Source: a candidate division WOR-1 bacterium RIFOXYB2_FULL_36_35 (GTDB lineage: Bacteria; Margulisbacteria; WOR-1; XYC2-FULL-46-14; XYC2-FULL-37-10). From it: 46,397 nt of DNA. The notes beneath the pieces were generated by a model. The model saw only the letters and a program-made list of their open reading frames with translations. It made no database searches and was not told the origin of the DNA. Made by a program: the position numbers and the translations under genes. The first letter of the stretch is position 1. Each line of letters opens with the position of its first letter. Shown piece after piece: positions 1-46,397 of this stretch. The DNA lies in the NCBI GenBank assembly GCA_001771505.1, contig MEUA01000028.1, positions 1 to 46,397 of the forward strand, given 5' to 3'.

Positions 1-1000
1 AACCGACAGGAAATGGAGATGGCACATACTATATTTCGTTTGGGTTGGCAAGATCGGTAAATAGTGTATATGCGACAGCAGGACTAAAGGATGTGGCGAT
101 AATAAATAATGTATCGAAGACTTCGGCAACAGTGCCATTTACAATAAAGCCTGAAATAACAAGCAGCATATCGCCAACAAATGGTTATGCAGGCAGTAAA
201 ATAAAAATATATGGAACAGGATTTGGCGCGACTAATGATACCGTAACGGTAATATTGAATGATGGGACGACAAGCGTAAGTACAACAGGGGTTGTAACAA
301 GAGTTAACGATGAGCCAGCATATGATGGATATGATCAGGTAGGAGCTACAGTTCCTGCAAGTTTATTAGCAGGCGTATATAAGGTTATAGTAGAAACCAA
401 TGAAGCTCAAAGCAATGATGATGAGACCTTTACTGTAGACGCAGCTCCCGGGGCACAAACACCGTCAGTGACAAAGATTGAAGTAAGAAAAGATGAGAAT
501 TCAGCTTATGTGACTACAAGTGAAGGATATCTAGGATATACGGTAAAGATGAGCGGAACAGGGTTTGAAGGGAACTATAATAATCAAGGCAAGGTAATGA
601 TAGATGGCGTAGAGATGCCGATATATAGTTGGAATGAACCGACAGGAAATGGAGATGGCACATACTATATTTCGTTTGGGTTGGCAAGATCGGTAAATAG
701 TGTATATGCGACAGCAGGACTAAAGGCTGTGGCGATAATAAATAATGTATCGAAGACTTCGGCAACAGTGCCATTTACGATAAAGCCTGAAATAACAAGC
801 AGCATATCGCCAACAAATGGTTATGCAGGCAGTAAAATAAAAATATATGGAACAGGATTTGGCGCGACTAATGATACCGTAACGGTAATATTGAATGATG
901 GGACGACAAGCGTAAGTACAACAGGGGTTGCAACAAGAGTTAACGATGAGCCAGCAATATTATATGATGGATATGATCAGGTAGAGACTACGGTTCCTGC
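1..1000 (+). repeat. Near-identical in-gene direct repeat (copies 1-358 and 637-1000, period 636 bp)
   Basis: Bases 1-358 recur at 637-1000 with only a handful of substitutions (for example A/C at 91 versus 727) and one 6-bp in-frame insertion in the second copy. The 636-bp period equals 212 codons, about two IPT domains. Copy one is cut by the window edge, so the array may extend upstream. Such high nucleotide identity points to recent duplication or gene conversion, or possibly an assembly-collapsed longer array. Confidence 0.92.
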
Positions 1001-3539
1001 TGGATTGACAGTAGGTACTTATGAAGTTGTTGTTGTCGCGGGATTAGTAGAGAGCAATAATGATTATAAATTTACTGTAAAAGAGATACCTCAAACCCCA
1101 ACTCCAGTTATTACCGGGCTTGAAGTTGATACTGACACTTCTCAAAATAATGCATGGCAGGCAACTACTGATGCTGTGATATACGATCATATAAGAATTG
1201 TTGGAACAGGATTCGGAAATACAATTTCTAAAGGAGAATTTTCTACAGATACAAATAATGTGACTATTGCGGGATTGAGAATTCGTGATGGTGGAGCAAA
1301 TGATTATGATGGATTGCAAGTCTATAGCTGGCTCGATAATTATATAGAAATCGGTATCCCAAGGAGAATCGGCGATGGCGCAAACTCTGATAATTTTATA
1401 AAAGCCGGACCAAATGAAATTAAAATTACCGCAAATGGAAAAGTTTCAAATGTCATAACTTTAAACATAAAACCTTATGTTTATGCTTTGGCGCCTGGAA
1501 ATGGCATAGCCGGTGATGAAGTTAAAATTAAAGGGACAGCTTTAGTTCCAGATGCTTTAGGTCAACGTTATATAAATTTTGGAAGTTATACCGCTGTTGA
1601 GAAAAGTTTTGATCAGCAGGCAGGAATGGATCCTGATGGAACAAGCAATGACGACTTTACAGATGGGAATGATGTTGTAACTGTAACAGTTCCAAGCGGT
1701 TTGGTCATTGCCGGAGATTATAGTGTCTCTGCTGTTGTTTCCAGTTTGACAAGTAATATCAAGACATTTACTATAAAATCTTTGGGCGCGCCAAAGATAA
1801 TTCAAGTTACACCTGATGTCCTTTTAAATACTGAAAACATTACAGTTATTATCGATGGGGAGAATTTTATTGATGGGGCTTCTGTCTTTCTTGTAAAAGA
1901 TCAGCAGCCTTCTATTACAAGCGACAATGTGATAGTTGAATCTTCTTCAAGAATAAGAGCATATTTGCCAATAAAAGATAAAGGTGCGGTTATAGGCAAG
2001 TGGAACCTTGTTGTTACAAATCCTGATACTCAAACAGCATCAAAAGTTATATCAATTCTTGACGGCAATGATCCAAACAATGAAACCGCACAGGTTATTG
2101 ACGATTTTGAAGGGATGGCGGTCAAGCCGGAAAATTATACAGCGTTTACATCCGGAGGAGATATTAACTTTGCTCTCTCTTCAGTAGAAAAACATGAAGG
2201 GGAACAGTCAATAGCTGTTACTTACGGATCGTCACCTACTGATAAGTATAGGGGATATAACGGGTATCTATCTGAACCTAGAGATATTTCAGATTTTACC
2301 TCTGTTGCGTTATGGGTAAAAGGTGATGGGAGTTCAGGTCTTGTCAGTCTTCAGCTTACAGACAAAAATAGTAATAATTTTGCCGCGGTAGATTCTAAAG
2401 GGGACCCCAAATACACAATACCTTTAACGACTACAATATGGACCAAGTATGTAATTCCATTAAGCGCTTTTGTTCAGATTAAAGATGGGTTCCCTTCCGG
2501 CGGACAGGCTATGGATAAGAGTTCGATAGCAAATTATCAGATTGTATTTAAGGGGTCAGGAGGAACAACAGGGACTGTTTATGTTGACTTTGTTGTTGCG
2601 GAAGGATATATTCCTCCTCCAGCCCTTGGGGATATAACGACTTCTATTGCGCGCTCAGGATCAGATATAAGTATCACTTGGAAGCATAATGATAAATATG
2701 CCGGAACTTCTGATATTTATACAAGCAACACCTTTTCAACAAATGCTAATGATTGGACCATCTGGAAAAAGAGCGTTGCAAGCCCACAGACTGATCTCTC
2801 TCAGGTCGGTTTGGGAACAGAAAAATATTATAAAGTGGTTAAAACTGATGCCGGCATATCAAGTGACATGTTAAAAGACGATGTTGTCGGTAAATTTGAT
2901 ATAAAAGCTTTAAAAAACTTGAAATATAATTTAGTCTCTCTTCCTTTAATTCAGTCTGAGTCTAATATTAACAGTGTTATCGGAAATCAGATGACAGGAG
3001 CCCCTTTTGAATTTGGCGCTGATTCTATTTATTATCCCGTTGGAGATGTTTTTGAAATTGCATGGTTAAAAGATGATGGTAAATGGTACAAATCGGGGAC
3101 TACCGATACCTTAGCTCAAATTTCAATTGATGAGAAAAAAGGATTTTATATGGTTGTTAATGATACTACGGGGAATCCGGATAAAAATGTGACAATAGTA
3201 GGAAATGTCAGTTTTTCAAAAGCTGTTCAAACTGTAAGCCAGGGCTATAATTTGGTCGGTTCTCCATATCCTGTTACGGTTGGTTTATCGTCATCAGGCT
3301 TATTTGAAAGCGGACTTAAACCCGGAGATTTTGAATTTGCAGCTTCATCTATTTATTATCCAAATGCACAAGGCGGCTTTGATGTCGCATGGCTCAAGAG
3401 TGACGGGACCTGGCGTGATACTGGGACTGACAACATAACAAGTATAAAATTAAAACCGGGAGTCGGTTATTATTTATATGATACAGATGTGTCCAATTCA
3501 AATCTTAATTTTGAATGGACATATCCGTTGCCATATTGA
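1..3539 (+). CDS. IPT/TIG-repeat surface protein with carbohydrate-binding-like domain (5' end outside window)
   Basis: The reading frame is open to the left edge (frame of base 3) and the first bases encode part of a repeat seen again at 637, so the true start lies upstream. The visible part (~1,180 residues) holds several Ig-like IPT/TIG domains, recognisable by repeated 'ISPTNGYAGSKIKIYGTGFG' segments (about 160-430 and 795-1065, with diverged ones to about 2070). A galactose-binding/CBM11-like domain starting DDFEG follows (about 2098-2610). Two copies of a C-terminal module, each with Y-N-L-V then IYYP then AWLK-DG-W, lie at about 2929-3220 and 3235-3500. I infer an extracellular adhesin or glycan-binding role. 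It lies 17 bp upstream of the next surface gene, which has the same DDFEG domain, so the two probably share an operon. No sorting motif is obvious at the C-terminus. Confidence 0.85.
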   Translation, partial: PTGNGDGTYYISFGLARSVNSVYATAGLKDVAIINNVSKTSATVPFTIKPEITSSISPTNGYAGSKIKIYGTGFGATNDTVTVILNDGTTSVSTTGVVTRVNDEPAYDGYDQVGATVPASLLAGVYKVIVETNEAQSNDDETFTVDAAPGAQTPSVTKIEVRKDENSAYVTTSEGYLGYTVKMSGTGFEGNYNNQGKVMIDGVEMPIYSWNEPTGNGDGTYYISFGLARSVNSVYATAGLKAVAIINNVSKTSATVPFTIKPEITSSISPTNGYAGSKIKIYGTGFGATNDTVTVILNDGTTSVSTTGVATRVNDEPAILYDGYDQVETTVPAGLTVGTYEVVVVAGLVESNNDYKFTVKEIPQTPTPVITGLEVDTDTSQNNAWQATTDAVIYDHIRIVGTGFGNTISKGEFSTDTNNVTIAGLRIRDGGANDYDGLQVYSWLDNYIEIGIPRRIGDGANSDNFIKAGPNEIKITANGKVSNVITLNIKPYVYALAPGNGIAGDEVKIKGTALVPDALGQRYINFGSYTAVEKSFDQQAGMDPDGTSNDDFTDGNDVVTVTVPSGLVIAGDYSVSAVVSSLTSNIKTFTIKSLGAPKIIQVTPDVLLNTENITVIIDGENFIDGASVFLVKDQQPSITSDNVIVESSSRIRAYLPIKDKGAVIGKWNLVVTNPDTQTASKVISILDGNDPNNETAQVIDDFEGMAVKPENYTAFTSGGDINFALSSVEKHEGEQSIAVTYGSSPTDKYRGYNGYLSEPRDISDFTSVALWVKGDGSSGLVSLQLTDKNSNNFAAVDSKGDPKYTIPLTTTIWTKYVIPLSAFVQIKDGFPSGGQAMDKSSIANYQIVFKGSGGTTGTVYVDFVVAEGYIPPPALGDITTSIARSGSDISITWKHNDKYAGTSDIYTSNTFSTNANDWTIWKKSVASPQTDLSQVGLGTEKYYKVVKTDAGISSDMLKDDVVGKFDIKALKNLKYNLVSLPLIQSESNINSVIGNQMTGAPFEFGADSIYYPVGDVFEIAWLKDDGKWYKSGTTDTLAQISIDEKKGFYMVVNDTTGNPDKNVTIVGNVSFSKAVQTVSQGYNLVGSPYPVTVGLSSSGLFESGLKPGDFEFAASSIYYPNAQGGFDVAWLKSDGTWRDTGTDNITSIKLKPGVGYYLYDTDVSNSNLNFEWTYPLPY

Positions 3540-3556
3540 AAGTAGGAGGAGAATAA

Positions 3557-6500
3557 ATGTTAAAAGAGTTATTTAAAAAAATTAATAAAACCGGGAGTAT
3601 AATTTTGTTTTTACTTCTTTTAATGATGGCTCTTTCTACACAAGCTTTGGCTACAGGTGTAAACATTCGTATGCTGGAACAGGTAAACGTTCCAAATGCC
3701 GGGGGGACAATTTCTGATGATCAGGGGATTCCTCTTCCTGTCGGTTCTGTTGTTCAGATAATACAGGTTGTCGGTTCAGTAGATCAGGCTGATATGAGCA
3801 AAGCTCATTTTGTAGGTGGGGATGATATCTGGATAGCTGATGTAACGGTGGGCTTGGGGACAGGAGCTCCCGGATCGCTATATATTCAAAACGGTTCTAT
3901 TAGTGAAAAGACTATATATTTAAGAGGATGGAATGCTACAAGTTTAGCTTCTGCCACTAAGTATGGAAATTCTGCAACAAAATCTGTCACGGGCCTTTCT
4001 CCTATTACATGGGATGTTCCAAGTTTCGCGACGGCAACTTCTATAACACCTTCTGAGACTTTAACATTTAATCCGTCAAGTCTTTATGCTGGAGATGAAG
4101 CTTCCGTCGTGGCGACAAATTCGGCGGGGACATTTACTTCGGCAACTACTTTTAATTTTGGTTCAGGGATTGCGGTAAGTAAGGGATCAAACACCACAAC
4201 TACTTATAATCTCTCTCTTGCGGTTCAGGCGTCGGCCGCTTCCGGAAGCAGGTCTATTTCTGCTTCAACTGGAGGGGCGGGAAACTTTACGATAAATTCT
4301 CCTTCTATTTCCTCCGTCTCTCCTCAACAAGGGACGCAGGGGACAGCAACAATAGCTACAATTACTGGCGTTGGGACTCATTTTAAAAATGGCAGTACGA
4401 CTGTTGTCTTTAACGGAGGAGGAATAACAGTTAATAGTGCAACTGTTAAATCTGCAACTCAAGTTGAAGTTTCAATAACTATCGATCCTGCGGCTTCTGC
4501 TACAACAAGGACTGTAACGGTTACAACTCCGATTGTAAATCTTGGGACAGAAAGCGTAACTTCTTCGACGGCTGGTTTTCAGGTTGTCTCTTCTTCAAGC
4601 AATGCTATCATCGATGACTTTGAAGGGATTTATGTCCCTGCGGATGGTTATTATTCTTATGAGGCGGCAGGCGATTCTTTACCTACTATGGAGTTGTCTA
4701 CCAAAACGTACCATGAAACGGCTACCTCTATGCATTTTGCTTATAAAGCGGCCTCTGATTCAAAAAATGCTTGGAGAGGGTTTGGCGGAATATTGACGAA
4801 TCTAAAAGATATAACTTCATACGACACTATTTCTTTCTGGATGAAAGGGGATGGCTCAACAAATACAGTAAAGATTCAATTAAAAGATGATGACGGAACA
4901 AATTGGGCGGCAACAGATGCAGCTGCTGTTTCAACGGCAGATACAGACTGGAAAGAGTATAAAGTTCCGATCTCATCAATAACAAAATCATTGAATCCTG
5001 GGGCTGACGGCTCACTTGAGAAAACAAAAATAGCCGAATACCAGTTTACATTTGTGGGGAAAAACGGATCATTAAATGACGGCGTTTATATAGATTATGT
5101 AACCCTTGAGAATGCGGCAGAGACTCCTGCTTTATCTGTGAACAAGACCACTCTTAACTTTACGGCTCAATATGGAGGAGTAAATCCCAATTCTCAAACA
5201 GTCTCTGTCTCTAATACAGGAGGAGGAACCCTCAGTTGGAGTACATCAGACCCGGGGAATTGGCTTTCTATCTCTCCGCTTAGCGGAACACTTGGAGCAG
5301 GAAATGGAGAGACACTTACATTTTCTGTCGATGTTACAGGTGTTGCGACAGGAGATTATTCATACTCTGCAATAATTAATTCGATTGATGGGGGATCATC
5401 AACTATCGTTGTAAATCTTAATGTTACAGAGCCTCATGCCCTTGCCCCAAAACTTTTATCCGCTGATCCCGCCTCCGCGACACAGGGGACAACTGTTTCT
5501 CTTATGACGATTGAAGCCCAAGATACTCAGTTTAGCGGAACACTAAGTGTTGATTTCGGCGAAGGGATTACACATGGCAATGTCACAGTTATTGATGATA
5601 CGACCTTGACGGTTGCGGATGTTGTACTTGCAGGCAGCGCCTCTGCCGGTTTGAAGCTTATAAAAGTTACTCAAGGTAGTTCAGTAATTACAGGTGAAAT
5701 ATTTACGGTTATAGAGACAACTTCATCGTTTGTTATTGACGATTTTGAAGGAGATCTTGTGGATCCTGCTAACGGTTATTACAGAGAGGCGGCTCTTAAA
5801 GATTATAAACCTACAAGTGAACGTACTTCTAAAGAGGCTTATGAAAAAGATTATTCTTTTAGCGTTGTCTATGGAAGCATAAGCGATCCTGCAAATGCCT
5901 GGAGGCTTGTAGGGGCTGTTTTAAATGATTTAAAGGATATATCAAGTTACAATGCTATATCTCTCAGAATTAAAGGGGATGGACAGCCTCATCAGTTTAA
6001 GTTCCAGTTAAAAGACAGAGACAGCGCTACAAGTGATGAGGGGGATAATTTTGCAAGTAATCCTATCGACATTAACCCTACAACAAACTGGCAGGAATAT
6101 ACTATACCTATAGCTAATATCGGCAGCCGTGTTAACGAAGGGAGTACCGATAACAGTAACGGGACTTTAGATAAGCAATTGATAAAAGAATACCAGTTGG
6201 TTTTTCAGGGAGAGAGCGGGACCAGTGGATTGCTTCTTGATTATGTGATTTTAAAAAATACATCTCAAATTGAAGATCCTGTTATTACTTCAATAGATCC
6301 TAATCATGGAATTTATGGCAGAGAGACAACCTTTACTCTTACGGGTTCAGGCCTTGGCAATGGCGGAGAGATTAAAATAGAGGGACAGGGGATAACCTCT
6401 ATATACAAATCTTCCGCGGATCAAGAGAGCAGAGTTTCTGCTTGGAGTATAAACAGCATAGCTTTTACAGTCCCCAGAATGGAAGTTGGAACTAAGACAA

Positions 6501-6868
6501 TAAGTGTTAAACGTACAGATGGAAAAGAGAGTAACACTATAACATTTAACGTTGTAGCTTCTGATGTGACCGGAGTTTCTGGTTCGTATAACTATCCCAA
6601 CCCGTTTAATCCTTTGGCAGGGGAGATTACGAAGATAGTCTTTGATCCGCAAGGGGCAACATCTGCTACAGCATACATTATGGATATGACTACAAGAATT
6701 GTAGGGAAACTTAGCTGGACAGATGATGGCTCGGGTCCTTCCGAAATTGAATGGAATGGCGTAAGCGCATTTTCAGAAAAATTGGGAGATGGGGTCTATT
6801 TGTATCGTGTAATTGATTCAAATAATAAATTGCTTGGTAAAGGGAAAATACTAATTATCAATAAATAA
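3557..6868 (+). CDS. Secreted multidomain protein: IPT/TIG, two DDFEG carbohydrate-binding-like domains, BACON-like and FlgD-like Ig domain
   Basis: 1,103 residues. A Sec signal peptide spans about residues 1-33 (basic start, leucine-rich core, A-L-A-T). A strong AGGAGG Shine-Dalgarno sits 8-12 bases before the ATG. IPT-like segments come first, then a CBM-like domain beginning IIDDFEG near residue 351. A BACON-like beta domain follows (about 525-625, 'TLNF' to 'GDYSYSAIINS'), then a second DDFEG domain near residue 726 and another IPT domain near 910. The last ~100 residues form a FlgD-type/T9SS-type Ig domain with the signature YPNPFNP. The end domain resembles those used for outer-surface sorting in Bacteroidetes-like diderms, but no sorting machinery is visible here. 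Likely cell-surface glycan binding; domain names rest on motif memory. Confidence 0.88.
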   Translation: MLKELFKKINKTGSIILFLLLLMMALSTQALATGVNIRMLEQVNVPNAGGTISDDQGIPLPVGSVVQIIQVVGSVDQADMSKAHFVGGDDIWIADVTVGLGTGAPGSLYIQNGSISEKTIYLRGWNATSLASATKYGNSATKSVTGLSPITWDVPSFATATSITPSETLTFNPSSLYAGDEASVVATNSAGTFTSATTFNFGSGIAVSKGSNTTTTYNLSLAVQASAASGSRSISASTGGAGNFTINSPSISSVSPQQGTQGTATIATITGVGTHFKNGSTTVVFNGGGITVNSATVKSATQVEVSITIDPAASATTRTVTVTTPIVNLGTESVTSSTAGFQVVSSSSNAIIDDFEGIYVPADGYYSYEAAGDSLPTMELSTKTYHETATSMHFAYKAASDSKNAWRGFGGILTNLKDITSYDTISFWMKGDGSTNTVKIQLKDDDGTNWAATDAAAVSTADTDWKEYKVPISSITKSLNPGADGSLEKTKIAEYQFTFVGKNGSLNDGVYIDYVTLENAAETPALSVNKTTLNFTAQYGGVNPNSQTVSVSNTGGGTLSWSTSDPGNWLSISPLSGTLGAGNGETLTFSVDVTGVATGDYSYSAIINSIDGGSSTIVVNLNVTEPHALAPKLLSADPASATQGTTVSLMTIEAQDTQFSGTLSVDFGEGITHGNVTVIDDTTLTVADVVLAGSASAGLKLIKVTQGSSVITGEIFTVIETTSSFVIDDFEGDLVDPANGYYREAALKDYKPTSERTSKEAYEKDYSFSVVYGSISDPANAWRLVGAVLNDLKDISSYNAISLRIKGDGQPHQFKFQLKDRDSATSDEGDNFASNPIDINPTTNWQEYTIPIANIGSRVNEGSTDNSNGTLDKQLIKEYQLVFQGESGTSGLLLDYVILKNTSQIEDPVITSIDPNHGIYGRETTFTLTGSGLGNGGEIKIEGQGITSIYKSSADQESRVSAWSINSIAFTVPRMEVGTKTISVKRTDGKESNTITFNVVASDVTGVSGSYNYPNPFNPLAGEITKIVFDPQGATSATAYIMDMTTRIVGKLSWTDDGSGPSEIEWNGVSAFSEKLGDGVYLYRVIDSNNKLLGKGKILIINK

Positions 6869-6927
6869 TGGAGAAAAGCAAGAAATTTATGTCCAGAATT
6901 TTCGATAATAAGTTAGGAGATGAAAAG

Positions 6928-8763
6928 ATGAGAAAGATCAAATTTTCAATTGCATGGATGGTAGTTTTTCTGTTGTGTTTGATCTCTTTGCCTGTTTTTG
7001 CGGCTCAGGACATGATAGTCGCAGATCCAATGTATATAGGTGTGGGGGCGAGACCCCTCGGAATGGGTAAAGCATATGTTGCAGTCGCAGAAGATGGCGA
7101 TACGGTTTTTGTAAATCCCGCAGGTCTTGGAAAAGTTCTTACGCCAAAATTGACTAGCATGTATACAAGCCTTTTGGGTGATGTAAATTATGTAGTTTTG
7201 GGAGGAGCTTACCCTCAGACCAAAAATAGCGCCATCGGAGTTGGGGCGATTATTGCTTCCTCTCCGGATATAATATTGTCAGATTCGAACGGAACAAAGC
7301 TTGGTTCAGGCACATGGGGATCCAGTCTCTTTTTCTTGTCTTATGGGATTGATCTTATAAATTCAAATATCCAGTTGGGAGGAAGCTTGAAATATTTTTC
7401 ACAGGGAGGGACTGGAGACTCATCAATTGAGAATGCAAATTCAACAGGAATAGGGTTTGATATTGGAGCTCTTTATGCTGTATCAGATAAACTCTCTTTG
7501 GGTGTTTCAGCTCAAAATCCTTTAGGGACGAAGCTGACTTCAGGAAATGGAATTGAAAATACGGTTCCATATTTAATTAAAGTCGGCGGCGCTTATAAAA
7601 CGAGCATGTATGATGATAGAAAACTTACTTTGGCTTGCGATGTTGACATAGTTGACAACAGGCCATTAACTTTGCATGTTGGAGCGGAATTGGGTCTTAC
7701 TCAAAATATTACAATAAGGGCGGGGTTGGACCAGAATCCGATTCCTAATTCCGAGATCCAAAATAACCCTACCCTTGGGATGGGATTATCTGTTAGTGGA
7801 ATGGAATTTAACTATGCTTATCATCCGTATGGTAATATAGCGGAAGATTCTACACACTATTTTTCTCTATCTTATGTTGGAGATAAATACATAGAAGAAG
7901 AGACCTTTGGAATTGTTATTTATGAGCCGAAAGATAAATCTATAATTTATGATGATAAAGTTGCGGTGTCAGGAAGCGCCGAAGGGTTTAAAACTGTTTC
8001 TGTCAACGGGATAACTGTTTCTGTAAACAATGATGGCACTTTTAATGCTAATGTTCCAATTGGAAATGTAGGCAAAAAATTAATTGAGGTTACGGCTGCC
8101 AAGGATGACGGGGAAAAATTATCTGAATCAATAAGGGTCTTAAGATTGGTTGGGTTTAAAGATGTACCACAAAGTTATTGGGCAAAACGGCCTATTGAAG
8201 GATCAAGTACTGTTGGTCTTGTTGAAGGCTATCCTGACGGGACATTTAAACCCGAGAGGACTTTAAGCAGGGCGGAACTTGCGACTCTTCTTGTTCGTGC
8301 AAGCGGGACGGAAGTTACAGAGCGTCCTCGAAGCAAAGTTTTTAAAGATGTAGATCCGAGTCATTGGGCGGCTCCTTATATAAAAGAAGCGATAGCAATG
8401 GGTTTGGTTCAAGGCTACCCTGACGGGAACTTTAGGCCAAACAATAAAATTTCAAAGGCCGAAGCGATAACCGTTTTGGCACGCTATGACAGACTCCCCC
8501 TGGAAAAAGTTGAACAAAAGCCTTTCAGTGATGTTGCTGTTGATAATTGGGCCGCTAAATATGTTCAAGCTGCAAAGAATGCTGGTGTTTTATCTTATGT
8601 AAAGAAGGGTTCTTTGGGAGTTAAACAAGATGTTACTCGTGCTGAAGCTATAGAGATGATGAGCAAGACCTCTATGGCGGGGGCCCTTATAAAAGAGTTG
8701 TTTTCCTGGGAGAAAGGCTTTAGATTGAAAAAAGAAAAGCCTATGATAAAGGCGAGTTTGTAA
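6928..8763 (+). CDS. PorV/UPF0164-like outer-membrane barrel with C-terminal SLH domains
   Basis: 611 residues from the ATG at 6928. This start is preferred over an in-frame ATG at 6868 because TAGGAGA lies 7 bases upstream and the product opens with a clean signal peptide (MRKIKFS, hydrophobic core, VFAAQ). Residues ~24-325 look like a PorV/UPF0164-type beta-barrel ('GVGARPLGMGKAYVAVAEDG', 'VFVNPAGLG'). An Ig-like linker covers ~327-405. Three S-layer homology repeats start near 409, 472 and 532 (F-K-D-V...W...G-Y-P-D-G-x-F-x-P). SLH domains usually bind cell-wall polymers, so the protein may tether the outer membrane to the wall. It follows two surface genes and may help export or anchor them. 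The short stretch 6868-6927 is probably leader rather than coding. Confidence 0.88.
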   Translation: MRKIKFSIAWMVVFLLCLISLPVFAAQDMIVADPMYIGVGARPLGMGKAYVAVAEDGDTVFVNPAGLGKVLTPKLTSMYTSLLGDVNYVVLGGAYPQTKNSAIGVGAIIASSPDIILSDSNGTKLGSGTWGSSLFFLSYGIDLINSNIQLGGSLKYFSQGGTGDSSIENANSTGIGFDIGALYAVSDKLSLGVSAQNPLGTKLTSGNGIENTVPYLIKVGGAYKTSMYDDRKLTLACDVDIVDNRPLTLHVGAELGLTQNITIRAGLDQNPIPNSEIQNNPTLGMGLSVSGMEFNYAYHPYGNIAEDSTHYFSLSYVGDKYIEEETFGIVIYEPKDKSIIYDDKVAVSGSAEGFKTVSVNGITVSVNNDGTFNANVPIGNVGKKLIEVTAAKDDGEKLSESIRVLRLVGFKDVPQSYWAKRPIEGSSTVGLVEGYPDGTFKPERTLSRAELATLLVRASGTEVTERPRSKVFKDVDPSHWAAPYIKEAIAMGLVQGYPDGNFRPNNKISKAEAITVLARYDRLPLEKVEQKPFSDVAVDNWAAKYVQAAKNAGVLSYVKKGSLGVKQDVTRAEAIEMMSKTSMAGALIKELFSWEKGFRLKKEKPMIKASL

Positions 8764-8778
8764 GGAGATGTATAAAAA

Positions 8779-9648
8779 ATGCCAGACATTGATAACGTAG
8801 GCAATAGTTTCTCTTTTAAAATGCCTATAGGTCCTCATAATTATAATAATGGGAATACTGAATTTATTCCTCCTGACTTAAAAGAAGTTGGAGAAGAATA
8901 TTTAGGACAGGTTTGTGGAGAAAAAAATCCAACTCCAAAACAATCGGAGAGGGCTGCTCATATAATTTTGGGGCAATATAGTTATTTGCCGCCTGTTTGG
9001 ATTGATGGTGAATTGCGATATTATGATGAATTAGCGCGAGAAGTTTGTGATGCTCTTTATGAAGAAGAGGCTTTTTCCATGGTTTCTGTTGAGGTTGACC
9101 AGCGGGGAGTTGTTGAGGTTAACCTTACAGCCCTGGTCTCTACTGATGAGCGCAAAATTTTGGAAAAAATTTATCTAGGAGAAGGGGTTAGATTAATTGA
9201 TTCTGATGGAGACAGTTACGCAGTTCCCCCTGAGCAATTGCGACAAACCTTACTTGAAAATACGAAAATTAATTTAATTGGGGGGGAGCCAGGCATAGGG
9301 GTTGAGAAATATTTAAATGACAAAGGTGAACTCTGTTTAAAAATTTCAGCTCCGGCGGCAGATGTTCCTCTTAACGGACAAAGAAGCTATCAATTTAGTT
9401 TGGAAATTAAACCTGAAAAGGAGACTGTTTCTAGAGAACAAACTTCAGTAAGACAAATAACCGATACAACTGGAAACACAATTAGTGTTCCTGTTTTTAC
9501 TGAGAAAGTTGAAGTTATAAGCTTGTTTGAGGGAAGGCTCTCTTTTATGGGGGAGGTTAAGGTCAATTATAAGCCTTATGCCCGTAAAGCAGTACGAGAG
9601 AGTGCAGCTCCGTCGCTTGGAAGATCTTTGCAGATTGAAAGAAATTAA
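8779..9648 (+). CDS. Hypothetical protein, no signal peptide
   Basis: 289 residues, 15 bp after the SLH gene, with AAGGAGATG ahead of the ATG. I recognise no family. The N-terminal third is mixed with aromatic residues (YNNGNTEF, 'GQYSYLPPVWIDGELRYYDE'). The rest alternates predicted strands and acidic stretches. The C-terminus is basic. There is no Sec signal, although the upstream genes all encode exported proteins. The short gaps to 8763 and 9665 suggest co-transcription with both neighbours. Confidence 0.75.
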   Translation: MPDIDNVGNSFSFKMPIGPHNYNNGNTEFIPPDLKEVGEEYLGQVCGEKNPTPKQSERAAHIILGQYSYLPPVWIDGELRYYDELAREVCDALYEEEAFSMVSVEVDQRGVVEVNLTALVSTDERKILEKIYLGEGVRLIDSDGDSYAVPPEQLRQTLLENTKINLIGGEPGIGVEKYLNDKGELCLKISAPAADVPLNGQRSYQFSLEIKPEKETVSREQTSVRQITDTTGNTISVPVFTEKVEVISLFEGRLSFMGEVKVNYKPYARKAVRESAAPSLGRSLQIERN

Positions 9649-9664
9649 ACGTTAGGAGTATATA

Positions 9665-12600
9665 ATGGTTAGTATAGGATTAAATCTTATAAGTTATTTT
9701 TCCGCATTATCTGCGACCCACTTAACTGCGTCAAATGATTCAACAAATGGTACAGATACGACTCTTCAAGAAGTTGATCCTGCTATTCTTCAAGCCCAAT
9801 ATGAAGTAGTTTTAAAAATAATTGATCTTATTGAATTAAAAGATCGAGTGTCAACTCTTGCCGACAGATTAGACAGGCTTGATCCCGGGTATTCTATTAG
9901 AAAAGGGATATCGCATAAATTAGATAGATTTTTTGTTGGAGACCAAAGGGTCTCTTTCTCTGAAAAAGATGATTTTGATTTTCAAGGTGAAGATAAGAAG
10001 AAAGTTTTTGATGCTTTAATAAGAGCGGGACTTATTACCCGTAAGGTTGTTAGTGGTAGACAGGGAAGACATTGTATCCTTAATTTTGAAGAGATATTTG
10101 TCAGTTTTGCAATTAAGAATATCGTTATAGATGGACAGGTTGTGTCAGACGAGAGAAAAGCCAAAATATTTACAAGCCTTTTAGCTCTCATAACAAAAAA
10201 ACTGGAACAATCTTTAGACGAAAGTTTGGATTTAAGAGGATTTATTTCTGATGCTGAATTTGGAATTTTTGGGGATAGAGTTAGGCCTGCCGTTGTTTTT
10301 GGGGCTTTATCTGACTATGTTGAAAAAAAGAGATTGTTGGATGCTAATAGTGGACATTATTATAATGTTTATGTTGTTAAAAAAGAGGCATTTAGGACTG
10401 TTGCCAGTGATTTTAATGCTTTTAAATCCGCGGTTAACATTCCTGGGATTACAGAAGATGCAGATCTTCTTGCAATATACAGAATACTCCAAACAGCTTA
10501 TGATAAAGAAAAGAGACTTGAAAGAGTAAAGGATAATTTAAGTGCGGCTGTTACAAAATCAGAAACTCCTTCTACCTCTTCAGGAGATATCATAACTCCT
10601 TGGCTCGCAGAAGTTGGTGAGCGTGCAGTTTATGGTACAGATAATTATCTGCAGCGATTAGATATTATAGCAAAAGTTAGGCGGGAAATAGGCGAAACCT
10701 ATGAACTTGACGGTAGAAGTTATGATGTTGAAACGTTGACTGATGCTACAAGTATTATTGCTTCGCATGAAAAAGAATTACTTGGCAAATTACAGGGAAA
10801 AACAAAGGAATTATTTGACACAGCTGCAGGATCAACTTATGCAAGGATAATGAGGGTTGAAAGAGATTTATCAAACGCTATTAATAATAAAAAAGAATCA
10901 GGCACTGTTGGTCTTGATACATCAAGGACAATGGAACTCCTTCCCGAGATGGTGAAACCTTCCGCAAAAAAACCTTTGAATGCTTTCTGGAGTTGGATGG
11001 CAACTCAAGGCGCCCGAGGTGGACTTACATTTGAAGTTCCTGTAGAGACGATTGGTTCTGAACGTGGCGCGGATTTGATGGCGACTGTTGCTGTAAAACC
11101 GTCGTTTTCCGGGAAGATCGGAGATAATTATCTTCTTCAGTTTGATCCTTATTTTCTGGGGCTGAAACAATACGGTTTTAATCTTCACGGATTGACAATA
11201 GATCCTGACGCTTCTTATCTACCTAAGGATTTTTCTCTTGGAGTTGACATCGTAAATAAGTTAAACGTCGTGAGGCAATCTTTTTCTACGATTGTTGATG
11301 GAAACTTTTTAGCTAATGGAAGATTATCTTTGGGAGACGCGGGGTTGTTGTACGGAATGAACGGTAGACTAAGTTATGAAAAAAACAGGACAGTGGCGCT
11401 TGGTGATGTTTATACAACTTCCGGCAGGTTTGCTTTTGGTTTCGATTTGGGTTTTTCTTCTAATATTTTCTCACTTATGATCTCTTTCAATGCTGTTTGG
11501 CAGACGGCCCCTGTTGTTTCTGCCAATGGGATGGAGACTTTTAGCAATGTTCTCGCCGGAGAGTTGCCTGTTTACAGAGGAATTGATGCCTCTTTAGTTG
11601 GGATACTTGATCTTTCTAGGTTGGGTAATTTTACTGTAAACAGTTATTTTACAGATATGCCAAGATCTGATGATACCGTCGCAGGGATATTTGGAATATA
11701 CAGACCGGAAAACTTTTCTTCATTATATGTGGCAGGTGGGTATACTTTAACTTCAGATAATATTTGGAAGCCGGGGATAAAAGTTGGCACAGGAGAAGTT
11801 GATCTTTTTGGGGTCTCTTCTTTGGGTTTTGTTGCCGGATATACTTTTGATAGATCCTTTGGAAATAAAGATTTTAATTTTAGAAATGGAACATTTACTG
11901 CTGGAGTAGTTGGTGGTTTTGGAGGGCGGCGTAGAGTAAGTGTTCGAGCATTAAGAGCGGCTCTTCGTTCTGAAAGAGAGGGGCGTATATCTAGATCTCA
12001 GCAAAGATTGGAAATCGGTAGAGCTAATGTTAGTCCTTTATCTACGAACCACCCATATTTGGAGGATATTGCCGACTTAGGCAAGTACGCAACTCCTCTT
12101 CCTTCAGAGGAATCTATTGCTCAGCCTATTAGTGGCGAAGTTCCGGAAGTTTCAATATTAGGCGGAAAGAAGATATATCTTAACGAAGAAATGTCAGATA
12201 AATTGCGAAGTGCGTTGATTGAGTTAAATAAGCAGACAGAATTTATAAAACAGGCTTTAATATCTTTAGGAGTTAACGACGAGTCTGTAAATAGAGTAGA
12301 GCGAATTGATTTGATTGTTCCTGCTGATGTGATAGCAGAATTGCCTGGGGAGATTGTTTTGGAAGCTGCTGATGCTGATGAAATTAGTAAGCTTATAGGT
12401 TTATGCGCGGTTGGGTTTATTGAAGAGGCTGTTGATGTTGATGGCTCTCAAAAGATAATATTTAAAGTGCAAGAGTTTTTTAATAAATTAAATAAAGAGA
12501 TAGAAGATAATAGGGTGGGACGCGCTCTGGTAGCTCTTATTAATGCGATCCATCTTATAGACCCTATATTGAGTGAAACCCTAAAAACAGAAAACCCTGA

Positions 12601-13000
12601 AATTGCGAGTTCAGATGTGATGAGTCGTGCAAAAATAGAGTATCTTTATAGCAGGCTTGATCTTTATGCTGAAGATGGTGTAAGTGTCGAATATATTTTG
12701 AAATGGCATGAAAACTTTAATCAAAAAGGAGCGTCTCTACCACTGGATGGTGTGTCTCAGGAAAGATCAGCTGTAACAGCAGTTCCTTCTCAAGAAGAAG
12801 GAGCCCCTGCTTTACAATCGCCAAGTGAACCAGCCAGGACTGATTTATCCTCTGGGACAGCTCCAGCATCAGAGCCTCAAATCTTTCCGACTCCTCAACC
12901 AGAGAGAACCGTTGAGGATCAGATTCCTCAAGAGCTTTTAAACGATGGTGATCCATTGCGTACTATGGAACAATTTATTTACGGAATAGAGGAAGAGTAA
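9665..13000 (+). CDS. Large hypothetical protein with central beta-barrel-like region
   Basis: 1,111 residues, unrecognised. It follows the previous gene by 16 bp with a TTAGGAGTA Shine-Dalgarno. Residues ~50-420 look helical with coiled-coil-like heptads. Residues ~440-760 switch to alternating hydrophobic/polar strands rich in G, F, Y and N, ending in 'FTAGVVGGFGG', as in an outer-membrane barrel or a beta-helix. After a basic linker (R-rich, ~760-790) comes another helical region and a P/S/E-rich tail. No N-terminal signal peptide is seen (it opens MVSIGLNLISYFSAL), which conflicts with a normal Sec/BAM-exported barrel. It may be an internal structural protein, or exported by a non-Sec route. 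Confidence 0.75.
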   Translation: MVSIGLNLISYFSALSATHLTASNDSTNGTDTTLQEVDPAILQAQYEVVLKIIDLIELKDRVSTLADRLDRLDPGYSIRKGISHKLDRFFVGDQRVSFSEKDDFDFQGEDKKKVFDALIRAGLITRKVVSGRQGRHCILNFEEIFVSFAIKNIVIDGQVVSDERKAKIFTSLLALITKKLEQSLDESLDLRGFISDAEFGIFGDRVRPAVVFGALSDYVEKKRLLDANSGHYYNVYVVKKEAFRTVASDFNAFKSAVNIPGITEDADLLAIYRILQTAYDKEKRLERVKDNLSAAVTKSETPSTSSGDIITPWLAEVGERAVYGTDNYLQRLDIIAKVRREIGETYELDGRSYDVETLTDATSIIASHEKELLGKLQGKTKELFDTAAGSTYARIMRVERDLSNAINNKKESGTVGLDTSRTMELLPEMVKPSAKKPLNAFWSWMATQGARGGLTFEVPVETIGSERGADLMATVAVKPSFSGKIGDNYLLQFDPYFLGLKQYGFNLHGLTIDPDASYLPKDFSLGVDIVNKLNVVRQSFSTIVDGNFLANGRLSLGDAGLLYGMNGRLSYEKNRTVALGDVYTTSGRFAFGFDLGFSSNIFSLMISFNAVWQTAPVVSANGMETFSNVLAGELPVYRGIDASLVGILDLSRLGNFTVNSYFTDMPRSDDTVAGIFGIYRPENFSSLYVAGGYTLTSDNIWKPGIKVGTGEVDLFGVSSLGFVAGYTFDRSFGNKDFNFRNGTFTAGVVGGFGGRRRVSVRALRAALRSEREGRISRSQQRLEIGRANVSPLSTNHPYLEDIADLGKYATPLPSEESIAQPISGEVPEVSILGGKKIYLNEEMSDKLRSALIELNKQTEFIKQALISLGVNDESVNRVERIDLIVPADVIAELPGEIVLEAADADEISKLIGLCAVGFIEEAVDVDGSQKIIFKVQEFFNKLNKEIEDNRVGRALVALINAIHLIDPILSETLKTENPEIASSDVMSRAKIEYLYSRLDLYAEDGVSVEYILKWHENFNQKGASLPLDGVSQERSAVTAVPSQEEGAPALQSPSEPARTDLSSGTAPASEPQIFPTPQPERTVEDQIPQELLNDGDPLRTMEQFIYGIEEE

Positions 13001-13006
13001 TTTTAT

Positions 13007-14704
13007 ATGACATCCTGTTCTGAAATATCTTTTAATAATTTAACATCGATAACTACTTCGCCTCAATGCAAAAAAGATGTTGAGCCTACCGTTGAAAAGG
13101 AGCTTGAATATGTTAGAGTTCTTATCTATCTTACAACCCTTCTTGAGGAGGCAAAAGAGCTTTATAATTCAGCCAAGTCTTCGGATCCTGAGGATAAAAT
13201 AAGAAGGGAATTGCAGGTAATAATTTATCCGTATCTTGCAAGAGGTGGAATTTCAGATATTAATGCACTTGTTAATAAAATTATAAGTAAACTGAAAGTT
13301 GAACTTACCTCTGATAGAGAGACTAAACTTAGGGATGATTTAACAAGAGCGCTTAGCCTAGAGAGTGTTTCTAACGTTTTATCCAGGACTCCTGCTAAGG
13401 ATGAAAATATTCAGGCTCATCTTATTGCCATGACGAGGGATATTTCAAGATATGTGGCTTATGGGTTTGAAAATTATGAAGGATTAATTGGTTTTTCTAG
13501 AAAAATAGGAGATTTAAAAACAGATAGCACCCTTCCTGATTTTGTTCGTAATTCAGCAGCTCATGGATATAAAGGAATGGTTAAGGCTTTGGAGAGTGCC
13601 ATCTCTGATCTTGAATCTAAATTGCCTGATGGTCTTCGCCCAAAAACTCCTAACCAGATAAGCTCTCTTTCAAATGGCGGATTGACTTCAAGCGAGCTTG
13701 AATGTTTAAAGGCGTGGCTTGAAGATTTTAATTGTCTTCAGATTCAAACCCCTGAACCCCAATTTCCTAATCGGGGATTTACTATACCTTATGATCTTAA
13801 TGTCAGACTGATAGAGTCAATTACACTTCCTATGCAGACTCTTGCAGAAGTCCTTTCAGATGAAGCTGGTGGTGATTGGATAAATTTAAAAGAGGTCGTT
13901 CTTAATGAAAAGAGACCTGTTTTAACCTTTTTATCACGGTTTATTCCATCTGAACCCCGTTTAGGAGATCGGGGTGAATATATTGAGAATAGAGATGGAA
14001 ATAAATATTTTCAGATAGGGGCATTCTTTAATAATGTCAAATTTGTATCAGGACATCCTGATACTCATGGCTATACTTACTCAAAAGAGAGTATAGCCAT
14101 ACTTAAACTTTTGTGGTTGCTGGCGGCAGTAGCTGATTTGTCAAGTAGGAGTTCACAAGCGGACGGATCGTCTATTCTAATTGATCAAGTCAAGGGCAGA
14201 GCTAGCGCTTTTGTTGCGAGTGATCTTTTAATGATTGATCAGGTTAATAATATTATTAGATTTTTAGATGGCGTAGAAGAGCGTCGACTTAAATATTATT
14301 GGCATATTTTAAAAGAGGCTGTTAAGCAATCAGATGAAACACACCCTCAGGGAGGGGATATAATTAAAGATATTCCTAAGATGATCAACGATAAATTTAT
14401 GGAGAGAGTTCTAAATCTTCAACAAAAACGGTCTACTGAGAGTTATTCTCCGCCAATAAGCGGGGTTGCTTCTCCCATTGTAGCGTTTATTAATGTTTCT
14501 GCTGATTCTGTAACTATGTTTGTTCGGTTTAGATGTGCTGGAATATGCAACGATATTTTTACTCAAGCTATAGATTCATTTAATGATTCGAATATCGGTG
14601 GCATGTTTATAATATATCCATATTCTGAGCATTTGCCTGATGAAAAAATAGAAGAGTTAAAGGAAGCTATTTCCAATTCTTCTATTAGAGGCTTCTCTGA
14701 ATAA
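13007..14704 (+). CDS. Hypothetical helical protein carrying two palindromic-element insertions
   Basis: 565 residues, 6 bp after the preceding stop. A GAGGAAG at the end of the upstream gene could serve as Shine-Dalgarno. Mostly predicted helical; no family recognised and no signal peptide. Two 20-bp palindromic elements lie inside the gene at 13757-13776 and 13955-13974. They encode the peptides EPQFPNRG and EPRLGDRGE without breaking the frame. The second has TGAA on both sides, consistent with a target duplication. The protein therefore seems to tolerate, or be under weak constraint at, these surface-like loops. Confidence 0.72.
   Translation: MTSCSEISFNNLTSITTSPQCKKDVEPTVEKELEYVRVLIYLTTLLEEAKELYNSAKSSDPEDKIRRELQVIIYPYLARGGISDINALVNKIISKLKVELTSDRETKLRDDLTRALSLESVSNVLSRTPAKDENIQAHLIAMTRDISRYVAYGFENYEGLIGFSRKIGDLKTDSTLPDFVRNSAAHGYKGMVKALESAISDLESKLPDGLRPKTPNQISSLSNGGLTSSELECLKAWLEDFNCLQIQTPEPQFPNRGFTIPYDLNVRLIESITLPMQTLAEVLSDEAGGDWINLKEVVLNEKRPVLTFLSRFIPSEPRLGDRGEYIENRDGNKYFQIGAFFNNVKFVSGHPDTHGYTYSKESIAILKLLWLLAAVADLSSRSSQADGSSILIDQVKGRASAFVASDLLMIDQVNNIIRFLDGVEERRLKYYWHILKEAVKQSDETHPQGGDIIKDIPKMINDKFMERVLNLQQKRSTESYSPPISGVASPIVAFINVSADSVTMFVRFRCAGICNDIFTQAIDSFNDSNIGGMFIIYPYSEHLPDEKIEELKEAISNSSIRGFSE
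13757..13776 (-). repeat. 20-bp palindromic element inside a coding region (reverse orientation)
   Basis: CCCCAATTTCCTAATCGGGG, the reverse complement of a one-base variant of the 20-bp family unit. The left flank is TGAA and the right flank is ATTT, so no clean target duplication remains. It is read in the only reverse-strand phase that encodes P-R/Q-F-P-N-R-G without a stop in this context. Confidence 0.75.
13955..13974 (+). repeat. 20-bp palindromic element inside a coding region, TGAA target duplication
   Basis: CCCCGTTTAGGAGATCGGGG flanked directly by TGAA on both sides (13951-13954 and 13975-13978). Element plus duplication is 24 bp, eight codons, inserting PRLGDRGE in frame between P-S-E and Y. 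Confidence 0.85.
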
Positions 14705-14708
14705 TATA

Positions 14709-14882
14709 GGGACTGTTGCAAAATGGTCATTCCCGTGAAAACGGGAATCTATTTCTCAGAAAACAACCCCGATTATTATAATCGTGGTTAAGATGGATCT
14801 CCGCTTTCCTGCCTGCCGTCAGGCAGGCGACAGGCACGGCGCGGGGATGGCAAATTGCAAAAACTGTTATTACCCAACAAGC
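14709..14882 (+). repeat. REP/BIME-like composite repeat, copy A (inverted relative to 16803-16920)
   Basis: Starts GGGACTGTTGCAAAATGG, then hairpin ATTCCCGTGAAAACGGGAAT, then a second REP-like hairpin (CCGCTTTC ... GGGGATGGC), and ends CCCAACAAGCC. The reverse complement of 16803-16920 matches it throughout, except that this copy carries two extra insertions: the 21-bp palindromic element at 14767 and a GCCTGCC-GTCA-GGCAGGC palindrome at 14811-14828. With copy B it brackets the gene at 14936. Confidence 0.88.
14767..14787 (+). repeat. 21-bp palindromic element inserted in REP copy A
   Basis: Begins CCCCGATTATTA and ends TAATCGTGG (21 bp), flanked by ACAA on the left and TTAA on the right. 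The paralogous repeat at 16803-16920 reads ACAAGATGG across the same point, so it is an empty site. The net extra length is 25 bp, that is 21 plus a 4-bp duplication, now imperfect. Confidence 0.88.
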
Positions 14883-14903
14883 CTATAAGAGCAGTAAAAA
14901 ATG

Positions 14904-14929
14904 AAATTCCACTTTGTTTTATCCGATGT
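14904..14929 (+). promoter_or_regulatory. Conserved AAATTT-N14-CGATAT-like box before the start codon
   Basis: AAATTC at 14904-14909 and CGATGT at 14924-14929 are spaced 14 bp apart, six bases before the preferred ATG. The same pair of boxes occurs at 16769, 28319 and 37962. It could be a promoter giving a nearly leaderless mRNA, or an operator. This is the most diverged copy. Confidence 0.4.
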
Positions 14930-14935
14930 AGATAT

Positions 14936-16726
14936 ATGGATGCAATACGAATTAAGCTCCGATGTCCGGTCCTCCCTTCTCCTCAAAGGATAGATTTTTT
15001 AAATCAGCTTAAATCTGCTAAAACTATGTTTTTGGCGAGATCACCTAATGCTTTTTCATTTGTGCAACAGATTTATACTAATAAAGCGTTTGCTGGGTGG
15101 AAAGAAGAGGTCTCTGGTTTTTTAATGAAAGTTGCCCGTGCGTTTTCGAGAATTGCGTATCTTGATGAAGCAAATAGCATAATAAAATTTTGTAATACTT
15201 TAGAGCCTGGAGGGACAAGAAAGAGGATCTATCATGATTTTCAAATAAGCAATGAATTTGATCGTCTTTTAATGTACGGAGATACCGATAATGCAATAAA
15301 ATTACTCAGGAGGGCTTTGTTATCTCCCTCTCTTACAGAAGATGATAAAACCTCCATTATAGAATTTGCATCTTATACGCTTGTTTATTTTACTTATAGA
15401 ACAATAGCTTTTTCCGATTCATCTATAGAGAAAATAACAGAACCATGGAAAGGGCTTTTTTCTCTTAAATTGAGTGACCCTCAAATGTTTGGTCTTTCTA
15501 AAGAAGTGGTCAGGGTCGCTACTGCGATAGCATTAGATCTTTCTCCTTTGGAAGAAAAAGAGAAATGGAAAGAATTGTTGGAAGCTGCCGGAGAAGATAA
15601 AAGAAGGGTTGCAGAGGGCCTTGTAAATACAAATTATCTTAGAGCTGTGATGCCTGAGTCTGTTGCAAAGAAGCGGGGAGATGTAATTTATAGACTTGTA
15701 GAGACCCTTTATAATATGGAAACTGATGAAAGAAAAAGAGCTGTTTTTTTGATGGAGATGATATCTGTTGCAAATCTTACCGCGGATATTGGAAATGGTT
15801 TTATTGCCGCTAAATTGTATTTAGCTATAGGATTAAAAATGCGTGAAGAGGTTGAACGGGGGGAGTTGGAAAATGAAAAATTAATTAATTTGTGCCGTAA
15901 AATATACTCTAAAGCCGGTGATTTTATGATGATAGGTGAAATAGATATGGCGATTCCTCTTTGTGGAGTTCTTTTTAATTTACATGATGAGCTGTTGGGT
16001 GAACAAGTGTTTGGTAAAATCAAAACTTTTTTTGAAAAAAAGATGATTGAACCAGCGTTAAAGTTGCTAACTTTTGGGTATGAAACAAATTTATTTTCAA
16101 GGACTCGCAGATATAGATTTATTTCAATACTGGCAAAAAATATATCTGATTCTGAAATTAGAGAAAGAGTAAAAAAGTTTTTGATCGATAATAACAGTAA
16201 GAGTAATTTTTTTGTGATTCTCTCTTCGTTGGTTTTTTATTTTGAGCAGAGGTTTAATGAAATTATAGAGTTAGTTGATGCCATGCCATCTCCTGATCTA
16301 TTGGTTCGACAATTTAGAGCAGACGCTTTAAGAAAATCTTTTTGTCGTGAAGAGGCAATAGAGGAATCATCCTGTATTATTGATGAGGCGCAAAAAGGGA
16401 CAGATGATGATATCAAGCTAAGGGCTTTTGTTTGTAGGGCTTATTCTTATTATCATGCGCCATGGATTGAGGGCCATCTTCAAAAAGCTCTTGAAGATTT
16501 TAAAGTTGCGGAAGATCTTGTTGAAAATTTTGGTTTAGGATCTGTTCAACGTATCTTATTAGGCAAGGCGCTTGTTTATGTTGATCTAGGAGATTATGAC
16601 TCCGCGGAACAAATTGTTTGTAGTATACCCTACTCTTTGCATGATGATAAAACTAACAGAATAAGGGCTTTGATCAAAGAGATAAGAGGACTAGAAGGAT
16701 GTCACACTGAACTTGTCAAGGGATGA
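14936..16726 (+). CDS. Hypothetical helical-repeat (TPR-like) protein
   Basis: 596 residues from ATG 14936. The frame is open back to a TTG at 14855, but that start lies inside the REP repeat. The preferred ATG matches the start position of the similarly preceded gene at 28351. The protein is almost entirely alpha-helical, with TPR/solenoid-like pairs ('GDTDNAIKLLRRALLSP', 'KALEDFKVAEDLVENFGLG', 'GDYDSAEQIV'). It has no signal peptide and I cannot assign a function. Inverted REP-like repeats bracket it (14709-14882 and 16803-16920), which would allow inversion or mobilisation of the unit. Confidence 0.7.
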   Translation: MDAIRIKLRCPVLPSPQRIDFLNQLKSAKTMFLARSPNAFSFVQQIYTNKAFAGWKEEVSGFLMKVARAFSRIAYLDEANSIIKFCNTLEPGGTRKRIYHDFQISNEFDRLLMYGDTDNAIKLLRRALLSPSLTEDDKTSIIEFASYTLVYFTYRTIAFSDSSIEKITEPWKGLFSLKLSDPQMFGLSKEVVRVATAIALDLSPLEEKEKWKELLEAAGEDKRRVAEGLVNTNYLRAVMPESVAKKRGDVIYRLVETLYNMETDERKRAVFLMEMISVANLTADIGNGFIAAKLYLAIGLKMREEVERGELENEKLINLCRKIYSKAGDFMMIGEIDMAIPLCGVLFNLHDELLGEQVFGKIKTFFEKKMIEPALKLLTFGYETNLFSRTRRYRFISILAKNISDSEIRERVKKFLIDNNSKSNFFVILSSLVFYFEQRFNEIIELVDAMPSPDLLVRQFRADALRKSFCREEAIEESSCIIDEAQKGTDDDIKLRAFVCRAYSYYHAPWIEGHLQKALEDFKVAEDLVENFGLGSVQRILLGKALVYVDLGDYDSAEQIVCSIPYSLHDDKTNRIRALIKEIRGLEGCHTELVKG

Positions 16727-16768
16727 TTTTAACCCTGATTAATTTATATAAGAGCAATAAAAACATCG

Positions 16769-16799
16769 AAATTTACCTTCATTTTTAGCGATATATATG
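16769..16799 (+). promoter_or_regulatory. Orphan leader: AAATTT-N14-CGATAT followed by ATG-TAG
   Basis: AAATTT (16769-16774) and CGATAT (16789-16794) precede an ATG at 16797 that is followed at once by TAG. The upstream bases AGAGCAATAAAAA resemble those before the genes at 14936 and 28351. It looks like the leader of a third family member whose coding part was replaced by REP copy B. Confidence 0.5.
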
Positions 16800-16802
16800 T
16801 AG

Positions 16803-16920
16803 GGCTTGTTGGGTAATGACAGTTTTTGCAATTTGTCATCCCAGCGAAAGCGGGGATCCATCTTGTTTTATGAGAAATAGATTCCCGTTTTCACGGGAAT
16901 GACCATTATGCAACAGACCC
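16803..16920 (-). repeat. REP/BIME-like composite repeat, copy B
   Basis: In reverse complement it starts GGGTCTGTTGCATAATGG, continues ATTCCCGTGAAAACGGGAAT, then CCCCGCTTTCGCTGGGATGAC-like hairpin arms, and ends CCCAACAAGCC. It is the inverted partner of copy A and the uninterrupted (empty-site) version. The 290 bp between the genes at 14936 and 17017 hold this repeat, the orphan leader and the ATGACTCATGACC repeats. Confidence 0.88.
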
Positions 16921-16943
16921 ATGTAGTAAAGAGAGAATATACA

Positions 16944-16977
16944 ATGACTCATGACCCAAGACCCATGACTCATGACC
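16944..16977 (+). repeat. Short-word repeat, ATGACTCATGACC twice
   Basis: The 13-mer ATGACTCATGACC occurs at 16944-16956 and 16965-16977, separated by CAAGACCC-type filler. The words resemble each other internally (CATGACC, AGACCC, ATGACT). This is intergenic, about 40 bp before the next start codon. Confidence 0.8.
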
Positions 16978-17016
16978 AATATTAAATAATCTAAAAGTAA
17001 CGGGGAGAAATGAGAA

Positions 17017-18384
17017 ATGTCTGATATTTTAAGGCTTGGTTTGAATCCCATATTTTCTTTTTCTAGTTCTTCTGATAAAGATAAAAAAGAGAAACCTGAA
17101 ACTAAACAATGTATAGTAAATGGCTTTGTTGGAACTGTTTTTGGTTATTATGGTAACCAGCTTTCTTACGATGTCAGTAGTGATGGCTGGCAGCCTGGTG
17201 ATGTCGTGGGGGAAGTAGATAAAAGTACTACCACAGAAGAGAATCCCTCATTGATTGCCCTTCGCGTTCCTGTTTACCTTGATCTCAAGCTTAGTGAGAA
17301 TGTTGGTTTATCATTTGGGGGGACAGGGAATCTGGACAACCTTTTTTCTGCAAATAATTTGACTTCCAATCCGTTTAATTTAACAGAAGCTTTATTTAGT
17401 GGGAATCTTAATGTTTCTAATGATTATATTGCAAGCCTTTCTTTGGGAGGATTTTCAGGCTTATCTTATTTTGGCTTTTATGAGTTTTGGGATGGCAGCC
17501 TGCCGACTGATGATTATGAAAAATTAAGATGGGGCGGGCGACTTCATAATAATTTTGATTTTGGACATATTTTCGGAGTTGATCCATCAAAGTACGATCT
17601 GTCCCTTAATATTGGCTGGGAAGGTTCTTATCTTTCACAGCCTACTCAAAAGGAATTTAATTCACTTGCGGTTGCCGATGTTGCAGGGAGAGTAGGTATA
17701 TTGGAAGTAGAAGCAAACTTTAAGTGGAGGTATTATTCAGGATTTTCAATTCGTACCGTTTTATCTGGCAATGAAAATTCCTCAGAGGGAAATGATGATT
17801 CCAGTTGTTGGGTAAATATATGTGATGGAGAGACAGGTGTTGGCTGCTGGGAAAATACTTGCACGGGAGAAGACGGGCCACCAAGCTATGGAAATGACAA
17901 TGGTGATATTGGATCAGGAATTGGAGATGGGATTGCTCAAACAGTTGAAGAAAATTTGGATTATTCGGGAAATATTTTCGAGGTTCGGGGCGGGATTAAG
18001 ATCTCTCCCGCCTTTGGTGAGACTTCAAACTTTAGTTTTATGATTATGGGGGGGCTCTCTTTTTATAAAGAAGAGAAGGGGTGGTTTGTGGGGGGAGAAG
18101 CAGAGATCCCTTTATGCCATGCACCCCGATTAGAAAATCAGGGTGAATACAGGTTGGGGGTTGGGTATTCTTTTGTAAATAATTATGCTTCAATTTTTGC
18201 TGATTCAAAAAATGATAGCCATAATCTGAAGTTGTCTTTAGATGCCGGGAAAAATCAATTAACTCTTATTGGCCGACTTTCAACTTCAAAAGATGAAGGG
18301 AAACCTCCTTATTTTGTCGGAATGACTTTAACTCACTATTTTGAGGGAAGTTTTTTTGATGTGATGCAAAGTTTATTTCATTAA
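17017..18384 (+). CDS. Hypothetical beta-rich (barrel-like) protein with palindromic insertion
   Basis: 455 residues; CGGGGAG lies ahead of the ATG. The body is made of alternating strands with many G, F, Y, N and S ('YFGFYEFWDG', 'WRYYSGFSIRTVLSG') and ends 'PYFVGMTLTHYFEGSFFDVMQSLFH', like a 14-16-strand outer-membrane barrel. It opens MSDILRLGLNPIFSFSSSSDKDKKE, with no clear signal peptide. A Cys-rich acidic loop (~residues 265-290, CWVNICDGETGVGCWENTC) interrupts the strands. A 20-bp palindromic element (18124-18143) encodes PRLENQGE in frame. Family not recognised. Confidence 0.75.
   Translation: MSDILRLGLNPIFSFSSSSDKDKKEKPETKQCIVNGFVGTVFGYYGNQLSYDVSSDGWQPGDVVGEVDKSTTTEENPSLIALRVPVYLDLKLSENVGLSFGGTGNLDNLFSANNLTSNPFNLTEALFSGNLNVSNDYIASLSLGGFSGLSYFGFYEFWDGSLPTDDYEKLRWGGRLHNNFDFGHIFGVDPSKYDLSLNIGWEGSYLSQPTQKEFNSLAVADVAGRVGILEVEANFKWRYYSGFSIRTVLSGNENSSEGNDDSSCWVNICDGETGVGCWENTCTGEDGPPSYGNDNGDIGSGIGDGIAQTVEENLDYSGNIFEVRGGIKISPAFGETSNFSFMIMGGLSFYKEEKGWFVGGEAEIPLCHAPRLENQGEYRLGVGYSFVNNYASIFADSKNDSHNLKLSLDAGKNQLTLIGRLSTSKDEGKPPYFVGMTLTHYFEGSFFDVMQSLFH
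18124..18143 (+). repeat. 20-bp palindromic element inside a coding region
   Basis: CCCCGATTAGAAAATCAGGG, flanked by TGCA on the left and TGAA on the right (3 of 4 identical). It encodes P-R-L-E-N-Q-G in the same phase as the copy at 13955. Confidence 0.82.
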
Positions 18385-18462
18385 AACACCTGCTATTTAA
18401 CGGTTATCTTCCTCTCTGGAAATACTTTTATTTTGAAAAACCGACCAAGTTTATGTCATGAT

Positions 18463-18493
18463 ACTTGACAAACTCATTGTTAAGTTTTATTAT
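18463..18493 (+). promoter_or_regulatory. hspR-clpC promoter with HAIR-like HspR operator
   Basis: -35 TTGACA at 18465-18470, 17-bp spacer, -10 TATTAT at 18488-18493, about 17 bp before the start codon. ACTTGACA-N7-TGTTAAGT (18463-18485) is an inverted repeat with one mismatch covering the -35. It has the same geometry as the HAIR element bound by HspR (CTTGAGT-N7-ACTCAAG). I infer autoregulation by the adjacent hspR. Confidence 0.68.
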
Positions 18494-18510
18494 AATGTCT
18501 GTGATAAGTT

Positions 18511-18804
18511 ATGATGTTTTTTATATCAGATAGAAGACGACCAGTCTATACTATATCAATAGCGGCAGAAATGTTAGAATGTCATCCTAGAACATTGCGT
18601 ATATATGAAGAGAAGGGTTTAGTGAAACCTTATCGCCGTAATAATATTCGTCTCTATTCTCAGCAAGACATAGAGAGTATCAAGAAAATATGCGATTTAA
18701 TGGATGAATTAAGCATTAATTTATCTGCCGTTAGGGCATTATTTAAGGTTTCGGAGAAATTCCACCTTTCATTTTCAAAAATGATTGATAGAATGTTAGA
18801 ATAG
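18511..18804 (+). CDS. hspR: HspR-like MerR-family heat-shock repressor
   Basis: 97 residues with one MerR-type winged helix: 'TISIAAEMLECHPRTLRIYE' followed by EKGLVKPYR-N-N-I-R-L-Y-S and a helical tail (N-L-S-A-V-R). HspR proteins have this layout and repress chaperone operons through HAIR sites. The gene lies directly upstream of clpC (34 bp) with a HAIR-like palindrome over its own promoter. No good Shine-Dalgarno is visible and the predicted leader is only about 10 nt. HspR usually needs DnaK as co-repressor; dnaK is not in the window. The first two ATGs (18511, 18514) are both possible starts. Confidence 0.8.
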   Translation: MMFFISDRRRPVYTISIAAEMLECHPRTLRIYEEKGLVKPYRRNNIRLYSQQDIESIKKICDLMDELSINLSAVRALFKVSEKFHLSFSKMIDRMLE

Positions 18805-18838
18805 TATTAAGTACAGACCAAATAAAGGAGTTGAATAT

Positions 18839-21736
18839 ATGTCGATGATATGTGATGAGTGCCATATAAATCAAGCTACAGTTCATGTAACAAGAGTGGT
18901 AAATGGGAAAAAGGTTGTAAGACATTTATGTCCGACATGCGCGGAAAAACTTGGATTTATGCCAACAGATCTTGGGTTCCCAGGGTTTTTTGAAATTCCG
19001 GATATATTTGCTTCATTTTTTAAACGCCGTCCTTCTGAAAGAATATATGATTATTTTACGGATTCCGCGCAAAAGGTTATCCATCTTGCCTCAGAAGAGG
19101 CTCGCAGATTAAAACACGACCATTTGACGACAGAGCATCTACTACTTGGAATAATTCGTGAAGAGGGTTTTGCTTACAAAATTTTAAAAGATTTAGAAGT
19201 TGATCTTGTTGATCTTTTTTCTGATATTGAATCTTTAATTGGTCATGGAGAAGGGACTAAAGGAGAGATATCTCTTTCACCAAGAACAAAAAAAGTTTTG
19301 GAGCTTTCTTATAATGCAGCAAAAGAATTAGGTTTTAGTTTTGTAGGGTCAGAGCATATTCTTTTAGGAATTATTCGTGAAGGGGAGTCAATTTCAGCTC
19401 AATCTCTTCACAAACGTAAAATTACGTTTGATAAGGTTGTAAGCAAAATATTGGAAGAGTTGGAAAAAGAACAGAAGGGGGAAGAGGGGTTGCTTGGTGG
19501 GGATGCAGATGACCAGTTTTCCTTGGAAGGCGGGCCTGAGGGGATGGATATTCCCGAGGGGTCTGAGGATATAGAAGGTGGAGGAGGTGGTTTCTTTGGT
19601 GGTATGCCGGGGTTTGGTTTCCCAGGGACAATGGCTCCTCCCAGGTCAAGAAAACCGGCGCTTGCGTCTTTTGGTAAAGACTTGACTCTTGAAGCAAAGG
19701 AGGGGAGGCTTGATCCTGTTATAGATAGGAGTAAAGAGATAGAAAGGGTTATAAGAATTCTTTCTCGTCGAACCAAAAATAATCCGGCATTACTTGGTGA
19801 TCCCGGTGTTGGTAAAACAGCTATAGTGGAAGGCCTTGCTGATAAGATCATAAAAGGTGATGTCCCAGATGTTTTAAAAGGAAAGAAGCTTATCTCTCTT
19901 GATTTGGGAGGGATGGTAGCCGGAACAAAATACCGTGGCGAGTTTGAAGCCAGGATCAAAAAAGTTCTTGATGAAGTGCTAAGCAAAAAAAGAGAAATTA
20001 TTTTATTTATAGACGAACTTCATACTTTGGTTGGGGCTGGGGCTGCTGAGGGGGCAATTGATGCTGCCAATATGTTAAAGCCTGCGCTTGCAAGGGGAGA
20101 GTTACAAGTTATCGGAGCTACAACAGTTGATGAATACCGTAAAAATATAGAAAAAGACGCTGCATTGGAACGTAGATTTCAACCTGTTATGGTAAATGAA
20201 CCAGACAAGGAACTTGCCGTGCAAATATTGCAGGGGATTCGGTCTAAGTATGAAGAACATCACAGAGTGAAAATTCCTGATGCCGCTTTATTTGCAGCTG
20301 TCTCTTTGTCTGATCGTTACATATCAGATAGATTCCTTCCTGATAAGGCAATTGATGTTATGGATGAAGCTGCCGCAAAGGTTCGTTTAAAGCTTATTAA
20401 CAGGCCTAAAGCATTAAAAGAAGTTGAAAATAAAATTGAGGATGTTAAAAAGAGCCAGGCTGCAGCTATTGGCGAACAGAAATATGAAAAGGCCGCATCA
20501 AAAAGAGACGAATTACAGAGCCTGCAGGATCATTTGAAAAAGTTGGAAGAAGAATGGAAAGTGGAATCAAGTAATATCGCTGCTGTGGTTACAGAAGATG
20601 ATATTGCAGAGGTTGTTTCTGATTGGACGGGAATTCCTGTTGTAAAACTTACTCAAGCGGAGACGGAAAAACTTCTTCATATGGAAGAGACTTTGCATAA
20701 GCGTGTTATCGGACAGGATGAATCTATAGTTTCGATTGCTCAGGCTATTCGCAGGGGAAGGGCGGGGCTCAAGGCTCCTGAACGTCCGTTGGGATCTTTC
20801 ATTTTTGCGGGACCTACAGGGGTTGGAAAAACAGAGGTTGCAAGGCGCCTGGCGGAATTTATGTTTGGGACTATGGATGCAATGATTCGTATTGATATGT
20901 CTGAATATATGGAAAAGCATACCATATCGAGATTAATTGGAGCGCCTCCGGGATATGTTGGATATGAAGAGGGGGGAGTTTTAACTGAAGCTGTACGCCG
21001 TAAACCATATTCTGTTGTCCTTTTTGATGAAATAGAGAAAGGACATCCTGATGTGTTTAATGTTTTGCTTCAAATATTGGATGATGGAAGAGTTACAGAT
21101 TCTAAAGGAAAGCTTATTGATTTTAAAAATACAATAATCATCATGACTACAAATATTGGACAGAGACTGATAATTGAAAGGGGAGCTATAGGCTTTATGG
21201 CTAAAGAGGACAGGGAAGCCGATTATGAAAAGATGAAAGATACGGTTATGGATGAGATGAAAAAAGAGTTTAGACCTGAATTTTTAAACCGTATCGATGA
21301 AATTATAGTTTTTCATCCATTATCAGATGCAGAATTGAAGCAAATTGCAAAACTTATACTTTCTGATGTTGAGAGACAAATGGAGGAACAAGAGATGCAG
21401 CTAGCTATAGATGATGAGATTACATCTATGATAGTGAAAGAGGGGTATGATCCTAAATTTGGAGCAAGGCCTTTACGCCGTGCTGTTAGGCGTTTAATTG
21501 AAAATCCGTTAAGCAATCAATTGATTGAGGGAAAGTTTAAAGCCGGAGATAAAGTTGCCGCTGTTGTTAAAGATGGGAAAATAGTTTTTGAAAAGATCGG
21601 GAAGGCTGAAATTAAGGGTAAACGTTCTGAATCAGAAACTAAATCTGTAACAAAGCCTGTACAAGCTGAATCGTCATCTAAAAAAGAGCTCGATGGTGGA
21701 GAAAAATTCAAGAAAGGTAAAAAAAAGAGTAAATAA
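18839..21736 (+). CDS. clpC: ClpC-type AAA+ unfoldase with N-terminal McsA-like zinc finger
   Basis: 965 residues. ATP-driven unfoldase that feeds substrates to ClpP. Residues 1-40 form a CxxC...CxxC finger (C5, C8, C31, C34, in 'ICDECH' and 'LCPTC') like the N-terminus of McsA, fused ahead of a normal ClpC. Next come two Clp N repeats (~63-205), a Gly/Pro-rich acidic linker (~215-275), AAA1 (Walker A GDPGVGKT near 320, then FIDELH), a UVR-like coiled middle region ('[15 protein letters not shown]') and AAA2 (GPTGVGKT near 658, FDEIEK). The tail is lysine-rich. Shine-Dalgarno AAAGGAG lies 10 bp ahead. It is in an operon with hspR, so probably heat induced. It converges with hisA, leaving 6 bp. 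Confidence 0.96.
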
Positions 21737-21742
21737 TACTAA

Positions 21743-22447
21743 TTATAAAAGTTCTTTAAGTTTTATACTACCTGTGTATAATGCTTGACCTACAATACAA
21801 CCCTCAAGAGGAAGCTTTTTTAGTTTTTCTATATCTTCGGTACAGGCAACCCCTCCGGACGCAATAACCGGAACTTTTACAGCATTTGCGAATTTTTCAA
21901 TTTCATCAAAATTAGGACCCGTAAGCATCCCATCACGAGAAATATCTGTAAATATAAATCTTTTAACTCCCATTGCGACAACTTCTTGTCCTAACGCAGC
22001 GGCAGTCTTTTGCGAAACATTTGTCCATCCGTTTGCCATTACTTTTCCATCTTTTGCGTCTACAGCTACAATTATTTGATCTCTAAATTTCTGACAAACT
22101 TTTTCTATTAAATTGGGATTAAATATCGCGGAACTTCCAAGTACAACACGAGAAATTCCAAGGGACAAGAGTTTTTCAATGTCGTCCATTCTTCTGTATC
22201 CTCCGCCTACTTGAATGGCTATATTTGATGTCTCTACAATTTTTTTTATGATCTCAAAATTTTTGGGAGTTCCTGTTCTTGCTCCATCTAAATCTACGAC
22301 ATGAAGACGTTTAGCTCCTTCTTGTTCCCACGTTAGCATTGCTTTGACAGGATCTTCATAATAGATGGTTTTTTTGTCGAAATGGCCTTGTTTTAGCCTT
22401 ACGCATTTTCCATCTAATATATCTATAGCTGGTATTATTTCAAACAT
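21743..22447 (-). CDS. hisA: ProFAR isomerase HisA
   Basis: 234 residues, normal length. It isomerises the aminoaldose ProFAR to the aminoketose PRFAR, step 4 of histidine synthesis, as a TIM barrel. Catalytic Asp9 (PAID) and Asp130 (VAVDAKDGKV) are both present, as are the phosphate-binding GGG (81-83) and the IASGG segment near the end. Its start overlaps the end of hisH by 13 bp, so the two are translationally coupled. The next gene in a usual his operon, hisF, is absent; clpC converges 6 bp away. Confidence 0.96.
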   Translation of the reverse strand: MFEIIPAIDILDGKCVRLKQGHFDKKTIYYEDPVKAMLTWEQEGAKRLHVVDLDGARTGTPKNFEIIKKIVETSNIAIQVGGGYRRMDDIEKLLSLGISRVVLGSSAIFNPNLIEKVCQKFRDQIIVAVDAKDGKVMANGWTNVSQKTAAALGQEVVAMGVKRFIFTDISRDGMLTGPNFDEIEKFANAVKVPVIASGGVACTEDIEKLKKLPLEGCIVGQALYTGSIKLKELL

Positions 22448-23058
22448 ATTTCACCAAAATTCTTTAAAATTTTTAATCCTACAACACCCGATTTTTCAGG
22501 ATGGAATTGAATTCCAAACATTTTCCCTTTTGATATAGAAGAAACAAATTCAATCCCATAATCTGTGGTCGTGCTTACAATCGACTCTTCTTTGGGGTTG
22601 CAATAATAAGAATGAGCAAAGTATACCATAGATCCGTTTTCAATTCCATTAAAGAGCTTAGATTCATTTTTTATTTTCATCTGATTCCACCCCATATGAG
22701 GAATTGATAATTTTAAATCTGTTCTTGTAAAGTTGAATTTTTTTACTTCTCCTTTTATTATGGCAAGCCCTTTGTCTCTTCCTTCTTCCGATTTCTCAAA
22801 AAGAAGTTGAAAGCCAATACATATTCCAAGAAAAGGTTTGTTTCTGGCTATTGCTTCTTCTATAGTTAATTCAAGCCCTTTTGCCCTTAATTCTTTCATT
22901 GCCGAGTCAAAGGCTCCGACTCCCGGGAGAATTATTCCGCTTGCAGAAAGTATTTCAGCTTTATCTTTTGTTAATGTTGCCTTAACACCTAAATTTTCTA
23001 GGGCTTTTTGAACGCTTCTTAGATTTCCCGCGCCATAGTCGATTATAGCTATAAACAT
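22435..23058 (-). CDS. hisH: Imidazole glycerol phosphate synthase glutaminase subunit HisH
   Basis: 207 residues. It is a class I glutamine amidotransferase that supplies ammonia to HisF in IGP synthesis. The triad is visible: Cys80 in GICIGFQ, and His186 and Glu188 in QFHPEKS. The oxyanion strand PGVGAF is at 45-50. It overlaps the ROK gene by 10 bp upstream and hisA by 13 bp downstream. HisF must be encoded elsewhere. No anomalies. Confidence 0.96.
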   Translation of the reverse strand: MFIAIIDYGAGNLRSVQKALENLGVKATLTKDKAEILSASGIILPGVGAFDSAMKELRAKGLELTIEEAIARNKPFLGICIGFQLLFEKSEEGRDKGLAIIKGEVKKFNFTRTDLKLSIPHMGWNQMKIKNESKLFNGIENGSMVYFAHSYYCNPKEESIVSTTTDYGIEFVSSISKGKMFGIQFHPEKSGVVGLKILKNFGEICLK

Positions 23059-23948
23059 AGCGCTCCAGCTCCTAAAACACCGGCTTTTGAACCAAGACGC
23101 GCTTTAACTATTTTTATAGTAGATGCAGGGATTGGCAGAGCATGTTTTTTGACATAAGATCGTACAGGCTTAAGCAGTAAATTATCCATGTTTGAGAGTC
23201 CTCCACCTACAACTATAAGTTCCGGATCGAAAATATTGACGAGATTTGTAATTCCTAATCCTAAATAATATGCAACTTGATCTATAATTTTTAGAGCTTT
23301 TTTCTCTCCTTGTTGGGCTTTTATGTGAACAGCCATGGCATTTTCTCCAAAAATTTTTTTAATAGAAGTTCCTGACGCCATTGATTCTAAATCTCCATAA
23401 TTTCCACAACCACACTTATATTTGCGATTGCTTGCATCTATTATTATATGTCCTATTTCTCCCGCAGATCCATTTTTACCTCTATAAATTTTCCTTTCAA
23501 TTATTATTCCACCTCCGATTCCGGTGGAGACTGTTATATAAATAAAATTTTTGGCCTTTTTGCCGGCGCCAAAAAGAGCTTCTCCGTATGCCGCGCAATT
23601 TGCATCGTTATCAACATAAACCGGAATACGAAACATGTCGGTTAGTATTTTTTTTAAATTTACCTTTTTCCAGCCGGGAAGATTTGGGGGATTTACGACT
23701 ATCCCTTTTTCATATAATATAGGGCCTGGTACGCCTATTCCTATTGCTGATATTTTTGCTTTGCTTAATTTTTTTAAAGTTTCTATTGATTTTTTTATTT
23801 TATTGAGGACTGCTTTTTTCCCTTTTTTAGCTTCGGTAGGGATGTTTATGTCTGTGATGATGTTTTTTTTGTCTAAATCGATGAGAGCGGAAGCGATTTT
23901 TGTCCCTCCTAAGTCAATGCCTATAACACAATTTTTAGGATTTTCCAT
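23049..23948 (-). CDS. ROK-family sugar kinase (glucokinase-like)
   Basis: 299 residues. ATP-dependent phosphorylation of glucose or an amino sugar is likely. It has the ATP loop 'IGIDLGGTKIASALID' (~9-24), the catalytic DNDANCAAYGE (113-123) and the GIGGGIIIERKIYRG loop, followed by GEIGH. The ROK zinc site normally has one His and three Cys. Here H167, C179 and C181 are present, but the third Cys position is Asp186 (CGCGNYGD). Zinc binding may therefore be altered. First gene of a ROK-hisH-hisA operon; a -10-like TATACT lies at 23965-23970. Placement with his genes is unusual and substrate is not deducible. Confidence 0.9.
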   Translation of the reverse strand: MENPKNCVIGIDLGGTKIASALIDLDKKNIITDINIPTEAKKGKKAVLNKIKKSIETLKKLSKAKISAIGIGVPGPILYEKGIVVNPPNLPGWKKVNLKKILTDMFRIPVYVDNDANCAAYGEALFGAGKKAKNFIYITVSTGIGGGIIIERKIYRGKNGSAGEIGHIIIDASNRKYKCGCGNYGDLESMASGTSIKKIFGENAMAVHIKAQQGEKKALKIIDQVAYYLGLGITNLVNIFDPELIVVGGGLSNMDNLLLKPVRSYVKKHALPIPASTIKIVKARLGSKAGVLGAGALCL

Positions 23949-24041
23949 TTGTAATAAAGTATAACACGAAATAAAAAGCGCTGGGGGGTTAAGATTTTAG
24001 CTTTGGCATTGTCACTCTCAAGGCTTAACTGCTAAAAGTTG

Positions 24042-24099
24042 TTGACATTAGAGTCTCCCTATTGCTATAATTATCACTCAGTGTTATGGAGTGATAATT
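24042..24099 (+). promoter_or_regulatory. groESL promoter with CIRCE-like HrcA operator
   Basis: -35 TTGACA (24042-24047), 18-bp spacer, -10 TATAAT (24066-24071). A perfect inverted repeat TTATCACTC-N9-GAGTGATAA (24071-24097), extended by AA/TT outside, overlaps the -10 end. It has the exact geometry of CIRCE (TTAGCACTC-N9-GAGTGCTAA) with G3 and its partner C changed. HrcA-type repression is inferred; hrcA is not in the window. A leader of about 110 nt follows. Confidence 0.88.
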
Positions 24100-24188
24100 T
24101 GTGAGTAAAATGTCAGATGAATTGAAGTAAAATTTTTTTATGTCGTTTGAAATTTAGTTTTATATAAAAAAGGAGGTGACGTGAAAGT

Positions 24189-24485
24189 ATGGCAGCAAAA
24201 AAGCTTATACCGCTTGGGGATAGAGTTGTAGTATTGCCTGAGCCGCAAGAAGAAAAAACTCGTTCAGGGATTGTTCTTCCGGATACAGCAAAAGAAAAAC
24301 CATCAGAAGGAACAGTTGTTGCTGTTGGCACGGGAAGAATTTTGGATAACGGACAAAAAGTTGCTATTGAAGTAAAAGTTGGAGATAAGGTTATCTATAG
24401 CAAATACGGTGGGACAGAAGTTAAACTTGAAGGTGAAGAGTATATAATTTTACAAGAGAGAGATATTTTGGCAGTAAAAGGTTAA
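24189..24485 (+). CDS. groES: Co-chaperonin GroES (Cpn10)
   Basis: 98 residues, normal length. It forms the heptameric lid of the GroEL chamber. The N-terminal strand '[14 protein letters not shown]' and mobile-loop region '[21 protein letters not shown]' are typical, and it ends with the conserved [13 protein letters not shown] strong AGGAGGTGA lies at 24171-24179, 9 bp ahead. First gene of the CIRCE-controlled groESL operon, 27 bp before groEL. Confidence 0.98.
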
Positions 24486-24503
24486 TAGAATTTTTGGAGG
24501 TGA

Positions 24504-26162
<1,659 letters not shown>

Positions 26163-26198
26163 AACTATCTGCATCATCTAGTTTTAGTTTTGATAGAA

Positions 26199-26228
26199 GG
26201 GCCGGTTATTAAATCGGCCCTTTTTTTT
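26199..26228 (+). terminator. groESL Rho-independent terminator
   Basis: GGGCCG (26199-26204), 10-nt loop, CGGCCC (26215-26220), then eight T. It lies 37 bp after the groEL stop. Confidence 0.95.
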
Positions 26229-26316
26229 GTTGCTTTCTGCTTACAAGCCTCAAAGCTTATGATGAAATAAGAGTTTTTGTTGTCATCCGAAAAATTCTTC
26301 TGTACGTGGATGATTA

Positions 26317-26345
26317 TTGATAAATTTTTAATCGGATGATATTAT
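26317..26345 (+). promoter_or_regulatory. Predicted aroQ promoter
   Basis: TTGATA (26317-26322), 17-bp spacer, TATTAT (26340-26345). The predicted leader of about 55 nt contains the repeat at 26352-26388. Confidence 0.6.
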
Positions 26346-26351
26346 AACACC

Positions 26352-26388
26352 AGGTTTCAAGAGATCAAGGTGTCGAGGTTTCAAGAGA
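26352..26388 (+). repeat. Direct repeat of AGGTTTCAAGAGA in the aroQ leader
   Basis: Two identical 13-mers, 26352-26364 and 26376-26388, with period 24 and similar filler (TCAAGGTGTCG). It belongs to the short-word repeat class seen elsewhere in the window. Confidence 0.8.
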
Positions 26389-26406
26389 GCAAAAGGAGCG
26401 CTTGAA

Positions 26407-26844
26407 ATGAAGAAAATTCTAGTCATCCATGGGCCGAATTTAGATCTTTTAGGACAGAGGGAAATCGATGTTTATGGCAAATTTACCCTTGAAGAGATAA
26501 ATTCCGAACTTAATAAATCGGCAAAAGAGCTTGGGGTGGAACTTGAAATAATTCAACTTGCAGGTGAAGGGGAAATTGTTAAAAAAGTAGGGTCAGCCAA
26601 AAAAGAGGGCTTTTCAGCAATAATTATAAACCCCGGAGGATATACTCATTACAGTATTGCGATCCGTGACGCAGTTGCCGCAGTTGATATTCCTACAATA
26701 GAGGTGCATCTTTCAAATATTTACGCACGCGAGGAGTTTCGCCACACATCTGTTATTGCCGCTGTAGCCCGCGGCCAAGTTTCAGGATTTGGAAAGGAAA
26801 GCTACTTATTGGGGCTTAGAGCCGCTGTTGCTTCTATGAGATGA
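26407..26844 (+). CDS. aroQ: Type II 3-dehydroquinate dehydratase
   Basis: 145 residues, standard for the type II family. It converts 3-dehydroquinate to 3-dehydroshikimate in the shikimate pathway. Catalytic Tyr23 (DVYG) and His101 (EVHLSN), plus Arg112 (EEFR) and the [15 protein letters not shown] substrate loop with His81, are intact. The usual QxN-x-EGE segment reads QLAGEGE at 50-56, a small departure. Shine-Dalgarno AAAGGAG precedes it. It overlaps the M24 peptidase by 4 bp (ATGA), and the M24 gene is followed by ispD, forming one operon. Confidence 0.95.
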
Positions 26845-27572
26845 TTAGCGACTACGGGTTACCTACTGCAGACTCCTGTCTGCCGGCTGATTTTAAAAAA
26901 GCGATAGAGATTGCTGAAAAAGTTTTTAAAGAACTTCCGACATTTGTAAAAATAGGCCTTTCTGAAAAAGAAGTTGCCCAAAAAATTAGGTCTGCATTAA
27001 AAAAGCATGGAGCTAAAAAAGAGGCTTTCCGCATAATTGTAGCATCAGGTAAAAATTCCACTAAAATACATGGCTTTGCGGGTAGAAGAAAAATCAAACA
27101 AGGTGACATTGTCATGTTTGATTTTGGAGCTTTGTATAATACTTTTAGATCAGATATTACAAGAACCTATATTATAGGAAAACCGACAAAGAAACACAAA
27201 AAGATATGGGCACTTCTTTTAAAGGCTCAAAAAGGAGCAATTGAAAAGATTAAAGCGGGAACCTCCTGCAAAGTAGTTGATCTTACCGCAAGAGCTATAA
27301 TACAAAGAGCAGGCCACGGTGAAAATTTTATCCATTCGACAGGACACGCCGTACGACACAAAATCCACGAATATCCGAGGATTCGTTCAAAAAGCAGAGG
27401 AGTTTTGAAAGAGGGCGATGTTATTACAATTGAGCCGGGGATTTATATAAAAGGATGGGGTGGGATGCGGGTTGAGGACATGGTTTTGGTGACAAAAAGG
27501 GGGTATAGGGTTTTGACGAGGTTGCCGCAAACCCTCACCCTAAATCCCTCTCCCAGAGGGCGAGGGACTTAA
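26841..27572 (+). CDS. M24-family metallopeptidase (Xaa-Pro aminopeptidase-like), lacking the N-terminal creatinase domain
   Basis: 243 residues, pita-bread fold only; full PepP/PepQ proteins are about 350 or more. All five metal ligands are visible: D in FDFGALY, D in SDITRT, H in [13 protein letters not shown] in IEPGIY and E in RVEDMV. A methionine-aminopeptidase-like role is also possible, but [12 protein letters not shown] favours the prolidase branch. Both ends look remodelled by repeats. The N-terminal ~17 residues come from a stretch with a perfect GCAGAC-TCCT-GTCTGC hairpin (26868-26883). The last ~14 residues ([13 protein letters not shown]) come from a CCCTC/GAGGG repeat (27532-27568). 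ATGA overlap with aroQ. Confidence 0.88.
27532..27568 (+). repeat. CCCTCACCC...CTCTCCC-AGAGGGCGAGGGA repeat at the peptidase 3' end
   Basis: A self-complementary stretch (CCCTCTCCCAGAGGGCGAGGG core). I recall that very similar sequences are scattered as intergenic repeats in many unrelated bacteria. Here it encodes the C-terminal tail and then the stop. Confidence 0.7.
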
Positions 27573-27576
27573 TTTC

Positions 27577-28227
27577 ATGAAAACAACAGCCATCATAACA
27601 GCCGGCGGATCGGGACAGCGAATGGGTGAGCCCAAGCAGTTTCTTTTCTTGCTTGGACGACCTATGCTTGAATGGACAATTGACGCATTTAAAAAGTGTG
27701 ATGCTATAAACGAGATAATTCTTGTTGTCGCAAAAGATAATATTGCAAAGGCAAAGGTTTATGGATTTAAAGTTGCAGAAGGGGGAGAGGAGCGGACCGA
27801 TTCTGTTAGAAATGGATTGGCACTAGTTTCTCCTGATACCGATATTGTCCTAATACATGATGGAGCCAGACCCCTTGTTACGGAGAAGATTATAAAAAGA
27901 GCGGTTGATGGGTTAAAGGAGACGGGAGCTGCAATTGTTGGTGTGCCGGTGAAGGATACTGTAAAACAAGTGAACAGTGAACAGTGTACAGTGTACAGAA
28001 CGCTTGAGAGAAGTTCTTTATGGCAAGCGCAGACACCCCAGGCGTTTCGATATGACATTATCAAAAAGGCATATGAAAATGCGAAATCAAATGCGACTGA
28101 TGATTCAAAGCTGGTTGAGGATTTAGGGATTAAAGTTAAAATGGTTATGGGGAGTTATGAGAATATAAAAGTTACGACACCGGAAGATCTGATAATCGCA
28201 GAAGCTTTTTTGAAAAACAGATTATGA
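27577..28227 (+). CDS. ispD: 2-C-methyl-D-erythritol 4-phosphate cytidylyltransferase IspD
   Basis: 216 residues. It makes CDP-methylerythritol from MEP and CTP in the non-mevalonate isoprenoid pathway. The CTP loop 'AIITAGGSGQRMGEPKQFL' (~5-23) is intact, as are DGARPLV and PVKDTVK. Residues around 132-141 (VNSEQCTVYR) are encoded by four tandem heptamers (27970-27997), replacing the usual variable hairpin before TLERS-LW-AQTPQ. Downstream, ispF, often adjacent, is missing; the REP copy C begins 10 bp after the stop. Confidence 0.95.
   Translation: MKTTAIITAGGSGQRMGEPKQFLFLLGRPMLEWTIDAFKKCDAINEIILVVAKDNIAKAKVYGFKVAEGGEERTDSVRNGLALVSPDTDIVLIHDGARPLVTEKIIKRAVDGLKETGAAIVGVPVKDTVKQVNSEQCTVYRTLERSSLWQAQTPQAFRYDIIKKAYENAKSNATDDSKLVEDLGIKVKMVMGSYENIKVTTPEDLIIAEAFLKNRL
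27970..27997 (+). repeat. Tandem heptamer x4 inside ispD
   Basis: GTGAACA, GTGAACA, GTGTACA, GTGTACA in succession (28 bp), read as V-N-S-E-Q-C-T-V-Y. The frame is kept, and the segment replaces a variable loop. Confidence 0.88.
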
Positions 28228-28236
28228 ACTCCGATT

Positions 28237-28266
28237 GGGTCTGTTTGCATAATGGTCATTTCCGTG
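28237..28266 (+). repeat. REP-like repeat copy C, truncated head
   Basis: GGGTCTGTTTGCATAATGG followed by TCATTTCCGTG matches the first ~30 bp of copies A and B, then diverges. TGAACTCCGATT directly before it looks like a remnant of the palindromic element. Confidence 0.75.
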
Positions 28267-28318
28267 CCGTATCTGCCTCCTGCGTGATAAAATTTGCCGC
28301 TCTTACAATATTTATCTA

Positions 28319-28344
28319 AAATTTCTATGTTTTTTTGTCGATAT
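28319..28344 (+). promoter_or_regulatory. AAATTT-N14-CGATAT box before the start codon
   Basis: AAATTT 28319-28324, CGATAT 28339-28344, six bases before ATG 28351. Same spacing as at 14904 and 16769. Confidence 0.5.
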
Positions 28345-28350
28345 ATATAT

Positions 28351-29157
28351 ATGATAACCTATTCAGCAGGAGTAGTTTCTACTCCTGCAGCAAGAACAAC
28401 CCTTGCAACTACAGCGCTTACTTTCGCAAAAGGCTATTTTGACAGGCACGAATATCGAAGCGCTTTAAGTTTTTTATTGTCTGTGGATGTAGGGCAATGG
28501 GATTATCCTAATTTTAGAACTGTTATAAAATGTTACTATCTCCTTGAAGAATATGAGAATGCCTTGCGTTATTCGGAAATTTCTTTAAAAAGATTTCCTG
28601 ATATGGCTATTCATTCTGATACTTCTGATATTTTAAGACATTTAGGCAGACATAGCGAGGCAGATAATTTCGAGCAAAGACAGTTAAAACTTCTTTATGA
28701 ATCTCCCGACCAAAAGTCAAGAGAAGTTGTAAGCGCTAAAGTAAAATCTTGTCTACGTTTTGGTTTTATATTAAAGGATAAAAGGAGTGGGAATCCGACC
28801 GGAGATAAGTGTGAAGCAATGAGATATTTTATAGAAGCATATGATATCCAGAGGCATATATACAGGCATGAAAAAGTTATAAGAATCTTTAATGGGCTTG
28901 TTTTTGCGATGCAGGAACTGTCTACACTGAGATTTTTTGATGATTTTATATCACGGCAATCAAAAAATAGGGAGACATTTTTGACGGCTTTCAAGTTGGC
29001 TGAGAGCATAATGACTGAAGCGTTAAAAGATTTCAATATGAAAAAAAGAGGAATACCGCAAGAATCCCAGAATGAATTTCTCAGAGCGCTTCACGCCTTC
29101 AAATTAATTCAGGAGAGAATAAAACAAATAGAAACAATTCCCTCAATAGCAGCATAA
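28351..29157 (+). CDS. Hypothetical TPR-like helical protein
   Basis: 268 residues from ATG 28351. An in-frame start at 28294 would place the boxes inside the gene. TPR-like helices are visible: 'AKGYFDRHEYRSALSFLLSV', 'CYYLLEEYENALRYSEISLK' and 'ILRHLGRHSEADNFE'. There is no signal peptide and no clear Shine-Dalgarno. It shares the upstream REP head and the AAATTT/CGATAT boxes with the larger helical protein at 14936. I suspect the two belong to one lineage-specific family or regulon, although their sequences are not clearly alignable by eye. Confidence 0.7.
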   Translation: MITYSAGVVSTPAARTTLATTALTFAKGYFDRHEYRSALSFLLSVDVGQWDYPNFRTVIKCYYLLEEYENALRYSEISLKRFPDMAIHSDTSDILRHLGRHSEADNFEQRQLKLLYESPDQKSREVVSAKVKSCLRFGFILKDKRSGNPTGDKCEAMRYFIEAYDIQRHIYRHEKVIRIFNGLVFAMQELSTLRFFDDFISRQSKNRETFLTAFKLAESIMTEALKDFNMKKRGIPQESQNEFLRALHAFKLIQERIKQIETIPSIAA

Positions 29158-29170
29158 AGCCCAAATAGGC

Positions 29171-29199
29171 TTGACACAAAAGAGTAGACAATATAATAT
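29171..29199 (+). promoter_or_regulatory. Promoter of the DUF5678-like gene
   Basis: TTGACA (29171-29176) and TAATAT (29194-29199) are 17 bp apart, or TATAAT (29192) at 15 bp. The TTG of the -35 box is in frame with the gene and could be misread as its start. Confidence 0.65.
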
Positions 29200-29218
29200 A
29201 AAAGCAGGTGTTTTACAT

Positions 29219-29497
29219 ATGGATAATTTGAATCCTTCGACTATTGCGCAGAAAGGTGAAAAAATTTATCAGGAAAAATATAAGCAACTTCTTGAAAAAA
29301 GTGATTTTGGACAATATGTTGCCATTGATATTGAAACAGAAACTTATTATTTAGGAAAAACTGCCGAGGAAGCTTTGGAAAAAGCAAAAGAAAGCAATCC
29401 GCAAAAAATCTTTCATCTTATAAAAATCGGTTCAGAGGGGATATTTAAAGTTGCATGGACTTTAGATAATAAATTGGAAGATGCCTGGCATTTTTGA
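29219..29497 (+). CDS. Small DUF5678-like protein
   Basis: 92 residues from ATG 29219; a longer frame start at the -35 box is rejected. The core 'FGQYVAIDIETETYYLGKTA' followed by EEALEKAKE resembles the DUF5678 group, small proteins often encoded next to a retropepsin-like clan AA protease or in toxin-antitoxin-like pairs. The next gene is indeed a remnant of such a protease. The spacing before the ATG (GCAGGTG) gives only a weak Shine-Dalgarno. Function unknown; the family call is from motif memory. Confidence 0.7.
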   Translation: MDNLNPSTIAQKGEKIYQEKYKQLLEKSDFGQYVAIDIETETYYLGKTAEEALEKAKESNPQKIFHLIKIGSEGIFKVAWTLDNKLEDAWHF

Positions 29498-29739
29498 TCA
29501 ACGAAATCATCCTGGAATCTGCGCTTGTTTTGGCAAGTACTGCAACTTATACTTTAGCAGATGGCAGACCGTCTACTACTTTATTATGCAGGGGGACTGT
29601 AGAGATAGAAAATATCAAATTATTTGGCTTGATCTCAATTTTTCCTGGGGATGATCTTTTAATAGGGGTTGAACTTTTAAAAAGATTGAACAAAAAATTT
29701 ATTTTAGATTTTCCCAATAATAAAATTGAGTTCATCTAA
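29494..29739 (+). pseudogene. Truncated retropepsin-like clan AA aspartic protease
   Basis: 81 residues with a TTG start overlapping the upstream stop. 'YTLADGRPSTTLLCRGTVEI' and 'ISIFPGDDLLIGVELLKRL' followed by DFPNNKIEF match the C-terminal half of small bacterial clan AA aspartic proteases (LADG, then G-D-D-xLIGxxLL). The N-terminal half with the catalytic DTG/DSG motif is missing and not found in another frame upstream. I read it as a remnant, although translation by coupling to the preceding gene is possible. Confidence 0.65.
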
Positions 29740-29751
29740 ATAAAAAACTCC

Positions 29752-29783
29752 AAAAGAGCCCAAACAACGGCTTGGGCTCTTTT
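29752..29783 (+). terminator. Bidirectional Rho-independent terminator
   Basis: AAAAGAGCCCAA (29752-29763), 8-nt loop, TTGGGCTCTTTT (29772-29783). It is symmetric, so it can end transcription from the left and from the convergent gene at 29804. Confidence 0.92.
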
Positions 29784-29803
29784 AAGGTGTTAAAAAATAC
29801 AAT

Positions 29804-30223
29804 CTAATTCGGTCCGTCATCAAAAAGGAGTTCGTGTTCTATATGTGGATTACATTTTGATTTTGCATTAGAATATGCGATGTATGCGATGTCAATTGCA
29901 GTTGCTGCTTTTTCTACTAATGCTGATGTGCCACCGGTAGCCTTAATTACCTTGGCTTTTCCTATAACAATATTCACAAGCGCGCTATTCTTAGGATCAT
30001 CTAATGCCTTTTTACTTAATGTCCATCCTTTAGGGGTTTTAATAAATAGTTTTTTTGCATCTTTTGGTAAACCATTTTGACTTAAAAAAGCATTAATCTC
30101 TGAAGATGTCATATAACCAGAAGGCGGAATTGTATTAAATATTGTTTTCACTATTATTTCGTTAATCTTTTTTTGATCAGAATTATTCAAGATTAAGTTT
30201 GTGTTGTTGTTAATACCCTCCAT
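29804..30223 (-). CDS. Hypothetical small protein
   Basis: 139 residues. AGGAGGTGAT lies a few bases before ATG 30223. The N-terminus is Asn-rich (EGINNNTNLILNNSDQKK), followed by a helical region and a basic 'IKTPKGWTLSKKALDDPKNS'-type segment. No family or signal peptide is recognised. It is divergent from the MNT-HEPN pair and convergent on the terminator at 29752. Confidence 0.72.
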   Translation of the reverse strand: MEGINNNTNLILNNSDQKKINEIIVKTIFNTIPPSGYMTSSEINAFLSQNGLPKDAKKLFIKTPKGWTLSKKALDDPKNSALVNIVIGKAKVIKATGGTSALVEKAATAIDIAYIAYSNAKSKCNPHIEHELLFDDGPN

Positions 30224-30263
30224 CGTTCCATATCACCTCCTGAAACTCTTCAATTTCTATATT

Positions 30264-30293
30264 ATTATAGTTTTTTTTTTTTTGAAATTTCAT
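30264..30293 (-). promoter_or_regulatory. Promoter of the small gene at 29804
   Basis: On the minus strand, ATGAAA (30293-30288), 18-bp spacer containing an A-tract, TATAAT (30269-30264). The -35 lies within TTGAAATTTCAT, a near-palindrome that resembles the -35 region of the leu promoters. Confidence 0.6.
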
Positions 30294-30333
30294 CTTATTT
30301 TTGATTTGCGGCTGTGGTAGAATAAAAGAGACT

Positions 30334-30669
30334 ATGAAAAAAAAGCTTAATAAAAAAGATATATTTAAATTAATAAGAACAATAGTAGATAAATCTATCA
30401 ATAGAGTTAAACCTCAAAAAGTTATTTTGTTTGGTTCTTACGCTTACGGGAATCCTAATAATGATAGTGATGTTGATTTGTTATTTATAAAAAACACAAA
30501 ACAATCTAATTTAGAAAAACATCGTTTTGTAAGCAGTAGAATTGACCATGTTTTGCCCCTTGATATTTTAGTAAAGACTGATTTTGAAGTAGATAAAAGG
30601 CTTAAAATGGGAGACCCTTTTTATAAAGAGATAATTAAAAAAGGCAGAGTATTATATGAATCTACCTAA
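30334..30669 (+). CDS. MNT-type nucleotidyltransferase (antitoxin-like)
   Basis: 111 residues from ATG 30334. The minimal nucleotidyltransferase signature GS...SDVDLLF is complete ('VILFGSYAYGNPNNDSDVDL'). Such proteins pair with HEPN partners. In characterised MntA/HepT systems the MNT protein AMPylates the HEPN toxin. Its 3' end overlaps the HEPN gene by 14 bp. An extended -10 (TGGTAGAAT, 30315-30323) lies just upstream, so the mRNA would have a very short leader. Confidence 0.88.
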   Translation: MKKKLNKKDIFKLIRTIVDKSINRVKPQKVILFGSYAYGNPNNDSDVDLLFIKNTKQSNLEKHRFVSSRIDHVLPLDILVKTDFEVDKRLKMGDPFYKEIIKKGRVLYEST

Positions 30670-31057
30670 TAAACAGCTTATTAATGAATGGCTAGAAAAG
30701 GCTTCCGGAGATTATGAAGTTGCAGTAGGTCTTTATAAAAGCAAAAGAAAGAAAAAAATATACTATATTATTGCTTTTCACTGCCAACAGGCTATAGAGA
30801 AATATTTAAAAGCCTTACTCATTTGCTTTGGGATCAATTTCCCAAAAACACATGATCTTCTCAATTTGCTTGATTTTGTAATAAAAAAAGATCAATTTCT
30901 TAAAGCCATAGAGCAACAATTATTGATTTTAAACCCTTTTGCGGTAGGATTCAGGTATCCCGGAGAAGATATAGATAAAGAAGAATTAAAAGAAGCTATC
31001 AAAGCTTTGAAGATATTAAAACCAATTTTATTGAAAAGGATAAAGGAATTTTTATAG
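30656..31057 (+). CDS. HEPN-domain protein
   Basis: 133 residues, all-helical HEPN fold with the usual 'IIAFHCQQAIEKYLKALLIC' and KTHDLLNLL, then FRYPG. It lacks the R-x4-6-H RNase motif that active HepT-type toxins carry, so an RNase activity is not supported. It belongs to the PF05168-like group that accompanies MNT genes. The trpE start codon follows its stop directly, so the biosynthetic gene may depend on this promoter. Confidence 0.88.
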   Translation: MNLPNKQLINEWLEKASGDYEVAVGLYKSKRKKKIYYIIAFHCQQAIEKYLKALLICFGINFPKTHDLLNLLDFVIKKDQFLKAIEQQLLILNPFAVGFRYPGEDIDKEELKEAIKALKILKPILLKRIKEFL

Positions 31058-32491
31058 ATGTTCTATCCATCAAAAGAACAATTCATAGAATTATCAAAAC
31101 AGGGTAATTTAATCCCCGTCTGCAAAGAACTTGTTGCAGATATGGAAACCCCTGTTTCCGCATTTAAAAAAATTACAGCATCTGCAAAAGGTGATGATTA
31201 CTCTTTTCTGCTCGAATCGGTCGAAGGGGGAGAAAATGTCGCAAGGTATTCATTCCTTGGAACTACTCCTCAAAAAATCTTCTCATTTGATGGCAAAAAA
31301 GACCCATTCTCCGAACTTGAAAAAATCATCACCCGGTACAAACCTGTAGTTGTTCCCAATATGCCCCGTTTCCACGGTGGTTTGGTTGGCTATATAAGCT
31401 ACGATGCTGTCCGATTTGTAGAAAATATCCCCGCTAAAAATAAAGACGACCTAAAACTTCCTATCGCGCAATTTATGTTGACAGATACTATCTTGGCTTT
31501 TGACCATGTAAAGCACAAAATCCTTATAATATCTAATGCTTTTGTCGAAAATAATCCTGAAAAAGCATACCGGGACGCGTGCGAAAAAATATCGGCACTT
31601 GAAAAGAAATTAAAGAAAAGTTTAAAAGGTGATGATTTTGAAATCCCATCAATGCCAAAGAAAGAACTGAAAATCAGATCAAATTTTACACAAAAAGAGT
31701 ATGAATCGGTCGTCGAAAAAGCAAAAGAGTATATCAGGTCGGGAGATATTATCCAGGTGGTTCCTTCGCAGAGGTTTGAAACAAAATTTGACGGTGATCC
31801 TTTTAATGTTTACAGGATTTTGCGGACAATAAATCCGTCACCATACATGTATTACCTCAAATTTAAAGACTTGAAAATAGTTGGCGCGTCTCCCGAAGTG
31901 ATGGTGCGATTTGAAAACGGCAAGGCAACTTTAAGGCCAATCGCCGGAACTCGCCCTCGAGGCAAAACAGAGAAAGAAGATAAATCATTTGAAAAAGAAC
32001 TTTTAGCGTCTGAAAAAGAGCGAGCCGAACATGTTATGCTTGTTGATCTTGCAAGAAATGACCTAGGTAGAGTTTGTAAAGCAAATACGATAAAAATAGA
32101 TGAGATTATGTCTGTCGAGAGATACTCCCATGTTATGCATATTGTAAGTAATGTAACAGGAGCGCTTTCCGATGACAAAAACGCATTTGACCTTATCCGT
32201 GCATCTTTTCCTGCGGGAACAGTTTCAGGCGCTCCAAAAGTCCGTGCAATGGAGATAATCGATGAGCTTGAAAATATAAAACGGGGACCTTACGCTGGCG
32301 CAATTGGCTACTTTTCATTCTCCGGCGAGATGGATACATGTATAACTATAAGAACATTGATTTTGAAAAATAAAAAGGCTTACATACAAGCAGGGGCGGG
32401 AATTGTTTCCGATTCTGTGCCAAGCGAAGAGTATCAAGAGACCTGCAACAAAGCCTCGGCAATGCTTCGTGCTGTAGAGCTTTGCGGGTAA
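31058..32491 (+). CDS. trpE: Anthranilate synthase component I
   Basis: 477 residues. It converts chorismate plus ammonia to anthranilate. The tryptophan feedback motif LLES with Ser54 and RYSFLG is present. The chorismate-binding core is complete: PIAGTRPRG, 'DLARNDLGRVC', FPAGTVSGAPK, GAIGYFSFSG. It begins on the base after the HEPN stop without its own visible promoter. trpG and the rest of the pathway are not here; rodA follows after 6 bp. Confidence 0.96.
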   Translation: MFYPSKEQFIELSKQGNLIPVCKELVADMETPVSAFKKITASAKGDDYSFLLESVEGGENVARYSFLGTTPQKIFSFDGKKDPFSELEKIITRYKPVVVPNMPRFHGGLVGYISYDAVRFVENIPAKNKDDLKLPIAQFMLTDTILAFDHVKHKILIISNAFVENNPEKAYRDACEKISALEKKLKKSLKGDDFEIPSMPKKELKIRSNFTQKEYESVVEKAKEYIRSGDIIQVVPSQRFETKFDGDPFNVYRILRTINPSPYMYYLKFKDLKIVGASPEVMVRFENGKATLRPIAGTRPRGKTEKEDKSFEKELLASEKERAEHVMLVDLARNDLGRVCKANTIKIDEIMSVERYSHVMHIVSNVTGALSDDKNAFDLIRASFPAGTVSGAPKVRAMEIIDELENIKRGPYAGAIGYFSFSGEMDTCITIRTLILKNKKAYIQAGAGIVSDSVPSEEYQETCNKASAMLRAVELCG

Positions 32492-32497
32492 GGCCTT

Positions 32498-33727
32498 ATG
32501 ATTAACCTCCGCATGCTCAAGCTTTCCGACAAGACCATATGGATTTGTATGTCTTTTCTAATAGCTGTCGGATTTCTTGCCATCTTTTCTGTAACGTACA
32601 AGACAGCCCTTAACGAAAATCATAGCGCTCTTTTTTATCTTTCAAAACAGTTCGGTTCTTTTATTGTTGGTCTTATTGGTATGGCTTTTTTTGCCTATCT
32701 GGATTATAACCACTTAAAAAAGATCGCGATTCCGTTATATATTGGAATGCTGGCTCTCCTTGTCTTTGTTCTTTTTCAGGGGACATCCGCTTATGGCGCG
32801 CAAAGATGGATTAATCTTGGGATTTTGTCTTTTCAGCCGTCAGAAATAACCAAGCTTGTTGTGATTATTGTTCTTGCAACTTATTTTACAAAAAGACAAG
32901 GCAAGTCCAATCCTTTGCTGACTTTATTTATAATGGGGCTCCCGTTCCTTTTAATATTTAAGCAGCCTGATTTAGGCACAGCATTGGTTGTTGCCGCAAT
33001 CAGTTTTGGAATGCTCATATGGGACAAATCATCGCCGATTATCCTTGCAATGATTGTAACCCCATTTTTGTCACTTATGTGTCGGCCAAATATATTATTA
33101 TGGTGTTTTTATATATTTATGGTTTGGTTCTTCTTGTATTTTAGTCGAGTTAAATTGTGGGATATGTTAATTATCCTCGGTTTAAATATTGGGGTGGGGG
33201 TTGCTTTCCCAATTATATGGGGATTGTTAAAAGAATATCAAAGAATGAGAATTATAGCCTTTTTAAATCCCGGAATTGATCCTTATGGTATGGGTTATCA
33301 TACAATGCAAAGTGTCATAGCTGTCGGCTCGGGTGGATTTCTTGGAAAAGGTTTTCTTCAAGGGACTCAAACTCAGCTTCATTTTATTCCTGAACAGCAT
33401 TCAGATTTTATATATTCCGCAATAACGGAAGAATTTGGTTTTGTAGGAGCTATGATGGTACTATTTGTTTTATTTGTTTTAATAAGAAAAGCTTTTATTA
33501 TCGCAGGTGAGGCAAGGGATTATTTGGGGGGGATACTTGTTTGCGGGGCGGCTATGATGATCTTTTTTCACGTTTTTATTTCAATTGGCATGGTTTTAGG
33601 GATAATGCCGGTTGTTGGAATCCCACTTCCATTTGTAAGTTTTGGAGGGACGGCGCTTATTGTGAACATGATACTTGTGGGGATTATCCAGAGCGTTGCA
33701 ATGAGGCGAAGGGATCTTATTTTTTAA
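32498..33727 (+). CDS. rodA: Peptidoglycan glycosyltransferase RodA (SEDS family)
   Basis: 409 residues, about ten membrane helices. It polymerises lipid II for the lateral wall with a class B PBP. Visible SEDS motifs are RWINLG (~103), FQPSE (~112), QPDLGTAL with the key Asp158, and the PEQHSDFIYS and GIPLPFVSFGGTAL segments near the end. The FtsW alternative cannot be excluded; RodA is favoured by length and motifs. PBP2/mreBCD are not nearby. It follows trpE by 6 bp. Confidence 0.92.
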   Translation: MINLRMLKLSDKTIWICMSFLIAVGFLAIFSVTYKTALNENHSALFYLSKQFGSFIVGLIGMAFFAYLDYNHLKKIAIPLYIGMLALLVFVLFQGTSAYGAQRWINLGILSFQPSEITKLVVIIVLATYFTKRQGKSNPLLTLFIMGLPFLLIFKQPDLGTALVVAAISFGMLIWDKSSPIILAMIVTPFLSLMCRPNILLWCFYIFMVWFFLYFSRVKLWDMLIILGLNIGVGVAFPIIWGLLKEYQRMRIIAFLNPGIDPYGMGYHTMQSVIAVGSGGFLGKGFLQGTQTQLHFIPEQHSDFIYSAITEEFGFVGAMMVLFVLFVLIRKAFIIAGEARDYLGGILVCGAAMMIFFHVFISIGMVLGIMPVVGIPLPFVSFGGTALIVNMILVGIIQSVAMRRRDLIF

Positions 33728-33741
33728 ACGTTGTCAAAAAA

Positions 33742-34746
33742 TTAGTCGGGTACGATTTGGCTTAAAAGCTCTCTTGCTTTTTTATTTTCCGGATCAATTG
33801 CAATAACTTTATTTAAATCAGTTATAACTTCAGGCAGATAGGAATTATCCATTTCTCTTAAAATAACTAAATTTACTATCACGACGGCCCTGTTAAAATA
33901 AGCTTCAGCTTTTGTGTCTTTTGTACAATAAGGATCCAATTTAATAGATTGATTAAAATCATCCAAAGCCCCATGATAATCTTGTTGATTCATTCTGGCC
34001 GCTCCTCTATATAAATAAACCAGTGAATTCTTTTGATCTAGTAAGATTGCTTTATTAAATAATGTTATTGCCGCTTCATTGTTGTGAGACATAAAACAAG
34101 AAAGCCCAAAACCAATGTAATTTCCTGCGCTGTTTGGATCCAAACTTATTGCTTGTTTAAAGTGTTTTTCAGTATTTTCAGAATTTCCTGCATAACCATA
34201 TGCTGTCCCTAACCAATAGTCTATTTTGTAATAATCGGGATTTTTATTTTTAATCTCTATGAAAAAAGGTATAGCTTCTTTGTATTTTCCACTAAAAAAG
34301 TTTGCAACACCAAAATTCCCTATTATATCCAAATCATTTCCTAAAAGTTTTTTAGCCTTGTTAAGATCAGGGAAGGCTTTTTGAGGGGTGCTTTTTATAT
34401 AAAGATAAGCACATGCTCTATTAAAGTAAGCCAAACCTAATATTCCATTTTCATCCAAGCGTTTTTCTTTTTCGTTTTTAAACATAGGGTTGTGGGAAAA
34501 CTCATTTTTTGTTGTAGTAGAGATTTTTCCTGTATCTATAGTGTAAGTTGTTTTTCCATCCGTATAACGGCAAAAAACATGTTTTGGCAGTTTATATATA
34601 TCTATTTTGTAACCCAAAGATTTGGATAGTGCGAGTAAAAGCAAGGCATACGTATCACAAACAATATTTTTTTTTGCCAAAGACTGAAGAAGAAGCGATT
34701 TGCTTACTGCATCTTCGCCTGAAACATTAATCCCTTTTTCTTTCAA
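33742..34746 (-). pseudogene. Transglutaminase-like/TPR protein, 5' part separated by frameshift
   Basis: The visible 334 residues start only with TTG, with no Shine-Dalgarno, while the frame stays open to about 34818. The N-terminal domain has a SirB1/transglutaminase-like triad: Cys in NIVCDTYALLLLAL, His in PKHVFCRY, Asp in YTIDTG. Four or more TPRs follow ('FNRACAYLYIKSTPQKAFPD', 'GTAYGYAGNSENTEKHFKQA', 'YRGAARMNQQDYHGALDDFN'). A +1 shift at the A10 run (34802-34811) joins it exactly to the EF-hand gene upstream. It is either a pseudogene, an assembly indel, or a slippage-expressed gene. Confidence 0.7.
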
Positions 34747-34795
34747 CAGGTCATTTATAAGCTTAAATATATCTATTCCTTTAATCTTTTTTTCT

Positions 34796-35146
34796 TTAAT
34801 CTTTTTTTTTTGCTTCAGTTAATATATCTAAAAGGATGTTATAGCCTTTTTGTGTGTCGGGAAAAGAGACGACCTCAGACTCCAACATAAATATTTTATT
34901 AATAATAGATGGAAATAGGCCATTGTCAGGCAAAGCTAATCCTTCTATCTCTTTTTCTATGTAAGGCCTGTTGTTTTGAATAAAATCCCAATATTCCTTG
35001 TCTGTTCTTTTTCCATTGCCGTCTGAATCTAATTTTTCGCTATTTTCAATTTTCCCGTTTTTATTAAAATCAAATTGGGCAGATTTTTGAATCTGAGGAT
35101 ACCCCCCCCATAAAAAATCTTGAGACCAGTTTGTTGTTGCCGCCAT
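34796..35146 (-). CDS. EF-hand-like small protein; probable 5' part of the transglutaminase gene
   Basis: 116 residues ending shortly after an A10 run (E-A-K-K-K-D-stop). A pair of calcium-binding-like loops is visible: DFNKNGKIENSE and DSDGNGKRTDKE. These fit EF-hand or dockerin-type loops. No signal peptide is seen (MAATTNWSQDFLWGG). Removing one A would extend it through KIKEKKIKGIDIFKLINDLL into the transglutaminase/TPR protein, giving a single product of about 470 residues. Confidence 0.7.
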   Translation of the reverse strand: MAATTNWSQDFLWGGYPQIQKSAQFDFNKNGKIENSEKLDSDGNGKRTDKEYWDFIQNNRPYIEKEIEGLALPDNGLFPSIINKIFMLESEVVSFPDTQKGYNILLDILTEAKKKD

Positions 35147-35167
35147 GTGATTTAATGCCTCTTTTAA

Positions 35168-35220
35168 CCCCGATTATTCATGGTAAAACCAGAAACTAAC
35201 CTGATCATGATAATTGGGGG
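35168..35220 (+). repeat. Degenerate long palindromic element (CCCCGATTATTCATG ends)
   Basis: CCCCGATTATTCATG at the left and CATGATAATTGGGG at the right form imperfect 15-bp inverted ends around ~22 bp. TTAA precedes it, but no matching 4 bp follows. It is likely an older or partly deleted member of the 71-bp family. Confidence 0.65.
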
Positions 35221-35294
35221 AACTATGTAAATAATACCTAAAAACAGATTGTACAAATAGTATTGATAAGGAGGTTTTGTTGACTTTTTTCTAC

Positions 35295-35324
35295 TTGTTT
35301 TTTTGTTTGATTTTTTGATATAAT
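35295..35324 (+). promoter_or_regulatory. Predicted promoter of the DUF3006 gene
   Basis: TTGTTT (35295-35300), 18-bp T-rich spacer, TATAAT (35319-35324), 16 bp before the ATG. The leader is about 10 nt, with no Shine-Dalgarno. Confidence 0.55.
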
Positions 35325-35340
35325 AATTACTTGCAACACA

Positions 35341-35574
35341 ATGAAGCAAGATATAAAATTTAAAGCATTAATAGATCGTATAGAGGGAGATAAAGCTGTT
35401 GTTTTACTGGGAGAAGAAGATGAGGCAACAGTCTATTTTCCTATTCAATTTTTACCTCAAAGCATTAAAGAAGGGGATATTCTTAATTTTAAAATAGCTG
35501 TCAAATCGAGAAAGACAAAAGAGGCTAAAGATAAAATTAGGGAGATGATAGAAAAATTAAAAGCAAAAAATTAG
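35341..35574 (+). CDS. DUF3006-domain protein
   Basis: 77 residues. The fold 'IDRIEGDKAVVLLGEEDEAT', PIQFLPQSIKEGDIL and a charged helix (KTKEAKDKIREMIEKLK) match DUF3006, a small beta-barrel domain of unknown function. DUF3006 is often encoded beside secreted or competence-type MBL proteins. Here it lies 8 bp before a short exported protein. No signal peptide. Start chosen because it is the first ATG after a good -10. Confidence 0.85.
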   Translation: MKQDIKFKALIDRIEGDKAVVLLGEEDEATVYFPIQFLPQSIKEGDILNFKIAVKSRKTKEAKDKIREMIEKLKAKN

Positions 35575-35582
35575 AAGTTTCT

Positions 35583-36062
35583 ATGCGTTGGATGATGTTT
35601 TTTCTACTCTTATTTTATTCAACCGGATTATCAGAAAATACCAATATAAAAAATGAAGTTCCTAGGCATTTTACGGTAAAAGTCTTAACGACTTCTTATT
35701 GGGCACATAAGGGAAGCGATTATGGCTGTTATCGGAGAGTTGCAAAAAATCAAAAACGCATAGGCAATTTTGTCGCGCTTAATTTTCTTCCCGGTGGAAG
35801 CATAGTCATGATTCCAGCTCTTTTTAAGACTACAACTTTTGAAGTTGCGGACACCTTTGGAGGTTCAGGCTTTGGATATTTCAAAGGTGAAAAATATTGG
35901 AAAGTTGACATCTTGAAAAACAAAAATGAGTGGCACGAAAATATTGATTATCCTATTGATTTATATGTTGTAAAATTCAACGAAAAAGGGCCTGTAAAAA
36001 ATAAAACAGTAAAAAACAACGCACTTTCTATTTTACAAAAAATCAAAGCAAATAATAAGTGA
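35583..36062 (+). CDS. Exported 3D-domain-like (double-psi barrel) protein
   Basis: 159 residues. A short hydrophobic N-terminus (MRWMMFFLLLFYSTGLSE) looks like a signal peptide. The core keeps the three Asp positions of 3D/MltA-like domains in 'TFEVADTFGGSGFGYFKGEK', WKVDIL and IDLYVVKF. 3D domains occur in lytic transglycosylases and Rpf-like wall enzymes, so a peptidoglycan role is plausible. The assignment is by motif pattern only. It is probably co-transcribed with the DUF3006 gene. Confidence 0.65.
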   Translation: MRWMMFFLLLFYSTGLSENTNIKNEVPRHFTVKVLTTSYWAHKGSDYGCYRRVAKNQKRIGNFVALNFLPGGSIVMIPALFKTTTFEVADTFGGSGFGYFKGEKYWKVDILKNKNEWHENIDYPIDLYVVKFNEKGPVKNKTVKNNALSILQKIKANNK

Positions 36063-36068
36063 GGGTAG

Positions 36069-36551
36069 TTATCTTTTTCTCTTGATATATTCGATAAGCC
36101 CGCCGGCATCAATCAGTTTTTGCATGAATTCAGGAAAGGCTTGGGCTTTGTAAATCTTGCCTGTTGTTTTGTTGGTAATATTTCCTTTGGCTAACTCAAC
36201 CTCAATTTCGTCTCCTTCGTTTATTCCGTCAACAGCTTCAGGAGATTCAAGGATAGGAAGACCTATGTTTATAGCATTGCGATAAAATATCCTAGCAAAC
36301 GATTTTGCGATAACGGCTGAAACGCCTGATTCTTTTATGGCAATTGGAGCATGTTCACGAGAAGACCCACACCCAAAGTTTTCGCCGCCGACGATAAAAT
36401 CACCTTTTTGCATTTTATTTATCCATGTAGGATCAGCATCTTCCATGCAATGTTTCGCAAGCTCCGCGGGATCGGAGGTGTTTAAATATCTTGCAGGGAT
36501 AATTAAATCAGTATCAATATTATCTTTAAATTTCCAAGCTTTGCCTTGCAT
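36069..36551 (-). CDS. leuD: 3-isopropylmalate dehydratase small subunit
   Basis: 160 residues, compact archaeal/HACN-like size. It forms with LeuC the isomerase converting 2- to 3-isopropylmalate in leucine synthesis; a homoaconitase-type role is possible. The swivelling-domain signature [15 protein letters not shown] is present, as is [19 protein letters not shown]. Its start lies only 6 bp after a strong -10 box, so its mRNA should be leaderless. It is separated from leuC by about 2.3 kb holding a sigma factor and an unknown gene on the opposite strand. Confidence 0.93.
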
Positions 36552-36557
36552 GCCTTA

Positions 36558-36586
36558 ACTATACCAAAAATCGGATGAAATTTCAA
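36558..36586 (-). promoter_or_regulatory. leuD promoter, leaderless
   Basis: On the minus strand: TTGAAA (36586-36581), 17-bp spacer, extended -10 TGG-TATAGT (36563-36558), then six bases to ATG at 36551. The expected transcription start coincides with the A of the start codon. Near-identical to the leuC promoter. Confidence 0.85.
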
Positions 36587-36696
36587 AAAAAATGATAAGA
36601 GTGTATGTGGAGTGAGGATACTTGGAGGTAAATAAATGGCTATTTCCCCATCACGGGGTTTTCTTGAATGAAAAAAAAGTTTTCCGATAGTATGAG

Positions 36697-36791
36697 CTCC
36701 GATTATGAACCCCGATTAGGAAATCGGGGTTCATAGACGAACAGAATTCTAGCAGAGTGTTGGAACTTTCCCCAGGTATGAATAATCGGGG
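36697..36791 (+). repeat. 71-bp family palindromic element with a nested 20-bp copy
   Basis: Starts CTCCGATTAT and ends ATAATCGGGG, flanked by TGAG and TGAA. Total length is 95 bp. Removing 24 bp at the nested unit (36710-36729) leaves 71 bp, the same length as the copy at 41277, with matching ends (TCATA, AGGTATG). The interior is diverged. The 274 bp upstream of the sigma gene hold this element and the leuD promoter. Confidence 0.8.
36710..36729 (+). repeat. Nested 20-bp palindromic element
   Basis: CCCCGATTAGGAAATCGGGG, a perfect 8-bp-arm palindrome, extended by ATGAA/TTCAT outside. The flanks are TGAA and TTCA, complementary rather than direct, so a simple target duplication is not shown here. 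Confidence 0.82.
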
Positions 36792-36820
36792 TGAAATTTT
36801 CTTATTACAAAACAGATAAT
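36791..36820 (+). promoter_or_regulatory. Promoter of the sigma factor gene, abutting the palindromic element
   Basis: GTGAAA (36791-36796), 18-bp spacer, GATAAT (36815-36820), five bases before ATG 36826: another nearly leaderless start. The -35 is formed partly by the element end and its TGAA flank. Confidence 0.5.
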
Positions 36821-36825
36821 AATTT

Positions 36826-37821
36826 ATGGCGAAAATAATAAAAAAACCTGCATATACTTGGCCTTCTACATTAAGAATGTGGGCAAGAGGAAGCGGCTCT
36901 AAAGCTTTTGGAGTATATTTAAAAGCCTTACGGGATATTACATATTTAACAAATGATGAGCTTGTTGACAAGTTGGCTTTAAAAAAAGAGGCTTTTGAGC
37001 GCGGAGATGCTGCAACAGTAGAAAAATTAAGAAATGATATTGTCTCATCATTTTTGCCGTATGTCAGAAATATCGCATTTAGCTTTGAATATTCAGGGGT
37101 TCCTATTGGTGATATTATTCAGGAAGGGAACCTCGGTTTAATGAGGGCTGTGGAAAAATACGATCCTGAGAGAGGTATAACCCTTATAACCTATTCTAGA
37201 TCTTACATTTGGGGAGCGATGATGCGCTTTGTGTATACGGAAAACCTAGCAAAAGATGGGGTTGACAAGCCTTTGTATTTATTGGAATTAGGAAGGGAAT
37301 TAAGCCGTTTATCGAAAGATTTTTTAATGACAAATGGGAGAGCTCCTGATCATGAAGAACTTGCTGAAATTGTGGATTTGCCATTGAAGACAGTTGATAG
37401 AGCTTTGACTTGTAATTCTGGAGCTTTTAATCATAGCTTTTATTCTGTAAGAAGAGATGAGAGTGAAGAAGAGCTTGATCTTCAGGGAGATGAATCTTTT
37501 TCTGAATTAGATGGAATTCTTTGTTTCGGAAAGATAAGCCAGCCGTCGATAATTGATGAGTTTTTACAGGGGGAAGAACTCTCTCCTGAAGAAAGAGTTT
37601 TTATGCACGAAAGAGAAGCTCTCTTTGATTCTATATTTAGGAGACTACTTACGCCTCGTGAAGAAAAAATAATTCAACTTTTCTATTTTGAAGATAAATC
37701 ATATTCAGAAATAAGCGCTATTTGTTTGTCTTCCGAAGATAAGGTTAGAGGGAGAAAACAGGCAGCTATACGAAAACTTCGAGTTCATAATTTGTACTTC
37801 CGAGAATTTAAAAGTAAATAA
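36826..37821 (+). CDS. Divergent sigma-70 family factor
   Basis: 331 residues. Region 1.2/2 is clear ('YVRNIAFSFEYSGVPIGDII', QEGNLGLMRAVEKYDPERG). The helix that melts the -10 is unusual: TYSRSYIWGAMMRFV in place of the TYATWWIRQAI of primary factors. Region 3 (~155-205, 'GRAPDHEELAEIVDLPLKTV') and region 4 (~270-325, 'LTPREEKIIQLFYFEDKSYS', then SSEDKVRGRKQAAIRKLRV) are present but diverged at the usual RERVRQIE. An acidic insert separates them. It is probably an alternative group 2/3 factor with its own promoter set. Confidence 0.9.
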   Translation: MAKIIKKPAYTWPSTLRMWARGSGSKAFGVYLKALRDITYLTNDELVDKLALKKEAFERGDAATVEKLRNDIVSSFLPYVRNIAFSFEYSGVPIGDIIQEGNLGLMRAVEKYDPERGITLITYSRSYIWGAMMRFVYTENLAKDGVDKPLYLLELGRELSRLSKDFLMTNGRAPDHEELAEIVDLPLKTVDRALTCNSGAFNHSFYSVRRDESEEELDLQGDESFSELDGILCFGKISQPSIIDEFLQGEELSPEERVFMHEREALFDSIFRRLLTPREEKIIQLFYFEDKSYSEISAICLSSEDKVRGRKQAAIRKLRVHNLYFREFKSK

Positions 37822-37839
37822 ATTAACGATAGTAATTAA

Positions 37840-37860
37840 CCCCGATTATCCCAATCGGGG
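37840..37860 (+). repeat. 21-bp palindromic element after the sigma gene (TTAA duplication)
   Basis: CCCCGATT-ATCCC-AATCGGGG, flanked by TTAA on both sides (37836-37839, 37861-37864). With the flanks it makes a 14-bp-arm hairpin, 18 bp after the sigma stop, which could also act as a weak terminator. Confidence 0.9.
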
Positions 37861-37961
37861 TTAATTTGAAAAATATGGACGAGAAAAATGATTTTAAAAA
37901 AACAGGGGAAACCACTTTTATAAGAAGAAGAGAATCACAGAATCATTCATAAAACAACCTG

Positions 37962-37986
37962 AAATTTAGCTTTTTTCATTCGATAT
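37962..37986 (+). promoter_or_regulatory. AAATTT-N13-CGATAT box
   Basis: AAATTT 37962-37967 and CGATAT 37981-37986, 13 bp before ATG 38000. Read as -35 CTGAAA, 17-bp spacer, -10 GATATT it is also a plausible sigma-70-type promoter. Confidence 0.5.
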
Positions 37987-37999
37987 TAAAACAGCATAA

Positions 38000-38731
38000 A
38001 TGATTAACAGTAAAATAATATCTTTTAATATTGATACCGCTGTCAATAAACCTTACAGCATAAAGCAATTACTAGATAGAATTCAACAAGAAGAAGCAAC
38101 TGACATTGATATTATCATGATGTTGCACGAGTTTGGAATGCCTATTGTCACCACTCGATTAAAAGCCATTATGAGAACAGAACCTTTTATTGAGTTTCTT
38201 AGAAATCTGGCAATAGAGGAAGAGATGAAAACAATAAATGACCTAACAGCCAAGGCGATATTAGTTTATGAAAACTCAATAGCTGCGGGTAAGATTACTT
38301 CAGCATTAACAAATTTTTTACATGAAAATCCATCTGCTGAATCAATTATTATTAATATATGTTTAGATAGATCTGAATGGTGGGATACGAAAAGAGATCC
38401 AGATTTTAACACGTTTGGTTTTATAACTGAAGCCAGTTTTTTGTATGGCCTTTTAACTGACAACGATCAAAAATGGCGTTTTATAATATTCATGATAGCT
38501 ATCCAGTATCTTTACTCTCACCATGACACTAGAATTTGGGAACAAAACCTGAAAATCGATTTTTTCAATATAACAAGAAAAGCATTTCCTCATAGGGATG
38601 AAATATATCGTAAGCTTAGGTTCAGACATTATCCCCGTGACTATGCTAAATATACATCAACCGCCGAAATCATGGAAAAACTTATCTCCCTGATAAATAA
38701 ATCGGAGCCTACTACTTCAGCTTCTTTGTAG
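38000..38731 (+). CDS. Hypothetical helical protein
   Basis: 243 residues, mostly predicted alpha-helix, unrecognised. It opens MINSKIISFNIDTAVNKPYS and has aromatic-rich segments ('NICLDRSEWWDTKRDPDFNT', 'FIIFMIAIQYLYSHHDTRIW'). One short hydrophobic stretch (FIIFMIAIQYLY) is too weak for a confident membrane helix. No signal peptide and no Shine-Dalgarno. It carries the same upstream boxes as the helical genes at 14936 and 28351, suggesting common control. Confidence 0.7.
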   Translation: MINSKIISFNIDTAVNKPYSIKQLLDRIQQEEATDIDIIMMLHEFGMPIVTTRLKAIMRTEPFIEFLRNLAIEEEMKTINDLTAKAILVYENSIAAGKITSALTNFLHENPSAESIIINICLDRSEWWDTKRDPDFNTFGFITEASFLYGLLTDNDQKWRFIIFMIAIQYLYSHHDTRIWEQNLKIDFFNITRKAFPHRDEIYRKLRFRHYPRDYAKYTSTAEIMEKLISLINKSEPTTSASL

Positions 38732-38771
38732 ACTTCTACAGCCAAGTTATTAGATGTTTAACATCATTTAA

Positions 38772-38867
38772 CCCCGATTATTCATACATCGAGTAATGTT
38801 TGACAATTTGTTAGTTATTGATTCTGGCGTGAACCCCGATTATCCCAATCGGGGTGAATAATCGGGG
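38772..38867 (-). repeat. 71-bp palindromic element with nested 21-bp copy (96 bp total)
   Basis: TTAA flanks both sides (38768-38771, 38868-38871). Inside, a 21-bp unit (38834-38854) sits between direct TGAA copies (38830-38833, 38855-38858). Removing unit plus one TGAA (25 bp) restores a 71-bp sequence matching the reverse complement of 41277-41347 with about three mismatches. Confidence 0.93.
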
Positions 38868-38893
38868 TTAATTTTAGATTACTGAAGGAGTTT

Positions 38894-40180
38894 TTAACAC
38901 AAATCCGCAGGGCTTACAATATATCCTGCTACAGCAGAGGCTGCCGCCACTGCAACATTTGAAAGATAAACTTCCGACTTTGGATGACCCATTCTTCCTA
39001 CAAAGTTTCGATTTGTAGTAGCAATTGATCTTTCATCTTCCGCCAATATTCCCATATGCCCGCCAAGGCACGGTCCGCAGGTTGGAGTTGAGACTGCCGC
39101 TTCCGCTTTCATAAATATGTCGATTAAGCCTTCTTTCATGGCTTGACTGTAAATTGCTTGTGTCGCAGGAATAATTATTAGCCTTACATTCTTATTTCTC
39201 TTTTTCCCTTTTAGTATTTTTGCTGCAATTCGTAAATCTTCAATACGACCGTTTGTGCATGAACCGATTACAGACTGGTCGATTTTTATGTTCTTACATT
39301 TACTCACAGGCTTTGTGTTGCTTGGCAAATGAGGGAAGGCGACTTGTGGCTCGATTGTTGAGACATCCCAGTTGTATGTGTGTTTATAGACTGCATCGGG
39401 ATCGGACTGGAGATTAGACCACAGATCACTGACCACAGACCATGAACCTAATTTCATTTTTGTCTTTAGATACTCATAAGTCTTTTGGTCAGGAGCAAAA
39501 ATTCCATTCTTTCCACCTGCCTCAATCGCCATATTGGCCATTGTCAAACGGCCTTCAATAGAAAGCTTTTCAATCGCGGGACCTGTAAACTCCATAGACA
39601 TATACCGTGCGCCGTCTACACCTATTTGCCCTATTGTGTAAAGGATCAAATCTTTTGCTTCGACCCATTTTTTAAGCTTGCCTTTAAAGATGAATTTTAA
39701 CTGCTCTGGAACTTTAAACCAAACTTCGCCAGTTGCCATTGCAGCCGCCATGTCTGTTGATCCAACTCCTGTTGAGAATGCTCCAAGAGCTCCGTATGTA
39801 CAGGTGTGAGAATCAGCGCCTATAATTAAATCTCCCGGAATTATTGCTCCCATTTCTGGAAGCAGAGCATGTTCAACACCCATGCAGCCAATCTCAAAAA
39901 AATTGACTATCCCATATTTTTTGGCAAATTCACGCATCATCTTAACCTGTTCCGCAGATTTTATATCTTTGGCAGGGGTAAAATGATCGGGCACAAGATA
40001 GATTTTCTTTTTGTTGAAAACTTTTGCAACTCCAATTTTTGCGAATTCTTTTATGGCGGGTGGGGATGTAATATCATTCCCAAGTACAAGATCAACTTTG
40101 CAGTTGATAAGTTGTCCGGGTTCGACTTCTTTCAACCCCGCATGTTTAGCTAATATTTTTTGTGACATTGTTTGTTGCAT
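38894..40180 (-). CDS. leuC: 3-isopropylmalate dehydratase large subunit
   Basis: 428 residues, the compact archaeal/HACN-type length (proteobacterial LeuC is ~466). It binds the catalytic [4Fe-4S] cluster of isopropylmalate isomerase. Cluster and active-site motifs are intact: [26 protein letters not shown] and TCGPCLGGH. About eight extra residues ([12 protein letters not shown] region) sit between K-T-K and S-D-P-D-A. They are encoded by GACCACAGA word repeats at 39417-39439. Its start is 6 bp after a -10 box, so the mRNA should be leaderless. M5 is an alternative start. Confidence 0.94.
39417..39439 (+). repeat. GACCACAGA word repeat inside leuC
   Basis: GACCACAGA at 39417-39425 and again at 39431-39439, separated by TCACT. 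On the coding strand it gives W-S-V-V-S-D-L-W, a segment absent from the LeuC pattern I know. Confidence 0.8.
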
Positions 40181-40186
40181 GTCTTA

Positions 40187-40215
40187 ACTATACCAAAAAT
40201 CGCCTGAAATTTCAA
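40187..40215 (-). promoter_or_regulatory. leuC promoter, leaderless
   Basis: Minus strand: TTGAAA (40215-40210), 17-bp spacer, TGG-TATAGT (40192-40187), six bases to ATG 40180. Same as leuD except for a few spacer bases. Confidence 0.85.
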
Positions 40216-40317
40216 AGAAATCTAAACGAGAGTGTAAACGAGAACCAAATATATTTTATTTAAAAAAAGGAGGGAAAGGATTGGGAGAGAGTCTATTGCT
40301 TAAAGGAGGAAAATATT

Positions 40318-41043
40318 ATGGGAGTTAGAGCCGCGAGAGTAATAAGTAGCCTTGGTGGGAGTCGGGAGATGTTAGCATCCATGGTTTTTCATCGTGCAAA
40401 AAGTTTAGTTGGGAGCAGAATTTCTCAAATGGAAAAATTGAAAGAACCCTATAACCCCAGTGAGCTAAGAGGAAATGTTTTAAATGGATTGGGGATAGAA
40501 AATGTCGAAGATGTTTCAAAAGGAATCGAAGGAAATAGAGTCCCTGATGAAGTATACCTTAGGGTGAGAGATGAAGAGCAAGGAAATACAGAAGATGTTG
40601 ATATTATAAGGCAAATAGCTATGAGATTTTTGGGTTCTACCAAAGTTCCAATGATGCTTGGAGATTCTCTTACTACTAGAGAAGGAAATTGGTTTGATAA
40701 GCGAACCAAGCTTTCGTGGGAGCAGGGAACAGAAAAATTACTTTATTATCCTGACTTTTCTAGAAGGTTGTTAGGTAAAATATATGGTGAATGGATAGCA
40801 TTATTAGGAATAATTCCCCCTTCCAATGATGTTGAATCTCTCATGATAAACAAAAATATTGATTGGCTTACCATGCTATATTTTAGTGAGAGATTAGAAA
40901 GAAGACAAGATAGGCCTAGTGGTGCAAAATATCCTAACCCTGGGAGTATGCAAGTATCTTTAAGCTTTTTGATATGCAAGCCAGGAGAGTCGCCAGAACT
41001 AAATAGTAGGCAAATATTAGCATCTGGTAAAGTGGCGTTTTAA
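40318..41043 (+). CDS. Hypothetical protein
   Basis: 241 residues with a strong AAAGGAGGA 6-7 bp before the ATG, unlike the leaderless genes nearby. No family, signal peptide or membrane segment is recognised. The N-terminal half is basic and helical ('GGSREMLASMVFHRAKSLVG'), the C-terminal part contains 'GEWIALLGIIPPSNDVESLM' and ends in a beta-like 'MQVSLSFLICKPGESPE'. It stands alone between leuC and the duplicated leuC fragment. Confidence 0.7.
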   Translation: MGVRAARVISSLGGSREMLASMVFHRAKSLVGSRISQMEKLKEPYNPSELRGNVLNGLGIENVEDVSKGIEGNRVPDEVYLRVRDEEQGNTEDVDIIRQIAMRFLGSTKVPMMLGDSLTTREGNWFDKRTKLSWEQGTEKLLYYPDFSRRLLGKIYGEWIALLGIIPPSNDVESLMINKNIDWLTMLYFSERLERRQDRPSGAKYPNPGSMQVSLSFLICKPGESPELNSRQILASGKVAF

Positions 41044-41061
41044 ACAAAAATTATGCAAATA

Positions 41062-41107
41062 AGTTGTGAGGTATGAGTTGTGCATTATATGGCTCAACCT
41101 CACAACT
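41062..41107 (+). terminator. Hairpin after the gene at 40318
   Basis: AGTTGTGAGGT (41062-41072) and ACCTCACAACT (41097-41107) make an 11-bp stem with a second GAGTTGTG word in the loop. No T-run follows, so it may be a repeat hairpin rather than a true terminator. Confidence 0.5.
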
Positions 41108-41125
41108 GCGGCTTAACCAACTATT

Positions 41126-41269
41126 CTAGGATTTAGCCTCCAAAAAGTCATAGTCTGATGAAGAAGAAAAGTTTCCTCTTGCTCTTGACCCAAAAAGATA
41201 GGCGCTTACTATTTGAGGATATTTCCTGAAAACTTTAGCTAATATTTTTTGTGACATTGTTTGTTGCAT
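41126..41269 (-). pseudogene. Chimeric fragment: leuC start fused to a nucleotidyltransferase fragment
   Basis: 47 codons on the minus strand. The first 12 ([12 protein letters not shown]) equal LeuC residues 1-12. The frame then continues VFRKYPQIVSAYLFGSRARG and N-F-S-S-S-S-D-Y-D-F before stopping. That is the GSxARG...SDxD core of an MNT nucleotidyltransferase, cut off soon after the second Asp. It sits behind a duplicated leu-type promoter that is interrupted by the 71-bp element. Confidence 0.75.
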
Positions 41270-41276
41270 GCCTTAA

Positions 41277-41347
41277 CCCCGATTATTCACCTCAGAATCA
41301 ATAACTAACAAATTGTCAAACATTACTCGAGGTATGAATAATCGGGG
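41277..41347 (+). repeat. 71-bp palindromic element, TTAA duplication, inserted in a duplicated leu promoter
   Basis: Ends CCCCGATTATTCA and TGAATAATCGGGG; TTAA at 41273-41276 and 41348-41351. The leuC and leuD promoters read CTTAACTATA without the element, giving two empty sites. The 399 bp from 41044 to 41442 hold the hairpin, the chimeric fragment, this element and two divergent promoters. Confidence 0.93.
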
Positions 41348-41350
41348 TTA

Positions 41351-41379
41351 ACTATATCAAAAATCATCTGAAATTTCAA
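41351..41379 (-). promoter_or_regulatory. Third copy of the leu-type promoter
   Basis: Minus strand: TTGAAA (41379-41374), 17-bp spacer, TATAGT (41356-41351). The element directly downstream converts the leaderless start into an ~80-nt hairpin leader. Confidence 0.75.
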
Positions 41380-41386
41380 AAATCTC

Positions 41387-41415
41387 TTGTTAGGGCTTCA
41401 AAGAATTGGTATAAT
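41387..41415 (+). promoter_or_regulatory. proS promoter
   Basis: TTGTTA (41387-41392), 17-bp spacer, extended -10 TGG-TATAAT (41410-41415). It is back to back with the leu-type promoter copy on the other strand. GTGGAGGAAG gives the Shine-Dalgarno. Confidence 0.8.
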
Positions 41416-41442
41416 AAAGATGTCGTGGAGGAAGAGTTATAG

Positions 41443-42690
41443 ATGAAGATGTCGAGGCTCTTTGCGCCAACCTTGCGAGAAGAACCAGGTGAAGCTGAGG
41501 TAATATCCCATAAATTAATGCTTCGGGCGGGTATGATGAGGAAGCTGGCTGCAGGAGTTTATTCACTTTTACCCCTTGGACAACGTGTTATTCAAAAAGT
41601 CTCCAATATTATTCGTAAAGAATTAAATTATGCTGGAGCTCAAGAAGTTTTTCTGCCAGTCCTCCTTCCTTCTGAATTATGGAAAGAGACAGGCCGATGG
41701 GACCTTTACGGCAAGGAACTCTTTCGCATAAAAGATCGCCATGATAGAGAATTTTGTTTAGGCCCTACGCACGAAGAGATAATTACGGATATTGCGCGCA
41801 ATAATATACGTTCATATAAACAGCTGCCAATTAATTTATATCAGATACAAACGAAATTCCGCGATGAAATACGCCCGCGATTTGGAGTTATGCGTTCTCG
41901 CGAATTTATGATGAAAGATGCGTACTCTTTCCATGCGGACCAAGAATGTTTGAATAAAGAGTATAAAAACATGTATGAGACTTATTGCCGTATTTTTGAC
42001 CGTATCGGTTTTAAATATAAAGTGGTTGACGCGGATTCCGGTATTATGGGCGGAGGGTTTTCTCAAGAATACATGGTTTTGGCAGATACCGGCGAAGAAG
42101 AAATTTTCTACTGTGAAGAATGTTCTTATGCTGTTTCTTCAGAAGCCAAAAAATCTGATGACTGTCCAAAATGTAAGGGTAAAAGCTTAAATAAGACACG
42201 AGGGATTGAAGTGGGCCATATTTTTCAGCTTGGGACAAAATATTCCGAAGGGATGAAGGCTACTTATCTTGATGAAAACAATAATGAGCAACCTTTTATT
42301 ATGGGGTGTTATGGCATAGGGGTTGGAAGGACTGCGGCAGCCGCAATAGAACAGAGCCATGACAAGGATGGAATAATTTGGCCGATGGCGATCGCGCCTT
42401 ATAAAATTATTATAGTTCCGGTAAATGCTGAAGACCCTGAGCAATTTGTTGCTGCAGAAAAAATTTATAATGAATTGACCGATCAAGTAGGAGATGATAT
42501 CGCGTTTGATGATCGCGCGGGTCGTCTTGGGATGAAATTAAAAGATGCCGATTTAATCGGTTTTCCTGTCAAAATAATAATAGGAAAGGGATTAAAAGAA
42601 GGTAAGTTTGAACTCAAAATAAGGGCGACAGGTGAAGTTAAATTAGTTGACAAGGATAATATATTTCCGGTTTTGAAAGAATTGATTTAG
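41443..42690 (+). CDS. proS: Prolyl-tRNA synthetase, compact form without INS editing domain
   Basis: 415 residues, against about 570 for the usual bacterial type. It charges tRNA-Pro. Class II motifs are clear: motif 2 'TKFRDEIRPRFGVMRSREFM' (~138-157) and motif 3 GCYGIGVGR (288-296). The anticodon-binding domain is at the C-terminus. Between them, where the ~180-residue INS editing domain normally sits, there is only a short segment with a zinc-knuckle-like CEEC (224-227) and CPKC (241-244), then RGIEVGHIFQLG. Cis editing of Ala-tRNA-Pro should be absent. A trans editing protein would be expected elsewhere. Confidence 0.93.
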   Translation: MKMSRLFAPTLREEPGEAEVISHKLMLRAGMMRKLAAGVYSLLPLGQRVIQKVSNIIRKELNYAGAQEVFLPVLLPSELWKETGRWDLYGKELFRIKDRHDREFCLGPTHEEIITDIARNNIRSYKQLPINLYQIQTKFRDEIRPRFGVMRSREFMMKDAYSFHADQECLNKEYKNMYETYCRIFDRIGFKYKVVDADSGIMGGGFSQEYMVLADTGEEEIFYCEECSYAVSSEAKKSDDCPKCKGKSLNKTRGIEVGHIFQLGTKYSEGMKATYLDENNNEQPFIMGCYGIGVGRTAAAAIEQSHDKDGIIWPMAIAPYKIIIVPVNAEDPEQFVAAEKIYNELTDQVGDDIAFDDRAGRLGMKLKDADLIGFPVKIIIGKGLKEGKFELKIRATGEVKLVDKDNIFPVLKELI

Positions 42691-42721
42691 CATAGTAAGA
42701 AATATTTTTCTGGAGGGCTTA

Positions 42722-44149
42722 ATGACTTGTTTTAATTGTTCCTCAAAATGTGATAAACCTGAAGAAGCCTGCGGTGTGTTCGGCATATATTCTTATGATG
42801 GTGATCATTTGGCAAAAACAACATATTATGGCCTTTTTTCGCTTCAACATAGAGGACAGGAGTCTGCCGGAATTGCTGTATCTAATGGGAAAGAGATTAA
42901 TTATCAGGTTGGGATGGGGCTTGTTAATGTTGTGTTCAAAGAATGGAGTTTAAAAGATCTAACAGGCAACATATCTATCGGGCATGTCAGATATTCAACA
43001 ACCGGAGGAAGCAGCCTCTCTAATGCGCAGCCTTTTGTTTTGGATACAAAATTTGGGCCTGTTGCTGTTGCTCATAACGGTAATTTAATTAATACCGATG
43101 AACTTAAACAGGGTTTGCAGGATAAAGGATTTAAGTTTTCCGGAACTTCCGATACTGAAGTAATTGCAGGACTTATTGCTACTTCGGAGAAAGATAAATT
43201 TGAAGAAGCCCTTTTTTCTGTTCTTGATCAGATTCAAGGGGCTTTTTCTCTTCTTATTATGACAACTGACAAACTTTTTGCGATAAAAGATCCTCATGGT
43301 GTCAGGCCTTTGTGTGTTGGCGAGTTGGATGAAGCTTATGTTGTGGCATCTGAGACATGCGCATTGGATATTGTCGGCGCGAAATTTCTAAGAGAGATAT
43401 CAAATGGAGAGATTGTTATTATAGATAAAGAAGGGATGCAGTCAAAAACTTATTCCAGAAAAAAGAAGTCTGCTTTATGTGTTTTTGAATTTATTTATTT
43501 TGCCAGACCTGATTCTGTAATTAATGGGCGCAGCGTTTATGAAGCCCGAGTCAGCATGGGGAAATATTTAGCGAAAGAACATAATTCTCCTTATATGGAT
43601 TTTATAAGCGGGGTTCCAGATTCGGGAATACCCGCGGCGATCGGTTTTGCGTCTGAAAGCAGAATCCCTTTTGGTGACTCGTTGATTAAAAACAGGTACG
43701 TAGGGAGGACTTTTATACAGCCCAGCCAGGAGATCCGTGATATGGGAGTAAAAATCAAATTAAATCCTTTAAGAGAGACAGTTAGAAACAGCAAGTTGGT
43801 TGTTTTAGATGATTCAATAGTAAGGGGGACAACCTCCAGGCAGATTGTGAAGATTTTAAAAGACGCGGGAGCAAGAGAAGTTCATTTTAGAGTATCTTCA
43901 CCTCCTATAACACATTCTTGTTTTTATGGTATTGATACTCCTTCCAGGGCTGAATTAATAGCTGCTAACTTGTCTGTTGAAGGCATTAGGAAATACCTTG
44001 ATGTAGAATCTTTGGGTTATTTAAGCTTAGAAAGTTTGGTTAGGTCAATCAATTTGCCGAGAAATTCTTTGTGTTTGGCTTGTTTAAGCGGCAGTTATCC
44101 TATAGAAATTCCGGAAAAACTGGAAACACTGAAATTATTTTTTAAATGA
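42722..44149 (+). CDS. purF: Amidophosphoribosyltransferase PurF
   Basis: 475 residues. It catalyses the first step of purine synthesis, PRPP plus glutamine to phosphoribosylamine. A short propeptide precedes the catalytic Cys17 (EEA-C-GVFGIYSYDG); the propeptide itself has three Cys. The glutaminase has GHVRYSTTGG and AHNGNL. The PRPP loop is VVLDDSIVRGTTSRQI. The CVFEFIYFARPDS and C-terminal CLAC positions fit the Bacillus-type [4Fe-4S] enzyme. Shine-Dalgarno TGGAGGG; 31 bp after proS, so perhaps read from the proS promoter. Confidence 0.96.
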   Translation: MTCFNCSSKCDKPEEACGVFGIYSYDGDHLAKTTYYGLFSLQHRGQESAGIAVSNGKEINYQVGMGLVNVVFKEWSLKDLTGNISIGHVRYSTTGGSSLSNAQPFVLDTKFGPVAVAHNGNLINTDELKQGLQDKGFKFSGTSDTEVIAGLIATSEKDKFEEALFSVLDQIQGAFSLLIMTTDKLFAIKDPHGVRPLCVGELDEAYVVASETCALDIVGAKFLREISNGEIVIIDKEGMQSKTYSRKKKSALCVFEFIYFARPDSVINGRSVYEARVSMGKYLAKEHNSPYMDFISGVPDSGIPAAIGFASESRIPFGDSLIKNRYVGRTFIQPSQEIRDMGVKIKLNPLRETVRNSKLVVLDDSIVRGTTSRQIVKILKDAGAREVHFRVSSPPITHSCFYGIDTPSRAELIAANLSVEGIRKYLDVESLGYLSLESLVRSINLPRNSLCLACLSGSYPIEIPEKLETLKLFFK

Positions 44150-44177
44150 TAAGATAATAAAAAGGGGGGTGAATAGC

Positions 44178-44378
44178 ATGGGTGAATCATGCAACTCTTA
44201 TCCAAAATGTCAGAAGTGTGGAACGGGGGAACTTATTCCATTATCTGACTTTTCTAACAACTCAGTTGCAATTCGTTATAAAGCGTGGGCTTGTACGAAT
44301 AAAGATTGCAGATTCTTTATTGTTTTGCGTGGTGGAGATGTTTATTATGGTACAGCAACAACAGAATCAGCAAGATAA
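44178..44378 (+). CDS. Small zinc-ribbon-like protein
   Basis: 66 residues from ATG 44178, placed 7 bp after GGGGGGTGA; an in-frame GTG at 44169 lies within that Shine-Dalgarno and is rejected. It has two CxxC-type pairs: C-Q-K-C (PKCQKCGTGELIPLSD) and C-T-N-K-D-C near the end (AWACTNKDCRFF), a zinc-ribbon pattern. No known partner. It ends at the terminator at 44409 and probably belongs to the proS-purF transcript. Confidence 0.78.
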   Translation: MGESCNSYPKCQKCGTGELIPLSDFSNNSVAIRYKAWACTNKDCRFFIVLRGGDVYYGTATTESAR

Positions 44379-44408
44379 TTTTAAGCTTATTTATAAGAAT
44401 AATAAGAG

Positions 44409-44437
44409 CGGGCGGTGTATGTAAACGCCCGTTTTTT
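44409..44437 (+). terminator. Rho-independent terminator
   Basis: CGGGCG (44409-44414), 11-nt loop, CGCCCG (44426-44431), then T6. It closes the proS-purF-zinc-ribbon transcript. Confidence 0.93.
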
Positions 44438-44465
44438 ATTTTATGGAAAAGGCAATAAGCGCTTA

Positions 44466-44494
44466 TTGTTTAGGGTAAAGTAAAGTGGTATAAT
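44466..44494 (+). promoter_or_regulatory. purM promoter
   Basis: TTGTTT (44466-44471), 17-bp spacer, extended -10 TGG-TATAAT (44489-44494). The leader is about 80 nt. No purine riboswitch or PurR-like box is apparent by eye. Confidence 0.75.
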
Positions 44495-44580
44495 TATAAT
44501 CAAATAGCATAATAATTTAGCGTGAAATTTAAAATATATGGGATCGAATAGCAAATAACTAAAAAAAGAGGGTGATTACT

Positions 44581-45600
44581 GTGAAAGGCTTAACTTATAA
44601 ATCATCGGGAGTGGATATAGAGGCGGGGTATGAGGTGGTGAAAAGGGTTAAGAAACTGGCACGCTCTACTTTTAATCCCGCAGTTGCCTCTGGAATCGGT
44701 TTTTTTGGCGGTTGCTATTCGATCGATGAAAAAAACATGTTGGTTTCTGCGACCGATGGGGTTGGAACCAAACTTAAAATCGCCTTTAAAATGAATAAGC
44801 ATGATACTGTAGGAATTGATCTTGTTGCAATGAATGTGAATGATGTTATTTGTTGTGGCGCTAAACCGCTATTTTTTCTTGATTATATTGGAGTTCACAA
44901 GTTAGACCCTGATATTGCTGAACAAATTTTAAAGGGGATTGTTAAGGGATGTAAGGAGGCTGGTTGTGCATTGATTGGCGGGGAGACCGCTGAGCTTCCC
45001 GGTTTGTACAATGATGGGGAGTATGATTTGGCCGGTTTTGTTGTCGGTATGGTTCAAAAGAAAGATGTGATTAATGGTTCTAAAATTAAGCCTGGAGATA
45101 AGATTTTAGGACTTGCTTCTTCCGGCATTCACAGTAATGGGTATTCTTTGGTGCGAAGGGTATTTTTCTGTTGCGCTGATCTTGATATTAATGAAGAGAT
45201 GAAAGGGCTTGATAAGACTTTAGGTGAAGAGCTGTTGACTCCTACTAGAATTTACACTAAAACCATTTTAAACTTAATAAAACAGGTGAAAGTTAAGGGA
45301 GTTGCTCATATAACAGGGGGCGGACTTCCTGAAAATGTTGCCCGCCTTTTACCGAAAGGGACAAAAGCTCATATAGAACGTTTCTCATGGAAACATCCAT
45401 CTATCTTCGGTTTAGTTCAAATGTACGGACGAGTTGGAAATGACGAGATGTATAAAACATTTAATATGGGAATTGGAATGGTTATTGTTGTTGAGAAGAA
45501 AGATGTGGATAAGACTTTAAAAGCTCTAAAAAAATCAGGGGAGGAAGCTTTTTTGATAGGTGAAATTCAGAAGGGGAGCGGGGAAGTAGAGATTAAGTAG
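44581..45600 (+). CDS. purM: Phosphoribosylformylglycinamidine cyclo-ligase PurM
   Basis: 339 residues from GTG 44581, chosen because AGAGGG (44567-44572) is 8 bp away; an in-frame GTG at 44572 is the alternative. It makes AIR from FGAM and ATP. PurM motifs are present: 'LVSATDGVGTKLKIAF' with the phosphate-binding Asp, DLVAMNVNDV, GGETAELPG and ITGGGLPENVARLLP. Separated from purF by a terminator and its own promoter, so regulated independently. Confidence 0.95.
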   Translation: MKGLTYKSSGVDIEAGYEVVKRVKKLARSTFNPAVASGIGFFGGCYSIDEKNMLVSATDGVGTKLKIAFKMNKHDTVGIDLVAMNVNDVICCGAKPLFFLDYIGVHKLDPDIAEQILKGIVKGCKEAGCALIGGETAELPGLYNDGEYDLAGFVVGMVQKKDVINGSKIKPGDKILGLASSGIHSNGYSLVRRVFFCCADLDINEEMKGLDKTLGEELLTPTRIYTKTILNLIKQVKVKGVAHITGGGLPENVARLLPKGTKAHIERFSWKHPSIFGLVQMYGRVGNDEMYKTFNMGIGMVIVVEKKDVDKTLKALKKSGEEAFLIGEIQKGSGEVEIK

Positions 45601-45602
45601 AG

Positions 45603-46385
45603 TTACCAAAAAATGCCGGACTCCATTTCGGGTATGGGGTCAGAGCAAGAGCGAAGTTCATCATTATCAAGTACTTGATGAACTTGGGGATTAATTCTCC
45701 ATCTGCCATCAGGAAGAATTTCTAAATTTTCATATCCTAGAAAGTCTATTGTAGTTGCATCTTTAACTTTGTTTGGAGCAACGAGGGGTGAAGATGCTCT
45801 GACAATATTAATCCAATCCTCAAACCCAATATGTTTAAATCTTTCTCCTGATACGTCTGGAATTTTTTCTGTATATTTTTTTTGCAAATCATGAGAAAGG
45901 AAGGGAAAAACTCGATTCCAGAAAAAACTTTCAATAAATTTAAAATGCAGCCATTCAGGATTTTTGTTTATCCAGGCACAATCATTTTCACTAAAAAAGC
46001 CATGGCGTAAACCTAAGCCCCTTAGCGCGATTTTAGCGGGTTTTAAATATTCAATTGCTTCAATAAACCTTGCAGCATATTCATTGAGAATCTCTTCACT
46101 TGGTCTATCTGGCCCGTTAAATTCTTTATGGAATAAATGCACAGAAAGTCTACGTATTTCTATTCCCATAGAACTTAACTTTTTATAAGTAGCTAAAGCG
46201 TTCTTAAGGGTATGCGGTGAACCGTGTGTTTGAAGCGCTGCTGCTCCAAAAGTATATGCTGAAAGAACATCGTGGCTTGCTTTATATACATCGCCAAAAT
46301 CTGCCTTCCAAAAAGGATCTCCGTAGTGTAATATCTCTATTCTAACGGTATTAAAACGGATTTTAATATTATACCGTTTTGCCAT
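45603..46385 (-). CDS. Hypothetical protein, possibly extended beyond the window
   Basis: 260 residues from ATG 46385; the frame stays open to the right edge (L-I-F-E before the ATG), so the start may lie further upstream. No signal peptide. Aromatic-rich segments are 'ILHYGDPFWKADFGDVYKAS' and 'FFWNRVFPFLSHDLQKKY'. No family is recognised. It converges on purM, 2 bp apart, with no terminator between. Confidence 0.65.
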   Translation of the reverse strand: MAKRYNIKIRFNTVRIEILHYGDPFWKADFGDVYKASHDVLSAYTFGAAALQTHGSPHTLKNALATYKKLSSMGIEIRRLSVHLFHKEFNGPDRPSEEILNEYAARFIEAIEYLKPAKIALRGLGLRHGFFSENDCAWINKNPEWLHFKFIESFFWNRVFPFLSHDLQKKYTEKIPDVSGERFKHIGFEDWINIVRASSPLVAPNKVKDATTIDFLGYENLEILPDGRWRINPQVHQVLDNDELRSCSDPIPEMESGIFW

Positions 46386-46397
46386 CTCAAATATTAA

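Follow-up and report, generated by a model that had tools for sequence, protein, structure and literature searches.

Why do short palindromes lie inside protein-coding genes of the candidate division WOR-1 bacterium RIFOXYB2_FULL_36_35, and why are those in genes of one length only? The question was raised by a stretch of 46,397 nucleotides (the window; contig C28 of the assembly), in which a sequence-only reading had noted three palindromic units within coding regions, at 13757, 13955 and 18124, all of 20 bp, and had placed a 21-bp form only between genes. The three units were confirmed to be 20 bp long, two of them located in the ORF at 13007–14704 and one in the ORF at 17017–18384. The source genome (1.95 Mb in 67 contigs, 96% complete) is the only one that represents its genus. 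Units were catalogued in 760 kb fetched around units, which is about 39% of the genome and a unit-centred, not a random, choice. Genes were called by our own dicodon gene caller.

The ORF at 13007–14704 (forward strand) encodes a 565-aa protein without a Pfam match. Its first unit (13757–13776, reverse strand) contributes the peptide EPQFPNRGF and has TGAA on the left and ATTT on the right. The 4-bp duplication that had been claimed for the units is not visible at this copy, where it was lost or was never visible. The second unit (13955–13974; 13951–13978 with its flanks, forward strand) lies between TGAA (13951–13954) and TGAA (13975–13978) and encodes EPRLGDRGE. In the ORF at 17017–18384 (forward strand, 455 aa), the unit at 18124–18143 (18120–18147 with its flanks, forward strand) is flanked by TGCA (18120–18123) and TGAA (18144–18147) and encodes APRLENQGE. 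The orthologue in the sister genus lacks exactly eight residues here and has the empty site AATGAATACAGG. Gene order of window 1–18384 is kept in the sister genus (G002, contig C27, 140000–159999). A 300-bp direct repeat, 99% identical, occupies 1–300 and 637–936 inside the first large ORF, where a repeat domain was recently duplicated.

The other units in the window are intergenic. A 20-bp unit at 36710–36729 is joined to the body of a 71-bp MITE (36730–36791; the whole at 36710–36791, forward strand), and a 21-bp unit at 37840–37860 (reverse strand) has a TTAA/TTAA duplication. The element at 38772–38867 (forward strand) is a 96-bp composite, in which a 71-bp-type MITE with outer TTAA/TTAA carries a nested 21-bp unit (38834–38854). 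A 71-bp MITE of the same family, also bounded by TTAA/TTAA, lies at 41277–41347 (forward strand). One copy of a second MITE family (GGGATCCATCTTGTTTT... / ATTCCCGTTTTCACGGGAAT) harbours a further 21-bp unit (14767–14787). Two copies of this family, at about 14717–14866 and 16803–16922, flank the ORF at 14855–16726, which had no match in the sister-genus stretch read.

The catalogue comprised 268 palindromes in three main loop classes: AGGA (20 bp), AGGAT (21 bp) and ATGAT/ATCAT (21 bp). The 20-bp unit is CCCCGATT-AGGA-AATCGGGG, and the 21-bp unit has the loop AGGAT or ATGAT. Both forms have the terminal inverted repeats CCCCGATTA...TAATCGGGG, as expected of a MITE, and share the outer ends CCCCGATTA with the 71-bp MITEs. 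The latter have 13-bp terminal inverted repeats (CCCCGATTATTCA) and duplications of TTAA, TTTA, TAAA or TTCA. In the composites of 95–97 bp, an internal TTCA/TGAA of a 71-bp element has received a 20- or 21-bp unit. The 71–97-bp relatives are within the size range of MITEs (about 70–300 bp), and the smallest units, at 20–21 bp, are below it. As single-stranded DNA the unit forms a perfect hairpin with an 8–9-bp stem (−8 kcal/mol as DNA). Such folding may be relevant to movement, but it proves nothing. Repeated occurrences of TTAATTTCTGGTTT or TTGATTTCTGGTTT next to 21-bp units in the source genome (G000), e.g. at C17:79533, C17:93720 and C40:3015, suggest a further MITE family.

The 760 kb contained 104 units of 20 bp (CCCCGATTAGGAAATCGGGG) and 145 of 21 bp. 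Genome-wide, the oriented 20-bp consensus had 110 matches at up to three mismatches, 53 of them exact, and the reversed-pattern control had none; the 21-bp consensus gave 86 and 99 matches on the two strands, again against a control of 0. Among 57 whole genomes searched (the source and relatives from family to phylum level), each relative had 0–3 background matches. A chance origin of the matches was excluded, because the controls were empty against the high copy number in the genome and the relatives remained at background. The 71-bp relative was present in at least 40 copies in the source genome and in none of the eight other genomes of the order. A GTDB-wide scan of 84,980 species detected only seven scattered loci in unrelated taxa, all single matches except for two contigs of one Neisseriaceae MAG. 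A scan of a viral collection for the family gave no matches.

Insertion was examined at the flanks, in nested copies and at orthologous sites. Perfect 4-bp direct repeats flanked 60 of 108 units of 20 bp and 61 of 148 units of 21 bp (shuffled means, 40 and 27), and there was no excess of 5-bp repeats over shuffled flanks. The duplication is of exactly 4 bp. The duplicated targets were TTAA, TTCA, TGAA, TTTA and TAAA. The second MITE family exists in a 37-bp empty version (15 copies) and a 62-bp version (10 copies) of the same stretch, filled by the 21-bp form with a gain of 25 bp. The window contains one of each, empty at 16853–16889 (forward strand) and filled at 14740. The ends of the 71-bp MITE likewise exist empty and filled.

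Two genes gave precise empty sites in the sister genus. In the gene for TatD, the sister genome reads GATGAATATCCTGATTTG (core GATGAATATCC) and the source genome GATGAA[CCCCGATTTCCTAATCGGGG]TGAATATCCTGATTTG (core GATGAA[20]TGAATATCC). In the gene at 17017, the sister reads AATGAATACAGGTTGGGG (with the core given above) and the source CATGCA[CCCCGATTAGAAAATCAGGG]TGAATACAGGTTGGGG (core CATGCA[20]TGAATACAGG). Where the sister has a single TGAA, the source has TGAA-[20 bp]-TGAA in TatD and TGCA...TGAA in 17017. The proteins are 76% (TatD) and 66% (17017) identical to their orthologues, and both alignments showed an exact eight-residue gap, as predicted from a net gain of 24 bp. The TatD peptide was absent from all 23 relatives aligned. 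Against a 62%-identical relative, a DUF2229 protein whose gene carries a 95-bp composite had a net gap of about 32–33 residues. The same alignment had been proposed for the protein at 13007; its nearest relative (28–34% identity) lacked both peptides but was too distant for an exact placement. When the DegP-like and Dus hosts were compared with PDB sequences, the inserts lay beyond the aligned part or at its margin. Together, the flanks, the nested copies and the empty sites showed that the 20- and 21-bp palindromes entered their sites whole, duplicating 4 bp of target DNA.

An alternative is that the 20-bp units are immobile, each being what remains of a longer MITE (71 or 95 bp) after loss of its middle. 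The common outer ends CCCCGATTA would fit such an origin, as would the many 20-bp units that sit within 71-bp MITEs. These nested units, however, have their own TTCA/TTCA duplication within the MITEs. The free units have one loop in common, AGGA (81 copies), an agreement that could not come from independent collapses, and the TatD and 17017 sites differ from the sister by a clean 24 bp around a single TGAA, with no MITE remnant. We regard this origin as unlikely, although it cannot be set aside entirely.

The two lengths behaved differently in genes. Deep inside ORFs were 27 of the 104 units of 20 bp (26%) and none of the 145 units of 21 bp (Fisher p = 6e-12). The 21-bp form was not strictly intergenic, as had been supposed from the window (14767, 37840 and 38834): six copies touch ORF ends, supplying the first or last codons. 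Since a 21-bp unit would break the ORF and so hide the gene, coding potential was also scored to the left and right of each unit, whether or not the frame stayed open across it. Coding sequence was found on both sides of 21 of 103 units of 20 bp, all in intact ORFs, and of 3 of 140 units of 21 bp (p = 3e-6). None of the 21 split its gene through a stop-bearing phase; in the absence of selection, and with all phases equally likely, a third of them should have done so (p = 2e-4).

Each insertion lengthens its target by the element plus the 4-bp duplication: 24 bp (8 codons) for a 20-bp unit, 99 bp (33 codons) for a 95-bp composite and 25 bp for a 21-bp unit. For all complete outer elements inside genes (65, 95 and 107 bp), the length plus 4 was divisible by 3. 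No composite of 96 or 97 bp was found inside a gene (0 of 13, against 7 of 37 for 95 bp), a difference that is not significant alone (p = 0.17). Inside intact genes only frame-keeping forms were observed, in stop-free phases.

The 27 deep units were spread over varied, unrelated hosts, as is the case for the in-frame insertions of Rickettsia palindromic elements (RPEs). Hosts with Pfam matches included a histidine kinase, TatD, an antiporter subunit, a DUF362 protein, a heptosyltransferase-like protein, a trypsin-PDZ protease, TPR proteins and others. AlphaFold modelled the TatD host with a mean pLDDT of 94.1; the sole segment below 50 is residues 13–20, the insert, which lies in the loop that follows the first strand.

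Could the peptides be useful modules, such as a binding motif or a linker, that selection favours? They are alike across many hosts (EPRLGNRGE or EPRFPNRGE), but this likeness follows from the DNA. The hosts are unrelated, both orientations and several phases are used, and the TatD insert is predicted to be disordered. Copies in genes also had no fewer mismatches than those outside (means 0.91 and 0.50). We therefore consider a favoured module very improbable.

The TGAA-flanked forward unit had been read as open in only one phase, and this was confirmed, the phase being T|GAA. The 17 free units deep in genes did share a single codon phase, usually NNT|GAA, with peptides of the two types above, and both forward copies in the window use it (PRLGDRGE and PRLENQGE). 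Further open phases (NPDFLIG, TPIRKSG) occurred in other genes, mostly with the unit inside a longer element. The agreement of 17 of 17 would also be expected if insertion were aimed at in-frame T|GAA sites in genes, with no later filter. Of 5114 occurrences of TGAA in genes, however, 3948 are in the phase T|GAA, more than in any other, so that the bias is partly one of target supply (about 57% expected); what remains was inferred to be tolerance of a hydrophilic peptide. Moreover, the majority of units are outside genes, and no target preference can explain why genes contain elements of 20, 65, 95 and 107 bp but none of 21, 96 or 97 bp. Aimed insertion is accordingly hard to sustain. The least credible proposal, that these are ordinary hairpins (terminators or REP-like RNA signals) fallen into genes by chance, draws on the stable stem and the intergenic majority but is contradicted by the 4-bp duplications, the precise empty sites, the nesting in MITEs, the sister genomes without units and the lack of any Rfam match in the window, and no conserved units were seen at orthologous intergenic sites in the stretches of relatives read.

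We interpreted the palindromes as a lineage-specific, non-autonomous, MITE-like selfish family, subject after insertion to a filter of length and stop codons, and we give this a probability of about 0.87. Tolerance in proteins through length and phase had been suggested from the window alone, and it was upheld: neither homologues carrying the same peptides without the element nor 21-bp units in frame inside genes as often as 20-bp units were found. Insertion would be blind to genes. Purifying selection would then purge insertions that shift the frame or bring in a stop, and tolerate the hydrophilic, loop-like peptide. We also infer that the units move, or formerly moved, in trans by a transposase recognizing the roughly 9-bp end CCCCGATTA. 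This putative enzyme would make cuts staggered by 4 bp at sites like TTAA, and may have been lost or may lie outside the families tested.

TTAA targets and CCC ends are suggestive of IS1380/piggyBac-like transposases. PF13701 (IS1380) and PF01609, the only two transposase families searched, were absent from the genome. A search for an autonomous parent among stretches of 1.0–2.3 kb bounded by the terminal inverted repeats gave ordinary genes only, and two such stretches of about 2.3 kb had no homology beyond the terminal MITE. The lack of a mobilizing enzyme counts against our interpretation, as do perfect duplications in only 60/108 and 61/148 units.

A further point against it is that a transposase complex of the standard, two-ended kind would have very little DNA to work on in a 20-bp unit. 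Single-strand transposition of the IS200/IS605 type leaves no target duplication, and was disfavoured here because a 4-bp duplication is present. We propose, tentatively and at somewhat less than even odds, that the 20-bp palindrome makes up an entire mobile element on its own, which has been copied into numerous new sites with a 4-bp duplication and may be smaller than any other transposing element known. DNA this short could move, for instance, as a hairpin or as an intermediate resembling an oligonucleotide, which a DDE-type enzyme would join; being one base shorter than the 21-bp form, the unit would have gained access to protein-coding genes. Current mobility was not shown, and no priority is claimed for 'smallest', the literature search having covered open-access papers only.

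Like RPEs and the palindromic elements of Wolbachia, these are selfish palindromes found between genes and in frame in unrelated genes, where they add a peptide (PMC2229807, PMC10969869). RPEs, on the other hand, are 105–146 bp long (PMC2229807), a size not met by the 20-bp unit; here the longer in-gene relatives are 65–107 bp. The present units also differ in adding only eight residues, in their clear 4-bp duplication and in having a 21-bp sibling as a frameshifting control. We did not file the family as RPE, the size being unmet and homology to RPE sequences not having been compared. The Correia elements of Neisseria (107 and 155 bp) similarly have an open form fused in genes and a stop-bearing form almost only between genes (PMC2229807). 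Their siblings are long and differ by stop codons; those described here differ by one base of length.

MITEs are given as 70–300 bp with terminal inverted repeats of 15–30 bp (PMC3733652). Our family resembles bacterial MITEs in its terminal inverted repeats, short target duplication, lack of coding capacity and high copy number. It departs from them in a smallest unit of 20–21 bp, with little beyond two 8–9-bp ends, and in having no parent IS found, so the MITE criteria are met except for size and an identified parent. REP sequences mobilized by RAYT are palindromes of 20–40 bp, in high copy number and with some in genes (PMC3733652), and are similar to our units in these respects. Our units, however, lack a GTAG/CGTC tag at one end, have TTAA, TTCA, TGAA, TTTA or TAAA as flanks and show a 4-bp duplication. 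With the tag missing, the family was not filed as REP.

These findings extend protein-invading palindromes past Rickettsia and Wolbachia and to a far smaller unit, and raise the question of how DNA of 20 bp can transpose at all. The family is a recurrent source of new eight-residue loops in enzymes. The sibling pair that differs by one base is a natural experiment on the filtering of insertions in proteins, in which a gain of 24 bp is tolerated and a gain of 25 bp is not.
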